Shown here in pieces: positions 1 through 64,000 of a DNA stretch of 64,000 nucleotides (positions are counted from its first letter, which is position 1; every line of letters begins with the position of its first letter). The notes beneath the pieces were generated by a model. The model had not been told where the DNA came from. It ran no database searches and saw only the letters and a list, made by a program, of their open reading frames with translations. The stretch comes from Apostichopus japonicus (Eukaryota > Echinodermata > Holothuroidea > Aspidochirotida > Stichopodidae): positions 32,366,554 through 32,430,553 of the forward strand of contig NC_092562.1 of NCBI RefSeq assembly GCF_037975245.1, written 5' to 3'. The translations under genes and the position numbers were made by a program.

Positions 1-200
1 AGGAAGGTATGGAGAAAGGTAAGAAGGGGTAGGGGAGAGGATGTGTCATGAAGAGAGGAGGGGGTAGAAGAAGGTATGGAGAAAGGTAAGAAGGGGTAGG
101 GAAGAGGATGTGTCATGAGAGGAGGGGGTGGAAGAAGGTATGGAGAAAGGTAAGAAGGGGTAGGGGAGAGGATGTGTCATGAGGAGAGGAGGGGGTGACA
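1..200. repeat. Polypurine tandem repeat, 64-67 bp unit, three copies
   Basis: The motif GAAGGTATGGAGAAAGG followed by TAAGAAGGGGTAGGG recurs at 4, 71 and 135. All-purine bias on the plus strand suggests possible triplex-forming DNA. The array is cut by the window start. Confidence 0.85.
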
Positions 201-1437
201 TTTACACTGTGTGTTGGAAGTCTACTGTACTCAATCCACCCTGCATGCAATATACAGTACTTTCCCTCTTCAGAGGCATGCCAGCATCAAACATATCAAT
301 ACAGTTCTGTAAGTAAACCTACTGTACTGTTCACACAAGATACAAAACATTAAGTCTATAACCCCATTCATTCCCAAAGAAGCATGCTAAGAGGATGTAC
401 AGTAGGGTTCACCTATGGATGCAAAAATGGAATATTTACATCAGATTTTCCAAAGCAGCTGTTTGCACTTGTTCAACAATATCAACATACATACTACAGT
501 ACTACTCAGAAAAGACTTCAAACTTGTAGACAACCATGGACAGTGCCTTACATATTCTGTTAAAGAAATAAACATTAATGAGCAATGCGAGCAATGAGTA
601 TGACTCTCAACATTTTATCAGCATTATTCATAATCATATTTTGTAACCCTGAGATTTGCTTACAGTACTTTGTTTAGTTGTTTTTACTTTATAGTTCATT
701 ATTTGAAAGAATCAGCTGATGAACTGATTGGATATATGTACTGTTTTGAAGAGCATCCAGAAATAAAAGGAAGCTGCTTTTCAAGGAAAGATTCTCTGCT
801 ATTAACATCTGTTCTCTCCATTCCCTATATAGAGAAATCTAGTATGGGCAACACCTACATGACAAACAGTTTAACATTATAACTAATACTGTCATTTTTT
901 GTTTACTTAATACTGATACAATAGTCACTACTGACTACAAACCTGTGTGAAGTCTAACACACGTATCATACTGTAATTTGTAAACTGTACGTTAGCTGGA
1001 CTCTGACCTGACTGATGGATGATTCGATACAAACTGAAGCTACTATAGAAAGATATTGGTGCCATGCACTGTTCACCATTAAACAGAAGTACTACCATGT
1101 ACTACCATAAATAACACTAGCACTATAGGTATCAGCAACACACTGTAGTGACACCTTATACTGTATAAAGGAATTGTTCATATATGTAAGGAGGTTGTTC
1201 ACAAACTTTCACAGAGCATTCTCCATTTGTGAACACACAGCGAAAGCATCATTTAAAAATCTTAAATTCATATTACAGGGAACAGGTTGAGTTTTCAAAG
1301 GACATGTTTTCAAAGCATTCATAAACATGTTGTGTTCATATGTTCATTTCTAAACCAATTAATTAAAACATTTTGTTGAACATCAAAATCATGACAGTTT
1401 GGTTTTGTGCAGGCAACCCCTAAACAGTTGGGTATAG
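201..1437. other. Unassigned AT-rich non-coding sequence
   Basis: No exon, RNA gene or complete transposon recognised. Short TACAGTAC/ACTGTAGT-type motifs are frequent. Small open frames at 415-597 and 670-882 have no recognisable similarity or codon signal. Confidence 0.5.
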
Positions 1438-1446
1438 TACTAGCGG

Positions 1447-1666
1447 TATGGTGGGCCATCAGTGTCAAATCATGGGGGAATGGACATAAACCGATTTAAA
1501 TCAACATATACCAATTTTCTTCGGCTTATACCAGTTTCTAGCTGCTGAAATTTACTTCTACCAATTTAAATTGACATATCATCCATTTAAACTGGTAGAT
1601 GTCGATTTCAATTGACTAATACCAGTTTAATTTGGTTCCCCACGATTTGAGACTGATGGCCCACCA
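1447..1666. mobile_element. 220-bp MITE with 9-bp target duplication
   Basis: The termini TATGGTGGGCCATCAGTGTC and GACTGATGGCCCACCA are inverted repeats, continuing into CAAATC/GATTTG. The target duplication TACTAGCGG is seen at 1438-1446 and 1667-1675. The interior is built of AT-rich TAAATYGACATATACCAGTTT-like subrepeats in both orientations. No coding capacity. A 9-bp duplication suggests mobilisation by a MULE-type transposase. Related copy at 17508. Confidence 0.88.
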
Positions 1667-2023
1667 TACTAGCGGCCCAAGTAGACGACTAACAATAAAC
1701 ATGTAAATCCATATCTGAAGTTAAAAAGCTCACTAAACTGACTTACTACAGTATACTAAGGAAACTTTTTAACAAGTTGTAACTACTACAGTATATAAAT
1801 TGCAAGTTTCACACTAATCTGTAAGTTAATGACACAAGACCCCTTTAGAGCTGATATACAGAAAAGCAATCTACAATCCACTATCTGTCATTTTGGTAAA
1901 ATCATTTTCACAGACAAAGCAAAGCATGGAACTGCTGAGGTGGTAAGACTTCACTGTGCCATACACTAACAATGGTAGGATAGTATTCGTTAATACAAAA
2001 AAAAAAAACTTTTGGGTCAGAAT

Positions 2024-2186
2024 ACCAGTACACCTAAATGATTTAATATTGAGGCATTTTCTTCATGTAGTTGGTCATACCTCGCAACAATACAAAAATT
2101 ATTACCAGTACACCTAAATGATTTAATATTGAGGCATTTTCTTCATGTACTGTAGTTGGTCATACCTCGCAACAATACAAACATTA
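2024..2186. repeat. Direct duplication of about 78 bp
   Basis: A segment with CCAGTACACCTAAATGATTT through CATACCTCGCAACAATACAAA occurs twice in tandem, the second copy carrying a 5-bp CTGTA insertion. Confidence 0.85.
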
Positions 2187-2261
2187 AAGGAGTTTTGCCA
2201 CAAGATTGCTGTCACTCGCAGCCATGATTTTTTGCAACAATTTTGCAGATTTCACTTGACA

Positions 2262-3455
2262 CATGTTGGGAGTGGCCGAGTGGAAGATCTTCGTCAACCT
2301 TTAGATTTTCACTAAACACATGTTGGGAGTGGAAGATGTTCGTCAACCTTAGATTTTCACTAAACACATGTTGGGAGTGGAAGATGGTTTGTCAACCTTA
2401 GATTCTTGTCACATGTTGGGAGTGGCCTTAGATTTTCACTAAACACATGTTGGGAGTGGAAGATGGTTTGTCAACCTTAGATTCTTGACACATGTTGGGA
2501 GTGGCCTTAGATTTTCACTTGTCACATGTTGGGAGTGGAAGATGGTTTGTCAACCTTAGATTCTTGTCACATGTTGGGAGTGGAAGATGGTTTGTCAACC
2601 TTAGATTCTTGTCACATGTTGGGAGTGGAAGATGGTTTGTCAACCTTAGATTCTTGTCACATGTTGGGAGTGGAAGATGGTTTGTCAACCTTAGATTCTT
2701 GTCACATGTTGGGAGTGGAAGATGGTTTGTCAACCTTAGATTCTTGTCACATGTTGGGAGTGGCCTTAGATTTTCACTTAACACATGTTGGGAGTGGAAG
2801 ATGGTTTGTCAACCTTAGATTCTTGTCACATGTTGGGAGTGGCCTTAGATTTTCACTAAACACATGTTGGGAGTGGAAGATGGTTTGTCAACCTTAGATT
2901 CTTGACACATGTTGGGAGTGGCCTTAGATTTTCACTTGTCACATGTTGGGAGTGGAAGATGGTTTGTCAACCTTAGATTCTTGTCACATGTTGGGAGTGG
3001 AAGATGGTTTGTCAACCTTAGATTCTTGTCACATGTTGGGAGTGGAAGATGGTTTGTCAACCTTAGATTCTTGTCACATGTTGGGAGTGGAAGATGGTTT
3101 GTCAACCTTAGATTCTTGTCACATGTTGGGAGTGGAAGATGGTTTGTCAACCTTAGATTCTTGTCACATGTTGGGAGTGGCCTTAGATTTTCACTTAACA
3201 CATGTTGGGAATGGAAGATGGTTTGTCAACCTTAGATTCTTGTCACATGTTGGGAGTGGCCTTAGATTTTCACTAAACACATGTTGGGAGTGGAAGATGG
3301 TTTGTCAACCTTAGATTCTTGTCACATGTTGGGAGTGGAAGATGGTTTGTCAACCTTAGATTCTTGTCACATGTTGGGAGTGGAAGATGGTTTGTCAACC
3401 TTAGATTCTTGTCACATTGTTGGGAGTGGAAGATGGTTTGTCAACCTTAGATTTT
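2262..3455. repeat. 45-bp minisatellite with 417-bp higher-order repeat
   Basis: The main unit is CACATGTTGGGAGTGGAAGA followed by TGGTTTGTCAACCTTAGATTCTTGT in register. Shorter variants contain GGCCTTAGATTTTCACT. The block 2492-2818 recurs almost exactly at 2909-3235, an offset of 417 bp. Because 45 is a multiple of three, frames stay open on both strands. These are not genes. Confidence 0.95.
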
Positions 3456-3479
3456 CGTTGTGTAAAAGAAGATATTGAT

Positions 3480-4085
3480 TTTATAGGCGGTGTCCTGGAG
3501 TAACAGTGACATTCCTCCTGCACCATTTTCATTTAAAAAGACAAGAAAAAGTCGCTAATCGAGAAGCGGCTCAAAGCTGCAGTGAAATACTGTAGGCTTA
3601 CCTGAGCAAACCTACTGTGACTAATACTACAGGAGCCCTAATGCTGCAGAAGCCAAGCTACCTTTGTAGGTATTTTGGCCGATGTTCTTTGGAATTGTTT
3701 GAGACAAACTAGGCCTACAGTAGCTAGATATTAATGATTTCTGCAACATGTTTTATGATGTTCTTCACTTACTTTGTTGGAAGAAGCTTTAATTTCATAC
3801 TTCACAGTAGTATAATTTTCCAATGTGCATTCTGTAGCACCATGTACCTATCTGCCTAACCTTACAGTAGTTTACGGAAAGTATTAATGTTGTAGTTTTT
3901 GTTACTATATTTGGAGACTTAAAGCGATAAAAGTGGCGAGTGAATTGGTATTTTAGCAAGTAGATTGTTAGTCGTGCTCGCCAATAAGCGAGCACTTTTG
4001 AAAGTATTTCCATGGCATGAGAAGAAGTAAGCTCCACTTTGGAAACGATATCAGTCGACAGTTAGTTGGAACAAAGTAGTGACGT
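3480..4085. other. Unassigned non-coding sequence
   Basis: No recognisable exon or element. The minus open frame at 3795-4037 has no family resemblance. Confidence 0.45.
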
Positions 4086-4089
4086 ATCA

Positions 4090-4297
4090 TGTCATACGGC
4101 ACATACCACATTATAAGGAAAGGGGTGATTGTTTAATACAGGTACGTACATACTGTACTACATGACTACATTATAAGGAAAGGGGTAATTGTTTAATTAT
4201 ATACGTACATACTGTACTACATGGTCATACGGCACATACCACATTATAAGGAAAGGGGTAATTGTTTAATTATATACGTACATACTGTACTACATGA
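4090..4297. repeat. Short tandem repeat, about 62-72 bp unit, three copies
   Basis: CATTATAAGGAAAGGGGT followed by AATTGTTTAAT and a GTACATACTGTACTACATG segment recurs with starts at about 4107, 4169 and 4241. Confidence 0.88.
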
Positions 4298-4353
4298 CTT
4301 TCATTTGTGTAGCTATAATTATAAGAACGAATGAAGTTGCTTTGCACTGTACA

Positions 4354-5725
4354 CAGTGTTCGATTTTTCCGGTATCGCATCGCAAAATGCGATCCAAAAC
4401 GACAAACTTGCGAGACGTTTCCAAATCAGCATCGCACATTGTGCCGATTTGTGCGATACAAATTCCTAGTCAGATTTGGGAGCAAACACTCAAACCTTAA
4501 CTTACGAACTGTCGATCACAATGTAGAAGTTATAATTTATTGAGTTTATACTCAATGTACAACTTATACACTTGACCGTATAGCGAAAAAAAAACCTGAA
4601 AAAATAATATCCTACCATAGTAAAGTGTAAAGCAAATAGCCTAACCACCTCGGCGGTAACGGATCTCGCGTAACTAAAAGGTTCCCTGGCAACGTGCCAA
4701 AAAAATGTTAACAAACAGGTGTTACACAGGGGATGAGCTCACAGTTGTTGGGAAGGTACCTGGGCAAATTCGCAGCACATGTACCGTGGTACAGTAGTTG
4801 GGTATAGGGTTAAACACTGCAGTTGCAAAAATGTACGCATAGTGCACGCTATTCATTGTTAGGCAGTCTAGAAACGGGGCTTTGCTGAACGTTGTTTGTT
4901 TCATAATATCGGAAGTTTTGTAAGTTGCACTATTTAAAGATTGAAAGACAGATTAAATCTCTTTTCATTTTATAACATAATATAGCTACTTTAACTTGTC
5001 ATTTAAAAATTTTCATCAGTTTCGTGACAATTTAAATAAAAAAAGTTGTCAGTATTTTGCATCCTCAACTGCGAAATTTTTCATCGCCAGACATCGCAAA
5101 AAATGACAACAATTTTCGGGGGCTTTCGCCCCCAGGATCCCCACGAGGGGTTCTACCCCATGACCCCACCATAGCCCTAAGACGGGCCCCTGGACACCAC
5201 GCCTTTATGCTCGCACGTTACGCGTGCTAGGCAGGCGAACACCGGCGGGAAATCGGCAGTGTGTTCGCGGGAAATTGAACAAGGTTTTCCAACACTGCTG
5301 AACTGTGCAGTTACTGTATGCATCATGTTCAAGGTTTTCACGGAGGCCTTTGAGGAAATGAATGGTTAGTACAGTGTATATATGCTGCACTAATGCTGTG
5401 TGTAGGCCAAGGTTCACGAAGGTCATTGGTTTATATTCGCGCGCCGTAGACGTGTTTTTAGATGTTACGGAGAGTCAGGTTTCCATGGATATTAATCGAA
5501 AATGAATCTGAGTTTAACTGACGCTAAAGAAATGGATCGTCTTAATAAATAATAATAATAAACAAACATTTTCTAGTTAATACATTGATCGCCAACATTT
5601 GGTCCATTTTGTGGTAATTTCAAAACTGCTATTCAATATTGGGGAACTGCTATGCAACAAAAATATTGTATAGCAATTGTCAAAATTGGTTGCTATGCAA
5701 TTTTTTGGCCATAAGTCGAACACTG
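4354..5725. mobile_element. Non-autonomous hAT-like transposon, 1.37 kb, 8-bp target duplication
   Basis: Terminal inverted repeats CAGTGTTCGA and TCGAACACTG are flanked by the perfect 8-bp duplication ACTGTACA at 4346-4353 and 5726-5733. CAGTG termini with 8-bp duplication are diagnostic of the hAT superfamily. No transposase frame is visible. The interior includes a G/C-run hairpin near 5120 (GGGGGCTTTCGCCCCC) followed by CCCCACGAGGGG, and GC-rich sequence to about 5260. Confidence 0.85.
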
Positions 5726-5733
5726 ACTGTACA

Positions 5734-6340
5734 TTTCATGAAAATATCAACCTTGTGTAGCCTCAGTGAATTCCAAAACAAGGCTGTGTAAGATATAACA
5801 AATGTTACTTACTGCAAGGTATAGGATAATAGGATTGATAGGTTGGTTCTGTTTTCAAAAGCATGGCAAAGCAATCTTCAATACTGAAACTTAGATTAAC
5901 AATGCAGCATTGTTTAAAAGTTAAGTTCCAAAGAACGGAAAGGCAGTGACAAACAGAGATTATGATCTCAACAAGCAACCATGTGGTAATGACATGACAA
6001 TCATGTGCAAAAACAAAGGTACTGTACAGTGACCGTACTGTAGATGACAATAATAGCAATGAATAATTTTCTCACGAAAAAAACTATTGCAAACATTTCT
6101 TATAACAATAATGCAAATAAACATTAACATCACAATGTACAGCATCACTATCATCCGTATAAGACATAAAAGTCACATGACAGTGTAAACAAACAACAGT
6201 GCATATTACAATAAATATTTATCGTGCTAACAGTCTCCCTTTATTTTCTGTCATTTCAAGGCACCTAAAAAATGATCACGGTATGTTAATTGTGGAAGCT
6301 ACTTGCCCGACCGGGCAAGTTGTGATAAAACTTAATGCAC
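5734..6340. other. Unassigned sequence with a short perfect palindrome
   Basis: No exon recognised. A 9-bp-stem palindrome ACTTGCCCGACCGGGCAAGT sits near 6301-6320. Confidence 0.5.
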
Positions 6341-6349
6341 AGCCCTGAG

Positions 6350-6840
6350 TACTATGCATCTTAACTATGTACAGCAACATAGTACCATGCCCCACCATTA
6401 CAGGCAACATAATACTGTACAGTAGTAGTACCATTCACCATCATACAGTAATGTTCTCAGTAGTGCCATGCACCATCATTACACTAACATACTGTAGTAC
6501 TTAGTGCCATCCACCATCATGCAGTAACATACTGTACTACTTAGTACCAAGCACCATCATTACAGTAACAAACTGTCCTACTTAGTGCCATGCACCATTA
6601 TTACAGTAACATACTGTCGTACTTAGTGCCATGCACCATTATTACAGTAACATACTGTAGTAGTGCCATTCACTATCATTACAGTAACATACTGTAGTAC
6701 TTAGTGCCATCCACCACCGTTCCAGTAACATACTGTAGTACAGTAGTACCATTCACCATCATACAGTAACACAGTAGTGCCATGCACCATAATTGCAGTA
6801 ACAAACTGTAGTAGTGCCATGCACCCTATTTACACTAAAT
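6350..6840. repeat. Degenerate tandem repeat, about 40-55 bp unit
   Basis: About ten diverged copies of AGTGCCATGCACCATCATTA followed by CAGTAACATACTGTAGTACTT. Unit length is irregular through small gains and losses. Confidence 0.85.
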
Positions 6841-7293
6841 GTTCAAAGGCAATTTTCCAGCTTCTCAATATATTGAATCCAATTTAACCTCACAGTAAAC
6901 TACAGTACAGTATGTTGGTTAATTCCCAAACACTGAAAAATGACACTTGCGAGAATCAACAGTTGGTGCATGCATTACATTTTTGTTATTATATATAACC
7001 CTAGGTCCCCTTGATGAGAGAGGCTGGAAGATGGTTCACTGAGATGTAAGATGAAGTGGAAATTAAGATGCTAATTCCTAGCAAATTAGCTTTTGTTAAT
7101 AGTTATGACTGATACCCTGCTTGAGTTTCTGCTACAGATCAAAAAATGCATTGGTTGCTCAGGGCTTTACAAGTTCTGTATCAACTAAAACTATGATGTC
7201 AAACAGTACTTGGGAGTTTGGGATAAATGATTTTATGAATTAACAACAAGGGAAAAAAATACTATCAGAAGTTTTAAATAATTGCTGGCTTAC
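6841..7293. other. GIPC: Non-coding sequence downstream of GIPC exon 2 (probable intron)
   Basis: Minus-strand continuation after the GTAAGC donor of GIPC exon 2. No GH2-domain exon seen. Everything left of here to position 1 may be GIPC intron. Confidence 0.4.
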
Positions 7294-7654
7294 CAAATGC
7301 TCTTCTTGGTTGAACAATGGTCAATGTGAATACTTCTCCAACAGGTAATTCCTTCAGCATCCTGGCTACTTCAAAGTGCCTGCACTTCAGCATACTATTA
7401 CCATTGATTGATTCAATGTGGTCTCCCACATCCACAATTTTGTCCATGATGGAATTCTCCTTTATCCTCTTAATAAAGGCAAACCCATCTCCATTGTCAG
7501 TTATTGTTAGCCCAAGGGCTGGTTCTTTCTTCTGCACACTTATTTCTTTCCTTTCTCCTCTCACATGTGCAAAAATTAAATCATCCAGACCAATCTGACC
7601 ACCAAGCAAATTGTCCATGTCCACTTTGAATGAGTTTAATGTGCAAAAGAGAAT
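7294..7654 (-). CDS. GIPC: GIPC exon 2 (GH1 end plus PDZ domain)
   Basis: 361 bases between a polypyrimidine-AACAG acceptor and a GTAAGC donor. It reads [19 protein letters not shown] through the PDZ domain to QPRRAFG. The carboxylate-binding loop is [10 protein letters not shown], and the helix that follows is [14 protein letters not shown], as in the family. Reading past the donor gives only KPAII and a stop, so splicing to a further exon is required. This segment corresponds to more than one exon in vertebrate GIPC genes. Confidence 0.9.
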
Positions 7655-9744
7655 CTGTTTAGAAAAATGAAATAAAAGTTGTTGAAAACAATACATGTAT
7701 AGTACATTGGTACAGGCTCCTATCAGGTCAGAATGTGCAGTAATAAACTGGAGGGTTAAATCTAAACAATGACATTTGAGCTTTGTTTCAACCACTCACA
7801 TAGTATACTATTCAACATATGATACTATAGGCAACTGCTTCAGTATAAGCCAGCCGAAAGCTTCTCTATGTTAGCTCTGTGGTGTATACTTATAGTGCGC
7901 CCTCAATATCCTCATTTACTTTTCCCTACTAGGGTCTTGCACATTTCTCCTTCGCTATTTTCACTTTCTGTTTTTTGGGGGGTAGATTTGCTTCGGAAAA
8001 GTGAAGAAACCAATCAAATCTGCCAAATGGGTTCACAACCTTAATAAGTTTATTCAAGCCCTGCCTCCCGCAGTGAACAATCACTTGGCCTTAGATTGGT
8101 TTGTACACTGCGAGAGGGTCGCTAATTGTTGTGGAAGAAACATGTTCTCACATGACACGCAATTTCTTAACAATAATATCAATAAAGATTTTACGGTTTC
8201 ACGCCCCTCTTTGGAGAAATGTCCAAGACGTTTTTATTGGACAGATCCTCGGGCATGTAAAATACAGTGGGCAAGCACATTCGTGGTAGGCAGAAACAGA
8301 CTCTGAGGTATGTACAGTTTGCACATGAGAAAAAGAATATTACAAATGACTTGGCCAAGACTACCACTCACAATGACTTAGAACATTCCAGCAAAAAATA
8401 TAATCTGAACATCAAACATGCAAAACTCAAAAAATCTGGAAAAGAAAACTGACCATAGAATTTCATGTTAAGGCAATTTTATCTTAAAGATCTGTACAAG
8501 AGGGTATGTTTAAAGTTATCCTGCAAGATACAAGTGCATAAATGACCTGCTCGACCTGCATGTACATGACGCACATGCACACACACAGTAAAGACTCATT
8601 TTGTTGTCAGTTAGTGTTGAAAAAGTCTTATAGAGTTACTGTGTTACTTCATTGAACTCTGCAGAATTGCATGATCTACAAAAAAAAAATTAAAGAGTTT
8701 TGACAAAAACAGTATGAAAGGCTTTCTTAGAAACAGGTTTGCCACACTGATTTTGGTTATGACACCTATATTCAAATATGAAGCATTTACTGGTTTGTCA
8801 TATAAACAGTGGGATGATCAAAATTCAGAACCGGGAAAATTGGAGAAACTGAGCTGCAGTTAACACAGGGGTAGTCAACACTCAATGTTACTTAATAAGG
8901 GCTTTAATATAAAAAAAATAGTTTTATCCAGGCATCAGCCCAAAATGAATTTTAATTTTACATTTGTGTGTGGGTTTTGCCCATTATTTGCAATGTCTTT
9001 GTAGCTCTGTAATAGTACCACACAGTTCATCTGAAATTCTATTGAGATTATCTTTTACTAATGGCAAAATGCCATTTTATTTTACACAAATGAAACAATA
9101 TCTTGATTTTCCAGTCAATTCCAGTTGGAATTCAGTCTCCTATATTTCTGGCAAGAGTTTTTCTGTTGATCTATCCATCCTGCTCTGTAGCCTTGTAATG
9201 TAAGGTGTAGGACTGACTTAGGCCCCAAGCCTAGATTAAGTTTGTTGCTAGATTAAGTTACCTTGTCTGTACTTGGCATCTATAGGCCGATGATGGACCA
9301 ACATACTAACTTGTAATTTTGCTAAGAAAATTTTACCTGCTTTTCAGGGAGGTTGAATTCGTCAGCAATTTTCTTGTACAGCTCTTTAACACTGGTGAAT
9401 CCTGAAATTTTTCCTGTAGGGCTACCATGAGCTAGTTGTGTATGAAACACCAAGGGTTGTGTCGGGTTAGGTTTTGCATCTGCTGGGGTAGATGGCACTG
9501 CGTTCCCATAGACACCTGTCTTACTTGGTGGTGGGGCAACATTAGGTGTGCCTGACTGCATCGATGGTTGGGACTGACGTTGGTGGGTAGCTTGGCTTCC
9601 TTGTTGAGGCGTCACAGGAAGTGGCTCAAATGATGTGGGATCTTCTTGATTAGGCCTAGTGCCTTCACCGTTGTGCGTACCGCTGCCATTGGTGCGAGAG
9701 AGACCCTTCTTGTCGGTCTTCTTAGACTTATTAAAGAAAGGCAT
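7294..9744 (-). CDS. GIPC: GIPC-family PDZ adaptor protein, two 5' coding exons (partial gene)
   Basis: Two exons on the minus strand (9744-9337 and 7654-7294) join in frame to give about 256 residues of a GIPC protein. GIPC proteins are cytoplasmic adaptors whose PDZ domain binds C-terminal tails of receptors such as neuropilin and integrins and whose C-terminal GH2 domain binds myosin VI. Visible signatures are [14 protein letters not shown] in the GH1 region, [18 protein letters not shown], and the PDZ segment [19 protein letters not shown]. Animal GIPCs are about 310-340 residues, so the GH2 C-terminal part is missing. I found no exon for it between 7293 and 1, so it is probably beyond the window edge. 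The N-terminal 90 residues are low-complexity, rich in Pro, Gln, Thr and Ser. The first ATG with a G at -3 is at 9744. Family assignment is very sure; which vertebrate paralogue it matches best (GIPC1, 2 or 3) is not decidable here. Confidence 0.93.
7655..9336 (-). other. GIPC: GIPC intron 1
   Basis: The 1.68-kb intron between the two recognised exons. A plus-strand open stretch at 8001-8450 was examined and not recognised. No complete mobile element identified. Confidence 0.8.
9337..9744 (-). CDS. GIPC: GIPC exon 1 (coding start, low-complexity N-terminus, GH1 start)
   Basis: 408 bases, 136 codons, starting [14 protein letters not shown] and ending FNLPEKQ at a GTAAAA splice donor. The open frame extends upstream only to a TTG, so the ATG at 9744 is the supported start. 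The first about 90 residues are unstructured-looking; the conserved GH1 sequence begins at about residue 96 ([14 protein letters not shown]). Confidence 0.9.
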
Positions 9745-11303
9745 TTCGCGGAAATTTACAACGCCCGGCAAGGATGAAAACTTTCAGCAATTAATGAGTT
9801 AATTCTTACATCGAAGATAAGATAATACAAAAAAATTAACGAAACACGTCCTAAGCTAAAATTCGTCCACTTCACATCAGGGTCTCGCCTACGATTGGGC
9901 AGGCCTAACGAGTTGTGCTGAAGTGTACACTAGTATAAGGCCACCGATGCCTGAAGGTCCTCGTCACAGACAGAAGTGTAGAGCTCTGTACTTCCGTGCT
10001 GTATACGTAGGTCAAACAGTGTAGTATTTGCCGCAGTATAATTGTGTACATAGGCGGTTGTGCAAAAACTTCATCCTTCAAAATGACGTAAGTTAGAAAA
10101 TTGCTATGCACATTATTTGCATTGATAAATTATCTATAGGCCTAAATAATGATCAACAATCTCTCTGAAAATATTTAATAAGCTATATTAATATGAATAC
10201 AGTGCTATACTTAATTATTTAAAATTTAATTCCTTCAGCTGTATCTCATTTTGGTTAGACGCGAAAACGATGACGTATCCTATGGGCTGCCATTGAGGTA
10301 AGAATACCTTGCACAGGTTGACACACCTGCCTTACAAGACCAAGTCAGGTCTTCAAGGTTTTCAAATTCATATTAATAATGGCAAACTCGAAAAATGCAA
10401 AACATCACAGCACCAAAGCATGTACTCACATGACCTACACGTTAGGAAAAGACGATAATTGAAAACAATCACTCACCGACCCCCCCATCCCCCCCCCCCC
10501 CCAAAAAAACCCCTCAAATTATATGCATTCAATCTCAACGGTCTAAAGAATTTGTTCGCATTATTGTGAAGTAATTTATCAGATTCATGACGATTAACAT
10601 TTTTTCAAACTTAGGCCCATTCGCAGAGATCGAAGGATAACAAATTCAACCACCCCACCCCCCCCAAAAAAAAAAATTGTCAGCAATGCAGTCTACAGCA
10701 TTAATTGGATGCGAATGCATCACAATTAGATAGGAAAATCTTCCTTCCACATTCACAGGTGATCCCATATAATCCCTCCTTTCCTTTTCACCTCCACTAT
10801 TATTACTATTACCACGCCTGTCGCCAAACCAAGACAGTTACATTAAAACATTGTTAATCCTAACTGGTTCACATAACCAAAAAATTGGATGCAAAAAGAA
10901 GCCTTGCGTGCCATTCTTCGACAACATGCAACTGTGTTAATCCGAATTTGTAAGCATTTATCTACATTAAGTTACTTGTTACACCCACACCTCCATATAG
11001 CCGTCTTCCACGTCCTGTTTTTCGCTTCCTTTGATCACTTTTTTGGGTGAGTGGTGTGATTGAAGCTTAAAATGAGGAGAATAATCATAAGATTCATAAT
11101 TCACTATGCCAACAAAACAGTTCTTGCACATTACTGTAAAATATGCAGTAAAACGATGGTATTTCAATTTATTGTGGGACATGCCTGATTTTGGGCAACT
11201 GACCAATCACAGGACTGCTTCTCGTGACCTTTTGACCCGGCCCAAACTTTGTTTATATCATAAAGCAGAATGTAAGTTCTTATATTCTGCTCTATGGTTT
11301 TAT
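9745..11303. other. Region upstream of GIPC, presumed 5' UTR and promoter, then unassigned sequence
   Basis: Lies 5' of the GIPC start codon. Poly-C tracts followed by poly-A occur near 10482-10507 and 10653-10675. No TATA box or initiator could be assigned with confidence, and no other gene was recognised. Confidence 0.45.
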
Positions 11304-11311
11304 ATCTACAG

Positions 11312-11526
11312 CATAGGCGTATGAGGCGGGGGCTGGGGGGGGGGGGCTGCTGCCCCGACCAATAAAAACACAGCAAATGATTGTATGATTGTATGTAATA
11401 ACCGATGCATTCCTATATGATATGTACATTAACATGTTGAACGCGTGCGAAAAATGTTGGTTATATTTTTCGGCAAGTCGTTATATATTACAGCCTCCCA
11501 AATCATAGTAGGCTCCTATGCCTATG
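11312..11526. mobile_element. 215-bp hAT-like MITE with 8-bp target duplication
   Basis: Ends CATAGGCGTATGAGGCGGGG and AGTAGGCTCCTATGCCTATG are imperfect inverted repeats. The flanking 8-bp duplication ATCTACAG is perfect (11304-11311 and 11527-11534). It carries a G-run followed by CTGCTGCCCC near its left end. A terminus of the same type (CCCGCCTCGTACGCTTATG) is embedded at 48858-48876. Confidence 0.82.
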
Positions 11527-11534
11527 ATCTACAG

Positions 11535-11700
11535 GGCCACGTTCCACAAAGAGTTACGCTTAATCTTAAGTTTGATCAATCGTGCGTAAGTCACCTTATC
11601 GAGCGTAAGTTTGAAATCAAACTTATCTCCGTTCCACAAACAAACTTACGAATGATCTCAAGCTTAAGTTCAATCCGATCATGCGTACCTTAACAATTTT
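11535..11700. repeat. Possible Harbinger 5' terminal region
   Basis: The stretch starting GGCCACGTTCCACAAAGAGT has internal near-repeats (GTTCCACAAA at two places, CTTACG/CGTAAG in both orientations) and lies just upstream of a broken HARBI1-like frame. I could not find the matching 3' terminus, so the link is an inference. Confidence 0.4.
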
Positions 11701-11894
11701 CCCTGTTGTTGATATGTTTTGTCACTTGGTTATTTTCGCTGTATTTATATTGTGAAGAAACAAATAAATGAATGAAGTAGTGATCCAGATTACTCGTAAG
11801 TATGATTCGTTACTATGGTAAACCATTGATTTACAATTTGTTTAGTCTGTACTGTACATGTAATAAAATGTGAATTTTATGTACTTCTGCACAA

Positions 11895-12480
11895 ATGGCG
11901 TTACATTTGTATCAGCAAGCTGGTCAACAACGTAATTATCGCCGAATTCTACAAAGAGAGAGAATTTTTAGAGACAGAAGGCAGCCGTTTGAACTTAACA
12001 ATGATTTTGACATGTACCAAAGATATAGGTTTACTAGGCTAGTTTGTATCACTATTATCAATAGATTACAGGCCCAGTTAGAACATCCCACCAACATAAG
12101 TAGGGTTAGGGTTATGGTTAGGGCTCTGTGAGCCAGTTTGCAGGTTTGCATTGCTCTAAGATTTTATGCTTCGAAAAGTGCCTTAGCAGAGGGCGCCTCT
12201 TTACACGGATGCAGCAAGTCATCTGCCTCACGGGCATTGAGGAGGGTTACAAGAGCATTGGTTCAAATACGGAATGATGAATTTAAGTTCCCAACCACTC
12301 CAGCCTCTGTGACCAATTCTCAGAGGTTTTTTGTTGGTAGCAGGATTTCCACAGGTTGTGGCATGCAGTAGATGGGATATTGATTGGAATCCACGGTTGT
12401 AACTATATGGGAGTGATGAGTATGTATTTGTTAGCCGTAAGAGTAGACATGCAATCAATGTACGTCAATACGTCCTTCAG
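11895..12480 (+). pseudogene. PIF/Harbinger (HARBI1-like) transposase fragment
   Basis: The frame from the ATG at 11895 reads a HARBI1-like N-terminus: YQRYRFTRLVCITIINRLQ, then, after one in-frame TGA at 12129-12131, VCIALRFYASKSALAEGA, CSKSSASRALRRVTRAL and a DEFKFP segment. Farther on, after frameshifts near 12335-12410, come GFPQVV, AVDGILIGIHG (first catalytic Asp of the DDE domain) and DEYVFVSRKSRHAINV. The rest of the DDE nuclease, including the second Asp and the Glu, is absent. HARBI1-type transposases are about 350 residues; about half remains. Inactive. Confidence 0.85.
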
Positions 12481-13425
12481 CTAAAGAAAAGAACTTATAA
12501 ATCTAAATTTTTATATTGTTTCTGGCATTCATTACAAGATAAGTTACTATGTTAATTACAATATCACCTAAATTCTATATTGCTCTATTTTCTTAACAGA
12601 TTTAACTCAAACACATGAATTAATGTTTAATACTTTCCATTTTGTGCGATGTCCAGATTTCACTCTCTTTATCCGTTTAAATTATGACAGAGCATGCGGT
12701 GATAGTTACTGGCTATGTTTTCAACTTCAAATAGTTGTTACGCACACACACACACACAGTACATTCCAAACAGATATACGCAGTAAAGAACATATATTCT
12801 CTAGTCCCACAATTCTGCTGAGTGCATATTTTTGCTGCACAATGAAAGCATGTAAGTATTTTAAAAAGGAGAATAATTGTATTTTATTTACTCAGACAAC
12901 ATCACACCTTTCATTCATGCTCTGTCAACATTACATGCAAAATGAACTGATTGTATTCAACTTGAAAAAAACTTAGCTGCCGAATGCTAAGTTTGATGTG
13001 CTTAGGCTTTTAAAAGTAATAAGGCTGTGAGCAATGTCCAGCTCGACGAGACAATTTGTCACGGCTTTCTTTGACAAACTGGCAAAGAATAAAATATTCT
13101 TGCTGAGAAAAATTCTTCTTTCGTTATTTTCTTTTCTGTTGATAAAATAGTTACTGTGAAAACTTGTCAAGTTATCATTATACGACTCAAGAACACTGTG
13201 CTCTACGCTTAATGCGCCAGCCTTGCCAATACCAGGCTAGACCCCATGACCTCTATTTTGGGTTCCAACAGTCAACGGCTATACAGGCTAGCAGCGCACA
13301 CAGCTGCTCAGCCCATTGAACAGCTTCAATTGTAGTAACTTCTCAAGAAATGTCCGTTGAAATAAGATCACTTAAAACGTGTTTGTATTTTGTAGTAGAG
13401 TCCCCAACCCGACTTAGCTACTCTG
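12481..13425. other. Unassigned sequence
   Basis: A short CA-dinucleotide tract is at about 12741-12757. No exon recognised. Confidence 0.45.
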
Positions 13426-13430
13426 TTAAT

Positions 13431-13676
13431 CTTCTACCTCTTCTCTTCCCCTGTTGGTTTCTTTCATGTTTCTTTCGTTCTTCTCTCCATCCCTTGTCTA
13501 CTAATCCCTAAGCTTACCTCTTCTCTTCCCCTGTTGGTTTCTTTCATGTTTCTTTCGTTCTTCTCTCCATCCCTTGTCTACTAATCCCTAAGCTTACCTC
13601 TTCTCTTCCTCTGTTGGTTTCTTTCATGTTTCTTTCGTTCTTCTCTCCATCCCTTGTCTACTAATCCCTAAGCTTA
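13431..13676. repeat. 80-bp pyrimidine-rich tandem repeat, three copies
   Basis: CTCTTCTCTTCCCCTGTTGG through CTCCATCCCTTGTCTACTAA recurs at an 80-bp spacing (13441, 13521, 13601). An inverted single copy of the same sequence is at about 39695-39757 beside the LINE, so this is part of a dispersed family. Confidence 0.9.
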
Positions 13677-13739
13677 CATCTATCTCTCAGTTGTGTTCAC
13701 TATGCTCACTAACCTATCTGTTTCTGACCCTTCTGTTAC

Positions 13740-13860
13740 TGTACGTTATTTTTCATTTAGCCTCTGAAGAAGATCCTGCTATAGGATCGAAACGTCATGC
13801 CAACTATGTCCTCTTTCAGAAAACTGAAGTTCCTCTTGATCATACCTAAACCCCTAATTA
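13740..13860 (+). other. Dispersed-repeat segment with hairpin and CTGAAGA / CGAAACG core
   Basis: CTGAAGA at 13764-13770 is followed by a perfect 6-bp hairpin (GATCCT/AGGATC) and then GAAACG at 13789-13794. The arrangement resembles the hammerhead ribozyme core, but there is one extra A before the stem and no convincing helix I. A polyadenylation-like AATAAA is at about 13917. Confidence 0.35.
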
Positions 13861-14008
13861 CCTATTTTAGCAGCTTCGAGACCATGTTTAGAAGGTTGCA
13901 GAGATGAGTCTCTTTCAATAAAGACCTCCTGTAACTACTCACCGAATACTTTTGGTTACTACTAGGATCTGTTCAAGTGGATTTCACTTGGCCTAGCCTC
14001 TATATCCC

Positions 14009-14396
14009 ATGGGCCAAGAAACTGGGAAAGCAGCCGCTGTGCCTCACTGCACCAAGGTCTCTATATGGGGTAGCTATGATTATGAATACGTGAACAAGTC
14101 AAGTTCCATGTCTTCAGCTTTGTTTTATTTCGCTATTTTCTCTGATAGTTTGGTGATGACTTCTCACAAATTTACAGTCAACTGTGCTGGGGAAGGATGG
14201 GTCATTAACAAGGTTCACCCCAATCAGTTGGTTTAAAGTTCTAGCCACCTACAGAAAACAGCCTGACAGCTTTGAGGACATCTTCTACCACCGTGATTGC
14301 TATGTGGCTTTTACCACACAAAAAAACCCAGAAATAATCAAAGCAAAGAAACGGGATACGAAATTACCTCAACATAAAGCAGTTGACGGTAACTAG
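14009..14396 (+). other. Possible decayed coding fragment, unidentified
   Basis: Overlapping open frames contain the phrase SWFKVLATYRKQPDSFEDIF then YHRDCYVAF, which looks protein-like (a His-x3-Cys pair), but the frame is short and starts inside another frame. It might be a remnant of a transposon gene. I do not recognise the family. Confidence 0.25.
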
Positions 14397-14435
14397 TTTG
14401 TAAAAATGCATTTTCTTTCGAGTTAAAGGTATATG

Positions 14436-14649
14436 CTGTATTGATCCCAAATATGCCAGATTTTCAAATATCCTTTGGTCAAAATTCTAAAACTGTTTTT
14501 ATTATCACGCTGGAGGAAATTGACCTCATCAGGACAGTCAGTCATCTTGTAATATGCCTGATAACAATTTGGAAAGTCAAGACCTCCAGGGAAGGATGTT
14601 CTTGAAAACTTCTAGTAATTATAGCATGCTCTATTTGGGACCAATACAG
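14436..14649. mobile_element. 214-bp MITE, CTGTATTG termini
   Basis: The ends CTGTATTGATCCCAAAT and ATTTGGGACCAATACAG are inverted repeats. A second copy in the same orientation is at 40745-40980. Both contain CAAATAT and CCTTTGGTCAAA near the left end and ATTATAGCATGCT near the right. No target duplication could be defined. Confidence 0.75.
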
Positions 14650-14850
14650 ACCTTATTTAAACACTAATGACATACAGAAACATGTCAATAAACACATACA
14701 GATTGTTTTAATGATGTGATGTAACACTTATCGGATCAATTCACTTGTTGGAACTTTATAAGCTCATTTCCCTTGAGTATACAATGTAATTGAACTGCTC
14801 GAATTACATTGGTATGTGAATACGTGGTAAATAAGTACTGTATACGTCTA

Positions 14851-15672
14851 TGGTAGGCCATACGGGAAATAATTGCTGATTTAATGTCCGTACGAAATAA
14901 AATTATTACCGGTATTAATTCTATTTAATACCGGCATTAATTCTCAGCCAATCACCATGCAGCTTCATATGCCGGTATTAAATATAATTAATACGGACAT
15001 TAAACAGAATTAATACGGGCATTAAATATAATTAATACGGGCATTAAATAGAATTTATACGGGCATTAAATAGAATTAATACGGGTATTAAATAGACCAA
15101 TCACATCAGCAGGATTCTCACTTGGTCATCTGATCTGATCGCCGCGCCAACCTACAACTTACATTCTTCGAAGAATAACAAGACGGTTCAAAGCATTGCG
15201 AACTGATAAAACATCGGACTGGGATTGAGGGTCAACATTTGTCAATAACCTACAAGTATCGTTCGCTTCTCGACGAAAATCATGCAAAAATTGTTCTTTG
15301 TCTGTCATGCGTGCCATGCGTTGTATGTTGTACCTTGATTGCTAGCTACAACTACACTGCTCTCACGCTGGGGGATTAACACTAGCTCAGACTGAGCATG
15401 GTAACAAAATTCGCTGATGTGATTGGTCTATTTAATACCCGTATTAATTCTATTTAATGCCCGTATAAATTCTATTTAATGCCCGTATTATTTCTATTTA
15501 ATACCCGTATTAATTATATTTAATACCCGTATTAATTATATTTAATACCGGCATATGAAGCTGCATGGTGATTGGCTGAGAATTAATGCCGGTATTAAAT
15601 AGAATTAATACCGGTAATAATTTTAATTCGTACGGACATTAAATCAGCAATTATTTCCCGTATGGCCTACCA
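14851..15672. mobile_element. 822-bp long-TIR transposon with 10-bp target duplication (MULE-like, non-autonomous)
   Basis: Inverted arms of about 255 bp (14851-15104 and 15418-15672) start TGGTAGGCCATACGGGAAAT and end in its complement. The target duplication TATACGTCTA is perfect (14841-14850 and 15673-15682). Each arm holds several copies of a 24-27-bp unit ATTAATACGGGCATTAAATA. The central 310 bp are unique and include GC-richer sequence. No transposase. Long inverted arms with a 9-11-bp duplication are typical of Mutator-like elements. Confidence 0.88.
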
Positions 15673-15689
15673 TATACGTCTAGAAGATT

Positions 15690-16028
15690 TAGGGTGAGCA
15701 CAAAGGGCCTTTTATTGTTTTATTCCCAAAATTTCTTTATATGCTTAATCCTGATATATGTCATGTGTTGAAGGTAGTTACACTAGGGCATGATTTTGTT
15801 ATATGAGTTTACCTGACTACCGACACGAAATTGGAATTGAAGAATTCTTAGAAATCATGCAGTGCAGTTTGATATGAATTTTGAAAGCTATAAGTGAAAT
15901 GAAGGAAGTCATATAAGACCATGAGTCTCTTGTTATCATTTTCGTCTTCTATCTCATATCAAAATGTAAAATAGCATATAACACTTTTTCTTTGCATGTC
16001 AGAGATTACATGAGGCTAGTTTATTATG
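15690..16028. other. Unassigned sequence between two elements
   Basis: No exon or repeat recognised. Confidence 0.45.
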
Positions 16029-16033
16029 ACTAT

Positions 16034-16993
16034 TGTTACGCCCTGGGGTGTTCGGGATGCGTGTACCCCGTATTTCGAACACGCCCAGGGCTACTAAGAA
16101 TATGTTTCCCGAGTTTTGAATAATTTACTATGCGATATGTTGCCCATTCACTCACCATTCTACTTACTTTTGTTTTATTATGCAGGTCTCTCTCGCTCTT
16201 CCCGTCGTCTGCCATCACCAGCATTCCAGGCATTCGCTCTTTTATTACGCGAGTTGTTCTGTTTAGCGTTTATCTATTTTAATATCACTTGCTCTCTTTA
16301 CCTTGTTTAATTAAGACGGTGTTGTTTCTTATGTATTTTGGAAGACTTAATTTATTTCGTTGAGGTTCGGACAGAGAACTGGAGACCAGCGGTGAGCAGC
16401 ACGGCTATAACAGCATAGTATTACTTTAAAAGCAAGGTTGATTTATTTTAGAGAGCGGGTCCGGGAGTGAGGGCTGACTACGGGGCGCCATTTCCTATCG
16501 TATTTTGTGTAAGTAGGAACTTCCCGTCCTGGTTGGCCTCGCTGAATTTTAAGACACCGGGGGTAGGGTCAAATTAGGGCTCTCCCGGAGGTATTGCAGA
16601 AGTTAATCGGGGCGTGACCACATTGAGCAGAATTTGTTCAGTCTGCCGTTGGCGCCCCGTGCCGGGTATTCACTCCAGTGCTGCCCACGCCCTGGTACGT
16701 AGTTTATTTGTTATTTAGTTTAATTGAATCTCTGCTCGTTGTTTGCTTTTATTTTTGTACGACATAAAGACACTGCCTTTTGTTAAGTGTATGTTTAAAG
16801 TTAATAAATTAAATTGTTGATTGAGACCTAGTTCTCTAAACTATATTCTTCTCAATTTTTGTGTGTGTATTGGTTCAAGCCCTGCTAGCATTAGTCTTCG
16901 TCTCCCCCTTTCCCCTGCCCTGACATCAGGTGGCCTCCAGCTGTCTGATAACCCACGCTACCGCTCGGCCGGGGTACAGGCCTGGGCGTTGCA
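16034..16993 (+). mobile_element. Solo LTR of an LTR retrotransposon, 960 bp
   Basis: Begins TGTTACGCCC and ends GGGCGTTGCA, an imperfect inverted repeat in TG...CA form. It is flanked by CTAT on both sides (16030-16033 and 16994-16997; ACTAT if the last A is counted in the flank). An AATAAA lies near 16803. No internal gag or pol region is present, so recombination between two LTRs probably removed it. The size and TGTTACG start suggest the Ty3/gypsy group, but this is an inference. Confidence 0.72.
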
Positions 16994-16999
16994 CTATCA

Positions 17000-17500
17000 A
17001 CAAAAACAGATGTTAAATCATCAGTTTAGCTTTAATCTATTAGCAGGATGGCATAATTTGAAATTGATAAAGATCAGTTGTGTCATTTCTAAGACAAAAA
17101 TTATTTCTGTGCAACGAATAGTCAGTGTCTGTTCGGCCCACATAGTGTGAGCTGTCACTCACAGATATATCTGAAAAGGAATTGTTCCAACTCTACATTA
17201 ATTGTCACCTTGGATGAATATTGTGTAGGTAACATACTAATAAAAGGATGTCCTGGAAAGTTTTATCGACTTCAATCTACATCAAGTTTAGAGGAAGTTC
17301 ATATACACTTCTGTTTTTACCTCCATGTTGAAACATACCAACCCAACAGAGCAACTATAGGTCACTTTTAGATAGAGGTATCCTGGGGTGTTTTCACTTG
17401 TTAAATTTGATTTCAGATCAAAATACCTCTATTAAAGAAGAACACCAAACAGAAATTGATGAATGTCTGGACGGATAACAACTCCTCCAATCACCACAGT
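17000..17500. other. Unassigned sequence
   Basis: No exon or element recognised. Confidence 0.4.
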
Positions 17501-17507
17501 TGGCTTC

Positions 17508-17990
17508 TATGGCGGGCCATCAGTCTCAAATCATGGGAGATCGACTTATACCGATTTAAATCGACATATACCAGTTTCATTCTACATATCATCGATTTAA
17601 ATCGACATATACCAGTTTCATTCTACATATCATCGATTTATTTTACTTATCATCGATTTAAATCGATGATAAGTAAAATAAATCGATGATATGTCGAGGT
17701 AAACTGGTATATGTCGATTTAAATCGATGAGAATGAAACTGGTATATATCAATTTAAATCGACATATACCAGTTTCATTCTACATATCATCGATTTATTT
17801 TACTTATCATCGATTTAAATCGATGATATGTAAAATAAATCGATGATATGTCCATTTAAATCGACATCTACCCGTTTAAATCGATGATATGTCGAATTAA
17901 ATCGGTAGAAGTCAATTTCCGTGGACTTATACCAGTTTCTAGAGTCTCAAATTGACATATACCTATTTAAATCGACATATCATCGATTTA
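17508..17990. mobile_element. Palindromic MITE related to the 1447-1666 element
   Basis: The left end TATGGCGGGCCATCAGTCTC matches the 220-bp MITE. The interior is a nested palindrome of CATCGATTTAAATCGA, CATATACCAGTTT and TACTTATCATCG motifs; near 17640-17685 the sequence ATTTTACTTATCATCGATTT is followed directly by its own complement. The right terminus is not clear, so the copy may be truncated or rearranged. Confidence 0.72.
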
Positions 17991-18289
17991 GCTCATTAAC
18001 ATATTCCAAATCTCGATTTCGGTGATGATTGACATGTGGAGATACATCACGTGTAGTCACCTGACAATTCTTTTCATGTAATAGCATGGAGGTAAAACAG
18101 TTTTTACCTCCACGGTTATAGTAAGATTCAAGGCTCGTCGTTATTAACACACTACAATAGAAGCCGCATTTACGGAAGCTTAAAAGTGCCATCAACATAA
18201 AAAACTTATTTTTCAGTAGATTGTTTAGATAACAAGATAATATCTTATCAAAGTCAGAAAAATGTTGGATTGCTCATTTGCTTAAGCTG

Positions 18290-18530
18290 AACAACTTATC
18301 AAATCTCGTCAATTAAACATTTTTCTGAAAAATGTTCAATTGTTCACTTCATTCCAACTGAACAATTTTCTGCAAAATGTTCAATTGACCTCTAATCGTA
18401 TCACGCCAATTGAACATTTTTTTGCAAAATGTTCAATTGTTCACTTAATTCCAATTGAGCAATTGAACAATTTTCTGCAAAATGTTTGATTGACAACTTA
18501 TCATATCTCTTCAATTCAATATTTTTCTGC
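18290..18530. repeat. AT-rich repeat of CAATTGAACATTTTTCTGCA-type units
   Basis: About five diverged units of TTTTCTGCAAAATGTTCAATTG with intervening CACTTAATTCCAATTGAAC; AATGTTCAATTG and CAATTGAACATT occur in both orientations. Confidence 0.75.
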
Positions 18531-18531
18531 A

Positions 18532-21500
18532 AGTCTTTGGTCTCCTCATCACCACACCCGTCAGTCATCTGCATCCCAGTACTTCTACCTTGTTGTCCTC
18601 TGTATTAAGTCTTTGACTTCCTCATCACCACACCCGTCAGTCATCTGCATCCCAGTACTTCTACCTTGTTGTCCTCTGTAGTAAGTCTTTGGTCTCCTCA
18701 TAACCACACCCGTCAGTCATCTGCATCCCAGTACTTCTACCTAGTCCTCTGTATTAAGTCTTTGGTCTCCTCATCACCACACCTGTCAGTCATCTGCATC
18801 CCAGTACTTCTACCTTGTCCTCTGTATTAAGTCTTTGGTCTCCTCATCACCACACCTGTCAGTCATCTGCATCCCAGTACTTCTACCTAGTCCTCTGTAT
18901 TAAGTCTTTGGTCTCCTCATCACCACACCTGTCAGTCATCTGCATCCCAGTACTTCTACCTTGTTGTCCTCTGTATTAAGTCTTTGGTCTCCTCATAACC
19001 ACACCTGTCAGTCATCTGCATCCCAGTACTTCTAGCTTGTTGTCCTCTGTATTAAGTCTTTGGTCTCCTCATAACCACACCTGTCAGTCATCTGCATCCC
19101 AGTACTTCTACCTTGTTATCCTCTGTATTAAGTCTTTGGTCTCCTCATAACCACACCTGTCAGTCATCTGCATCCCAGTACTTCTAGCTTGTTGTCCTCT
19201 GTATTAAGTCTTTGGTCTCCTCATAACCACACCCGTCAGTCATCTGCATCCCAGTACTTCTACCTTGTTGTCCTCTGTATTAAGTCTTTGGTCTCCTCAT
19301 AACCACACCTGTCAGTCATCTGCATCCCAGTACTTCTGCCTTGTTATCCTCTGTATTAAGTCTTTGACTTCCTCATCACCACACCCTTCAGTCATCTGCA
19401 TCCCAGTACTTCTGCCTTGTTGTCCTCTGTATTAAGTCTTTGGTCTCCTCATCACCACACCTGTCAGTCATCTGCATTCCAGTACTTCTACCTTGTTGTC
19501 CTCTGTATTAAGTCTTTGGTCTCCTCATCACCACACCTGTCAGTCATCTGCATCCCAGTACTTCTACCTTGTCCTCTGTATTAAGTCTTTGGTCTCCTCA
19601 TAACCACACCTGTCAGTCATCTGCATCCCAGTACTTCTACCTTGTTGTCCTCTGTATTAAGTCTTTGGTCTCCTCATAACCACACCTGTCAGTCATCTGC
19701 ATCCCAGTACTTCTACCTTGTTGTCCTCTGTATTAAGTCTTTGGTCTCCTCATAACCACACCTGTCAGTCATCTGCATCCCAGTACTTCTGCCTTGTTAT
19801 CCTCTGTATTAAGTCTTTGACTTCCTCATCACCACACCCTTCAGTCATCTGCATCCCAGTACTTCTGCCTTGTTGTCCTCTGTATTAAGTCTTTGGTCTC
19901 CTCATCACCACACCTGTCAGTCATCTGCATTCCAGTACTTCTACCTTGTTGTCCTCTGTATTAAGTCTTTGGTCTCCTCATCACCACACCTGTCAGTCAT
20001 CTGCATCCCAGTACTTCTACCTTGTCCTCTGTATTAAGTCTTTGGTCTCCTCATAACCACACCTGTCAGTCATCTGCATCCCAGTACTTCTACCTTGTTG
20101 TCCTCTGTATTAAGTCTTTGGTCTCCTCATAACCACACCTGTCTGTCATCTGCATCCCAGTACTTCTGCCTTGTTGTCCTCTGTATTAAGTCTTTGGTCT
20201 CCTCATCACCACACCTGTCAGTCATCTGCATTCCAGTACTTCTACCTTGTTGTCCTCTGTATTAAGTCTTTGGTCTCCTCATCACCACACCTGTCAGTCA
20301 TCTGCATCCCAGTACTTCTACCTTGTCCTCTGTATTAAGTCTTTGGTCTCCTCATAACCACACCTGTCAGTCATCTGCATCCCAGTACTTCTACCTTGTT
20401 GTCCTCTGTATTAAGTCTTTGGTCTCCTCATCACCACACCTGTCAGTCATCTGCATTCCAGTACTTCTACCTTGTTGTCCTCTGTATTAAGTCTTTGGTC
20501 TCCTCATCACCACACCTGTCAGTCATCTGCATCCCAGTACTTCTACCTTGTCCTCTGTATTAAGTCTTTGGTCTCCTCATAACCACACCTGTCAGTCATC
20601 TGCATTCCAGTACTTCTACCTTGTTGTCCTCTGTATTAAGTCTTTGGTCTCCTCATCACCACACCTGTCTGTCATCTGCATCCCAGTACTTCTACCTTGT
20701 TGTCCTCTGTATTAAGTCTTTGGTCTCCTCATAACCACACCTGTCAGTCATCTGCATCCCAGTACTTCTACCTTGTTGTCCTCTGTATTAAGTCTTTGGT
20801 CTCCTCATAACCACACCTGTCAGTCATCTGCATCCCAGTACTTCTACCTTGTCCTCTGTATTAAGTCTTTGGTCTCCTCATCACCACACCCGTCAGTCAT
20901 CTGCATCCCAGTACTTCTACCTTGTCCTCTGTATTAAGTCTTTGACTTCCTCACACCACACCCGTCAGTCATCTGCATCCCAGTACTTCTACCTTGTTAT
21001 CCTCTGTAGTAAGTCTTTGGTATCCTCATAACCACACCTGTCAGTCATCTGCATCCCAGTAATTCTACCTAGTCCTCTGTATTAAGTCTTTGGTTTCCTC
21101 ATCACCACACCTGTCAGTCATCTGCATCCCAGTACTTCTACCTTGTCCTCTGTATTAAGTCTTTGGTCTCCTCATCACCACACCTGTCAGTCATCTGCAT
21201 CCCAGTACTTCTACCTAGTCCTCTGTATTAAGTCTTTGGTCTCCTCATCACCACACCTGTCAGTCATCTGCATCCCAGTACTTCTACCTTGTTGTCCTCT
21301 GTATTAAGTCTTTGGTCTCCTCATCACCACACCTGTCAGTCATCTGTATCCCAGTACTTCTACCTTGTTGTCCTCTGTATTAAGTCTTTGGTCTCCTCAT
21401 AACCACACCTGTCAGTCATCTGCATCCCAGTACTTCTACCTTGTTGTCCTCTGTATTAAGTCTTTGGTCTCCTCATAACCACACCTGTCAGTCATTTGCA

Positions 21501-23822
21501 TCCAAGAACTTCTGCCTTGTTATCCTCTGTATTAAGTCTTTGACTTCCTCATCACCACTCTGTATTAAGTATCCCAGTACTTCTGCCTTGTTATCCTCTG
21601 TATTAAGTCTTTGACTTCCTCATCACCACTCTGTATTAAGTCTTTGATTTCCTCATCAACACAACCGTCAGTCATCTGCATCCCAGTACTTCTGCCTTGT
21701 TATCCTCTGTATTAAGTCTTTGACTTTCTCATCACCACTCTGTATTAAGTATCCCAGTACTTCTGCCTCATAACCACACCTGTCAGTCATCTGCATCCCA
21801 GTACTTCTACCTTGTCCTCTGTATTAAGTCTTTGGTCTCCTCATCACCACACCTGTCAGTCATCTGCATCCCAGTACTTCTACCTTGTCCTCTGTAGTAA
21901 GTCTTTGGTCTCCTCATCACCACACCTGTCAGTCATCTGCATCCCAGTACTTCTACCTTGTCCTCTGTATTAAGTCTTTGGTCTCCTCATCACCACACCC
22001 GTCAGTCATCTGCATCCCAGTACTTCTACCTTGTCCTCTGTATTAAGTCTTTGGTCTCCTCATAACCACACCTGTCAGTCATCTGCATCCCAGTACTTCT
22101 ACCTTGTCCTCTGTATTAAGTCTTTGGTCTCCTCATAACCACACCTGTCAGTCATCTGCATCCCAGTACTTCTACCTTGTTGTCCTCTGTATTAAGTCTT
22201 TGATTTCCTCATAACCACACCTGTCTGTCATCTGCATCCCAGTACTTCTACCTTGTTATCCTCTGTATTAAGTCTTTGACTTCCTCATCACCACTCTGTA
22301 TTAAGTATCCCAGTACTTCTGCCTTGTTATCCTCTGTATTAAGTCTTTGACTTCCTCATCACCACTCTGTATTAAGTCTTTGATTTCCTCATCAACACAA
22401 CCGTCAGTCATCTGCATCCCAGTACTTCTGCCTTGTTATCCTCTGTATTAAGTCTTTGACTTTCTCATCACCACTCTGTATTAAGTATCCCAGTACTTCT
22501 GCCTCATAACCACACCTGTCAGTCATCTGCATCCCAGTACTTCTACCTTGTCCTCTGTATTAAGTCTTTGGTCTCCTCATCACCACACCTGTCAGTCATC
22601 TGCATCCCAGTACTTCTACCTTGTCCTCTGTAGTAAGTCTTTGGTCTCCTCATCACCACACCTGTCAGTCATCTGCATCCCAGTACTTCTACCTTGTCCT
22701 CTGTATTAAGTCTTTGGTCTCCTCATCACCACACCCGTCAGTCATCTGCATCCCAGTACTTCTACCTTGTCCTCTGTATTAAGTCTTTGGTCTCCTCATA
22801 ACCACACCTGTCAGTCATCTGCATCCCAGTACTTCTACCTTGTCCTCTGTATTAAGTCTTTGGTCTCCTCATAACCACACCTGTCAGTCATCTGCATCCC
22901 AGTACTTCTACCTTGTTGTCCTCTGTATTAAGTCTTTGATTTCCTCATAACCACACCTGTCTGTCATCTGCATCCCAGTACTTCTACCTTGTTATCCTCT
23001 GTATTAAGTCTTTGACTTCCTCATCACCACTCTGTATTAAGTATCCCAGTACTTCTGCCTTGTTATCCTCTGTATTAAGTCTTTGACTTCCTCATCACCA
23101 CTCTGTATTAAGTCTTTGATTTCCTCATCAACACAACCGTCAGTCATCTGCATCCCAGTACTTCTGCCTTGTTATCCTCTGTATTAAGTCTTTGACTTTC
23201 TCATCACCACTCTGTATTAAGTATCCCAGTACTTCTGCCTCATAACCACACCTGTCAGTCATCTGCATCCCAGTACTTCTACCTTGTCCTCTGTATTAAG
23301 TCTTTGGTCTCCTCATCACCACACCTGTCAGTCATCTGCATCCCAGTACTTCTACCTTGTCCTCTGTAGTAAGTCTTTGGTCTCCTCATCACCACACCTG
23401 TCAGTCATCTGCATCCCAGTACTTCTACCTTGTCCTCTGTATTAAGTCTTTGGTCTCCTCATCACCACACCCGTCAGTCATCTGCATCCCAGTACTTCTA
23501 CCTTGTCCTCTGTATTAAGTCTTTGGTCTCCTCATAACCACACCTGTCAGTCATCTGCATCCCAGTACTTCTACCTTGTCCTCTGTATTAAGTCTTTGGT
23601 CTCCTCATAACCACACCTGTCAGTCATCTGCATCCCAGTACTTCTACCTTGTTGTCCTCTGTATTAAGTCTTTGATTTCCTCATAACCACACCTGTCTGT
23701 CATCTGCATCCCAGTACTTCTACCTTGTTGTCCTATGTATTAAGTCTTTGGTCTCCTCATCACCACACCTGTCAGTCATCTGCATCCCAGTACTTCTACC
23801 TTGTCCTCTGTATTAAGTCTTG
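18532..23822. repeat. 5.3-kb minisatellite, 70-76-bp unit, with 736-bp higher-order repeat
   Basis: About 70 units of AAGTCTTTGGTCTCCTCATC, ACCACACCTGTCAGTCATCT, GCATCCCAGTACTTCTACCT, TGTTGTCCTCTGTATT. Length varies through presence or absence of GTT before GTCC. A deleted variant with ACCACTCTGTATTAAGTATC recurs at 21551, 22287 and 23023, spacing 736 bp each, showing amplification of ten-unit blocks. Another block of about 450 bp repeats around 19370-20250. No coding signal. Confidence 0.96.
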
Positions 23823-24460
23823 TTTCGTCTCATTAAGTAGTAACGTTTAAGTCTTACTTAGTACAAAATCAATCTCTATTAATGGTCTAATATTCCTGTT
23901 TTTAATTCCAATTTATCTACTTTCTATTTTTTTGTATTGTGTTCTTAGAGGGAACCCTCCGTGACAATTTCATGAAGTCTACAGGCTACAACAGTATGAC
24001 ATGGTTGAATGATTAAGCCTCGGGCACACAGCCAAGACAGGTTTGTATATATGATAGTATAATTCCAGGAGCCACTCCAGGGGTTAACTCCAGGGGCTAG
24101 GGCCATACGAACTTCATTTCTTGACACACTTCATCAACATACAATGCAGTACAACACATTCCACCATATAATATTTAGAAGACAGCAAAATTAATTGCTA
24201 ATATTTGTAAACACTTATTTAATACCTCAAAAGTCAATTAATAATTAATAACACAAAGCAAATGGATGTTAAAATATATAAAATGCATAGAACTGCATTT
24301 AAATCTTACAAGGGCAAAGGCCTGCGATATACTGGCACATAATGCTACAAAGTATTTTGGTGGTTGTCGACATTAATTAAATGGACAATATTGGTGATTG
24401 AAACCATGTTATTATTACCCAAGATACTGACTGGAGAATACTAAGATGACTCAAGGTAAC
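23823..24460. other. Unassigned AT-rich sequence
   Basis: No exon recognised. Contains ATGTTATTATTACCCAAGATACTGACTGGAG at about 24408, which resembles the unit of the 25.9-kb array. Confidence 0.45.
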
Positions 24461-24462
24461 GA

Positions 24463-24580
24463 CTAGAGACATGCTAACATTACCCAAGACATTGACATGC
24501 TAACATTACCCAAGACATTGACATGCTAACATTACCCAAGACATTGACATGCTAACATTACCCAAGACATTGACATGCAC
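24463..24580. repeat. 26-bp tandem repeat, four to five copies
   Basis: GACATGCTAACATTACCCAA followed by GACATT in perfect tandem. The ATGCTAACATT-CCCAAG core is also in the array at 25905-26600. Confidence 0.92.
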
Positions 24581-24769
24581 AGGATTTCAAATTTATCCAA
24601 CTGAATTAGAAAAGGGCCTAAACCTTCACAAAAGGGCCAGAAGAGAATGAATGAATTTATAGAAGGGGGAGGGGGAGTGGGGAGGTGCTCCATTGGGGAC
24701 ACTGAAGCTGACTAGAGGCTGAGTGATAACTTGCCATATTTCACAAGATAACGTTCTTGTAATCATACA

Positions 24770-25730
24770 GTGGATGTACATAGCACATAATGGCACATAT
24801 GAAGGTCATTCAAGCTTACTCTTGGAGATAAACTGTTACAAAACTTTGATGCTGAGCTGTGTTGACTGCAAGTCACCTTTGAACTCCACAAGAAAACAAT
24901 AGGATTCTTGTATTCAATCAGCGTGATCCAAAAATCAGCTAAGATGTTCATCTAAGTGTTAAAGTTATGTTATACCACACTTTTAGACTTACATCTCTGT
25001 TGTCCACAAATGACCTTTGACATTTATGAGCAAGTACAAAGTTCATTCAACCTTTACCTATTACAAGCTTTTCAGAAATTGACCAATGGTGACCTCTATG
25101 CAGTGACGTTTGATCTTGATGAATATAAGCGGGTTCTTTTACTCACCAAGTATGAAGTTTTTCCAAGCTTGGCTGTGAAAGTATAGAGTTCACAAGGTTT
25201 TCATACTTTGACCCCATATGACCTCTCTGAAAGACAATAGGGGTCCTCTACTTAAAATGTGTGATACACACACCAACTATGAGGTTCATCCAAGCTTGAC
25301 TTTAGTGTTAAAGGGTTTCAAGCTCTGGTGACCTTTGAAAAATAACAAATTACTTGAAGTTAGACATATTGAGTTTGATGTTCATCCAAGCTTTGAAAAA
25401 GGATTTATAGCATTTACAGCATTTTTAGACTTAGACCTCTGGTAACCTAAAATGACCTTTGACCTCCACAGAAAATAATGGGGATTTTGTACTCACTAAG
25501 ATGGATCCATATACTATGAATCCTCTGACCTCTAGTTAGGGGACCTCATGACCTCCAGGGAAACAATAAGAATATTGTACTCACTAAGATAGATCCACTT
25601 ACAAAGTATGAAATTCAGCAAGTTATGGGGTGTACAAGGTTTTTAGAGTTTGACCTCTGGGAGACCTAGGTTTTCCTACTCACTAAAATGGCTGCATATA
25701 CCATTTATATGAATGGTACTGCTATGCACG
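24770..25730. repeat. Degenerate ancient repeat, about 110-140-bp period, with TGACCTTTGACCT motifs
   Basis: Several diverged units share TTTGACCTCTG, AATGACCTTTGACCTCCAC, AACAATAGG, TTGTACTCACTAAGATGGATC and AGTATGAAGTTCATCCAAGC in that order. The sequence at 25453-25465 is a perfect DR1 pair of nuclear-receptor half-sites. Related blocks are at 51040-51880, 56070-56710 and, inverted, 52720-53060. Confidence 0.8.
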
Positions 25731-25904
25731 TTTCAAGTTAGTTTAGAAGACAAGGCATAACACACGTACACCCCCACAAATATACCATCACCATTGCATA
25801 GATTCCTTTTGCTTGGACGCAGATTAAAAAATAGAAAATTAGACCTTAAACGATGCATTCTCAGGCAGGCATACATATGTTTAAACTATCAAGTAGCTCT
25901 ATAT

Positions 25905-26600
25905 GGTGTGAGTGATGCTAGCATTACCACCCCAAGGTGGTAATGCCCTGCTGCCCACTCCTTCCCCCCCCCCCCCCCTTGCAATTGCCACAGACACAAG
26001 GTACTGCCTGGACCCATGCTATTTAAAACCCAAGGTACTAATTGAAAACATGCTAACATTCGCCAAGGTACTGCCTGGAGCCATGCTATTATTACCCAAG
26101 GTACTGATTGAAGACATACTAACTTCCCAAGGTCCTGCCTGGAGCCATGTTATTATTACCCAAGGTACTGATAGAAAACATACTAGTTAACATTACTCAA
26201 GGTACTGATTGAAGACATACTAACATTCCCAAGGTACTGCCGGGAGCCATGCTCACATTACCCAAGGTACTGCCTGGACCCCATGCTATTATTACCCAAG
26301 GTACTGATTGAAGACATACTAACATTTCCCAAGGTCCTGCCTGGAGCCATGTTATTATTACCCAAGGTACTGATTGAAAACATGCTAACATTTCCCAAGG
26401 TACTGCCTGGAGCCATGTTATTATTACCCAAGGTACTGATTGAAAACATGCTAACATTTCCCAAGGTACTGATTGAAGACATACTAACATTCCCAAGGTA
26501 CTGCCAGGAGCCATGCTATTATTACCCAAGGTACTGATTGAAAACATGCTAACATTTCCCAAGGTACTGATTGAAAAAATGCTAACATTTCCTAAGGTAC
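25905..26600. repeat. Tandem repeat, about 50-55-bp unit with mixed subunits
   Basis: Alternating units of ATGCTATTATTACCCAAGGT, ACTGATTGAAGACATACTAA, CATTTCCCAAGGTACTGCC and TGGAGCC. It is related to the 26-bp repeat at 24.46 kb. A poly-C run sits at 25964-25978. Confidence 0.9.
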
Positions 26601-26960
26601 AAGGTTTCTTATCTAGTGAAAAGTTACAAAAGCGATTAGGTATAAAATATAGCAACATTAATTTTCTCAGGTGAAAACAAGTACAGGATATTTATTCTCT
26701 AAAAAACAAGAAAAACAAGAAAACATCATTTGAGCAAGCTTGAATTCTCCAATTTGGTATTTTAGTTTTTGACAAAGAAAATTTAAGACAAATTGGTTCC
26801 AAAGAAGGAATACACAAAGCCTACTTATTACTCTCATTACATTTGATTAGCTTCTTATATTATTAAACTGTTTGAACATTTCAACATTAATAATGCTATA
26901 GAAACTATGACTTGGGAAAAACACACCAGTGAAATATTATTACTATGGTAGCTCCAAGAT

Positions 26961-29916
26961 TCAAGTCTGCGGCTTCAGAGATGCCTCATGTTTTAAATTT
27001 ATCATATACTGCAGTACTTGTATACAAGATTCATGTTCCCAGCATCCCAGATTCAACACTACACAACGACAACAAAACTCTATCATATACTGCAGTACTT
27101 GTATACAGGATTCATGTTCCCAGCATCCCAGATTCAACACTACACAACGACAACAAAACTCTATCATATACTGCAGTACTTGTATACAGGATTCATGTTC
27201 CCAGCATCCCAGATTCAACACTACACAACGACAACAAAACTCTATCATATACTGCAGTACTTGTATACAGGATTCATGTTCCCAGCATCCCAGATTCAAC
27301 ACTACACAACGACAACAAAACTCTATCATATACTGCAGTACTTGTATACAGGATTCATGCTCCCAGCATCCCAGATTCAACACTACACAACGACAACAAA
27401 ACTCTATCATATACTGCAGTACTTGTATACAGGATTCATGTTCCCAGCATCCCAGATTCAACACTACACAACGACAACAAAACTCTATCATATACTGCAG
27501 TACTTGTATACATGATTCATGTTCCCAGCATCCCAGATTCAACACTACACAACGACAACAAAACTCTATCATATACTGCAGTACTTGTATACAGGATTCA
27601 TGTTCCCAGCATCCCAGATTCAACACTACACAACGACAACAAAACTCTATCATATACTGCAGTACTTGTATACAGGATTCATGTTCCCAGCATCCCAGAT
27701 TCAACACTACACAACGACAACAAAACTCTATCATATACTGCAGTACTTGTATACAGGATTCATGTTCCCAGCATCCCAGATTCAACACTACACAACGACA
27801 ACAAAACTCTATCATATACTGCAGTACTTGTATACAGGATTCATGTTCCCAGCATCCCAGATTCAACACTACACAACGACAACAAAACTCTATCATATAC
27901 TGCAGTACTTGTATACAGGATTCATGTTCCCAGCATCCCAGATTCAACACTACACAACGACAACAAAACTCTATCATATACTGCAGTACTTGTATACAGG
28001 ATTCATGTTCCCAGCATCCCAGATTCAACACTACACAACGACAACAAAACTCTATCATATACTGCAGTACTTGTATACAGGATTCATGCTCCCAGCATCC
28101 CAGATTCAACACTACACAACGACAACAAAACTCTATCATATACTGCAGTACTTGTATACAGGATTCATGTTCCCAGCATCCCAGATTCAACACTACACAA
28201 CGACAACAAAACTCTATCATATACTGCAGTACTTGTATACAGGATTCATGCTCCCAGCATCCCAGATTCAACACTACACAACGACAACAAAACTCTATCA
28301 TATACTGCAGTACTTGTATACAGGATTCATGCTCCCAGCATCCCAGATTCAACACTACACAACGACAACAAAACTCTATCATATACTGCAGTACTTGTAT
28401 ACAGGATTCATGCTCCCAGCATCCCAGATTCAAAACTACACAACGACAACAAAACTCTATCATATACTGCAGTACTTGTATACAGGATTCATGCTCCCAG
28501 CATCCCAGATTCAAAACTACACAACGACAACAAAACTCTATCATATACTGCAGTACTTGTATACAGGATTCATGCTCCCAGCATCCCAGATTCAAAACTA
28601 CACAACGACAACAAAACTCTATCATATACTGCAGTACTTGTATACAGGATTCATGCTCCCAGCATCCCAGATTCAATACTACACAACGACAACAAAACTC
28701 TATCATATACTGCAGTACTTGTATACAGGATTCATGCTCCCAGCATCCCAGATTCAAAACTACACAACGACAACAAAACTCTATCATATACTGCAGTACT
28801 TGTATACAGGATTCATGCTCCCAGCATCCCAGATTCAATACTACACAACGACAACAAAACTCTATCATATACTGCAGTACTTGTATACAGGATTCATGCT
28901 CCCAGCATCCCAGATTCAAAACTACACAACGACAACAAAACTCTATCATATACTGCAGTACTTGTATACAGGATTCATGCTCCCAGCATCCCAGATTCAA
29001 AACTACACAACAACAACAAAACTCTATCATATACTGCAGTACTTGTATACAGGATTCATGTTCCCAGCATCCCAGATTCAATACTACACAACGACAACAA
29101 AACTCTATCATATACTGCAGTACTTGTATACAGGATTCATGTTCCCAGCATCCCAGATTCAATACTACACAACGACAACAAAACTCTATCATATACTGCA
29201 GTACTTGTATACAGGATTCATGTTCCCAGCATCCCAGATTCAACACTACACAACAACAACAAAACTCTATCATATACTGCAGTACTTGTATACAGGATTC
29301 ATGTTCCCAGCATCCCAGATTCAACACTACACAACGACAACAAAACTCTATCATATACTGCAGTACTTGTATACAGGATTCATGTTCCCAGCATCCCAGA
29401 TTCAAAACTACACAACGACAACAAAACTCTATCATATACTGCAGTACTTGTATACAGGATTCATGTTCCCAGCATCCCAGATTCAACACTACACAACAAC
29501 AACAAAACTCTATCATATACTGCAGTACTTGTATACAGGATTCATGTTCCCAGCATCCCAGATTCAACACTACACAACAACAACAAAACTCTATCATATA
29601 CTGCAGTACTTGTATACAGGATTCATGTTCCCAGCATCCCAGATTCAACACTACACAACGACAACAAAACTCTATCATATACTGCAGTACTTGTATACAG
29701 GATTCATGCTCCCAGCATCCCAGATTCAACACTACACAACCACAACAAAACTCTATCATATACTGCAGTACTTGTATACAGGATTCATGCTCCCAGCATC
29801 CCAGATTCAACACTACACAACCACAACAAAACTCTATCATATACTGCAGTACTTGTATACAGGATTCATGTTCCCAGCATCCCAGATTCAATACTACACA
29901 ACAACAACAAAACCCT
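26961..29916. repeat. 81-bp minisatellite, 36 units, abutting the MSH5 stop codon
   Basis: Units begin ATCATATACTGCAGTACTTG and include TATACAGGATTCATGTTCCC, AGCATCCCAGATTCAACACT and ACACAACGACAACAAAACTCT. Starts run from 27001 to 29836 at exact 81-bp spacing. Variants are single-base (CATGTTCCC/CATGCTCCC; CAACAC/CAAAAC/CAATAC; CGACAAC/CAACAAC/CCACAAC) and cluster in neighbouring units. Because 81 is 27 codons and the unit lacks stops in four frames, frames of about 1000 codons arise on both strands. They are by-products. The array ends at 29916 and MSH5 stops at 29923. Confidence 0.97.
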
Positions 29917-29922
29917 TGCTGA

Positions 29923-30111
29923 CTAAAGTGACTTTCCATCTTGACTGATCGTTGGGATAACAAAGCCTTGCAAGAATGTCTTCATATTGACAGTATCAAT
30001 ATCCGCTTCCATCAGCTTAGCAACCACTGATCTGTACCATGTCAGCTGCTTCTCTGCACCGGCCTGGTCTACACGTGGGATTGGTTTATTCTCTTTAATA
30101 AGTTCAGTTAC
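29923..30111 (-). CDS. MSH5: MSH5 terminal exon with stop codon
   Basis: 189 bases from a TTTTTAAAG acceptor to a TAG stop at 29925-29923. It begins [14 protein letters not shown] and ends [15 protein letters not shown], matching the lysine-rich linker and the C-terminal tail of MSH5. Only six bases separate the stop from the 81-bp tandem array at 27001-29916, so that array forms the start of the 3' untranslated region unless transcription ends earlier. A minus-strand AATAAA near 26685 could be a polyadenylation signal. Confidence 0.9.
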   Translation of the reverse strand, partial: VTELIKENKPIPRVDQAGAEKQLTWYRSVVAKLMEADIDTVNMKTFLQGFVIPTISQDGKSL

Positions 30112-33100
30112 CTTTAAAAATAGAAGAAGAGGAGCTGACAATTGTACAGCAAAAACCAATTTTCCAACAATGTTGCGTAGCAAACAAGTTGAAACAGACT
30201 TCTTAATACCCCATTAACTATATATTTGGCTCAATTATGTAGTGTTCTATTATGGACTGATCAAGTTTGTCAATATTCCACAGTTATATTGTAGTGTGTC
30301 TCTATGAACAAACACAATTGTTAACAGGTAATAGCCCATTCAGCTATATTCCACAGTTATCATGTAGTGTGTCTGTATGAACAAGCACACTAGTTAACAG
30401 GTAATAGCCCATTCAGCTATATTCCGGTGTGCCTCTATAACAAACACAATTAAAAACAGGTATTAGCCCATTCAGCTGTATTCCAGTAATATTGTAGTGT
30501 GTCACTATGAACAAGCACATTTGTTAATAGGTAATCCCAGCAGGAATATTTCTGGCGATATTCTATATACACGTCAGCAAATAAATGTTATGTTTGTATT
30601 CAGTATTTCTGTATTTATAATGGTTTATGTGTCTCACATATTCTTCTTAAACAGACAGTTAAAATCAAAGATCTCAAATGACCTGTTGACCACGGTCAAT
30701 AATTTCATCTGGAAGTCCTGCCATAGATGAAATATGGCTAGCATAGCTGTGGTCCGTCTGGCCATGAATTAACTGGTATAGAAAGACCATCTCATCACCA
30801 TTCGGAATAACTTCCATGGTCTGTAAAAAGGAAATGAGTAAAATGAAAAGGTTACTGACAAAATATCTCTAATCAAGATATTATTCACTGCCTTATAAGC
30901 TTCATATACTGGGAGACTAAAGCACTCATATTACTTGTAGAGCATATGAGCATTCATTTGTGAGTAATATGAAGACCTTATGGATAATGATACACACACT
31001 AGTAGAGCATATGAGCATTCATTTGTGAGTAATATGAAGACCTTATGGATCATGATACACACTAGTAGAGCATATGAGCATTCATTTGTGAGTAATATGA
31101 AGACCTTATGAATCATGATACACACTAGTAGAGCATATGAGCATTCATTTGTGAGTAATATGAAGACCTTATGGATCATGATACACACACTAGTAGAGCA
31201 TATGAGCATTCATTTGTGAGTAATATGAAGACCTTATGGATCATGATACACACACTAGTAGAGCATATGAGCATTCATTTGTGAGTAATATGAAGACCTT
31301 ATGGATCATGATACACACTAGTAGAGCATATGAGCATTCATTTGTGAGTAATATGAAGACCTTATGGATCATGATACACACACTAGTAGAGCATATGAGC
31401 ATTCATTTGCGAGTAATATGAAGACCTTATGGATCATGATACACACACTAGTAGAGCATATGAGCATTCATTTGTGAGTAATATGAAGACCTTATGGATC
31501 ATGATACACACACTAGTAGAGCATATGAGCATTCATTTGTGAGTAATATGAAGACCTTATGGATCATGATACACACTAGTAGAGCATATGAGCATTCATT
31601 TGTGAGTAATATGAAGACCTTATGGATCATGATACACACACTAGTAGAGCATATGAGCATTCATTTGCGAGTAATATGAAGACCTTATGGATCATGATAC
31701 ACACACTAGTAGAGCATATGAGCATTCATTTGTGAGTAATATGAAGACCTTATGGATCATGATACACACACTAGTAGAGCATATGAGCATTCATTTGTGA
31801 GTAATATGAAGACCTTATGGATCATGATACACACACTAGTAGAGCATATGAGCATTCATTTGTGAGTAATATGAAGACCTTATGGATCATGGTACACACA
31901 CTAGTAGAGCATATGAGCATTCATTTGTGAGTAATATGAAGACCTTATGGATCATGATACACACACTAGTAGAGCATATGAGCATTCATTTGTGAGTAAT
32001 ATGAAGACCTTATGGATCATGATACACACACTAGTAGAGCATATGAGCATTCATTTGTGAGTAATATGAAGACCTTATGGATCATGATACACACACTAGT
32101 AGAGCATATGAGCATTCATTTGTGAGTAATATGAAGACCTTATGGATCATGATACACACACTAGTAGAGCATATGAGCATTCATTTGTGAGTAATATGAA
32201 GACCTTATGGATCATGATACACACTAGTAGAGCATATGAGCATTCATTTGTGAGTAATATGAAGACCTTATGGATCATGATACACACACTAGTAGAGCAT
32301 ATGAGCATTCATTTGCGAGTAATATGAAGACCTTATGGATCATGATACACACACTAGTAGAGCATATGAGCATTCATTTGTGAGTAATATGAAGACCTTA
32401 TGGATCATGATACACACTAGTAGAGCATATGAGCATTCATTTGTGAGTAATATGAAGACCTTATGGATCATGATACACACACTAGTAGAGCATATGAGCA
32501 TTCATTTGTGAGTAATATGAAGACCTTATGGATCATGATACACACACTAGTAGAGCATATGAGCATTCATTTGTGAGTAATATGAAGACCTTATGGATCA
32601 TGATACACACACTAGTAGAGCATATGAGCATTCATTTGTGAGCAATATGAAGACCTTATGAATCATGATACACACACTAGTAGAGCATATGAGCATTCAT
32701 TTGTGAGTAATATGAAGACCTTATGGATCATGATACACACTAGTAGAGCATATGAGCATTCATTTGTGAGTAATATGAAGACCTTATGAATCATGATACA
32801 CACACTAGTAGAGCATATGAGCATTCATTTGTGAGTAATATGAAGACCTTATGGATCATGATACACACACTAGTAGAGCATATGAGCATTCATTTGTGAG
32901 TAATATGAAGACCTTATGGATCATGATACACACACTAGTAGAGCATATGAGCATTCATTTGTGAGTAATATGAAGACCTTATGGATCATGATACACACAC
33001 TAGTAGAGCATATGAGCATTCATTTGTGAGTAATATGAAGACCTTATGGATCATGATACACACACTAGTAGAGCATATGAGCATTCATTTGTGAGTAATA

Positions 33101-36100
33101 TGAAGACCTTATGGATCATGATACACACTAGTAGAGCATATGAGCATTCATTTGCGAGTAATATGAAGACCTTATGGATCATGATACACACACTAGTAGA
33201 GCATATGAGCATTCATTTGCGAGTAATATGAAGACCTTATGGATCATGATACACACACTAGTAGAGCATATGAGCATTCATTTGTGAGTAATATGAAGAC
33301 CTTATGGATCATGATACACACTAGTAGAGCATATGAGCATTCATTTGTGAGTAATATGAAGACCTTATGGATCATGATACACACACTAGTAGAGCATATG
33401 AGCATTCATTTGTGAGTAATATGAAGACCTTATGGATCATGATACACACACTAGTAGAGCATATGAGCATTCATTTGTGAGTAATATGAAGACCTTATGG
33501 ATCATGATACACACACTAGTAGAGCATATGAGCATTCATTTGTGAGCAATATGAAGACCTTATGAATCATGATACACACACTAGTAGAGCATATGAGCAT
33601 TCATTTGTGAGTAATATGAAGACCTTATGGATCATGATACACACTAGTAGAGCATATGAGCATTCATTTGTGAGTAATATGAAGACCTTATGAATCATGA
33701 TACACACACTAGTAGAGCATATGAGCATTCATTTGTGAGTAATATGAAGACCTTATGGATCATGATACACACACTAGTAGAGCATATGAGCATTCATTTG
33801 TGAGTAATATGAAGACCTTATGGATCATGATACACACACTAGTAGAGCATATGAGCATTCATTTGTGAGTAATATGAAGACCTTATGGATCATGATACAC
33901 ACACTAGTAGAGCATATGAGCATTCATTTGTGAGTAATATGAAGACCTTATGAATCATGATACACACACTAGTAGAGCATATGAGCATTCATTTGTGAGT
34001 AATATGAAGACCTTATGAATCATGATACACACACTAGTAGAGCAACAGCTGAGGGTCCCAAATGACATGTGCAACATATACCACCCATGCAGCCTTGAGA
34101 AGCTAAACATCTTTCTCATAGTTTAACTACCAAAGTTACCCACCCAGTAGAATATTTGCCATATAAGAAACATTGACACCAGCATTCTAAACAATACCAA
34201 ATGGGCACTACTACCAACTGCAATATCAAAATAAAAAGAAACGAACTGTCTACTATTGATGAAAGTCCCATACATATGAACTAACTTTGAGAGAGTGCTA
34301 TGACACTTCTTGTCAAGAGGGAGTCTAAATGAGTAAATAAGGTATAAACTAAAATACCATACAGCACTGCACATCTCTTTGGCTCAGAAACCAAATTGGC
34401 TAAGTTAGCGATTTCTTGCCACACTTTATATACTAAATTTAAAGGCACACTCTCAGCTAGGAAATTGCTAAAATCAAAAATCTTGTCTCAACGTATTCCC
34501 AGATTAAAAAATAAAAACAATGCTGCCCTCTTCTCACAGCGGCAACATATTCATTTCTTTAATATGGCATTCTCATCCTTAGCTATAAACAGCATATGCA
34601 AATGGGTACTGTTACCGCGAAGGGATCAGGTTTCAGAGATTCTAATCTGCCTCTCAGTGTTGCGTAACCTATAGGCACATTGTGTAATTGTACTGTGTGC
34701 TATTCGAGTTAACGCAATTTTTCGATTTGCTATATGGAACAGTGCATATTGTACTGCTGGGAAAACGCTATACCAGCTCGTAGGAGCAGATAGTTGTTAT
34801 GGAAAGAGTCATATGTATGATCTCGTGCTGCCGATTTTTGTTGGAGAAATTGCTGAAGATATAAAATGCGAATAGTTTCGTCGTGTAATTCTCTATAAAC
34901 ATGTGACTGAATGTGTGCTGCTAATGTACTGTTATTTGACGAAACGACTTGCTTCTGGCCTAACGTTCTTCAATACTTGAGTTCAAAATAAAATAAAACT
35001 GTGAGCAAACAGCTTATCCACTAGAGAGCCTGTGTAGAAAAAACACGCACATAATACAGACAGGTTAATGATTTCATTTCATTTCATTTCATTTATTTGT
35101 TTTTTCTCAATATACGGTACATTGTATGTCATACAAACGTTTACAGATATGAAATTGAGTATAAAGAGAAAGGAAGTGATCTAAAAACCTGAAAGGCTTA
35201 TCGAGTAGAGCCACTCCCTAAAGAAGGAAAATAATTAAGTTATCAGAGTTAACGATATAAACAAACAAAGATTTCTAAAAAGTATTATGGATCAATAATC
35301 ACTTATGTAAACCTCGCTTAATTGACTTTTAAAGGAACGTGGTGACTGAGAATCATTTTGTATATGATCATGATGATTAAGTAGATAATTCCAGCAAGTG
35401 TTTGCCCGATAACGTATACTCTGTTTACCCAGGTTACTATGGGGAAAAAGTCTATGTATGTGACCAGCCTGTCTTGTATTATAATCATGGATTTCCCTAT
35501 TAACAGTGAATAAATTTTTACATGTGGGCGGATTATACCCATTAATAGAGCGATAAGCGAATGTAGCAAGATGAACTTTCACAAGGTCCGGTAATTTCAG
35601 TAGCTTAAGTGAGGCAAATAATTTACTAGTATGATCGTTATAGTCGGCAGAAGATATATGTCGAATAGCCCTTTTTTGAAGTACAAAAAGTTTCTTAATG
35701 TTATAAGCAGCCGTGCCAGACCAAACTGTAATGCAATAAGTAAGGTGAGGATAAATTAAAGTAAAATATAAAGAACGAAGAATATGTTTTGGTAAGTAGT
35801 GCTTCAATTTGGAAAGAATCCCAACGCCACGAGAAATATTTGTTGATATTGTATTTATGTGATCACGCCATGTCAGACCAGAATCAATAGTTACCCCTAG
35901 AAAAGTGGTAAAACACACTTTTTTTAGACTACTACCATGCATCTGTATGTCAGACAGAATATTCCTATTCCTACCTTCATTGAAAACAACATATTTTGTC
36001 TTACCTACATTTAAAGAAAGTTTGTTAGCTGAATACCAAGCATGAAATTCATCAAGCACATGACAAACTCTAGCCCTCATTTCCACAGGATCCAAGCCAG

Positions 36101-39100
36101 AGAAAAAAATATTTGGATCATCAGCGAATGATATGATAGTACAATTATCTGACACATGACAAATATCATTTACATATATTATAAAAAGCAAGGGCCCCAA
36201 TATAGATCCTTGTGGAACCCCACAAACAACATTCATGCAATCAGAATCCGTATGAAGACAATTTGTAAATTGTTTGCTGTTTGATAAATAGCTTCTAATC
36301 CAGTCTAGTCCTGTGCCTCTTATGCCATAATGTGACAATTTCATAAACAAAATACGGTGATCAATTGTATCAAACGCTTTGGACAAGTCCAAGAATACAC
36401 CGACGGAAGTCATTTTATTATCTATGGCATCATACAATACCTCCAAGGCCTCAGTCAAAGCAAGTTCGGTTGAGTGTCCTGGCCGATACCCATATTGACT
36501 TTTGAACATAATATCATGTTTACTGATAAAATTATAAATACGATTATGAACTATTCTTTCAAAGATTTTAGAGAAGCCTGTTAGTACAGAAACTGGGCGA
36601 TAATTACCTATAACATCATGATCCCCTTCTTTATAAACAGGGATAACTTTCGCAATTTTTATATGATCTGGGACAGTACCAGTTGCTAAGGATAAATTTA
36701 TAATGTGAGTAAGAGGGTGAACAACGTTATGTAACACCTTTCTTAGTATTGAAGGCTTTATGCCATCGAAGCCGGCAGATTTATCTGGTTTCAAACAAGC
36801 AAGTGCAACTTTAAATACTTCACTCTCATTTGCAGGAGACATATAAAGGGTTGAAGGATTTGAATTTCTTAGGTAATGATTTGGATTAGTGTCACTATGA
36901 ATATCTGACGCTAAGTTGGGCCCAACATTTATAAAGAAATCATTGAATGCGTTTGTAATCTGCTTAGGATCATTGGTTTTACCGTTGCTGACTTTCATCG
37001 TGTCGGGAATAGACGACTTACTTTTTCTATTATGTAATACATCATTGATTATTGCCCAAGTACGTTTAGAATTGCCACTGCAACTATTGAACTTATCAGA
37101 ATAATACCGAGTTTTCGAAATACGAATAATGTGGGTCAATTTATTAAGTACGAAACTTGTCGGAATTGTCCATATTGGGGTTTTTCAACATCTTGCGATA
37201 GAGTTTATTTTTACGTTTGATTGATTGTAAAATACCAGTCGTTATCCAAGGATGACGCTTTTTACGACGCTTTGAGTTACTGATATAAATATATGGAAAG
37301 CATTCATCATAAATATTTTGAAAAACTGTAATGAAATTGTAATAAGCTACGTTCACGTCCTCAATAGAACATATGAAATTCCAGTCGGTATTATGTATTA
37401 AATTATTAAAATACGTAGTATTCTTGTCGGAATAGTTCCTAGCGTAGTAGACAGAATCAGATTTACTCTGTTCTACTGAAGTTTGAATGAAAACGGGGAA
37501 GTGGTCACTTATATTCGTTAGTAGTATGCCAGGCGTGATATCAGTAATATTGTTGGTGAATATATTGTCAATAAGTGAGGCCACGGTTCCACTTACTCGA
37601 GTAGGCTTGGAAATTGTAGGGAAAAAATTGTTTGAAAACACAGTGTTTATGAAGTCAGAAGTTCCATTTTTTAGTAAATCAATATTAAAATCCCCCATGA
37701 TATAACCATGTTTGTTCTCACTAGATATTAAATTGAGTATAATATTTATATATTCATTGAATGTAGATGTCAAACCCTGTGGAGGTCTATAGACTACTCC
37801 AACGATTATATTATTCTTATTCATTGCTATTTCTATGAAAATGCTTTCTATTGAAAAAAGATATGTCAGTCCTTTTTACAAACGTATAATTATTTGATAT
37901 AAAAAGACCAACACCACCACCTCTCATGCTATCCCTGTGACTTTCTATAAAAGTATATTGATCTATTTGTAACAAAGGTGATATTTGGTCACTTAACCAC
38001 GTCTCACTGAAGCCAATTATTGAGAACTCATGATTAAGAAGGGAAAGAAAGTCAATTATTGAGTTGAAGTTTTTGTTTAGGCTACGACTGTTTACATGAA
38101 ACAGAGAGAATACATGAGGTTTACCAGTGAGTTGATTGAAGGAACCAATGTCAAAGTAGCGACAAAGACTAACAGGAACTTGTGAGTTTAGGTTGTGTGA
38201 GTCATAAAAATCATTATTCATGAACTGCGGACTTGGTCCATGTAGTGCCTCCAAAAAATCATTGTGATTTGAAAGATTTTGAAAGGGCAAACCAGAGTCA
38301 CAAGAATCACAAATCCAAGAATTACACCTATTACTGATACACCACGTATGACGAAAAGTACCACAATTTTCACATTTAACCTTATTATACGTTTCACTTA
38401 TGATAAGATTACAATTTTCACAAACTAACATCACCTGTTTTCGATCAGAGTGATAAAAAAGGAAGACAAAAAGTACAAAAATATGTAAATGTATACATCC
38501 TTTGGATTAATTATTGATTTACAGTGTCATTTTCTAGTGCCAAAGAGCTAGAGACGCTTCAAGTCATTCAGCCCCCAGATTCGTTTCGTAAACTCGGTGT
38601 TGTTCTTGCTTACCAGTGCGATGACTTTGCCATCGTGTGACCAGGCTGCTTTGACCAGGGTGGTGTTTTTCGTCGCCTGTAGTAGCTCTTGGTTCGCCTT
38701 CGTTAGGTCCTCCTGTATTACAAGGCGGGTGCCCTTCAATTTCCGCCTGTTCTTTATGCATAGTTCTCTGGTTTTGTAGTTCTGGAATTTGACGATTATT
38801 GCCCTGGGTTTACCCGGCTCTTTCTTACCGATCCGATGCGACCTATCAATGTCTGTTGGATTCAGGTTGAGTCCCAGATGCTGTGATGCGAGGTCCATCA
38901 TGATGACGTCAGAATTTTCGTTCGGCTTCTCCTCCACACCAAACACACGAATGCAGTTTCTTCGGGAGTACTGTTCCAGCTGGTTCAATTGGTTGGTTGA
39001 GTTGTTGAGTTTGTCTGTCAATTCCGAGATCTCGTCCTGCATGGCTTTCAGTTCTGAAGAAGTTTTCTCGGCTTCCACTTCGATGTCATGTATTTTGCCA

Positions 39101-42100
39101 GAATTTATCTCGATCTGCTTCAAAAACTTATCCAGTTTTTTATCCAGAGCTCAATCAATACAAGCTTGCAGCTTTAGCTCGAAATCTTGGCTTGCGATTA
39201 CTTTTGTAACCACTTGAGTGACAATCTCTGAGATTTCCTTTTCTTTCGTGTTGGAGCGTGTAGACATTGTTAGGAATCACCGGACCGATTTATGTCGATA
39301 ACTGTCCCACAGGACTCTGAGCGATGATAATAAGTCCAACGGCTTCGATTGACGGCCTGTAGGATTCTATAGTTTGGAGCTTTGGGCCGAGGTACAGTAG
39401 TAGCAAAACACCGTAAGCTTAGGCTATGTTAGGATAACTTTTTCACTTCACCATTCGTTGAGCAAATTTTCTGATGCAGTTCTGCAGCTCAAAATAGCCA
39501 GAAAATGATCGGATTTTCAGTTAGGTCTTCCAAAGGCTCTATATAAGGGAGGATTCACATGATTTACCTTCCTCTTGATTGTGAGCTGATGAAAATTAGC
39601 GAAAATTTGCGAGTCTTATAATGTGTCGTTAAGTCCGTCCTTCAACTAAGCCATTATGAGCATGGTGAACACAAAGAGATAGATGTAAGGGGATTAGTAG
39701 ACAAGGGATGGAGAGAAGAATGAAAGATAAAAACCAACAGGGGAAGAGGAGAGGTAGGAGATAAACAGTGGAGGGACAAAGAGAGGATTAAGGGAAGGGG
39801 TAGGAATAAACTGGAGGACAAAGACAGAAAAGTGTGGAGAAAAAAAAGTGTGGAGAAAAAAAGGGGTGGAAAAAGCTATGAGAAAAGGAGTAATGGGGGA
39901 GGGGGGCAAGGGGAGAAGGAATGAAGAAAAGTTAGTCATGTCCTTCCTGAATGTTGAACCCATGAGGTTGAATGGTGCGAAGGCGTAGCATCCACAACCT
40001 CCTACTGCTGATTCGCACTAGCTCAGGACGGCTACCTAAGGATTCAATCCCCTGGGCCTATAGAGACATGTCGTTAATGGTATGGTTGCATAGCTCCCAA
40101 CTGAGAAGGCAAATGCTGGTCCATGCCACGAATTGCCGTCCTGGGGGAGGGGTATATGGGGGGGTGTCTCCCTCCCCTTTTGATTTTTTTTTTTTAATCC
40201 TGGTGATGCCTACATGTAAAATGGTGGCACCTATAAAGGCTTTTGTCACCCAAAATTTTCTGAGAAATATGCATTTTGTTGTGTGTAACATCAATAAATT
40301 GAATAGTAGGTGATAATTCATTCTTGCCCGTGGCATGAAAATGTTCGCTGCTCGCCCCAATGAAATGAAATATAGCCTAATTTGAGGTTCAAATGATGAT
40401 GTAAAGGAGGTTTTATACTCTATTATGCTAAATGCTAAAGAAATGATGGTGGCTAAGTCCAAATTTGATGCAATTTTATGTATACTTGTCAATTACAATG
40501 CAGGTTTTTGGGATGCTTGCGTGGGTCAGGGGCTTTGGGTGTTAGAATGCGGGTCCAACCCACGAATTGTGGGTCAGTTGGGAGCTCTGTGGTTGGGAAG
40601 GTTAAAGTGTTCTCCAAAAAAACCCAAAAGATGAATGACCTTCGGCACAGGGGTAAACTGGACTCCTCCAGCTGCCTTTACTACATTTTACTGCATTACT
40701 ACAAACATATGGTGGCTTCCACGCCAACTCTCAACCAGAGTATGCTGTATTGGCCCCAAATAAACCAGATATTCAAATATGGTTACCTTTGGTCAAAGTT
40801 TTGAAACTAATTTTATTACCACCTTCCTCCACCAATTTACCTCCACCAGTTTACCTCACTGGGGCATTCAGGCATCTTATGCTTTCAATTAGAATGCCTT
40901 AGAACAATTTGGAATGTAAAGACCTCTAGGAACATATTAAATATTTTAGCAATTATAGCATGCTAAATTGGGGACAATACTACATAGCCCACCTTGAAAA
41001 TATCCTGTAACCTACTCTGGATAAACACTATCTAATATGGAAGAAATGCTTTGGTTAAAGTATGAATATGGTCACTTGAACATTAAGGAATGCAAGTGAG
41101 ATAGTGGTAAGTTTTCCCTGCTCATGGTTATTGTAGTTGAACTCAATGTATAGAACTGTACAGATGCAATCAATGTGTTAAAAATAAAAACATGTTACAA
41201 TACTGACTTACCTAACTTTAGAATAAGCAATACAAACAATAGTAGGGCAGTGTTCCAAATACGGAATGCAAGAACATATGCCCAAATAGGGCTAGGAGAC
41301 ACCATGCCTCCATTGTGGAACTTCTCCATGATTGCAGCTTTACATGCAAAAGAAACTTTGCCAAAACTTCAAAAGACCCTATAATGTCCCCTGCATTTCA
41401 AACATCTCCATCTGCCACTATCTCCATCTGCCACTGGGCCCGACTGGGGTTATCATGAGAGCACTGAATGAACTGTTTTATCACTACTAGCTGCAAGTTA
41501 GAGTACCTCTTCAACACTCTATGACATCACAATATATGTTATGTTAAATTGATCTCACACAATACAAAATAAAGACAAGTTATTCGTTACCAACAATAAA
41601 TAACCCAAGATCAATGTCACATTAGAACTACTGGTATGACTGAACAAACTACAGTAATTAAAAAGATCAGATATTGCTATCATGGAAAGCCAAATAGTGT
41701 ACAATCAAGTATGTAGTGAAACCAATATTCAATCATTTACTTATTTAATATGACACAGTTGTAACTTTGATGACATCAATTATGTAGTTTACTTACACTA
41801 TGAATGAACATTCAAATCAATGCTAAATACTACAGAAAGGAGAAGGATACATAACGCACTGAATGCAACAATCAATGTTTGACACCATGGAGAAGATAAA
41901 TTCTTATGATACATTGCACTAGCTTAGTAACTTCATTTTACTGAGACACCATGTTTGTTGTTGTCTATTATGGTACAGTTTGTTCAATTGTCTTGAAGCC
42001 TTGTGATATCTACATTCTGGATACTTGTTACTCCCATTGTCCACTCTTGTGTCCTTGATGTATGGTATTTAAATAAGCTGAGAAACTGCTTTGACATCAG

Positions 42101-45100
42101 CTAATTCCAAATTGTCCGTATCCATGTTAACAACGTTCACTATGCAAATCCATAGCTTCCACTGGAGAACAAGAAATATGACAATCATCTTACGTAAAGT
42201 AGAGAAGCACACATTTATTAATGAAACAATCCAACACAAATACTTCCAGTTCCAACCCTTATATCTGCTTGCAAAACATCCATCATGCCATAACGCTATG
42301 CTGTGCTGTACTGTTCCTCTAAAGGATGTTCTGTACATCTGTAATGTGAAATGAAAATGGAAAAAAGACATATTTATGGCATTATGTGAGGACAGAAGTG
42401 TCACAAAGATATACCTGTTCAAATGATTTTCCAAGATATGATTATTTGATTTTAATTGCAAAAGAGACATTCAGGCTCATAGCCAAGGTAACTGGGTTGG
42501 AGCCAGCATAAATGTTATGTTTGTTTATTCACTGAGATTGTAACTTGCACTCATTGTAATAACTAAAATTTATTGTTCAAATCTGGGTGAAAGTAGACCC
42601 CTTAATGATGCCCCTAACATGTTAAACTAGAAATATACCTCACACTCAAAATTTGACAAAAATGTCAATGTTTTTGCTGATATGAAACTATATGCACATG
42701 ACAACCTGATCAGATGACAACTACAGTATAGGCAGTTAAGAGTAACTATCTTTAAGCAGTGCAAGTACTGTACTGTATGTACGAATGATGCCACATCATC
42801 ATGAAACATAAAAAGAAAACATAAAGAGAAAAGAATAAACGTGCAATGTTTGAACACAAACTGCTTCAGACAGGTAGGTAACACATTCTACAAGATTGGT
42901 AAATGTCTTTATTTTTCAGAGATAAGGAAAAATACTACAGGTACTGTTATCATTAACTTGTGGGGTTTGAACATTTTTGGGTCCCTCACATTTACAGACC
43001 TCCAGTGGCTGTTTTAGCACTATACTTAGCACTACATGTCTATGTCATTAATATAACATAATACAATAAATGAATAAATGTGTCCAATGTCCTAAATCTG
43101 GTTAGTCATATACAGTCCTACAGTAGTAGACTGCAGACCTAGTTAAAATGTAGACTTATTTACAGCATGGAATGGTTACAGTATGTACATCAAAAAATTA
43201 CCAGTCTCCACTGGGGTATAGCTGCTGGAGTGCATTGCTGCATCAGCCTCGGTTGGGCATAGCCTTTCGTTGAGGAACTGGTGTTATCTTTTCTGGTTGA
43301 TCAGTTTGGATACCAACCTCTTGAGTTTCTTAATTGGGCACACACCTTCAACTGAAAAAGACAAATAATACCGGGATGTGCAAAGTTAATAATATATCAG
43401 AATGCATACTGTACACATAGCAGGGAAGTGCTCATGAATATTTGAGTGCCAGGCAGATTGGGCGGTAGTGTGATCCACACCCTGGGAGAGGGATTTCATG
43501 GGTGGGATAACCCCCCCCCCCCCCCAAATGGACAAATTTTGCACATGAAGTATGCTTGTGTGGTGCTATATTCCTACAGTATTCTGTGCCATATATTATC
43601 ATCAAAAAGTGCTGGGCGAGAAAGGTTAAATACTGTTTGTGCGGGGCGCCATTCAGAACTGCTGGGCGCAGCTGCCCAGTGTGGGCAAATCCCTGACATA
43701 GTGAATTATATAACTTCCAACATAAATTACAGAATACCACATTTTGCCCTTCACTAAATAGTCAATAATTCAAATCAATTTTGCAAACACAGAACAGTAA
43801 TTACACTACTAGTTAATACAGAACTTTGCTTTTGGCAGCATAAATTCATCACATCTGCTTTATGATTTACAGTGTCAACTCTGCAAGTATCCAAGAATGG
43901 TTCATTTACTAATCTAGTGCAAACCTAAACTAGTGATGTGCAACAATTTCTATTATATTTCTTATTTCTATGTTAGTAGTATACACCCGCAGTATTATAA
44001 CTCATCTACTAATACCTTACATACACTAAATGTCATAACGTTTGATGTTACAATGGCAATGTCACAGTCAGTAGGCTTGCTCATACACTAATATGTCACC
44101 AAATTTCATCATGTTCAGGGATGCATAATTGCTTTCAAAAATATAGCTAGGCTTTGCTTATTTCCAAGACTAAAAATTGCGGAATATTCTACAGGTGTGC
44201 CCTAAACAATGAAGTGTATAAAAGATACTATAGAAACATGATATGGTATATAATGGGCGACCATTCTAGTTCTCTCACAAATCAGTAGTATCATTTTCAT
44301 TTTGTATAATTTTTAGAACTGCATGATCAGATTATGTTTAGAGCTATGAAGCCTATGATGTTGTTATATTTTGGCAAATGTCTTTAATTTATGAATGATG
44401 AAATTATCAATTATTGTAAGACGGACTCAAAGACCCCCCGGAATGGTGCGTCATGTCCGATGAAGCGCATATTTGGTGCGTTATTACAACTACAATATGT
44501 GCGTCAGTGTCCGTCAATGTGCCATGCATGGTGTATATATCCTTTAAATTAAATGTGATAAATTTTGTCGAACATAAAATGGTGGCATTCACAATTATTG
44601 GTGACATTGATTTGTTTATATTGTCCTTGATTTTATGATTAAACAACGATGATAGCAAACTATCATGTTATGAATGCATAAATATGTGAACAATATCTAC
44701 TATCCTTCACTAATTCAACAAAGGACCCTGTAGAGCTAGTGTAGCTTCTTACTGAGGTTTTTGAGTTTTGAATTAATTTGGAAAACTTAGTTATATCAGT
44801 TATCACTTTACACTACAGTTACCAGGAAAAGTTGCTACCGTTTTTTTAAGTTACTATATATCAAGTTGGGAGTATTATAGGCATACTCTAATTTGGGATA
44901 GAAAGAGTTTAAATTAATGCGCTCATTTTTTCTTTGCAAGTGGAGAATCATCCACAGCTAAAGTGGCTATGCGGATTGACAAACAAGTGAAGCAAATTAA
45001 ATACCCTAGCCTATGCATATTAGACTTAAAAAAGTAAAAGAACCCAATGCCTTAGTAACTTAATTCATCTTGGAGTTGCTCAGCAGATTCGAGGTTATTT

Positions 45101-48100
45101 CACCACTTAAGAACCCATTCTCAGACCAAAAAAAGACAAAACTGAAATGGCTACACAAATTAGTAGTCTATAACTGAGAATGACCATGCATGCAATTATG
45201 CAGTAAATTTTCAAGTTGTCAGACTAATTTATTTGTTGCTAGGAACTCTATAATTGTGCTGGTAAAGTAGAGTAGGAAATGAAAACAGTTACTTTATTGC
45301 ATATATAGGCCCGTCCCTCACGTATCTCATTGCATACTAGACTTACAGTTACAAAATAAATATGCCCATATCAAAAATGCTCTTGACAGGAATAACCACC
45401 AAATTGAGGTAGGCCCTCCATGGTGCATAATTTTATAAATCTGGGCCTGGAGCTAGGCTACAGTAGTCCTACTTTTGCTATTGCTCCGCTCATGAGAAGT
45501 TGCATTTCTTTCGAGTTTAATTTTCTTGTGGGGAGATCTCCCTAGCAATGATGATATTACACTAATGTACAGTAGGCTACTGTAAGTCCTATTCATATTT
45601 GCAAAGCTATCGAATCATAAACCAAACACATGATACCGCACACTTCCATACTGATCATGCTTAGTAGGCGAATATAAGTAGAAAAGCATAAATAACACTT
45701 CATGAAATGTTCGGCCTAGGCTAGGCTACAGTTTGTACAGCAGCCTGCACTGCAGTAGCATGGACACTGCGGAGTTCGGACACCTAAGCCTCAAAACACC
45801 CCAAAACTATATCTCATGGTATAAATCACCTTAAATTATACTTGATATGGTTGGGTCATTTTGGAGAGAAAATAACTGTAGCTTCGTAGTTTTTCGTGCA
45901 ATTGGCTCTTGCTATAGGTTGTCTCATCGTGAAATCGCGTATTTCTTTGGGGTGTCCGAACTTCGCAGTGTTCCAAACTTCGCAAAACTGACTATACTAC
46001 TACTGTACTAACCTATGTCTCTCGGTGTATTAGTTGCCTTAGTTTTGTAGTACTCGTAGTAGGCCTAGCTAGCATGATCTATTGAACAATATAACAAGGA
46101 AGCCTACGGTAGACCAAACACTTCGGCCGGAAAACAGTATACAGTAGCCTAAACAGTAAATATATAACGTTAGTCGTTAGCATAATTTGCTGCCTACCTT
46201 CTCGTATGAATGATCTGCCATGCCAGTAAATGCTCCGCGAAGGTACTATTTGTCATTTTGTCGATCCCCGATCTCTGTTCAAGTAGATCGTTTTTGGAGA
46301 CCCAGTCCACGTACGTAGCACCAGCTCAAGTACACTTTTCATTTCATGTCCGTTTTGTCGCTCACTGCTTTTGGCATCGGGTTTCACACTAAAGCAACCT
46401 GTGCCTTCCACCTCAACAGCGCGGCGACGCGGCCGCAATATACACGTTACGTGTGTTATGCTACCACTGCATGAAACTGTGCTATATATTACGTATATTT
46501 ACATACAGGGTACACTGTACACTGGCAGTATATTACAAATACCGAGTCACGTGATTAACGGTGAACCATCGAAACATATGAAATTGGCCCGCCCTCTAAA
46601 AATTTCCTAGCTGAGAGTGTGCTTTTAATACATAAAGCGTGGGAAGAAATCATTAACATTTGCATGTGAGATTATCAAAGTTTAGTTATGTATTGTTAGC
46701 AGCAAGATATGTGCACACATGTGAACTACACATCAAGTTCAATCTAGCTTTATTTTTAGTGTTATCACAGTTACAAAGTGTTAAGGCTTTGACCTCTATT
46801 GACCCCACATGTGCTTTAAGCTACACAAAACAAAGAAGGTGATTTATCGTACCATGTGTGCGAGATAAAATGGTAAGCTCAGCCTCGTACGTGTTTAGCT
46901 TCATTGAGCGTCGTCTCAATGACAACCTCAATTAACTATGGCAAAGTGAATTTTGTAAGTGATTCAATTGTAACACCACTCCATGTTAGTTGTGTCTGCT
47001 GTAGGTTTTCTCTGCTTTGAGTTATTGATGGGAAACTCTGCAACATTTACCGGGTTATCTTGTCTTTTTCTGTTTTTTTGTTATTACAAAAAGGTTGGAC
47101 AAAAACATAAACTAATGATAAGATAATTCTGATAGTGAAGTGGCTTATTTTCACAAGCACAGAGATATTTGTAACACTTGCTTGTGGACACCAACACACT
47201 GAGTCAATATTATGGATTTAACAATTTTCTTTACATAGCAGAGCTCATAGATCAACTCTGCCACCTTAAATCCTTGTCATTAATGACTGAAGGCTAGGTG
47301 GCTTTCTTTAATGTTCAAATAATTTTTACAACTCTCTGCAATAACCAGTTTCCCATAGACAATCTAATATTTCACAGAGCACTGACGATAACAGGGACAA
47401 TATTATGAGAAACTGAGCAAATAGAAGGTTTAGTTCATACTGAGAAATCTTGTTTGCAACCTATAGTGGTTTGGGCACTGGACACCTCAAATGATCTTTG
47501 ACCTCCACCAGTGGCGTAGCTAGGATTTTTGGAGTGGGGGGGGGCCATGGGGTGGCTGTTCTTTCTTGTGGGGGGCCGGGGGTTACTATCTAAGCGGAGC
47601 GCCACCTTGTTGGCGCGGAGCGAACAGACAAAATTTGAGATTTCAGCAACCCCCAGATGGCAGGAGATGGCACCTGTGAGGCAAAATAGCAACCAAAAAG
47701 ATGTGCAACTTTGGTGACAGAAATGCCAAAAAAGTTTTTTCTCTTTCATGCTGACTGGCCTTGCCAACTCAGCCAGACTTTTAACTTGAGGGAAGTTGGC
47801 ATCATTTGTCGTTTCAAGATGTCAAGACCTTTCTCCCAACTCAAACCCCTGTGGGCTACCGGTAGGTTTGCAGGATATCCAATAGGCGTACGGGACCATT
47901 TTGGTTTGGGGGGTGGGCAGAAACTTTTCTGCCTGAAAGTTCCCGTGACACTATCTAAGCGGAGCGCCACCATCGGTTGGCGTGTAGCGTACAAGAAATT
48001 ATTTGGCAAAATATGCCTCTCAGATTGCCGGAAATGGCACTTCTGAGGTCTTGCAAGTTACATCTAAACATTCTTTATTTTATAATCTCACGTTTAGAAA

Positions 48101-51100
48101 TTTACACTTCCCCAAAATTTCCATAAATTAGAAGAAGAAAAAATGGTAGAATCACTTTGAAGGGGTAAAATAGGACAGTATATTTTTAAAGCTCCTATTT
48201 AGTTATGGTATTTATTATTTTAACACAGTACTCAGCTACCTCCAGAAAAATATACATAGTAGACGGGAAAATGTCGCTGTGTCGGGTGAGACTGCAATTT
48301 GTCTCACAAAAAAGTATAACAAATAACAAAGAATATGATAAACCTGTACTTTTAGGCTTGTAGGCACTCCCCCACCCCGCCCCCCACCATCCATGAAAAA
48401 GAACACGTTTCTTATATACACTCATGTCAGGGATGTCAAGGTATACAGTTGACTAGTTAGAAAAAATGTTTACTGCGGTTTTTCACTTCAGAGACTGCTA
48501 ATCTCCATGCATGCATGTCACCACCATTGTGAGCGGCGTTCCTTGTTAATAATTTTGGGCGATAGTGCAAAAAGCGTGGTAGCCCAGATGAGCTGCGCTT
48601 ACGGTGGTGTTACACAGAAATATTCGGGCATCATGATGCTAAATAAAGAAAATCATTAGGCCTATATTAATGTCAAAAAACAAATAACAGAGAATGCTCT
48701 CCACGGAATTGTCGGGCAAAAATATGAAAAAGATTCGGGCAAGCTACTGCATATTTATATATATTTTTTTTCTCCTCTTAGGCTGCCCGAATTTTTCAGG
48801 ACTTTTGCCCGAATTTCTTGTCCTCTGGAAATTTGGGGGGCAGTCTGCCCCCCCCCCCCGCCCGCCTCGTACGCTTATGCATGTGGACTTACATAGCATT
48901 AGAGGAAGGGGATGGAAGACTAACACGCATCGATGTTTCGGTAATGGTCCACATTGGTGGCTCGGTGCTAATTAGGCCATTTATTGGGTTTCTTGAGGCA
49001 GCTGTCATCAGAATCTGGGTTTTGTGCCAATCGATGACCGATAACAGTACGTGCATGTTGAATAGTTCCGAAATCTTCTCATACTCTGACTGTAATTTAT
49101 GAATAAAATTTATCGTACGCGTGATCAGTACAGTACAGTGCATATCATCATAGACGTACGTACGTACTACGTACGTTCGTATATCAGACGCACTCGATAC
49201 CCACGATACGAAACGGTCCTGGAGAAACAATTTCCACTCATCATATTTTAAGGCGATACAGTAGTGAGTAGTGAACAGGCACAGCCGCATGTTTGCAGGA
49301 ATTTCAGGATTCCCAATATTTTATATCTCTACCAGTAGTGGAAAATCATGTTTCGACAGTTTCGTGGCCATAAAAAAGTTGTTTTGTGGAATATTCAATG
49401 ACATATATTCATTTGACTCGAGGCAATATATGAATACCTGATACCTCGGCTCAGTACAAACGGAGCCAATCTTTTGATAGATTGTTGCGCTAGGTGGCAC
49501 TGAACATATTTTCAGCAGATATCGATATCGCGCAGCACAACAAGGTTCGTGGTGTATGGTCGCAATCGTCGCATCGACCATTGCCATGCAATGCTGTGTG
49601 ACCATTCTCATGATTACTACAGATATTGTATTATTCTTATTCTGCCAGATGCAGACGAGAAAATTGTGTAACTCTATTTCCCAAATTATTGAACAAAAAA
49701 TATTAGTGAATCGCACTGATGAGTGTTTTTTTATTTTTTTTTACAACATTTTTTTTTACAACATTCCCAGTGGGGGGCCAGCCGGTTTCATGGGGGGCCA
49801 CGGCCCCCCAGGCCCCCCGTAGCTACGCCACTGACCTCCACCAATAATGGAAGTATCTGAATACTTCCTAAGGGCGATCTTCGAACCAAGTGTGAGGTTC
49901 ATGTAAGCTAAGCTTGGTGATGAAATGAGCTTACCAACCAAGGAGTGACCTGCAAACACTATCACCATTGCAAACATTACCTACCTGACATCTCAGCTGG
50001 GTAGATGATGGTAGAAGCCCTTGTTTCAGAATGCTATGGAAGTGTGTTGATACAACCAGATGAGGGCAGTCATCTTCAAGAGCTAACCAGTGCTTCAATA
50101 TGGCAACTAAAAGGGACGTTCCATCTGCAACATCAGTGCCTTTACCAAATTCATCAATGATGACCAAAGATGAACTAGTAGCACTCTTAAGAGCTGTAGC
50201 CATCTAAAAACAATAAATGAAAATAGACATAGTCAAAAGGCATAGCAATATAATAGAATAAATAAATGACCTAGTAGTACTTTTAAGAACTCTAGCCCTC
50301 TAACAAACAATAAATGAAATAGACAGACTGTCATGAGGTGTAGTCATACTATAGAATAAATACATGACCTAGTAGTACTTCAATATCCCTTTAAGGGCAA
50401 ATACATGACCTAGTAGTACTTCAATATCCCTTTAAGGGCTTTAGAAAACACAGTTGTAGCATCAGATCATGGATGAAACAGATGACATGCATTCAATTGA
50501 AATAGCCTTCACTATCCTGCATAAAGAAGTAAGACTAAAGCACATAGGGAGCTGTAACTGTTAAATACTCCAGTATTCTATATTTACAGGACACATTTAA
50601 CTGACAGTTGGCAAGAAGATATTGTTGCTTTAACATTTTATTACCTGGTTTAAGTCAATCATGAAAGTCGATAAACCCACTGATATTGATTCCTGGGTGT
50701 GTATTCTAGTGTATATTCCATCCAACATACCAATGGTTGCTGATTCTGCAGGAACAAAGCTGCCAATGTGTGCCATGAATGAAATGAGTCCAACCTGCAG
50801 AAGATATCGGACGTAAAAAGGTCTGCTCTACATATTTGAGAAACAAAACAAAATTTCCCACTCTACCCCTTTCTCATTGCACAATTATCTAGCGAGCTGA
50901 CAAAGCAACAACAGGAGTGGGACCAGAGGCTTACTGATTTATTGCCAAACATGAAAATACCTAATGATAACTGCACACATTGTAAATTTAATAAGGTGGC
51001 ATGACGCATACAAGTTTACTATTGGAGATATCCGGATTGCAAAGTTTGCAGACTTTGACCTCTGCTAACCTCAAATCACCTTTGATTACAAAATACTATT

Positions 51101-54100
51101 GTAGTGTTGTATTCAATTGTGTGTAACTGCATATCAATCATGAAGTTTTATTGTGTTGGCCTTGAATGAAGAAAGAAAAAACTCTTATACTGAATAAGGT
51201 AAATCCATGCATACCACTATGAGCTCATTCAAGCTCTGTTTTTAATGTTATAGTGTTTACAAGTTTGCAAGGTCAACTAATATCTGTTGACCTTGAATAA
51301 CCTTTCATCAACATGGGAATTAACAGGAATCTTGTACTCAATAACTTGAATCCATGTATGAGGTATAAGGCACATCAAAGCTTTAATTTTGGAGTTATTA
51401 TGTTTAAAACACTTTTTGGCTACTGTTGACCTCAATGCCCTTTGACCTACACATAAAACAACAGGGTTTTTGGAATCAATAATGTGGATCCACATACCAA
51501 TTTTGATGTTCATCCACCATGTACTGTGTTTATTTACAACATTTTAAGAATTTTGACTTATGTTGACCTTAAATGACCTCTGAAATCTCCAATTTCACTA
51601 GGGTTTTATTTAAGCTTCACTTAATGAGTACTGTACAAAAATTTCAGACTCTGGCCTCTACTGACCCCAAAAATGACCTCTACAAAATTCAATAAGGTTC
51701 CTGTACTCACAAGTATGAACTTGATACAAGCTTCACTTTGTGGGTTACCATGTTTACATAGTTTTCAGACTTTGACCTCAAATGACCCTTGACCTCCACC
51801 AATTTCTTGCAGTTCTTGTAATAAAAAAGGTGTTTCTGCATACCAAGTATGAAAGTCATCCACAATTTACCTGTTTAGGTATCATGTTACAAGACACAGG
51901 GATGTAAGTGCAGCCAAAAAAAAAAACCGGAAAAATTTTCGGAGACCCCAGGTGAATGCCGTCCTAACACATCCTACTCCTAGCTCTGACTACTTACACA
52001 CTATCGTTACTGTATGTTAGGCTAGCTTAGAAGTATTAGCGCTAACACATCCCAGGCCTAGTTCTTACTACTTACACACTATCGTTATGTTAGGCTAGCT
52101 CAAAGTTACGAATACGTCGCAGCGAACTACGGAATAAAAAACAGTCTCACATTCGAATGCGATCACAAATATCGACTTTCATATGCGTATCCCGTAGATT
52201 TCCGCCGCTCACAAATATCACAAGCGTTAATTCCAAAACTTATGTCGAACACCAGCAGTTACGAAGATATTAATTAGCAGTCCAATCAAAACATGAATTA
52301 GGCAAGGTTTTTCAACGACAGAAATGAGCTATAGCGATTTGAAGTTCGCACGTACGCAACGATATTCACATGGCACAATGTTGTACAGTGCAATGCGATG
52401 ATGCGAAACTGGAAATAGTATTTTGAGTGATCGATGAGTGAAAATTGAAGTTAGCTTGCTGCAAACGGGCCAGGCATTTTTGCCGCGTTGTGTCTTTGAT
52501 ATTCGAACAATTTTGTGGAACTTTATTGGAATTAAAAAAAAAACGGATTTCCGTAAAAATACGGAAGACTTATTGGAATTTAAAAAAAAACCGGATTTCC
52601 GTAAAAATCCGGAAGACTTACATCCCTGAAGACAAGTCTATGTCACAAATACACATGATGTGGGGTGTGTGAGGTGTTGAAAACTTGGCTTGTTAAACAG
52701 TGCAGCTACTCAATCTGTGGACGAATCTTAGTGAGTAGGAGAAACCAATACTTTTTTGAGGAGCTCAATGTCATCTGAGGTCACCAGAGGTCAATGTGTG
52801 AATATATTGTAAACACAATAACTTTCATACATAGTAATTGGATGAACTTTATTGGGTAAAAGATGTATGTATCTGCAGACGTCAAAAGTCATTTGTGGTC
52901 AAAGCTTGAAAACATTGTAAACACAATAACTTCAACAGTAAAACTGCAAAGAACTTCATGCATTGTATGTAGGTTCCATTTAGTGGACAAAAACCAAGTC
53001 ATTTTATGTCTTCATCAAAGATCATTTAACGTCACAACTTGAAAATGTTTGTGCAATGTTACAATATTAAAGTGGCATTCTCATATCATAAGTGGTAAAG
53101 ACGTAATAACTGTTGGCTTTCTGGTGTCAGACTCTTGCCATTGGTATGGGAACCAGTCCATGTACATGGTATAATCAATACAACTAACTGCTGCTTACCT
53201 GTTTCAGGTATAGACTCTTGCAATTGGTATTGGAACCAGTCCATGTACATGGTATAATCAATACAACTAACTGTTGCCTACCTGTTTCAGGTATAGACTC
53301 TTGCCATTGGTATTGGAACCAGTCCATTTACATGGTATAATCAATACAACTAACTGCTGCCTACCTGTTTCAGGTATAGACTCTTGCCATTGGTATTGGA
53401 ACCAGTCCATGTACATGGTATAATCAATACAACTAACTGCTGCCTACCTGTTTCAGGTATAGACTCTTGCCATTAAAAGGTTAAGGTTAAGGTGGTAACA
53501 CTTGGTAAAGCACACATTACTGTAAAAACACTCAAAGGCGCTGAACAACAAAACAATTATAAAAACGAGTTCTTAAATAAATGAGTCTTTAACGCAGCTT
53601 TAAAAGTTCTGATGGTCTTCGAATTTCTTGTGTCGACGGGGAGAGCGTTCCAAAGTCTAGGGCCAGTGACGCTGAAAGAGCGGCCTGCGAAACATTTGCG
53701 GCGTGTGAAAGGAACCTTGAGAAGGATGCCCTTTGACGAGCGTGTTGAACGACCAGGTGTCTTAATTTCCAGCAACTCGGACAGATAAGCTGGTGTTGAA
53801 TTATGTATACACTTATAAACGAGGAGGAGGATCTTGTACTCGGCACGGACATTGACGGGGAGGATGTGCAGCTCCTTCAATGCTGCAAAGGCACTATCAT
53901 ATTTTGATCTGCCGAGAATAATTTTAGCCGTGTAATTTTGGATCCTTTGTAGGGGATGAAGTGTGGAGGCTGGGAGGTTGATAAAAAGACCATTGCAATA
54001 GTCCATATGAGAGAAAATCATGGCATTTGCAATTTTGAGACATGTCGACTTGTCCAAATATTTCCAGATCTTCTTCAGATTAAACATGGCGAGGGCTGAT

Positions 54101-57100
54101 GCACTAGCTTTCATGGAAATATGATGTTTGAGATTGAGGGTTTCATCCAAGTAAACACCTAGTAGCTTCACACTATCGGTACGACGGACGGGAGTGTCCA
54201 TTTACATGGTATAATCAATACAACTAACTGCTGCTTACCTGTTTCAGGTATAGACTCTTGCCATTGGTATTGGAACCAGTCCATTTACTTGGTATAATCA
54301 ATACAACTAACTGCTGCCTACCTGTTTCAGGTATAGACTCTTGCCATTGGTATTGGAACCAGTCCATTTACATGGTATAATCAATACAACTAACTGCTGC
54401 TTACCTGTTTCAGGTATAGACTCTTGCCATTGGTATTGGAACCAGTCCATTTACATGGTATAATCAATACAACTAACTGCTGCTTACCTGTTTCAGGTAT
54501 AGACTCTTGCCATTGGTATTGGAACCAGTCCATTTACATGGTATAATCAATACAACTAACTGCTGCTTACCTGTTTCAGGTATAGACTCTTGCCATTGGT
54601 ATTGGAACCAGTCCATTTACTTGGTATAATCAATACAACTAACTGCTGCTTACCTGTTTCAGGTATAGACTCTTGCCATTGGTATTGGAACCAGTCCATT
54701 TACATGGTATAATCAATACAACTAACTGCTGCTTACCTGTTTCAGGTATAGACTCTTGCCATTGGTATTGGAACCAGTCCATTTACATGGTATAATCAAT
54801 ACAACTAACTGCTGCTTACCTGTTTCAGGTATAGACTCTTGCCATTGGTATTGGAACCAGTCCATTTACTTGGTATAATCAATACAACTAACTGCTGCTT
54901 ACCTGTTTCAGGTATAGACTCTTGCCACTGGTATTGGAACCAGTCCATGTACATGGTATAATCAATACAACTAACTGCTGCCTACCTGTTTCAGGTATAG
55001 ACTCTTGCCATTGGTATTGGAACCAGTCCATGTACATGGTATAATCAATACAACTAACTGCTGCCTACCTGTTTCAGGTATAGACTCTTGCCGTTGGTAT
55101 TGGAACCAGTCCATGTACATGGTATAATCAATACAACTAACTGCTGCTTACCTGTTTCAGGTATAGACTCTTGCCACTGGTATTGGAACCAGTCCATGTA
55201 CATGGTATAATCAATACAACTAACTGCTGCCTACGTGTTTCAGGTATAGACTCTTGCCATTGGTATTGGAACCAGTCCATTTACTTGGTATAATCAATAC
55301 AACTAACTGCTGCTTACCTGTTTCAGGTATAGACTCTTGCCATTGGTATTGGAACCAGTCACTTTTTACACGATATAATCAAAACAGCTTACCTGTTTCA
55401 GGTAGACACTCTTGCCACTGGCATTGGGACCAGTCAGAAACTTCACCTTGCCCTCTTTGCTGTTAGATATAGTGTTGTTGGCGACAAAAGTGGCAACACA
55501 TACTTCCTGAAGGGGATGCCTACCACCATGAATCTCCAATGTTTTCTCCATTGTGAGGGTTGGGCAGATGTAGTTGTTCTCTCTGGCAGCAGCAGCGAAT
55601 GCAAGAAGGCTGACGTAGGAACAATTTTTTTTTTCTTTAAGTGATGACTGATAACCATTGACAACTCTCCCATTGCCAGTAGTTTCTTGTCACACTACAA
55701 AATTCAATGTTCAAGGAAGTCAAATGTTTTACTGCATTGCACCAGAAGACATCTTTCTTATATTGTTTGTTTGTACATTAGAGTCATCACACTTGCAAAA
55801 TCTACAGCAGTTTGATCATGGAGCTATTACCGATGATAGCTCCATGGTTTGATTAACCTTCAAAATCAAGTTTATCTTCAGTAGCAGGGTATGGTGATGA
55901 TTTCTGATCTCTAGAGCAGAAGTGCAGGAACCTTATTAAAAACTGATCAAAATATTACCTTTTATTCATGGAAAATTGGTGCAGCTATATTTTTACCTCC
56001 ATTACTGGCACAGACTCCCTCAGGTAAAAGTACCAGATTTATTAACTAGAAAGCCAAGTGGCTTGGTGATTACTTAACACATTTTACAGAAAGTGAGAAC
56101 ATTTATGTAAACTGTGCACAGACAGTTTTAAACTTGACAAGTTTCATCCTTAATAACCAAGTGTGAAGTTCATCCAATTTCTATCTTTGCAGTTATCATA
56201 TTTACAAGATTTCAATCTCTGTTAAAGTTTTCTTTGAGCTATCATGTACAGAAGGTTTCATACTTTGGTTTTCATACCCATGTTGACCTCAAATGATCTT
56301 TGATCTCTGCAAAAAACAATACGGTTCTTCTTCACTAAGGTGTATCAACAAACAAAGTATGCAGTTCATACAAACTTTGATTTTGGAGTTAATATGTGTA
56401 CAAAGTATTTAGAATTTGACCTCTCCCGACCTTGAATGACGTTTGAACTGAATAAAAGACACTGCAGTACTTTTACTTGCAAAGGTGGGTTTACATGCCA
56501 TACATTAAGGGCATCAAAGCTTTGTTTTTAAACTTTTAATCAACTATACAAATTTTCAGACTTTGGCCTATTTTGATCTCAAATGACATTTAACCACACA
56601 TAACAATATGGTTCTTCTAAGTACTCATGATGCTGCATCTATGTACACACAAGTATGAAGTTAAAACACCATGTACTTTTTGAGTTAGAGTTTACAAGGC
56701 AATGGGAAGCACTCTCCATCATCTTCTCATTCATTCTCTTATGCTTCTGGAAAGCAACGAACAATGCATTAATGCTTTGATAACCAAATCAATTAATTTT
56801 GTTAGGAACACTTGAAAAAGTTACCTCCTTTGGACATTCAAAAAGTTCCATATTTGATATCTGACCTACGATACACACAACATAGTTTTAATACTCATGA
56901 CAAGTCATCCTGATACTATGACTGGAGATCTAACTATAGCAGCTTTCACCTTTTCATCTCAGAGGTTAGCTCAGATCTGCTATATTGGGCCCCTTCATAA
57001 AGTGAAATACTTGTAAAAGTTGCTTAAAATCCCAGACACCACTTACCTGTTTTGGAAATTTGTTACCCATGCACTTACCTCATATACATATGCATTATAC

Positions 57101-60100
57101 TCTAATACTAAGCTCAATTTGGTTAAGTCTTTAAATGGGGTATGGCTACCATCTATCCAGGCCCTGACTCCTCCTTTCTCTTTAGGATCCAATTCTGTTA
57201 GCAAGGACCTACTAAGTGAAAAAGGTGAGAGTCAGTAAATATATTAACTAAGGCACAAGTGAGAAGGACAGGAGAACTTAGTACTAATGTACTAAGAATT
57301 TTGTAGGAGCTGTCTCAGCTGCCGCAAGGGTGCTGCTTCTTGCAGCTTAATTTCACCGTTTTTTTTACCTCGGTTAGTCATTTTTCGAGTTTTCATTAAC
57401 ATCGTGGATGTTGCCATTGGAGCCAAGACTTTGCTTGTTGTATTTCTTTGTGATTTCTCTTGTTTATTCCCACAACATATTGAAGTTTTTTATGTTGTGG
57501 TTTCGTCTTTTACTGTACCTGTACTGTACCTGTTTCACAATAACTGTACCTGCTTCGAAATTAATTTTCTGTACCTAGCCCACATACTGTTTCTCCCGTG
57601 TCGCTATGCACACCTGGATTTAAGCTTGGCTGATCATGAATGTGTGCTTCTGTACCACCGTTTCTATGACAATCCACGGAGACACTATTGTGTACAGTAG
57701 ATCTAAGCTACTGAAGTTAAACACAAAACCTGACAACTCTCTCCTTTGTGTCTTAAAGGAGAACTGATTACTACGCTTTCATGGTAAGCGATCCGGTTCT
57801 CATACAAACGTGATGACAATACTACTGTATCTGCCATAGCCAAAGGCCTATTAAACTATGTCTACTGAACTGACTATCAGTCAATAATAAAACAGCCACA
57901 ATTTATGATTTTGTTACAGTTCCCTAGACATAGCCATTTTCACAGAGATATGGTAACAGGAAAGTGACTCTGTAATTGAAAACGAGATAACACCCTCTGG
58001 ATTAAAGCTATCCTGTGTCTGTAGAAGCTCTCAAGGTGGTAATTGAACCATCTACTGTTCTTGACTCATTTGAAAGTCTGTGCATGCGTGTGTTGGAGGT
58101 GGGTTGTATTTTCAGGTTGTATTCTACTTACCGTCCTCCCCTATCTTGGAAAAAACTGTCTCACATTCAATTTCACTCTCTTCTTGAAAATATTTGCACA
58201 ACACAGGATACTAGGGTCAACTCTAGGCTGTTCTCTTTTCTCTATATACCTATTCGCTAGGAAACATTATTAGTTCTTATGATATTACCTATATATTGTA
58301 TGCTGATGATACACAACTTTATGTTGCCTTTGATCCAAAACATCTCAAATTAGCTGTATCTAAGATGGAGTCATGCCATTTAGGAAGTCAGACTATGGAT
58401 GTCCAATAACTATCTTAATTTAAACAATGAAAAAAACACGGAGGTAATTTTTTTCCAAAGTAGTTATAATGATGTATTGGGATCAGATCAGGTTCCTTTA
58501 AGATTTGGTGACAAGGTCATAAACTCTGTTCAGCTAGTCTGCAATCTCGGTGTATATATGGACACTCACCTTGCTATGGATCAGCAAGTTAACCACATGT
58601 AAGTTGACAATGTTTCATATTAGGCGGGTGGGTTAACTTAGGAAATATCTCCATAGGCCTGCGACTGAGAAACTTAATCATGCTGTAATGTCGAGTCGGC
58701 TTGATTATGGCAATTCTCTTCTTTTTGGTGTAGCAACATTAGATGAGATTGCAAAGGATCCAGAACACGGCTGCTCGAATAGTCTACAGGGTGAACAGGT
58801 TTACGCCCATCACTCCTATACTGGAAGAACTACACTGGTTACCAACAAGACTCTGTTTTTACTATAAAATCCTCATTGTAGTTTTTTGTGCCATTAAAAC
58901 TGGTACCCTAACCTACCTTAATGTTCTTTTACATCAGCAAGCTAAATGTAGACCAATAGGTTTGCATTATCAATTTCAACTTCAGGTTCCAATGTCACAT
59001 ACAAGATCTTTCGGTGACCGTAGCTTTTTGAATGCTGCACCACATTTATGGAACTCCCACCCGGTTGAAGTTAGGTCTTTAGATTCTATTATCCAATTCA
59101 AGCGCTGTCTTAAAACTTTTTTTCTCTCAACTCTATTAGTTTTTGCAAATTCAGCACCCGTAAAGCGCATTGAACAACTTTTGTTGGAGTCTCTGCTATA
59201 TAAGACTAGTTATTATTATTATGACAATTTCTATTTAATGAATATATTTACAGCTCACCTTATTGAGTTTGAGAATCATCTGTCTGATTCAGTAGATTCC
59301 TCTCCACACACTCCTGCCTTGAGACTGGCAGCAGCATTAGTGATTAATGGTCATATTAGTGGTGAAGCAGGTGAAGAGATAACTATGGCTTCTCACTTTG
59401 TAAAGAGATGTTCCGGAGTAGGTGAGGTGGGTGGATGTATATAAGGTAAGTGTGTGGTTAAAAAATTCCCAAAACAGGTAAGTGGTTTTGAGGAATATAT
59501 AAAACACACTTACTCCCCTCATATACATGTGCATTCAGACTAGCACCGTTGAAAAGAAGTGAGGGCGTTGTGGTCAAGTGGTTAAGGCAGTGGACTTATG
59601 ATCTAAGGATTACAGGTTCGAGCCCTGGCCATATCATTGTGTTGTGTCTTTGGGCAAGGTGCTTTATCTCCATTGCCTCTCTTCACCCAGGTGTATAAAT
59701 GGGGACTTGCAAGGTAACTTGTAAATATAGTTGCGTGCGCCGGTTTGTGGCTACACCCTATGGGAAAGTCCCCCGGGGAACATGTGGTTTTGGTGCACTG
59801 TGGTGCCCCAGGAGAGATTGATTGAATTGTGCACACTTTGGTGTGTAGGTGTGCCAAGTCACCAATGACCAGGGTTGTAAAGTCGTGTGAGAGGGCCTTG
59901 GCCCTGAACAAGACTGTAAACCTAAATAATAAATAAATAAAAAAGGTGGGTCCGGAATGCGATGTCCTGGAACACTGAGTACTGTTCTACTGAAGGAACC
60001 TTCTGCTAAAATTGTGTTTCTCAAGTAACAAGAGACAAAGGTAGAGTGAGTTTTCAATACCGCAGCCTTTATGATATCCTGCATTTGGACGAATAAGAAA

Positions 60101-63100
60101 CAAGACTGAAGGTGGCGTGTGCCCTAATGTCATAAGCTCTTATATGTTCTTTGTCTGTCAAGTGGGGCTTGATTAGGTTGACAATCCACCTGGACAGAGT
60201 CGGTTTACAGGCTGTGGTGTAGGGATGTCTTGGTGGGATGAAAAGAATTCTGACGTCCTGATTGGTTTTCTCTCGGTACCACTTTAGTACCATGACTGGA
60301 CACCAAAGCTTGTCTTTCATCATTGATGATCTAGAGGCTAGTGTCTGTAGGGTTATTCTAGTCATCGAGACAATAAGGGCATTTGTTGCCAAAGCAGTAA
60401 CTTGCTGCTTCCATGTGTCTCCGGATGGTTTCCACACTGAGAGACTTAGACTGTGAAGGTCCCTGAAGTCAAGTCTGCCTCGTACCTGGGTAAGAAGAAG
60501 GGGTCCTTCTTTTGGAAGTTTGACAGGAAGATCCACGACTAGACTCAACAGTAGCGGGAACCAAGTGTGGTTGGGTCCACATGGAGCTATCAGTATCATA
60601 TCCCCGTTTGTTCCTCGTATTGTCACCAGGACCTTGAGTAGGAGGCGACACAGAGGGAATGCATAGGTCAATAGGTTAGTCCATGGGAACGAGAGTGCAC
60701 CTGTTGCCCATGCTTCTGGGTGGAAGGGTCTTTAGCAGAACAAGGAGAGCTTCTTGTTGTCCGTGATTGCAAAAAGATGCCGGGATGGTTGCCCCAATGT
60801 TTGGAACATGTGATCTGCCAAGGCTTGAAAAAGAAACCCATCTCTTCTACTCTCTCTGGATAGAGCATCCCCTATCAGGTTCTGCTCACCTGATAGGTGA
60901 GAGATGCGAAGGTTGATGTTGTTGTTGTCGCACAGTAGAATGAGGACCCATGTTTTCTGAACTAATGAGTGAGACTATGTTCCCCCTTGGCAGTTGATCT
61001 AAGTCACTGTTGCTGAGTTGTCTGACTGTACCATGACTGTGTGGTTCCTGAGATCCTCCGCCCAGTGCCGAGTAGCCCTGAGGACAGCCTCTATTTCTAA
61101 GATGCAGATGTGGAGTTTCGACTTCCTTTCCTTCCAGGAGCCGGAGATGGTCTTGTTGCCCCACATGGCTCTCCAGTCTGTTAAGTATGCATCGGTGGAA
61201 AACAATGTTGTAACTTGTTACTCTTTGAACGGCCTGCCCGAGGCAACATTGTGCCGCTTGGTCCACCAGGTGAGAAATATCCGTTTTTCCAATGGAAGAG
61301 GGATCACTGTGTTCATCTGATCCTTGGGGAGGTTTTACCACTGCAGGAGGTGTAGCTGTAGTGGTTGTATCTGAAGTTTGCACCAGGGTAGAATTCCTAT
61401 GAAGCTCCCCATCAGGCCTATTATTTTGAGCCATGCTCTCGCCGTCGAACGGTGTTTGGATAGAAAGTCCATTGTTTGTATTCAGAGGTGTCTACCCTTT
61501 CGTCTGTTGGGAGGACCCAACACCTTCGTAGATCTAGTACTGCTCCTAGAATCTGAGACTTTGTGTTGCTGTTAGAGATGACTTGCTTTCGTTTATTATC
61601 CAGCCTAGGTCCTTTAAGAGGGAAACAGTCAAGTATGTGTCTCTCTTTGAGTCCTCTTCTGATCTTGAGTCGATCAGCCAGTCATCCAGGTAGGCAAAGA
61701 GTATTATGCCCTTACTTCACAGAAATGTATGGATTGGATTATCCTTTGAAGACCCTTGGTGCCATGGAAAGGCCAAATGGTAGGGCAACAAACTGGAAAT
61801 CCACTCTCATGTACTTCTGGTCCTCTCCCTTGATTGAGATGTGCAGGTATGCATCCTTTAGATATTATGAGGTGGCCCACATTCCTTTTCTAGGATCGGA
61901 GAAATTGATGAAAGTGTTTCCATCTAGAACGACTTTGGGTTTACGAACTGTTTTATGTTTAGTGTGGGCCTCCAAAGGCCTGCTCCTTAATTCGGAGTCA
62001 GGACGAATGATGGCCTGAACAGAATCTGATTGTCAAATGGGTGGACCTTTCTCATCACTAGCTTTGTCAAGAGGTCTGTGATCTCCGTCTCCAGTGTCTA
62101 CCATTGGTCCAAGTCCGAAGGAACTGTGGTGGCTTTCCAGTTGCCAGAAAATGGAGGGTTGGTGGTGAACTCTATGAAGTAGCCAAAGTTGACGACCAAT
62201 ACCTATGGACCTGTCTCTTAAAGGTCCCAATTGCAGGCGAACGGCATAAGGATACCCCGCAATGGAACCCCTAGCAGGATATGTGTTTAAAGTCAGCGTA
62301 TCTCAGAGTCCTGCATCTTTTGGCTTCTTGTTGGAGATGGGTATCAAATTGTCCACCAAAGAGATCTTCCCCTATAGTGGCAATTGGTGAAAATGTCGCT
62401 TCACCACCTGTGTGGGCCAGGACAGTGAGCACAGAACAGAGTCCCTCCGATCCATTGTCGCCTGGACGGTGATCTCGGAGAACTTGTCAAATATTAGTCT
62501 GGAGACTGGACCGAGCAGTGTCACAATCGCCCGTGTCATTTCTGGAGATATCCTTAGCTTGCTAAAAGGATCTGGAAAGGGCTTCGGCGAATAGTAGCAT
62601 AGCAGATGCATATCTCAGTCTAACTTATGTGGCTTTGTCAACATCTCGTATCACCTTGTTCATGTGATCCACTGGCCAACGGTTGTTGCTGAAACACAAG
62701 CTCGACGGCTTCCAGGTCTACCGGCTCACGGGACTTCTTCTGGTTGTCCGACATCTTGACTTGTCAGGTCACTGGTTGCCTGGCTCTCTGATCATCCGGT
62801 TCTCTGGCTACCTTACACAATAGGTAAACGAGTGGCCAGACTAGCCTCCGTAAGAGGGTAGCAATAGCAATAGACAACCTCTGCATGCAGCTTATACTGC
62901 CAGATCTGTGACTGTGATCTCAGTTCACTCTCGACAAGCACACAGGGCTCTCCCCTCTGGGCTTGACACTCTGGGTCAGCACCTTTCTGGCTCTTTGAGC
63001 TGCTTGCTCCCTTGCTGATGGTTAGGTTGCTTTTAGCCAATGCTTTGGTGTTGGCCTTTTCTTTCTGTGCTTGGAGGATTAGGAACTTTTCCTGTATCCA

Positions 63101-64000
63101 AGCCCGTGTTGACTTCCAGTTGTCCAGGGTCCAGTTGGCGCAGATCTTACACACGCCCTATCTGAACCAGTGCGGCACCATGGGCACTTTTCATGCTTGT
63201 CCCACCCTATCTGAACCGGTGCGGCACCATGGGCACTTTTCATGCTTGTCCCAATCTTTGAAAGGCCAAAACTGGCAGTAGTTGGTACAGGTATCCATCT
63301 GCAAGGCTATCAAGGATATATAAAACATCAAGTCTTTCTCCCTTTAAATCCGGGGGAGGGAACTTAGAACCAAGTTGCCATGGGCAATCCCTCCTGGGGA
63401 TCCCGTAATCCCTTAGGGATCTGAAAAACCTGTAAAGGTCTCCGAGGGGACGGGAATAACCCGTAGGGGAACTGAAGATAAATAGGAATATTAAGCTACA
63501 GTGTGAGTGAAAGAGAATTCTGAACTTTTTCTTTAATATTATATTTACTTTAACTAGGAAGGGAGGTTAGCTGAAAACTGCTAAAAAGATGTAGAAGGAT
63601 GGTAGCCAGTAGAAGATAAGAATAAATCCCATGTCAAAAACTAACATATTCAAAATGATCAAATTGGACCAATTTTGGGAGATCTTTCCATATGAATGGT
63701 CAACAGAGGAAGGAGTCAGGGCCTGGATGGATGGATGGTAGCCGCACCCCTTGTTTAAAGATTTGACCTACTTGAGCATAGTATTAGAGGATAATGCATA
63801 TGTATGTGAGGGAAGTAAGTGCGTGTTATAAATTCTAAGATATTGTCTACCAGAGGTGAATAATGGAATGTTTAAAATGATAGCAACTTAAATGACATTT
63901 GACCTCTGCTACATGATCTATTAAAAAACACAGGACATATACATGTCATTTACCAGTCTAGTTCAGCTGCATGTTCCATCACAGAATACAGGGCTTGAGA
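29923..64000 (-). CDS. MSH5: MutS homologue MSH5, C-terminal ATPase half (six exons; 5' end outside window)
   Basis: Exons at 64000-63954 (cut by the window edge), 55609-55393, 50794-50645, 50203-49985, 30820-30683 and 30111-29923 all have GT/AG borders and join in frame to about 319 residues. MSH5 pairs with MSH4 in meiotic nuclei, where the ring-shaped dimer holds recombination intermediates and favours crossovers; it does not repair mismatches. Walker A is GPNASGKS, followed by the MutS segment [16 protein letters not shown], Walker [13 protein letters not shown], and the signature STHFHSIL. The C-terminal exon matches MSH5 in order and length. MSH5 proteins are about 830 residues, so roughly the last 38% is here. 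I see no frameshift or stop in any exon. The 19.2-kb intron (49984-30821) is unusual in content: a long minisatellite, a LINE and several DNA transposons. Confidence 0.95.
30230..30540. repeat. Short repeat in the last MSH5 intron, about 67-72-bp unit, four copies
   Basis: CAGTTATATTGTAGTGTGTC, CTATGAACAAACACAATTG, TTAACAGGTAATAGCCCATT and CAGCTATATTCC recur with substitutions. Confidence 0.85.
30683..30820 (-). CDS. MSH5: MSH5 penultimate exon
   Basis: 138 bases, 46 codons, phase 0 on both sides, CTTTTTACAG acceptor and GTCATT donor. It reads [20 protein letters not shown], then [20 protein letters not shown] and IDRGQQ. This is the MutS C-terminal segment in which H-x-S-(Y/F)-(A/G) is conserved. 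It follows the 19.2-kb intron directly, and the protein alignment leaves no gap. Confidence 0.93.
30936..34044. repeat. 63/65-bp minisatellite, about 48 units, with 904-bp higher-order repeat
   Basis: The unit is GATCATGATACACACACTAG, TAGAGCATATGAGCATTCAT, TTGTGAGTAATATGAAGACC, TTATG. Units differ by one CA dinucleotide (63 or 65 bp). The rare variant GAGCAATATGAAG occurs at 32640 and 33544, an offset of exactly 904 bp, and the surrounding pattern repeats with it. It lies about 115 bp inside the 19.2-kb MSH5 intron from the penultimate exon. Confidence 0.97.
34045..35080. other. MSH5 intron sequence, mostly unassigned
   Basis: The stretch at 34415-34480 (AGGCACACTCTCAGCTAGGAAAT) is the inverted counterpart of 46594-46657, so it belongs to a dispersed family. 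No exon recognised. Confidence 0.5.
35292..38434 (-). pseudogene. LINE ORF2: PHD-like zinc finger, endonuclease and reverse transcriptase, two frameshifts
   Basis: Three adjoining frames. 38434-37817 holds a Cys/His-rich PHD-like finger ([33 protein letters not shown]) and the start of an APE-type endonuclease ([16 protein letters not shown]). 37824-37144 continues it ([28 protein letters not shown]). 37139-35292 is the reverse transcriptase ([58 protein letters not shown]) and C-terminal domain. Single-base shifts lie near the A-run at 37850 and near 37141. The catalytic FADD is intact; the residue after it is Pro where Thr is usual. Confidence 0.92.
38548..39267 (-). pseudogene. LINE ORF1: coiled-coil RNA-binding protein, one nonsense codon
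   Basis: About 239 codons from ATG (start [16 protein letters not shown]) to stop. There is one TGA at about 39151-39149 after QACID. A coiled coil ([20 protein letters not shown]) is followed by a trimer-like [13 protein letters not shown] segment, then an RRM-like domain with [20 protein letters not shown] and [16 protein letters not shown]. This layout is the L1-type ORF1 found in several LINE clades; it would package the RNA and act as a nucleic-acid chaperone. Confidence 0.85.
39620..40740. other. Non-coding MSH5 intron with polypurine tract and dispersed repeats
   Basis: 39695-39757 is an inverted copy of the 80-bp repeat unit at 13431-13676. 39760-39930 is purine-rich. G-runs are at about 40142-40165. 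No exon recognised. Confidence 0.55.
40745..40980. mobile_element. 236-bp MITE, second copy of the 14436-14649 family
   Basis: Ends CTGTATTGGCCCCAAAT and AAATTGGGGACAATAC form inverted repeats. Interior order (CAAATATGG, CCTTTGGTCAAAG, AACAATTTGGAA, ATTATAGCATGCT) matches the other copy, with a 20-25-bp gain of CCTCCACCAATTTACC near the middle. Confidence 0.75.
40981..45760. other. MSH5 intron, no confirmed gene
   Basis: Largely unassigned AT-rich sequence with a C-run at 43510-43525. Two splice-acceptor-like sites on the minus strand (43351 after CTTTTTCAG and 42339 after CACATTACAG) precede short open stretches that could be terminal exons of an unknown nested gene, but no linking exons were found. 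Confidence 0.4.
45761..45975. mobile_element. Short MITE, about 215 bp, GGAACACTGCGAAGTTCGGACACC-type termini
   Basis: The left end GGACACTGCGGAGTTCGGAC (45762) and the right end GTCCGAACTTCGCAGTGTTCC (ending 45974) are inverted repeats matching at about 21 of 23 positions and continuing into CACC/GGTG. No target duplication recognised. Confidence 0.7.
46198..46221 (-). other. Candidate first coding exon of an unknown gene nested in the MSH5 intron
   Basis: An ATG in good context (GGCATGG) reads MADHSYEK and then meets a GTAGGC donor. Upstream sequence to about 46440 is GC-rich with CpG and a NotI-like GCGGCCGC, unlike the surrounding AT-rich intron. This could be a first exon and promoter. 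No downstream exon has been confirmed, and the protein is not recognised. Confidence 0.25.
46594..46657. repeat. Dispersed repeat, inverted relative to 34415-34480
   Basis: TTTCCTAGCTGAGAGTGTGC followed by TTTTAATACATAAAGCGTGG and GAAGAAATC matches the complement of 34415-34480. Confidence 0.7.
46660..47500. other. MSH5 intron, unassigned
   Basis: Fragments of the TGACCTTTGACCTCCACC repeat family near 46787 and 47490. No exon recognised. Confidence 0.45.
47509..49833. mobile_element. 2.3-kb hAT-like element with 8-bp target duplication and nested insert
   Basis: Ends CAGTGGCGTAGCTA and TAGCTACGCCACTG are perfect inverted repeats, followed inward by G-runs and C-runs. The duplication ACCTCCAC is perfect (47501-47508 and 49834-49841). 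A subterminal block CTATCTAAGCGGAGCGCCAC occurs at about 47577 and 47950. GCGTACGGG (47887) and CCTCGTACGC (48862) resemble the termini of the 11312 MITE and suggest a second element inserted inside. An ACGTACGT run is at 49152-49175. No transposase frame is evident. Confidence 0.82.
49985..50203 (-). CDS. MSH5: MSH5 exon with Walker B
   Basis: 219 bases, 73 codons, phase 0. It starts [12 protein letters not shown] (the ATG is internal, directly after a TTTTTAG acceptor) and includes Walker [13 protein letters not shown] and the downstream ALLxxxLxHWL-like helix and STHFHSIL segment. It ends STQLRCQ at GTAGGT. The exon is close to the right end of the hAT-like element at 49833. Confidence 0.95.
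50645..50794 (-). CDS. MSH5: MSH5 exon, ATPase core between Walker A and B
   Basis: Exactly 150 bases, 50 codons, phase 0 at both ends, after a TTCTGCAG acceptor. It reads [20 protein letters not shown], then [20 protein letters not shown] and [10 protein letters not shown]. The ESISxGLSTFM stretch is the conserved MutS ATPase-domain motif N3 region that contacts nucleotide and partner subunit. Confidence 0.95.
50795..51895. repeat. MSH5 intron with TGACCTTTGACC-type degenerate repeats
   Basis: From about 51040 to 51880, at least five diverged units share TTTGACCTC(T/A), AATGACC, TTGTACTCA, GGATCCACATACCAA and TTCATCCA motifs with the 24.77-25.73 kb block. Confidence 0.7.
51897..52628. mobile_element. 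732-bp hAT-like MITE, CAGGGATGTAAGT termini
   Basis: Ends CAGGGATGTAAGT and ACTTACATCCCTG are inverted repeats. AAGACA flanks both sides (51891-51896 and 52629-52634). Both sub-ends carry A-runs with CCGGAAAAATTTTC- and CCGGATTTCCG-type motifs. An internal direct duplication of about 70 bp (TACTTACACACTATCGTTA with GTTAGGCTAGCT) is at about 51990-52105. Confidence 0.78.
52720..53060. repeat. Degenerate repeat, inverted copy of the 24.77-25.73 kb family
   Basis: GTCATCTGAGGTCACCAGAGGTCAATG and AGTCATTTGTGGTCAAAGCTTGAAAAC read as the complement of the TTTGACCTCTGG/AAATGACC units elsewhere. Confidence 0.65.
53115..55375. repeat. 83-bp minisatellite derived from the MSH5 Walker A exon end, at least 18 units
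   Basis: Unit on the plus strand: ACCAGTCCATTTACATGGTA, TAATCAATACAACTAACTGC, TGCTTACCTGTTTCAGGTAT, AGACTCTTGCCATTGGTATT, GGA. Units are at exact 83-bp spacing, four before and fourteen after a LINE insertion (53475-54195). On the minus strand, 48 bases (GACTGGTTCCAATACCAATG, then GCAAGAGTCTATACCTGAAA, then CAGGTAAG) match the real exon end and donor at 55384-55431 with five differences, encoding [14 protein letters not shown] against [14 protein letters not shown]. The other 35 bases of each unit are intron-like. Confidence 0.95.
53475..54195 (-). mobile_element. 5'-truncated LINE insertion (reverse transcriptase C-terminal domain)
   Basis: A 721-bp insertion interrupts one 83-bp unit; the 13 bases GGTATTGGAACCA of the target are missing. 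The intact minus frame ending at 53557 reads [60 protein letters not shown]-type [20 protein letters not shown] and [20 protein letters not shown], the C-terminal region of L2/CR1-group ORF2. The 3' end is a short TTAACC repeat plus T-run. Only about 200 C-terminal residues are present, typical of aborted target-primed reverse transcription. Confidence 0.9.
55393..55609 (-). CDS. MSH5: MSH5 exon with Walker A P-loop
   Basis: 217 bases from a GTCAG acceptor to a CAG/GTAAGC donor. It encodes [11 protein letters not shown], the MutS segment [20 protein letters not shown], and then [19 protein letters not shown], the nucleotide-binding P-loop. The last 38 bases and the donor are the template for the 83-bp tandem array that begins immediately downstream in the intron. 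Confidence 0.95.
55622..57010. other. MSH5 intron, degenerate repeats
   Basis: From about 56070 to 56710, units with CTTTGATTTTGGAGTTA, TTTGACCTC and AAATGATCTTTGATCTC belong to the family at 24.77 and 51.04 kb. No exon recognised. Confidence 0.6.
57035..57190. repeat. Copy of the DIRS-flanking inverted repeat
   Basis: ACTTACCTCATATACATATG, CATTATACTCTAATACTAAG, CTCAATTTGGTTAAGTCTTT and CATCTATCCAGGCCCTGACT match, in inverted orientation, the segment at 63690-63830. A short partial copy (CACTTACTCCCCTCATATAC) is at 59505-59535. Confidence 0.75.
57890..59150 (+). mobile_element. Degraded L2-type LINE fragment
   Basis: The endonuclease part (57900-58200) shows [24 protein letters not shown] and a YRPPLSWKK motif. 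After an internal deletion comes the reverse transcriptase core with [16 protein letters not shown] at about 58293-58340. Then come [19 protein letters not shown] and the C-terminal domain [57 protein letters not shown] and [12 protein letters not shown]. Several stops and frameshifts; inactive. The YADD catalytic motif is retained. Confidence 0.88.
59559..59945 (+). mobile_element. tRNA-derived SINE, about 385 bp
   Basis: The head resembles a tRNA gene with box A-like TGTGGTCAAGTGGTTAAGG and box B GGTTCGAGCCC at 59615-59625. The body has GGGCAAGGTGCTTTATCTCC, CCTCTCTTCACCCAGGTGTA and TAAATGGGGAC, a conserved SINE central domain seen in many aquatic animals. The tail is AATAATAAATAAATAAAAAA. 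It would be transcribed by RNA polymerase III and mobilised by a LINE. It adjoins the end of the DIRS recombinase frame. Confidence 0.88.
59946..60671 (-). pseudogene. DIRS RNase H tail and tyrosine recombinase, one frameshift
   Basis: The frame 60671-60069 runs from [36 protein letters not shown] into the recombinase: [53 protein letters not shown] shift at about 60085 moves to the frame [31 protein letters not shown], the usual C-terminal end. In DIRS recombinases an H-x-x-R pair precedes AHAT-like sequence; here it reads YDIR, so the His is replaced by Tyr. Confidence 0.85.
60880..62170 (-). pseudogene. DIRS reverse transcriptase and RNase H, broken frames
   Basis: From 62165: [39 protein letters not shown]; from about 61700: [19 protein letters not shown] with the YLDD catalytic box, then [18 protein letters not shown]. 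RNase H follows at about 61205-60999 with [25 protein letters not shown] sequence, [20 protein letters not shown] and [10 protein letters not shown]. At least three shifts or stops separate these segments. Confidence 0.85.
62740..63300 (-). pseudogene. DIRS gag-like fragment with Cys/His pairs
   Basis: The frame includes [18 protein letters not shown] and [18 protein letters not shown], followed by a Lys/Glu/Ser-rich stretch. A tandem duplication of 54 bp (CCCTATCTGAACC through CATGCTTGTCCCA) at about 63155-63255 doubles the [12 protein letters not shown] segment. Function as a nucleic-acid-binding capsid-like protein is inferred from position. Confidence 0.55.
63851..63953. other. MSH5 intron beside the window-edge exon
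   Basis: Short unassigned stretch with one TGACATTTGACCTCTGC fragment of the dispersed repeat family. Confidence 0.5.
63954..64000 (-). CDS. MSH5: MSH5 exon fragment at window edge
   Basis: The last 47 bases of an exon read [15 protein letters not shown] plus two bases of a Cys codon, then a GTAAAT donor. Joined to the exon at 55609 this gives [16 protein letters not shown], which matches the lever-end segment that precedes the ATPase domain in animal MSH5. The exon continues to the right of the window. Confidence 0.82.

Follow-up and report, generated by a model that had tools for sequence, protein, structure and literature searches.

The intron that follows the Walker A exon of MSH5 in the sea cucumber Apostichopus japonicus contains 83-bp copies of the exon/donor/intron junction, arranged in tandem on the minus strand. 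Gene and array share this strand within the window, which is the whole 64-kb stretch of DNA that was analysed. The array is very probably a minisatellite of the "mirage" type described in amphioxus, in which an old duplication of the junction drifted and was then amplified, while the decoy donors stayed passive and the true donor kept working. Slippage or unequal exchange most likely gave rise to it, as a by-product that is tolerated.

The junction array and its host gene

The window holds the 3' part of MSH5 and part of a GIPC1-like gene (7.3–9.7 kb). The earlier note had assigned the parent of the repeat to the P-loop exon of MSH5, and this assignment holds, as the 217-nt Walker A exon is 100% identical to residues 549–620 of P0003, annotated as "mutS protein homolog 5-like isoform X1 [Apostichopus japonicus]". 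MutS relatives are also present in the PDB. A tblastn search with P0003 places four later MSH5 exons (B, C, D and E) on the same strand at 98–100% identity, together with a partial upstream exon at the window edge. In P0003, a Q is joined to a V across the array-bearing intron, which corresponds to the use of the true donor. No other protein among the 113 compared reaches 100% identity over the exon. The database was, however, clustered at 90%, the P0003 cluster has five members and candidate length was limited, so this single match says little about donor use.

Table 1. Features of the MSH5 junction array and its surroundings (window coordinates).
Feature	Position	Strand	Basis and remarks
Parent junction: 43 nt exon end, true donor CAG/GTAAGC, 32 nt intron	55361..55435	(-)	+1 at 55392
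Array block 1: 14 complete 83-bp units, u01–u14, a decoy donor in each	54199..55360	(-)	TRF, alignment
Array block 2: u15 (LINE-cut, donor kept), complete u16–u18, donor-less terminal fragment u19	53129..53475	(-)	TRF, alignment
LINE 3' end, apparently 5'-truncated, in MSH5 orientation	53475..54198 (ends approximate)	(-)	RT-type ORF; open frame 53560-54201
Walker A exon, MSH5	55393..55609	(-)	Last 43 nt are the repeat parent; P0003 residues 549-620, 100%
Exon B, MSH5 (ends ...LNQ)	50645..50794	(-)	Joined to the true donor in P0003; tblastn; MutS_V 1.8e-15; junction contexts
Exon C, MSH5	49985..50203	(-)	100% to P0003 671-743; MutS_V 1.4e-11; parent of the acceptor-side duplication
Exon D, MSH5	30820-30683	(-)	P0003 tblastn
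Exon E with stop, MSH5	30111-29923	(-)	P0003 tblastn; stop codon 29925-29923
Exon C acceptor and first 34 nt copied 96 bp upstream, TTAG intact, plus two acceptor-less exon-fragment copies in the intron	50170..50439	(-)	TRF 50170-50380, 50358-50439

TRF reports the 83-bp array as two blocks, 53129–53474 (4.2 copies) and 54196–55435 (15.0 copies), and the array takes up some 2.26 kb of an intron 4.6 kb long. It consists of 17 complete units, one unit cut by a LINE and one terminal fragment, with a donor in 18 of the 19. A complete unit comprises a 43-nt exon part, the donor and an intron part of about 40 nt. The exon-like starts follow an 83-bp period, with a first step of 75 bp and a step of 874 across the LINE. 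Unit u01 starts at 55360 and abuts the parent copy without a gap and in the same orientation. The 83-bp units proposed to adjoin the parent exon in its own orientation are thus confirmed, with 18 donor-bearing copies. They had been described as an exon end plus its donor; both are present, but the intron side is copied as well, and its roughly 40 nt align to the opening 32 nt of the authentic intron. The unit is therefore a copy of the junction, not merely of the exon and donor.

The match between parent and units is far above chance. An 80-nt query centred on the parent junction aligns to the units with 75.6% identity (E 4.8e-15), and a longer query that includes the start of u01 reaches E values down to 1e-36. 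A dispersed satellite family that picked up MSH5 sequence, or simply adjoins it, would be another source of such an array, and the window does contain other large arrays with similar unit lengths of 65–81 bp. The unit, however, includes sequence from either side of the MSH5 junction and lies directly against it, and the matches of the Walker A exon with its 80-nt flanks are confined to the array within the 64-kb window. A satellite origin is therefore highly improbable.

Divergence of the units and the likeness to mirages

The unit consensus and the parent are equal in 63 of 73 ungapped columns, with 12 further columns gapped. Five differences fall within the 43 nt of the exon part, and another five, with a net 8-bp indel, within the 30 aligned columns of the intron part. 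At the protein level, the consensus changes P to S, A to T, S to N and V to L but keeps GxxxxGKS, as had been noticed before; this is correct for the consensus, but u18 (53241) reads CKS instead of GKS. All four changed codons alter the amino acid, and all changes lie on the unit side, since the parent residues also occur at these positions in the MSH5 proteins Acanthaster P0007, Patiria P0009, Diadema P0044, P0004 and P0005. These results imply that the units are free of coding constraint. If the exon is held fixed, the 5/43 differences represent drift in the unit line alone. The rate in the intron part (5/30), where both sides are free to change, is above that of the exon part but short of double, and the numbers are small.

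Among the 17 complete units, the pairwise difference averages 2.5% and is at most 6%, whereas each of them differs from the parent by 13.7–17.8%. This contrast suggests that the units seen today spread long after the seed duplication had taken place. The pattern is that of concerted evolution: the units are alike inside the array, the parent is divergent and the terminal unit is broken. Higher-order units of three (249 bp) would show as an excess at lag 3, but variant codes typed by hand from the unit alignment give none there (P = 0.21), and lag 2 gives P = 0.09. The three-unit structure is therefore rejected.

The LINE fragment parts the array into its two blocks. Its ORF shares 91% identity with A. 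japonicus P0117 and 84–94% with five other A. japonicus entries over 36–97% of the ORF length. The match P0140 is annotated as RNA-directed DNA polymerase from transposon X-element, and PF00078 is assigned to some of the matches; the ORF itself yields no Pfam family at E up to 0.1.

The earlier note regarded such an array as outside the standard repeat classes. However, the class has already been published, under the name of mirages, for the amphioxus genes Adh3, BflGb6 and BflGb9 (globins) and TnC, with similar repeats in lancelet PGBD5 (PMC3087553, PMC3902484). Mirages resemble minisatellites: an exon/intron boundary, donor or acceptor, is duplicated in tandem beside the real one. Many of the units retain AG/GT signals that could serve as cryptic sites; RT-PCR suggests regular splicing, the clusters are unstable in length, and their edges escape homogenisation (PMC3087553). 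Like these repeats, the MSH5 unit spans an exon/intron boundary and adjoins the authentic one in the same orientation, and the array is homogenised inside and divergent at its edges. Three of five mirage features are thereby found in MSH5 (boundary-spanning unit, adjoining position and concerted evolution), and the divergence of the units from the parent would fit the concerted evolution reported for mirages, from which the edges are excluded (PMC3087553). In contrast to the amphioxus cases, the MSH5 array is found in an echinoderm, is interrupted by a LINE, and shares its gene with an acceptor-side case. It also has more units than the two reported BflGb6 haplotypes (6 and 3). For the huntingtin gene of amphioxus, the part of the report available names tandem repeats but does not show junction copies (PMC2206037). 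Among the matches listed, drawn from the open-licence literature and hence outside most subscription journals, none describes an echinoderm mirage, and none of those listed for MSH5, sea cucumber and minisatellite has this locus in its title.

Tandem arrays are prone to assembly errors, and one amphioxus mirage was apparently misassembled in the draft genome (PMC3087553). The MSH5 array too could in principle contain units that were collapsed or expanded in assembly, or owe its existence to a junction that was duplicated there by mistake. The unit variants are nevertheless distinct and unevenly spread, and a LINE interrupts them, none of which a looping error would generate. Moreover, the array of about 2.3 kb is shorter than the mean HiFi read length of 14.7 kb given for the 2023 assembly (PMC10344927), the assumed source of the window. 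We regard an artefact as scarcely credible.

For a mirage-type minisatellite, the following history can be proposed. The A. japonicus MSH5 lineage would first have acquired a short direct duplication that took in the 3' end of the Walker A exon together with the beginning of its intron. The intron-side copies, being without coding constraint, would then have drifted, and we infer that slippage or unequal exchange amplified and homogenised the drifted copies into 18 donor-bearing units. A LINE would have split the array later. The first copy, which bears the whole exon, would have remained the working exon with its donor.

Decoy donors and their predicted products

Eleven of the 18 decoy donors are CAGGTAAGC, identical to the true 9-nt site, six are CAGGTAGGC, and one is CACGTAGGC, in which CAC/GT replaces CAG/GT. 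The claim that the intron contains many intact-looking decoy 5' splice sites therefore stands for 17 of the 18, which keep CAG/GTARGC, but not for the damaged one. The computed pairing with the U1 5' end amounts to -11.0 kcal/mol for CAGGTAAGC and for the true donor, -10.7 kcal/mol for CAGGTAGGC and -4.3 kcal/mol for CACGTAGGC; the values for four other MSH5 donors were set aside, as three of their positions were inexact. Since eleven decoys share both the sequence and the computed U1 pairing of the true donor, some use of decoys is plausible.

The decoys do not appear to be specially preserved, as two of the nine columns of the donor 9-mer vary among the complete units, compared with eight of 83 overall. 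An 18-nt block at the donor shows no difference between parent and consensus, although 10 of the 73 columns differ; its P value of 0.047 would apply to a block chosen beforehand, which it was not, and the longest clean run gives P = 0.27. Selection on the decoy donors is thus unsupported. The idea that the units serve as cassette exons is likewise weak. The best AG in two units has a pyrimidine share of 0.53–0.59, whereas five of six real acceptors range from 0.65 to 0.88; the sixth, that of the Walker A exon itself, has 0.53.

Readthrough past the true donor yields VSCFDYIV followed by a TAA at codon 9, and not, as previously proposed, an in-frame TAG after four codons. Every decoy-spliced product has this one truncated frame, which keeps the P-loop and loses the rest of the ATPase domain. 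Transcripts bearing such a stop should undergo decay. On the mirage-type reading, the decoys would be passive, and the exon-proximal donor would be chosen because it alone closes the normal 217-nt exon; a pre-mRNA spliced at a decoy would meet the TAA and be degraded. A tuning of MSH5 splicing by the decoys, as the earlier note suggested, is possible but unsupported, as P0003 uses the true donor and the donor bases are no better conserved than the other bases of the unit.

A working splice-donor minisatellite is known from the human gene IFI6 (G1P3, 6-16), the unit of which is 12 bp long. Two downstream repeat units of IFI6 serve as donors and give rise to different mRNAs (PMC4526556). MSH5 might accordingly use some of its decoys and produce alternative transcripts that scale with copy number. 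The mostly intact decoys, eleven of them identical to the true donor, would agree with this, and in both genes a tandem repeat at an exon end supplies several donor sites. Furthermore, the C. elegans minisatellite CeRep25B occurs more often than expected near multiple alternative splicing (PMC4039745), so a splicing role for minisatellites is not far-fetched in general. Use of the MSH5 decoys, however, would lead to a stop at codon 9 and hence to a null rather than a variant protein. The amphioxus Adh and TnC mirages are also said to yield no aberrant mRNAs (PMC3902484), and the use of the true donor in P0003 argues weakly in the same direction. A working splice-donor minisatellite of the IFI6 kind is therefore unlikely in MSH5.

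The most far-reaching possibility is that the array acts as a copy-number-variable brake, where a larger number of decoy donors in an individual would lower the yield of productive MSH5 mRNA in its gonad, and where donor and acceptor mirages would act together. This is very unlikely. If true, the amount of a protein that makes meiotic crossovers would be governed by a minisatellite whose own length changes in meiosis, and a feedback loop would result.

Acceptor-side copies and a repeat-rich region

A second duplication, absent from the earlier note, affects the acceptor of exon C (Table 1). The copy matches at 82.8% over 116 nt (E 4e-25), and the exon-C fragment is present in four copies in all. 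If the duplicated acceptor were used, an in-frame TAG would directly precede the true exon C. A donor and an acceptor of MSH5 thus both carry tandem copies, and in both cases P0003 uses the copy that is joined to the full exon.

Tandem repeats in 19 stretches, merged by hand from TRF rows with the smallest left out, make up about 27% of the window. A junction-crossing copy on the same strand lies within 3 kb of two of 13 exon junctions (10 of MSH5 and three of GIPC, with the boundary positions 63956, 50797 and 7295 off by 1–3 nt), compared with 39 of 150 random positions, including those within arrays. An enrichment of duplications at junctions is therefore unsupported. As junctions are not preferred over random positions, the array is better seen as by-catch of a repeat-prone region, and with so much tandem repeat around it, no purpose is needed to explain it.

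An 81-bp array (27000–29922, 36 copies, 98% matches) starts 6–9 nt beyond the MSH5 stop and occupies the 2.9 kb that follow. Neither AATAAA nor ATTAAA occurs in 26964–29922, and the first AATAAA is at 26696; judging from these motifs, the 3' UTR of MSH5 may consist of minisatellite, or the transcript may end otherwise. Open frames of 810–1006 codons run through this array (27 codons per unit) on both strands at 26911–29981, and a gene finder could mistake them for repeat proteins. Exon D is preceded, at a distance of about 112 nt, by the end of a 65-bp array (30933–34044, 48 copies). Between MSH5 and the GIPC1-like gene lies a 76-bp array (18531–23821, 71 copies), for which TRF rows at 21525, 22261 and 22997, spaced by 736 bp, suggest a higher-order repeat. 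By eye, minus-strand ORFs at 35295–39150, within an MSH5 intron, resemble a LINE that includes endonuclease and RT portions. Those at 60000–62500 are reminiscent of a DIRS-type retroelement, and two ORFs at 60–61 kb yield no Pfam family at E up to 0.1.

Minisatellite expansion at exon boundaries is also documented for human segmental duplications, where internal tandem repeats at exon–intron boundaries can alter gene structure or make introns (PMC2812944). MSH5 resembles these cases in the expansion at a boundary; half of the human repeats, however, lie in the coding sequence of young primate paralogues, whereas the MSH5 copies are intronic and stand beside an unchanged exon.

The mirage-type array of MSH5 would extend this class of repeats from the cephalochordates to an echinoderm, and, with the acceptor-side copies, to both a donor and an acceptor of one gene. 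Within the open-licence literature, the two papers found to use the name deal, in their available parts, only with amphioxus (PMC3087553, PMC3902484). The eleven donors identical to the true one would provide a natural test of how the spliceosome chooses among equal 5' splice sites, as well as of the way in which new introns may originate from duplicated junctions.
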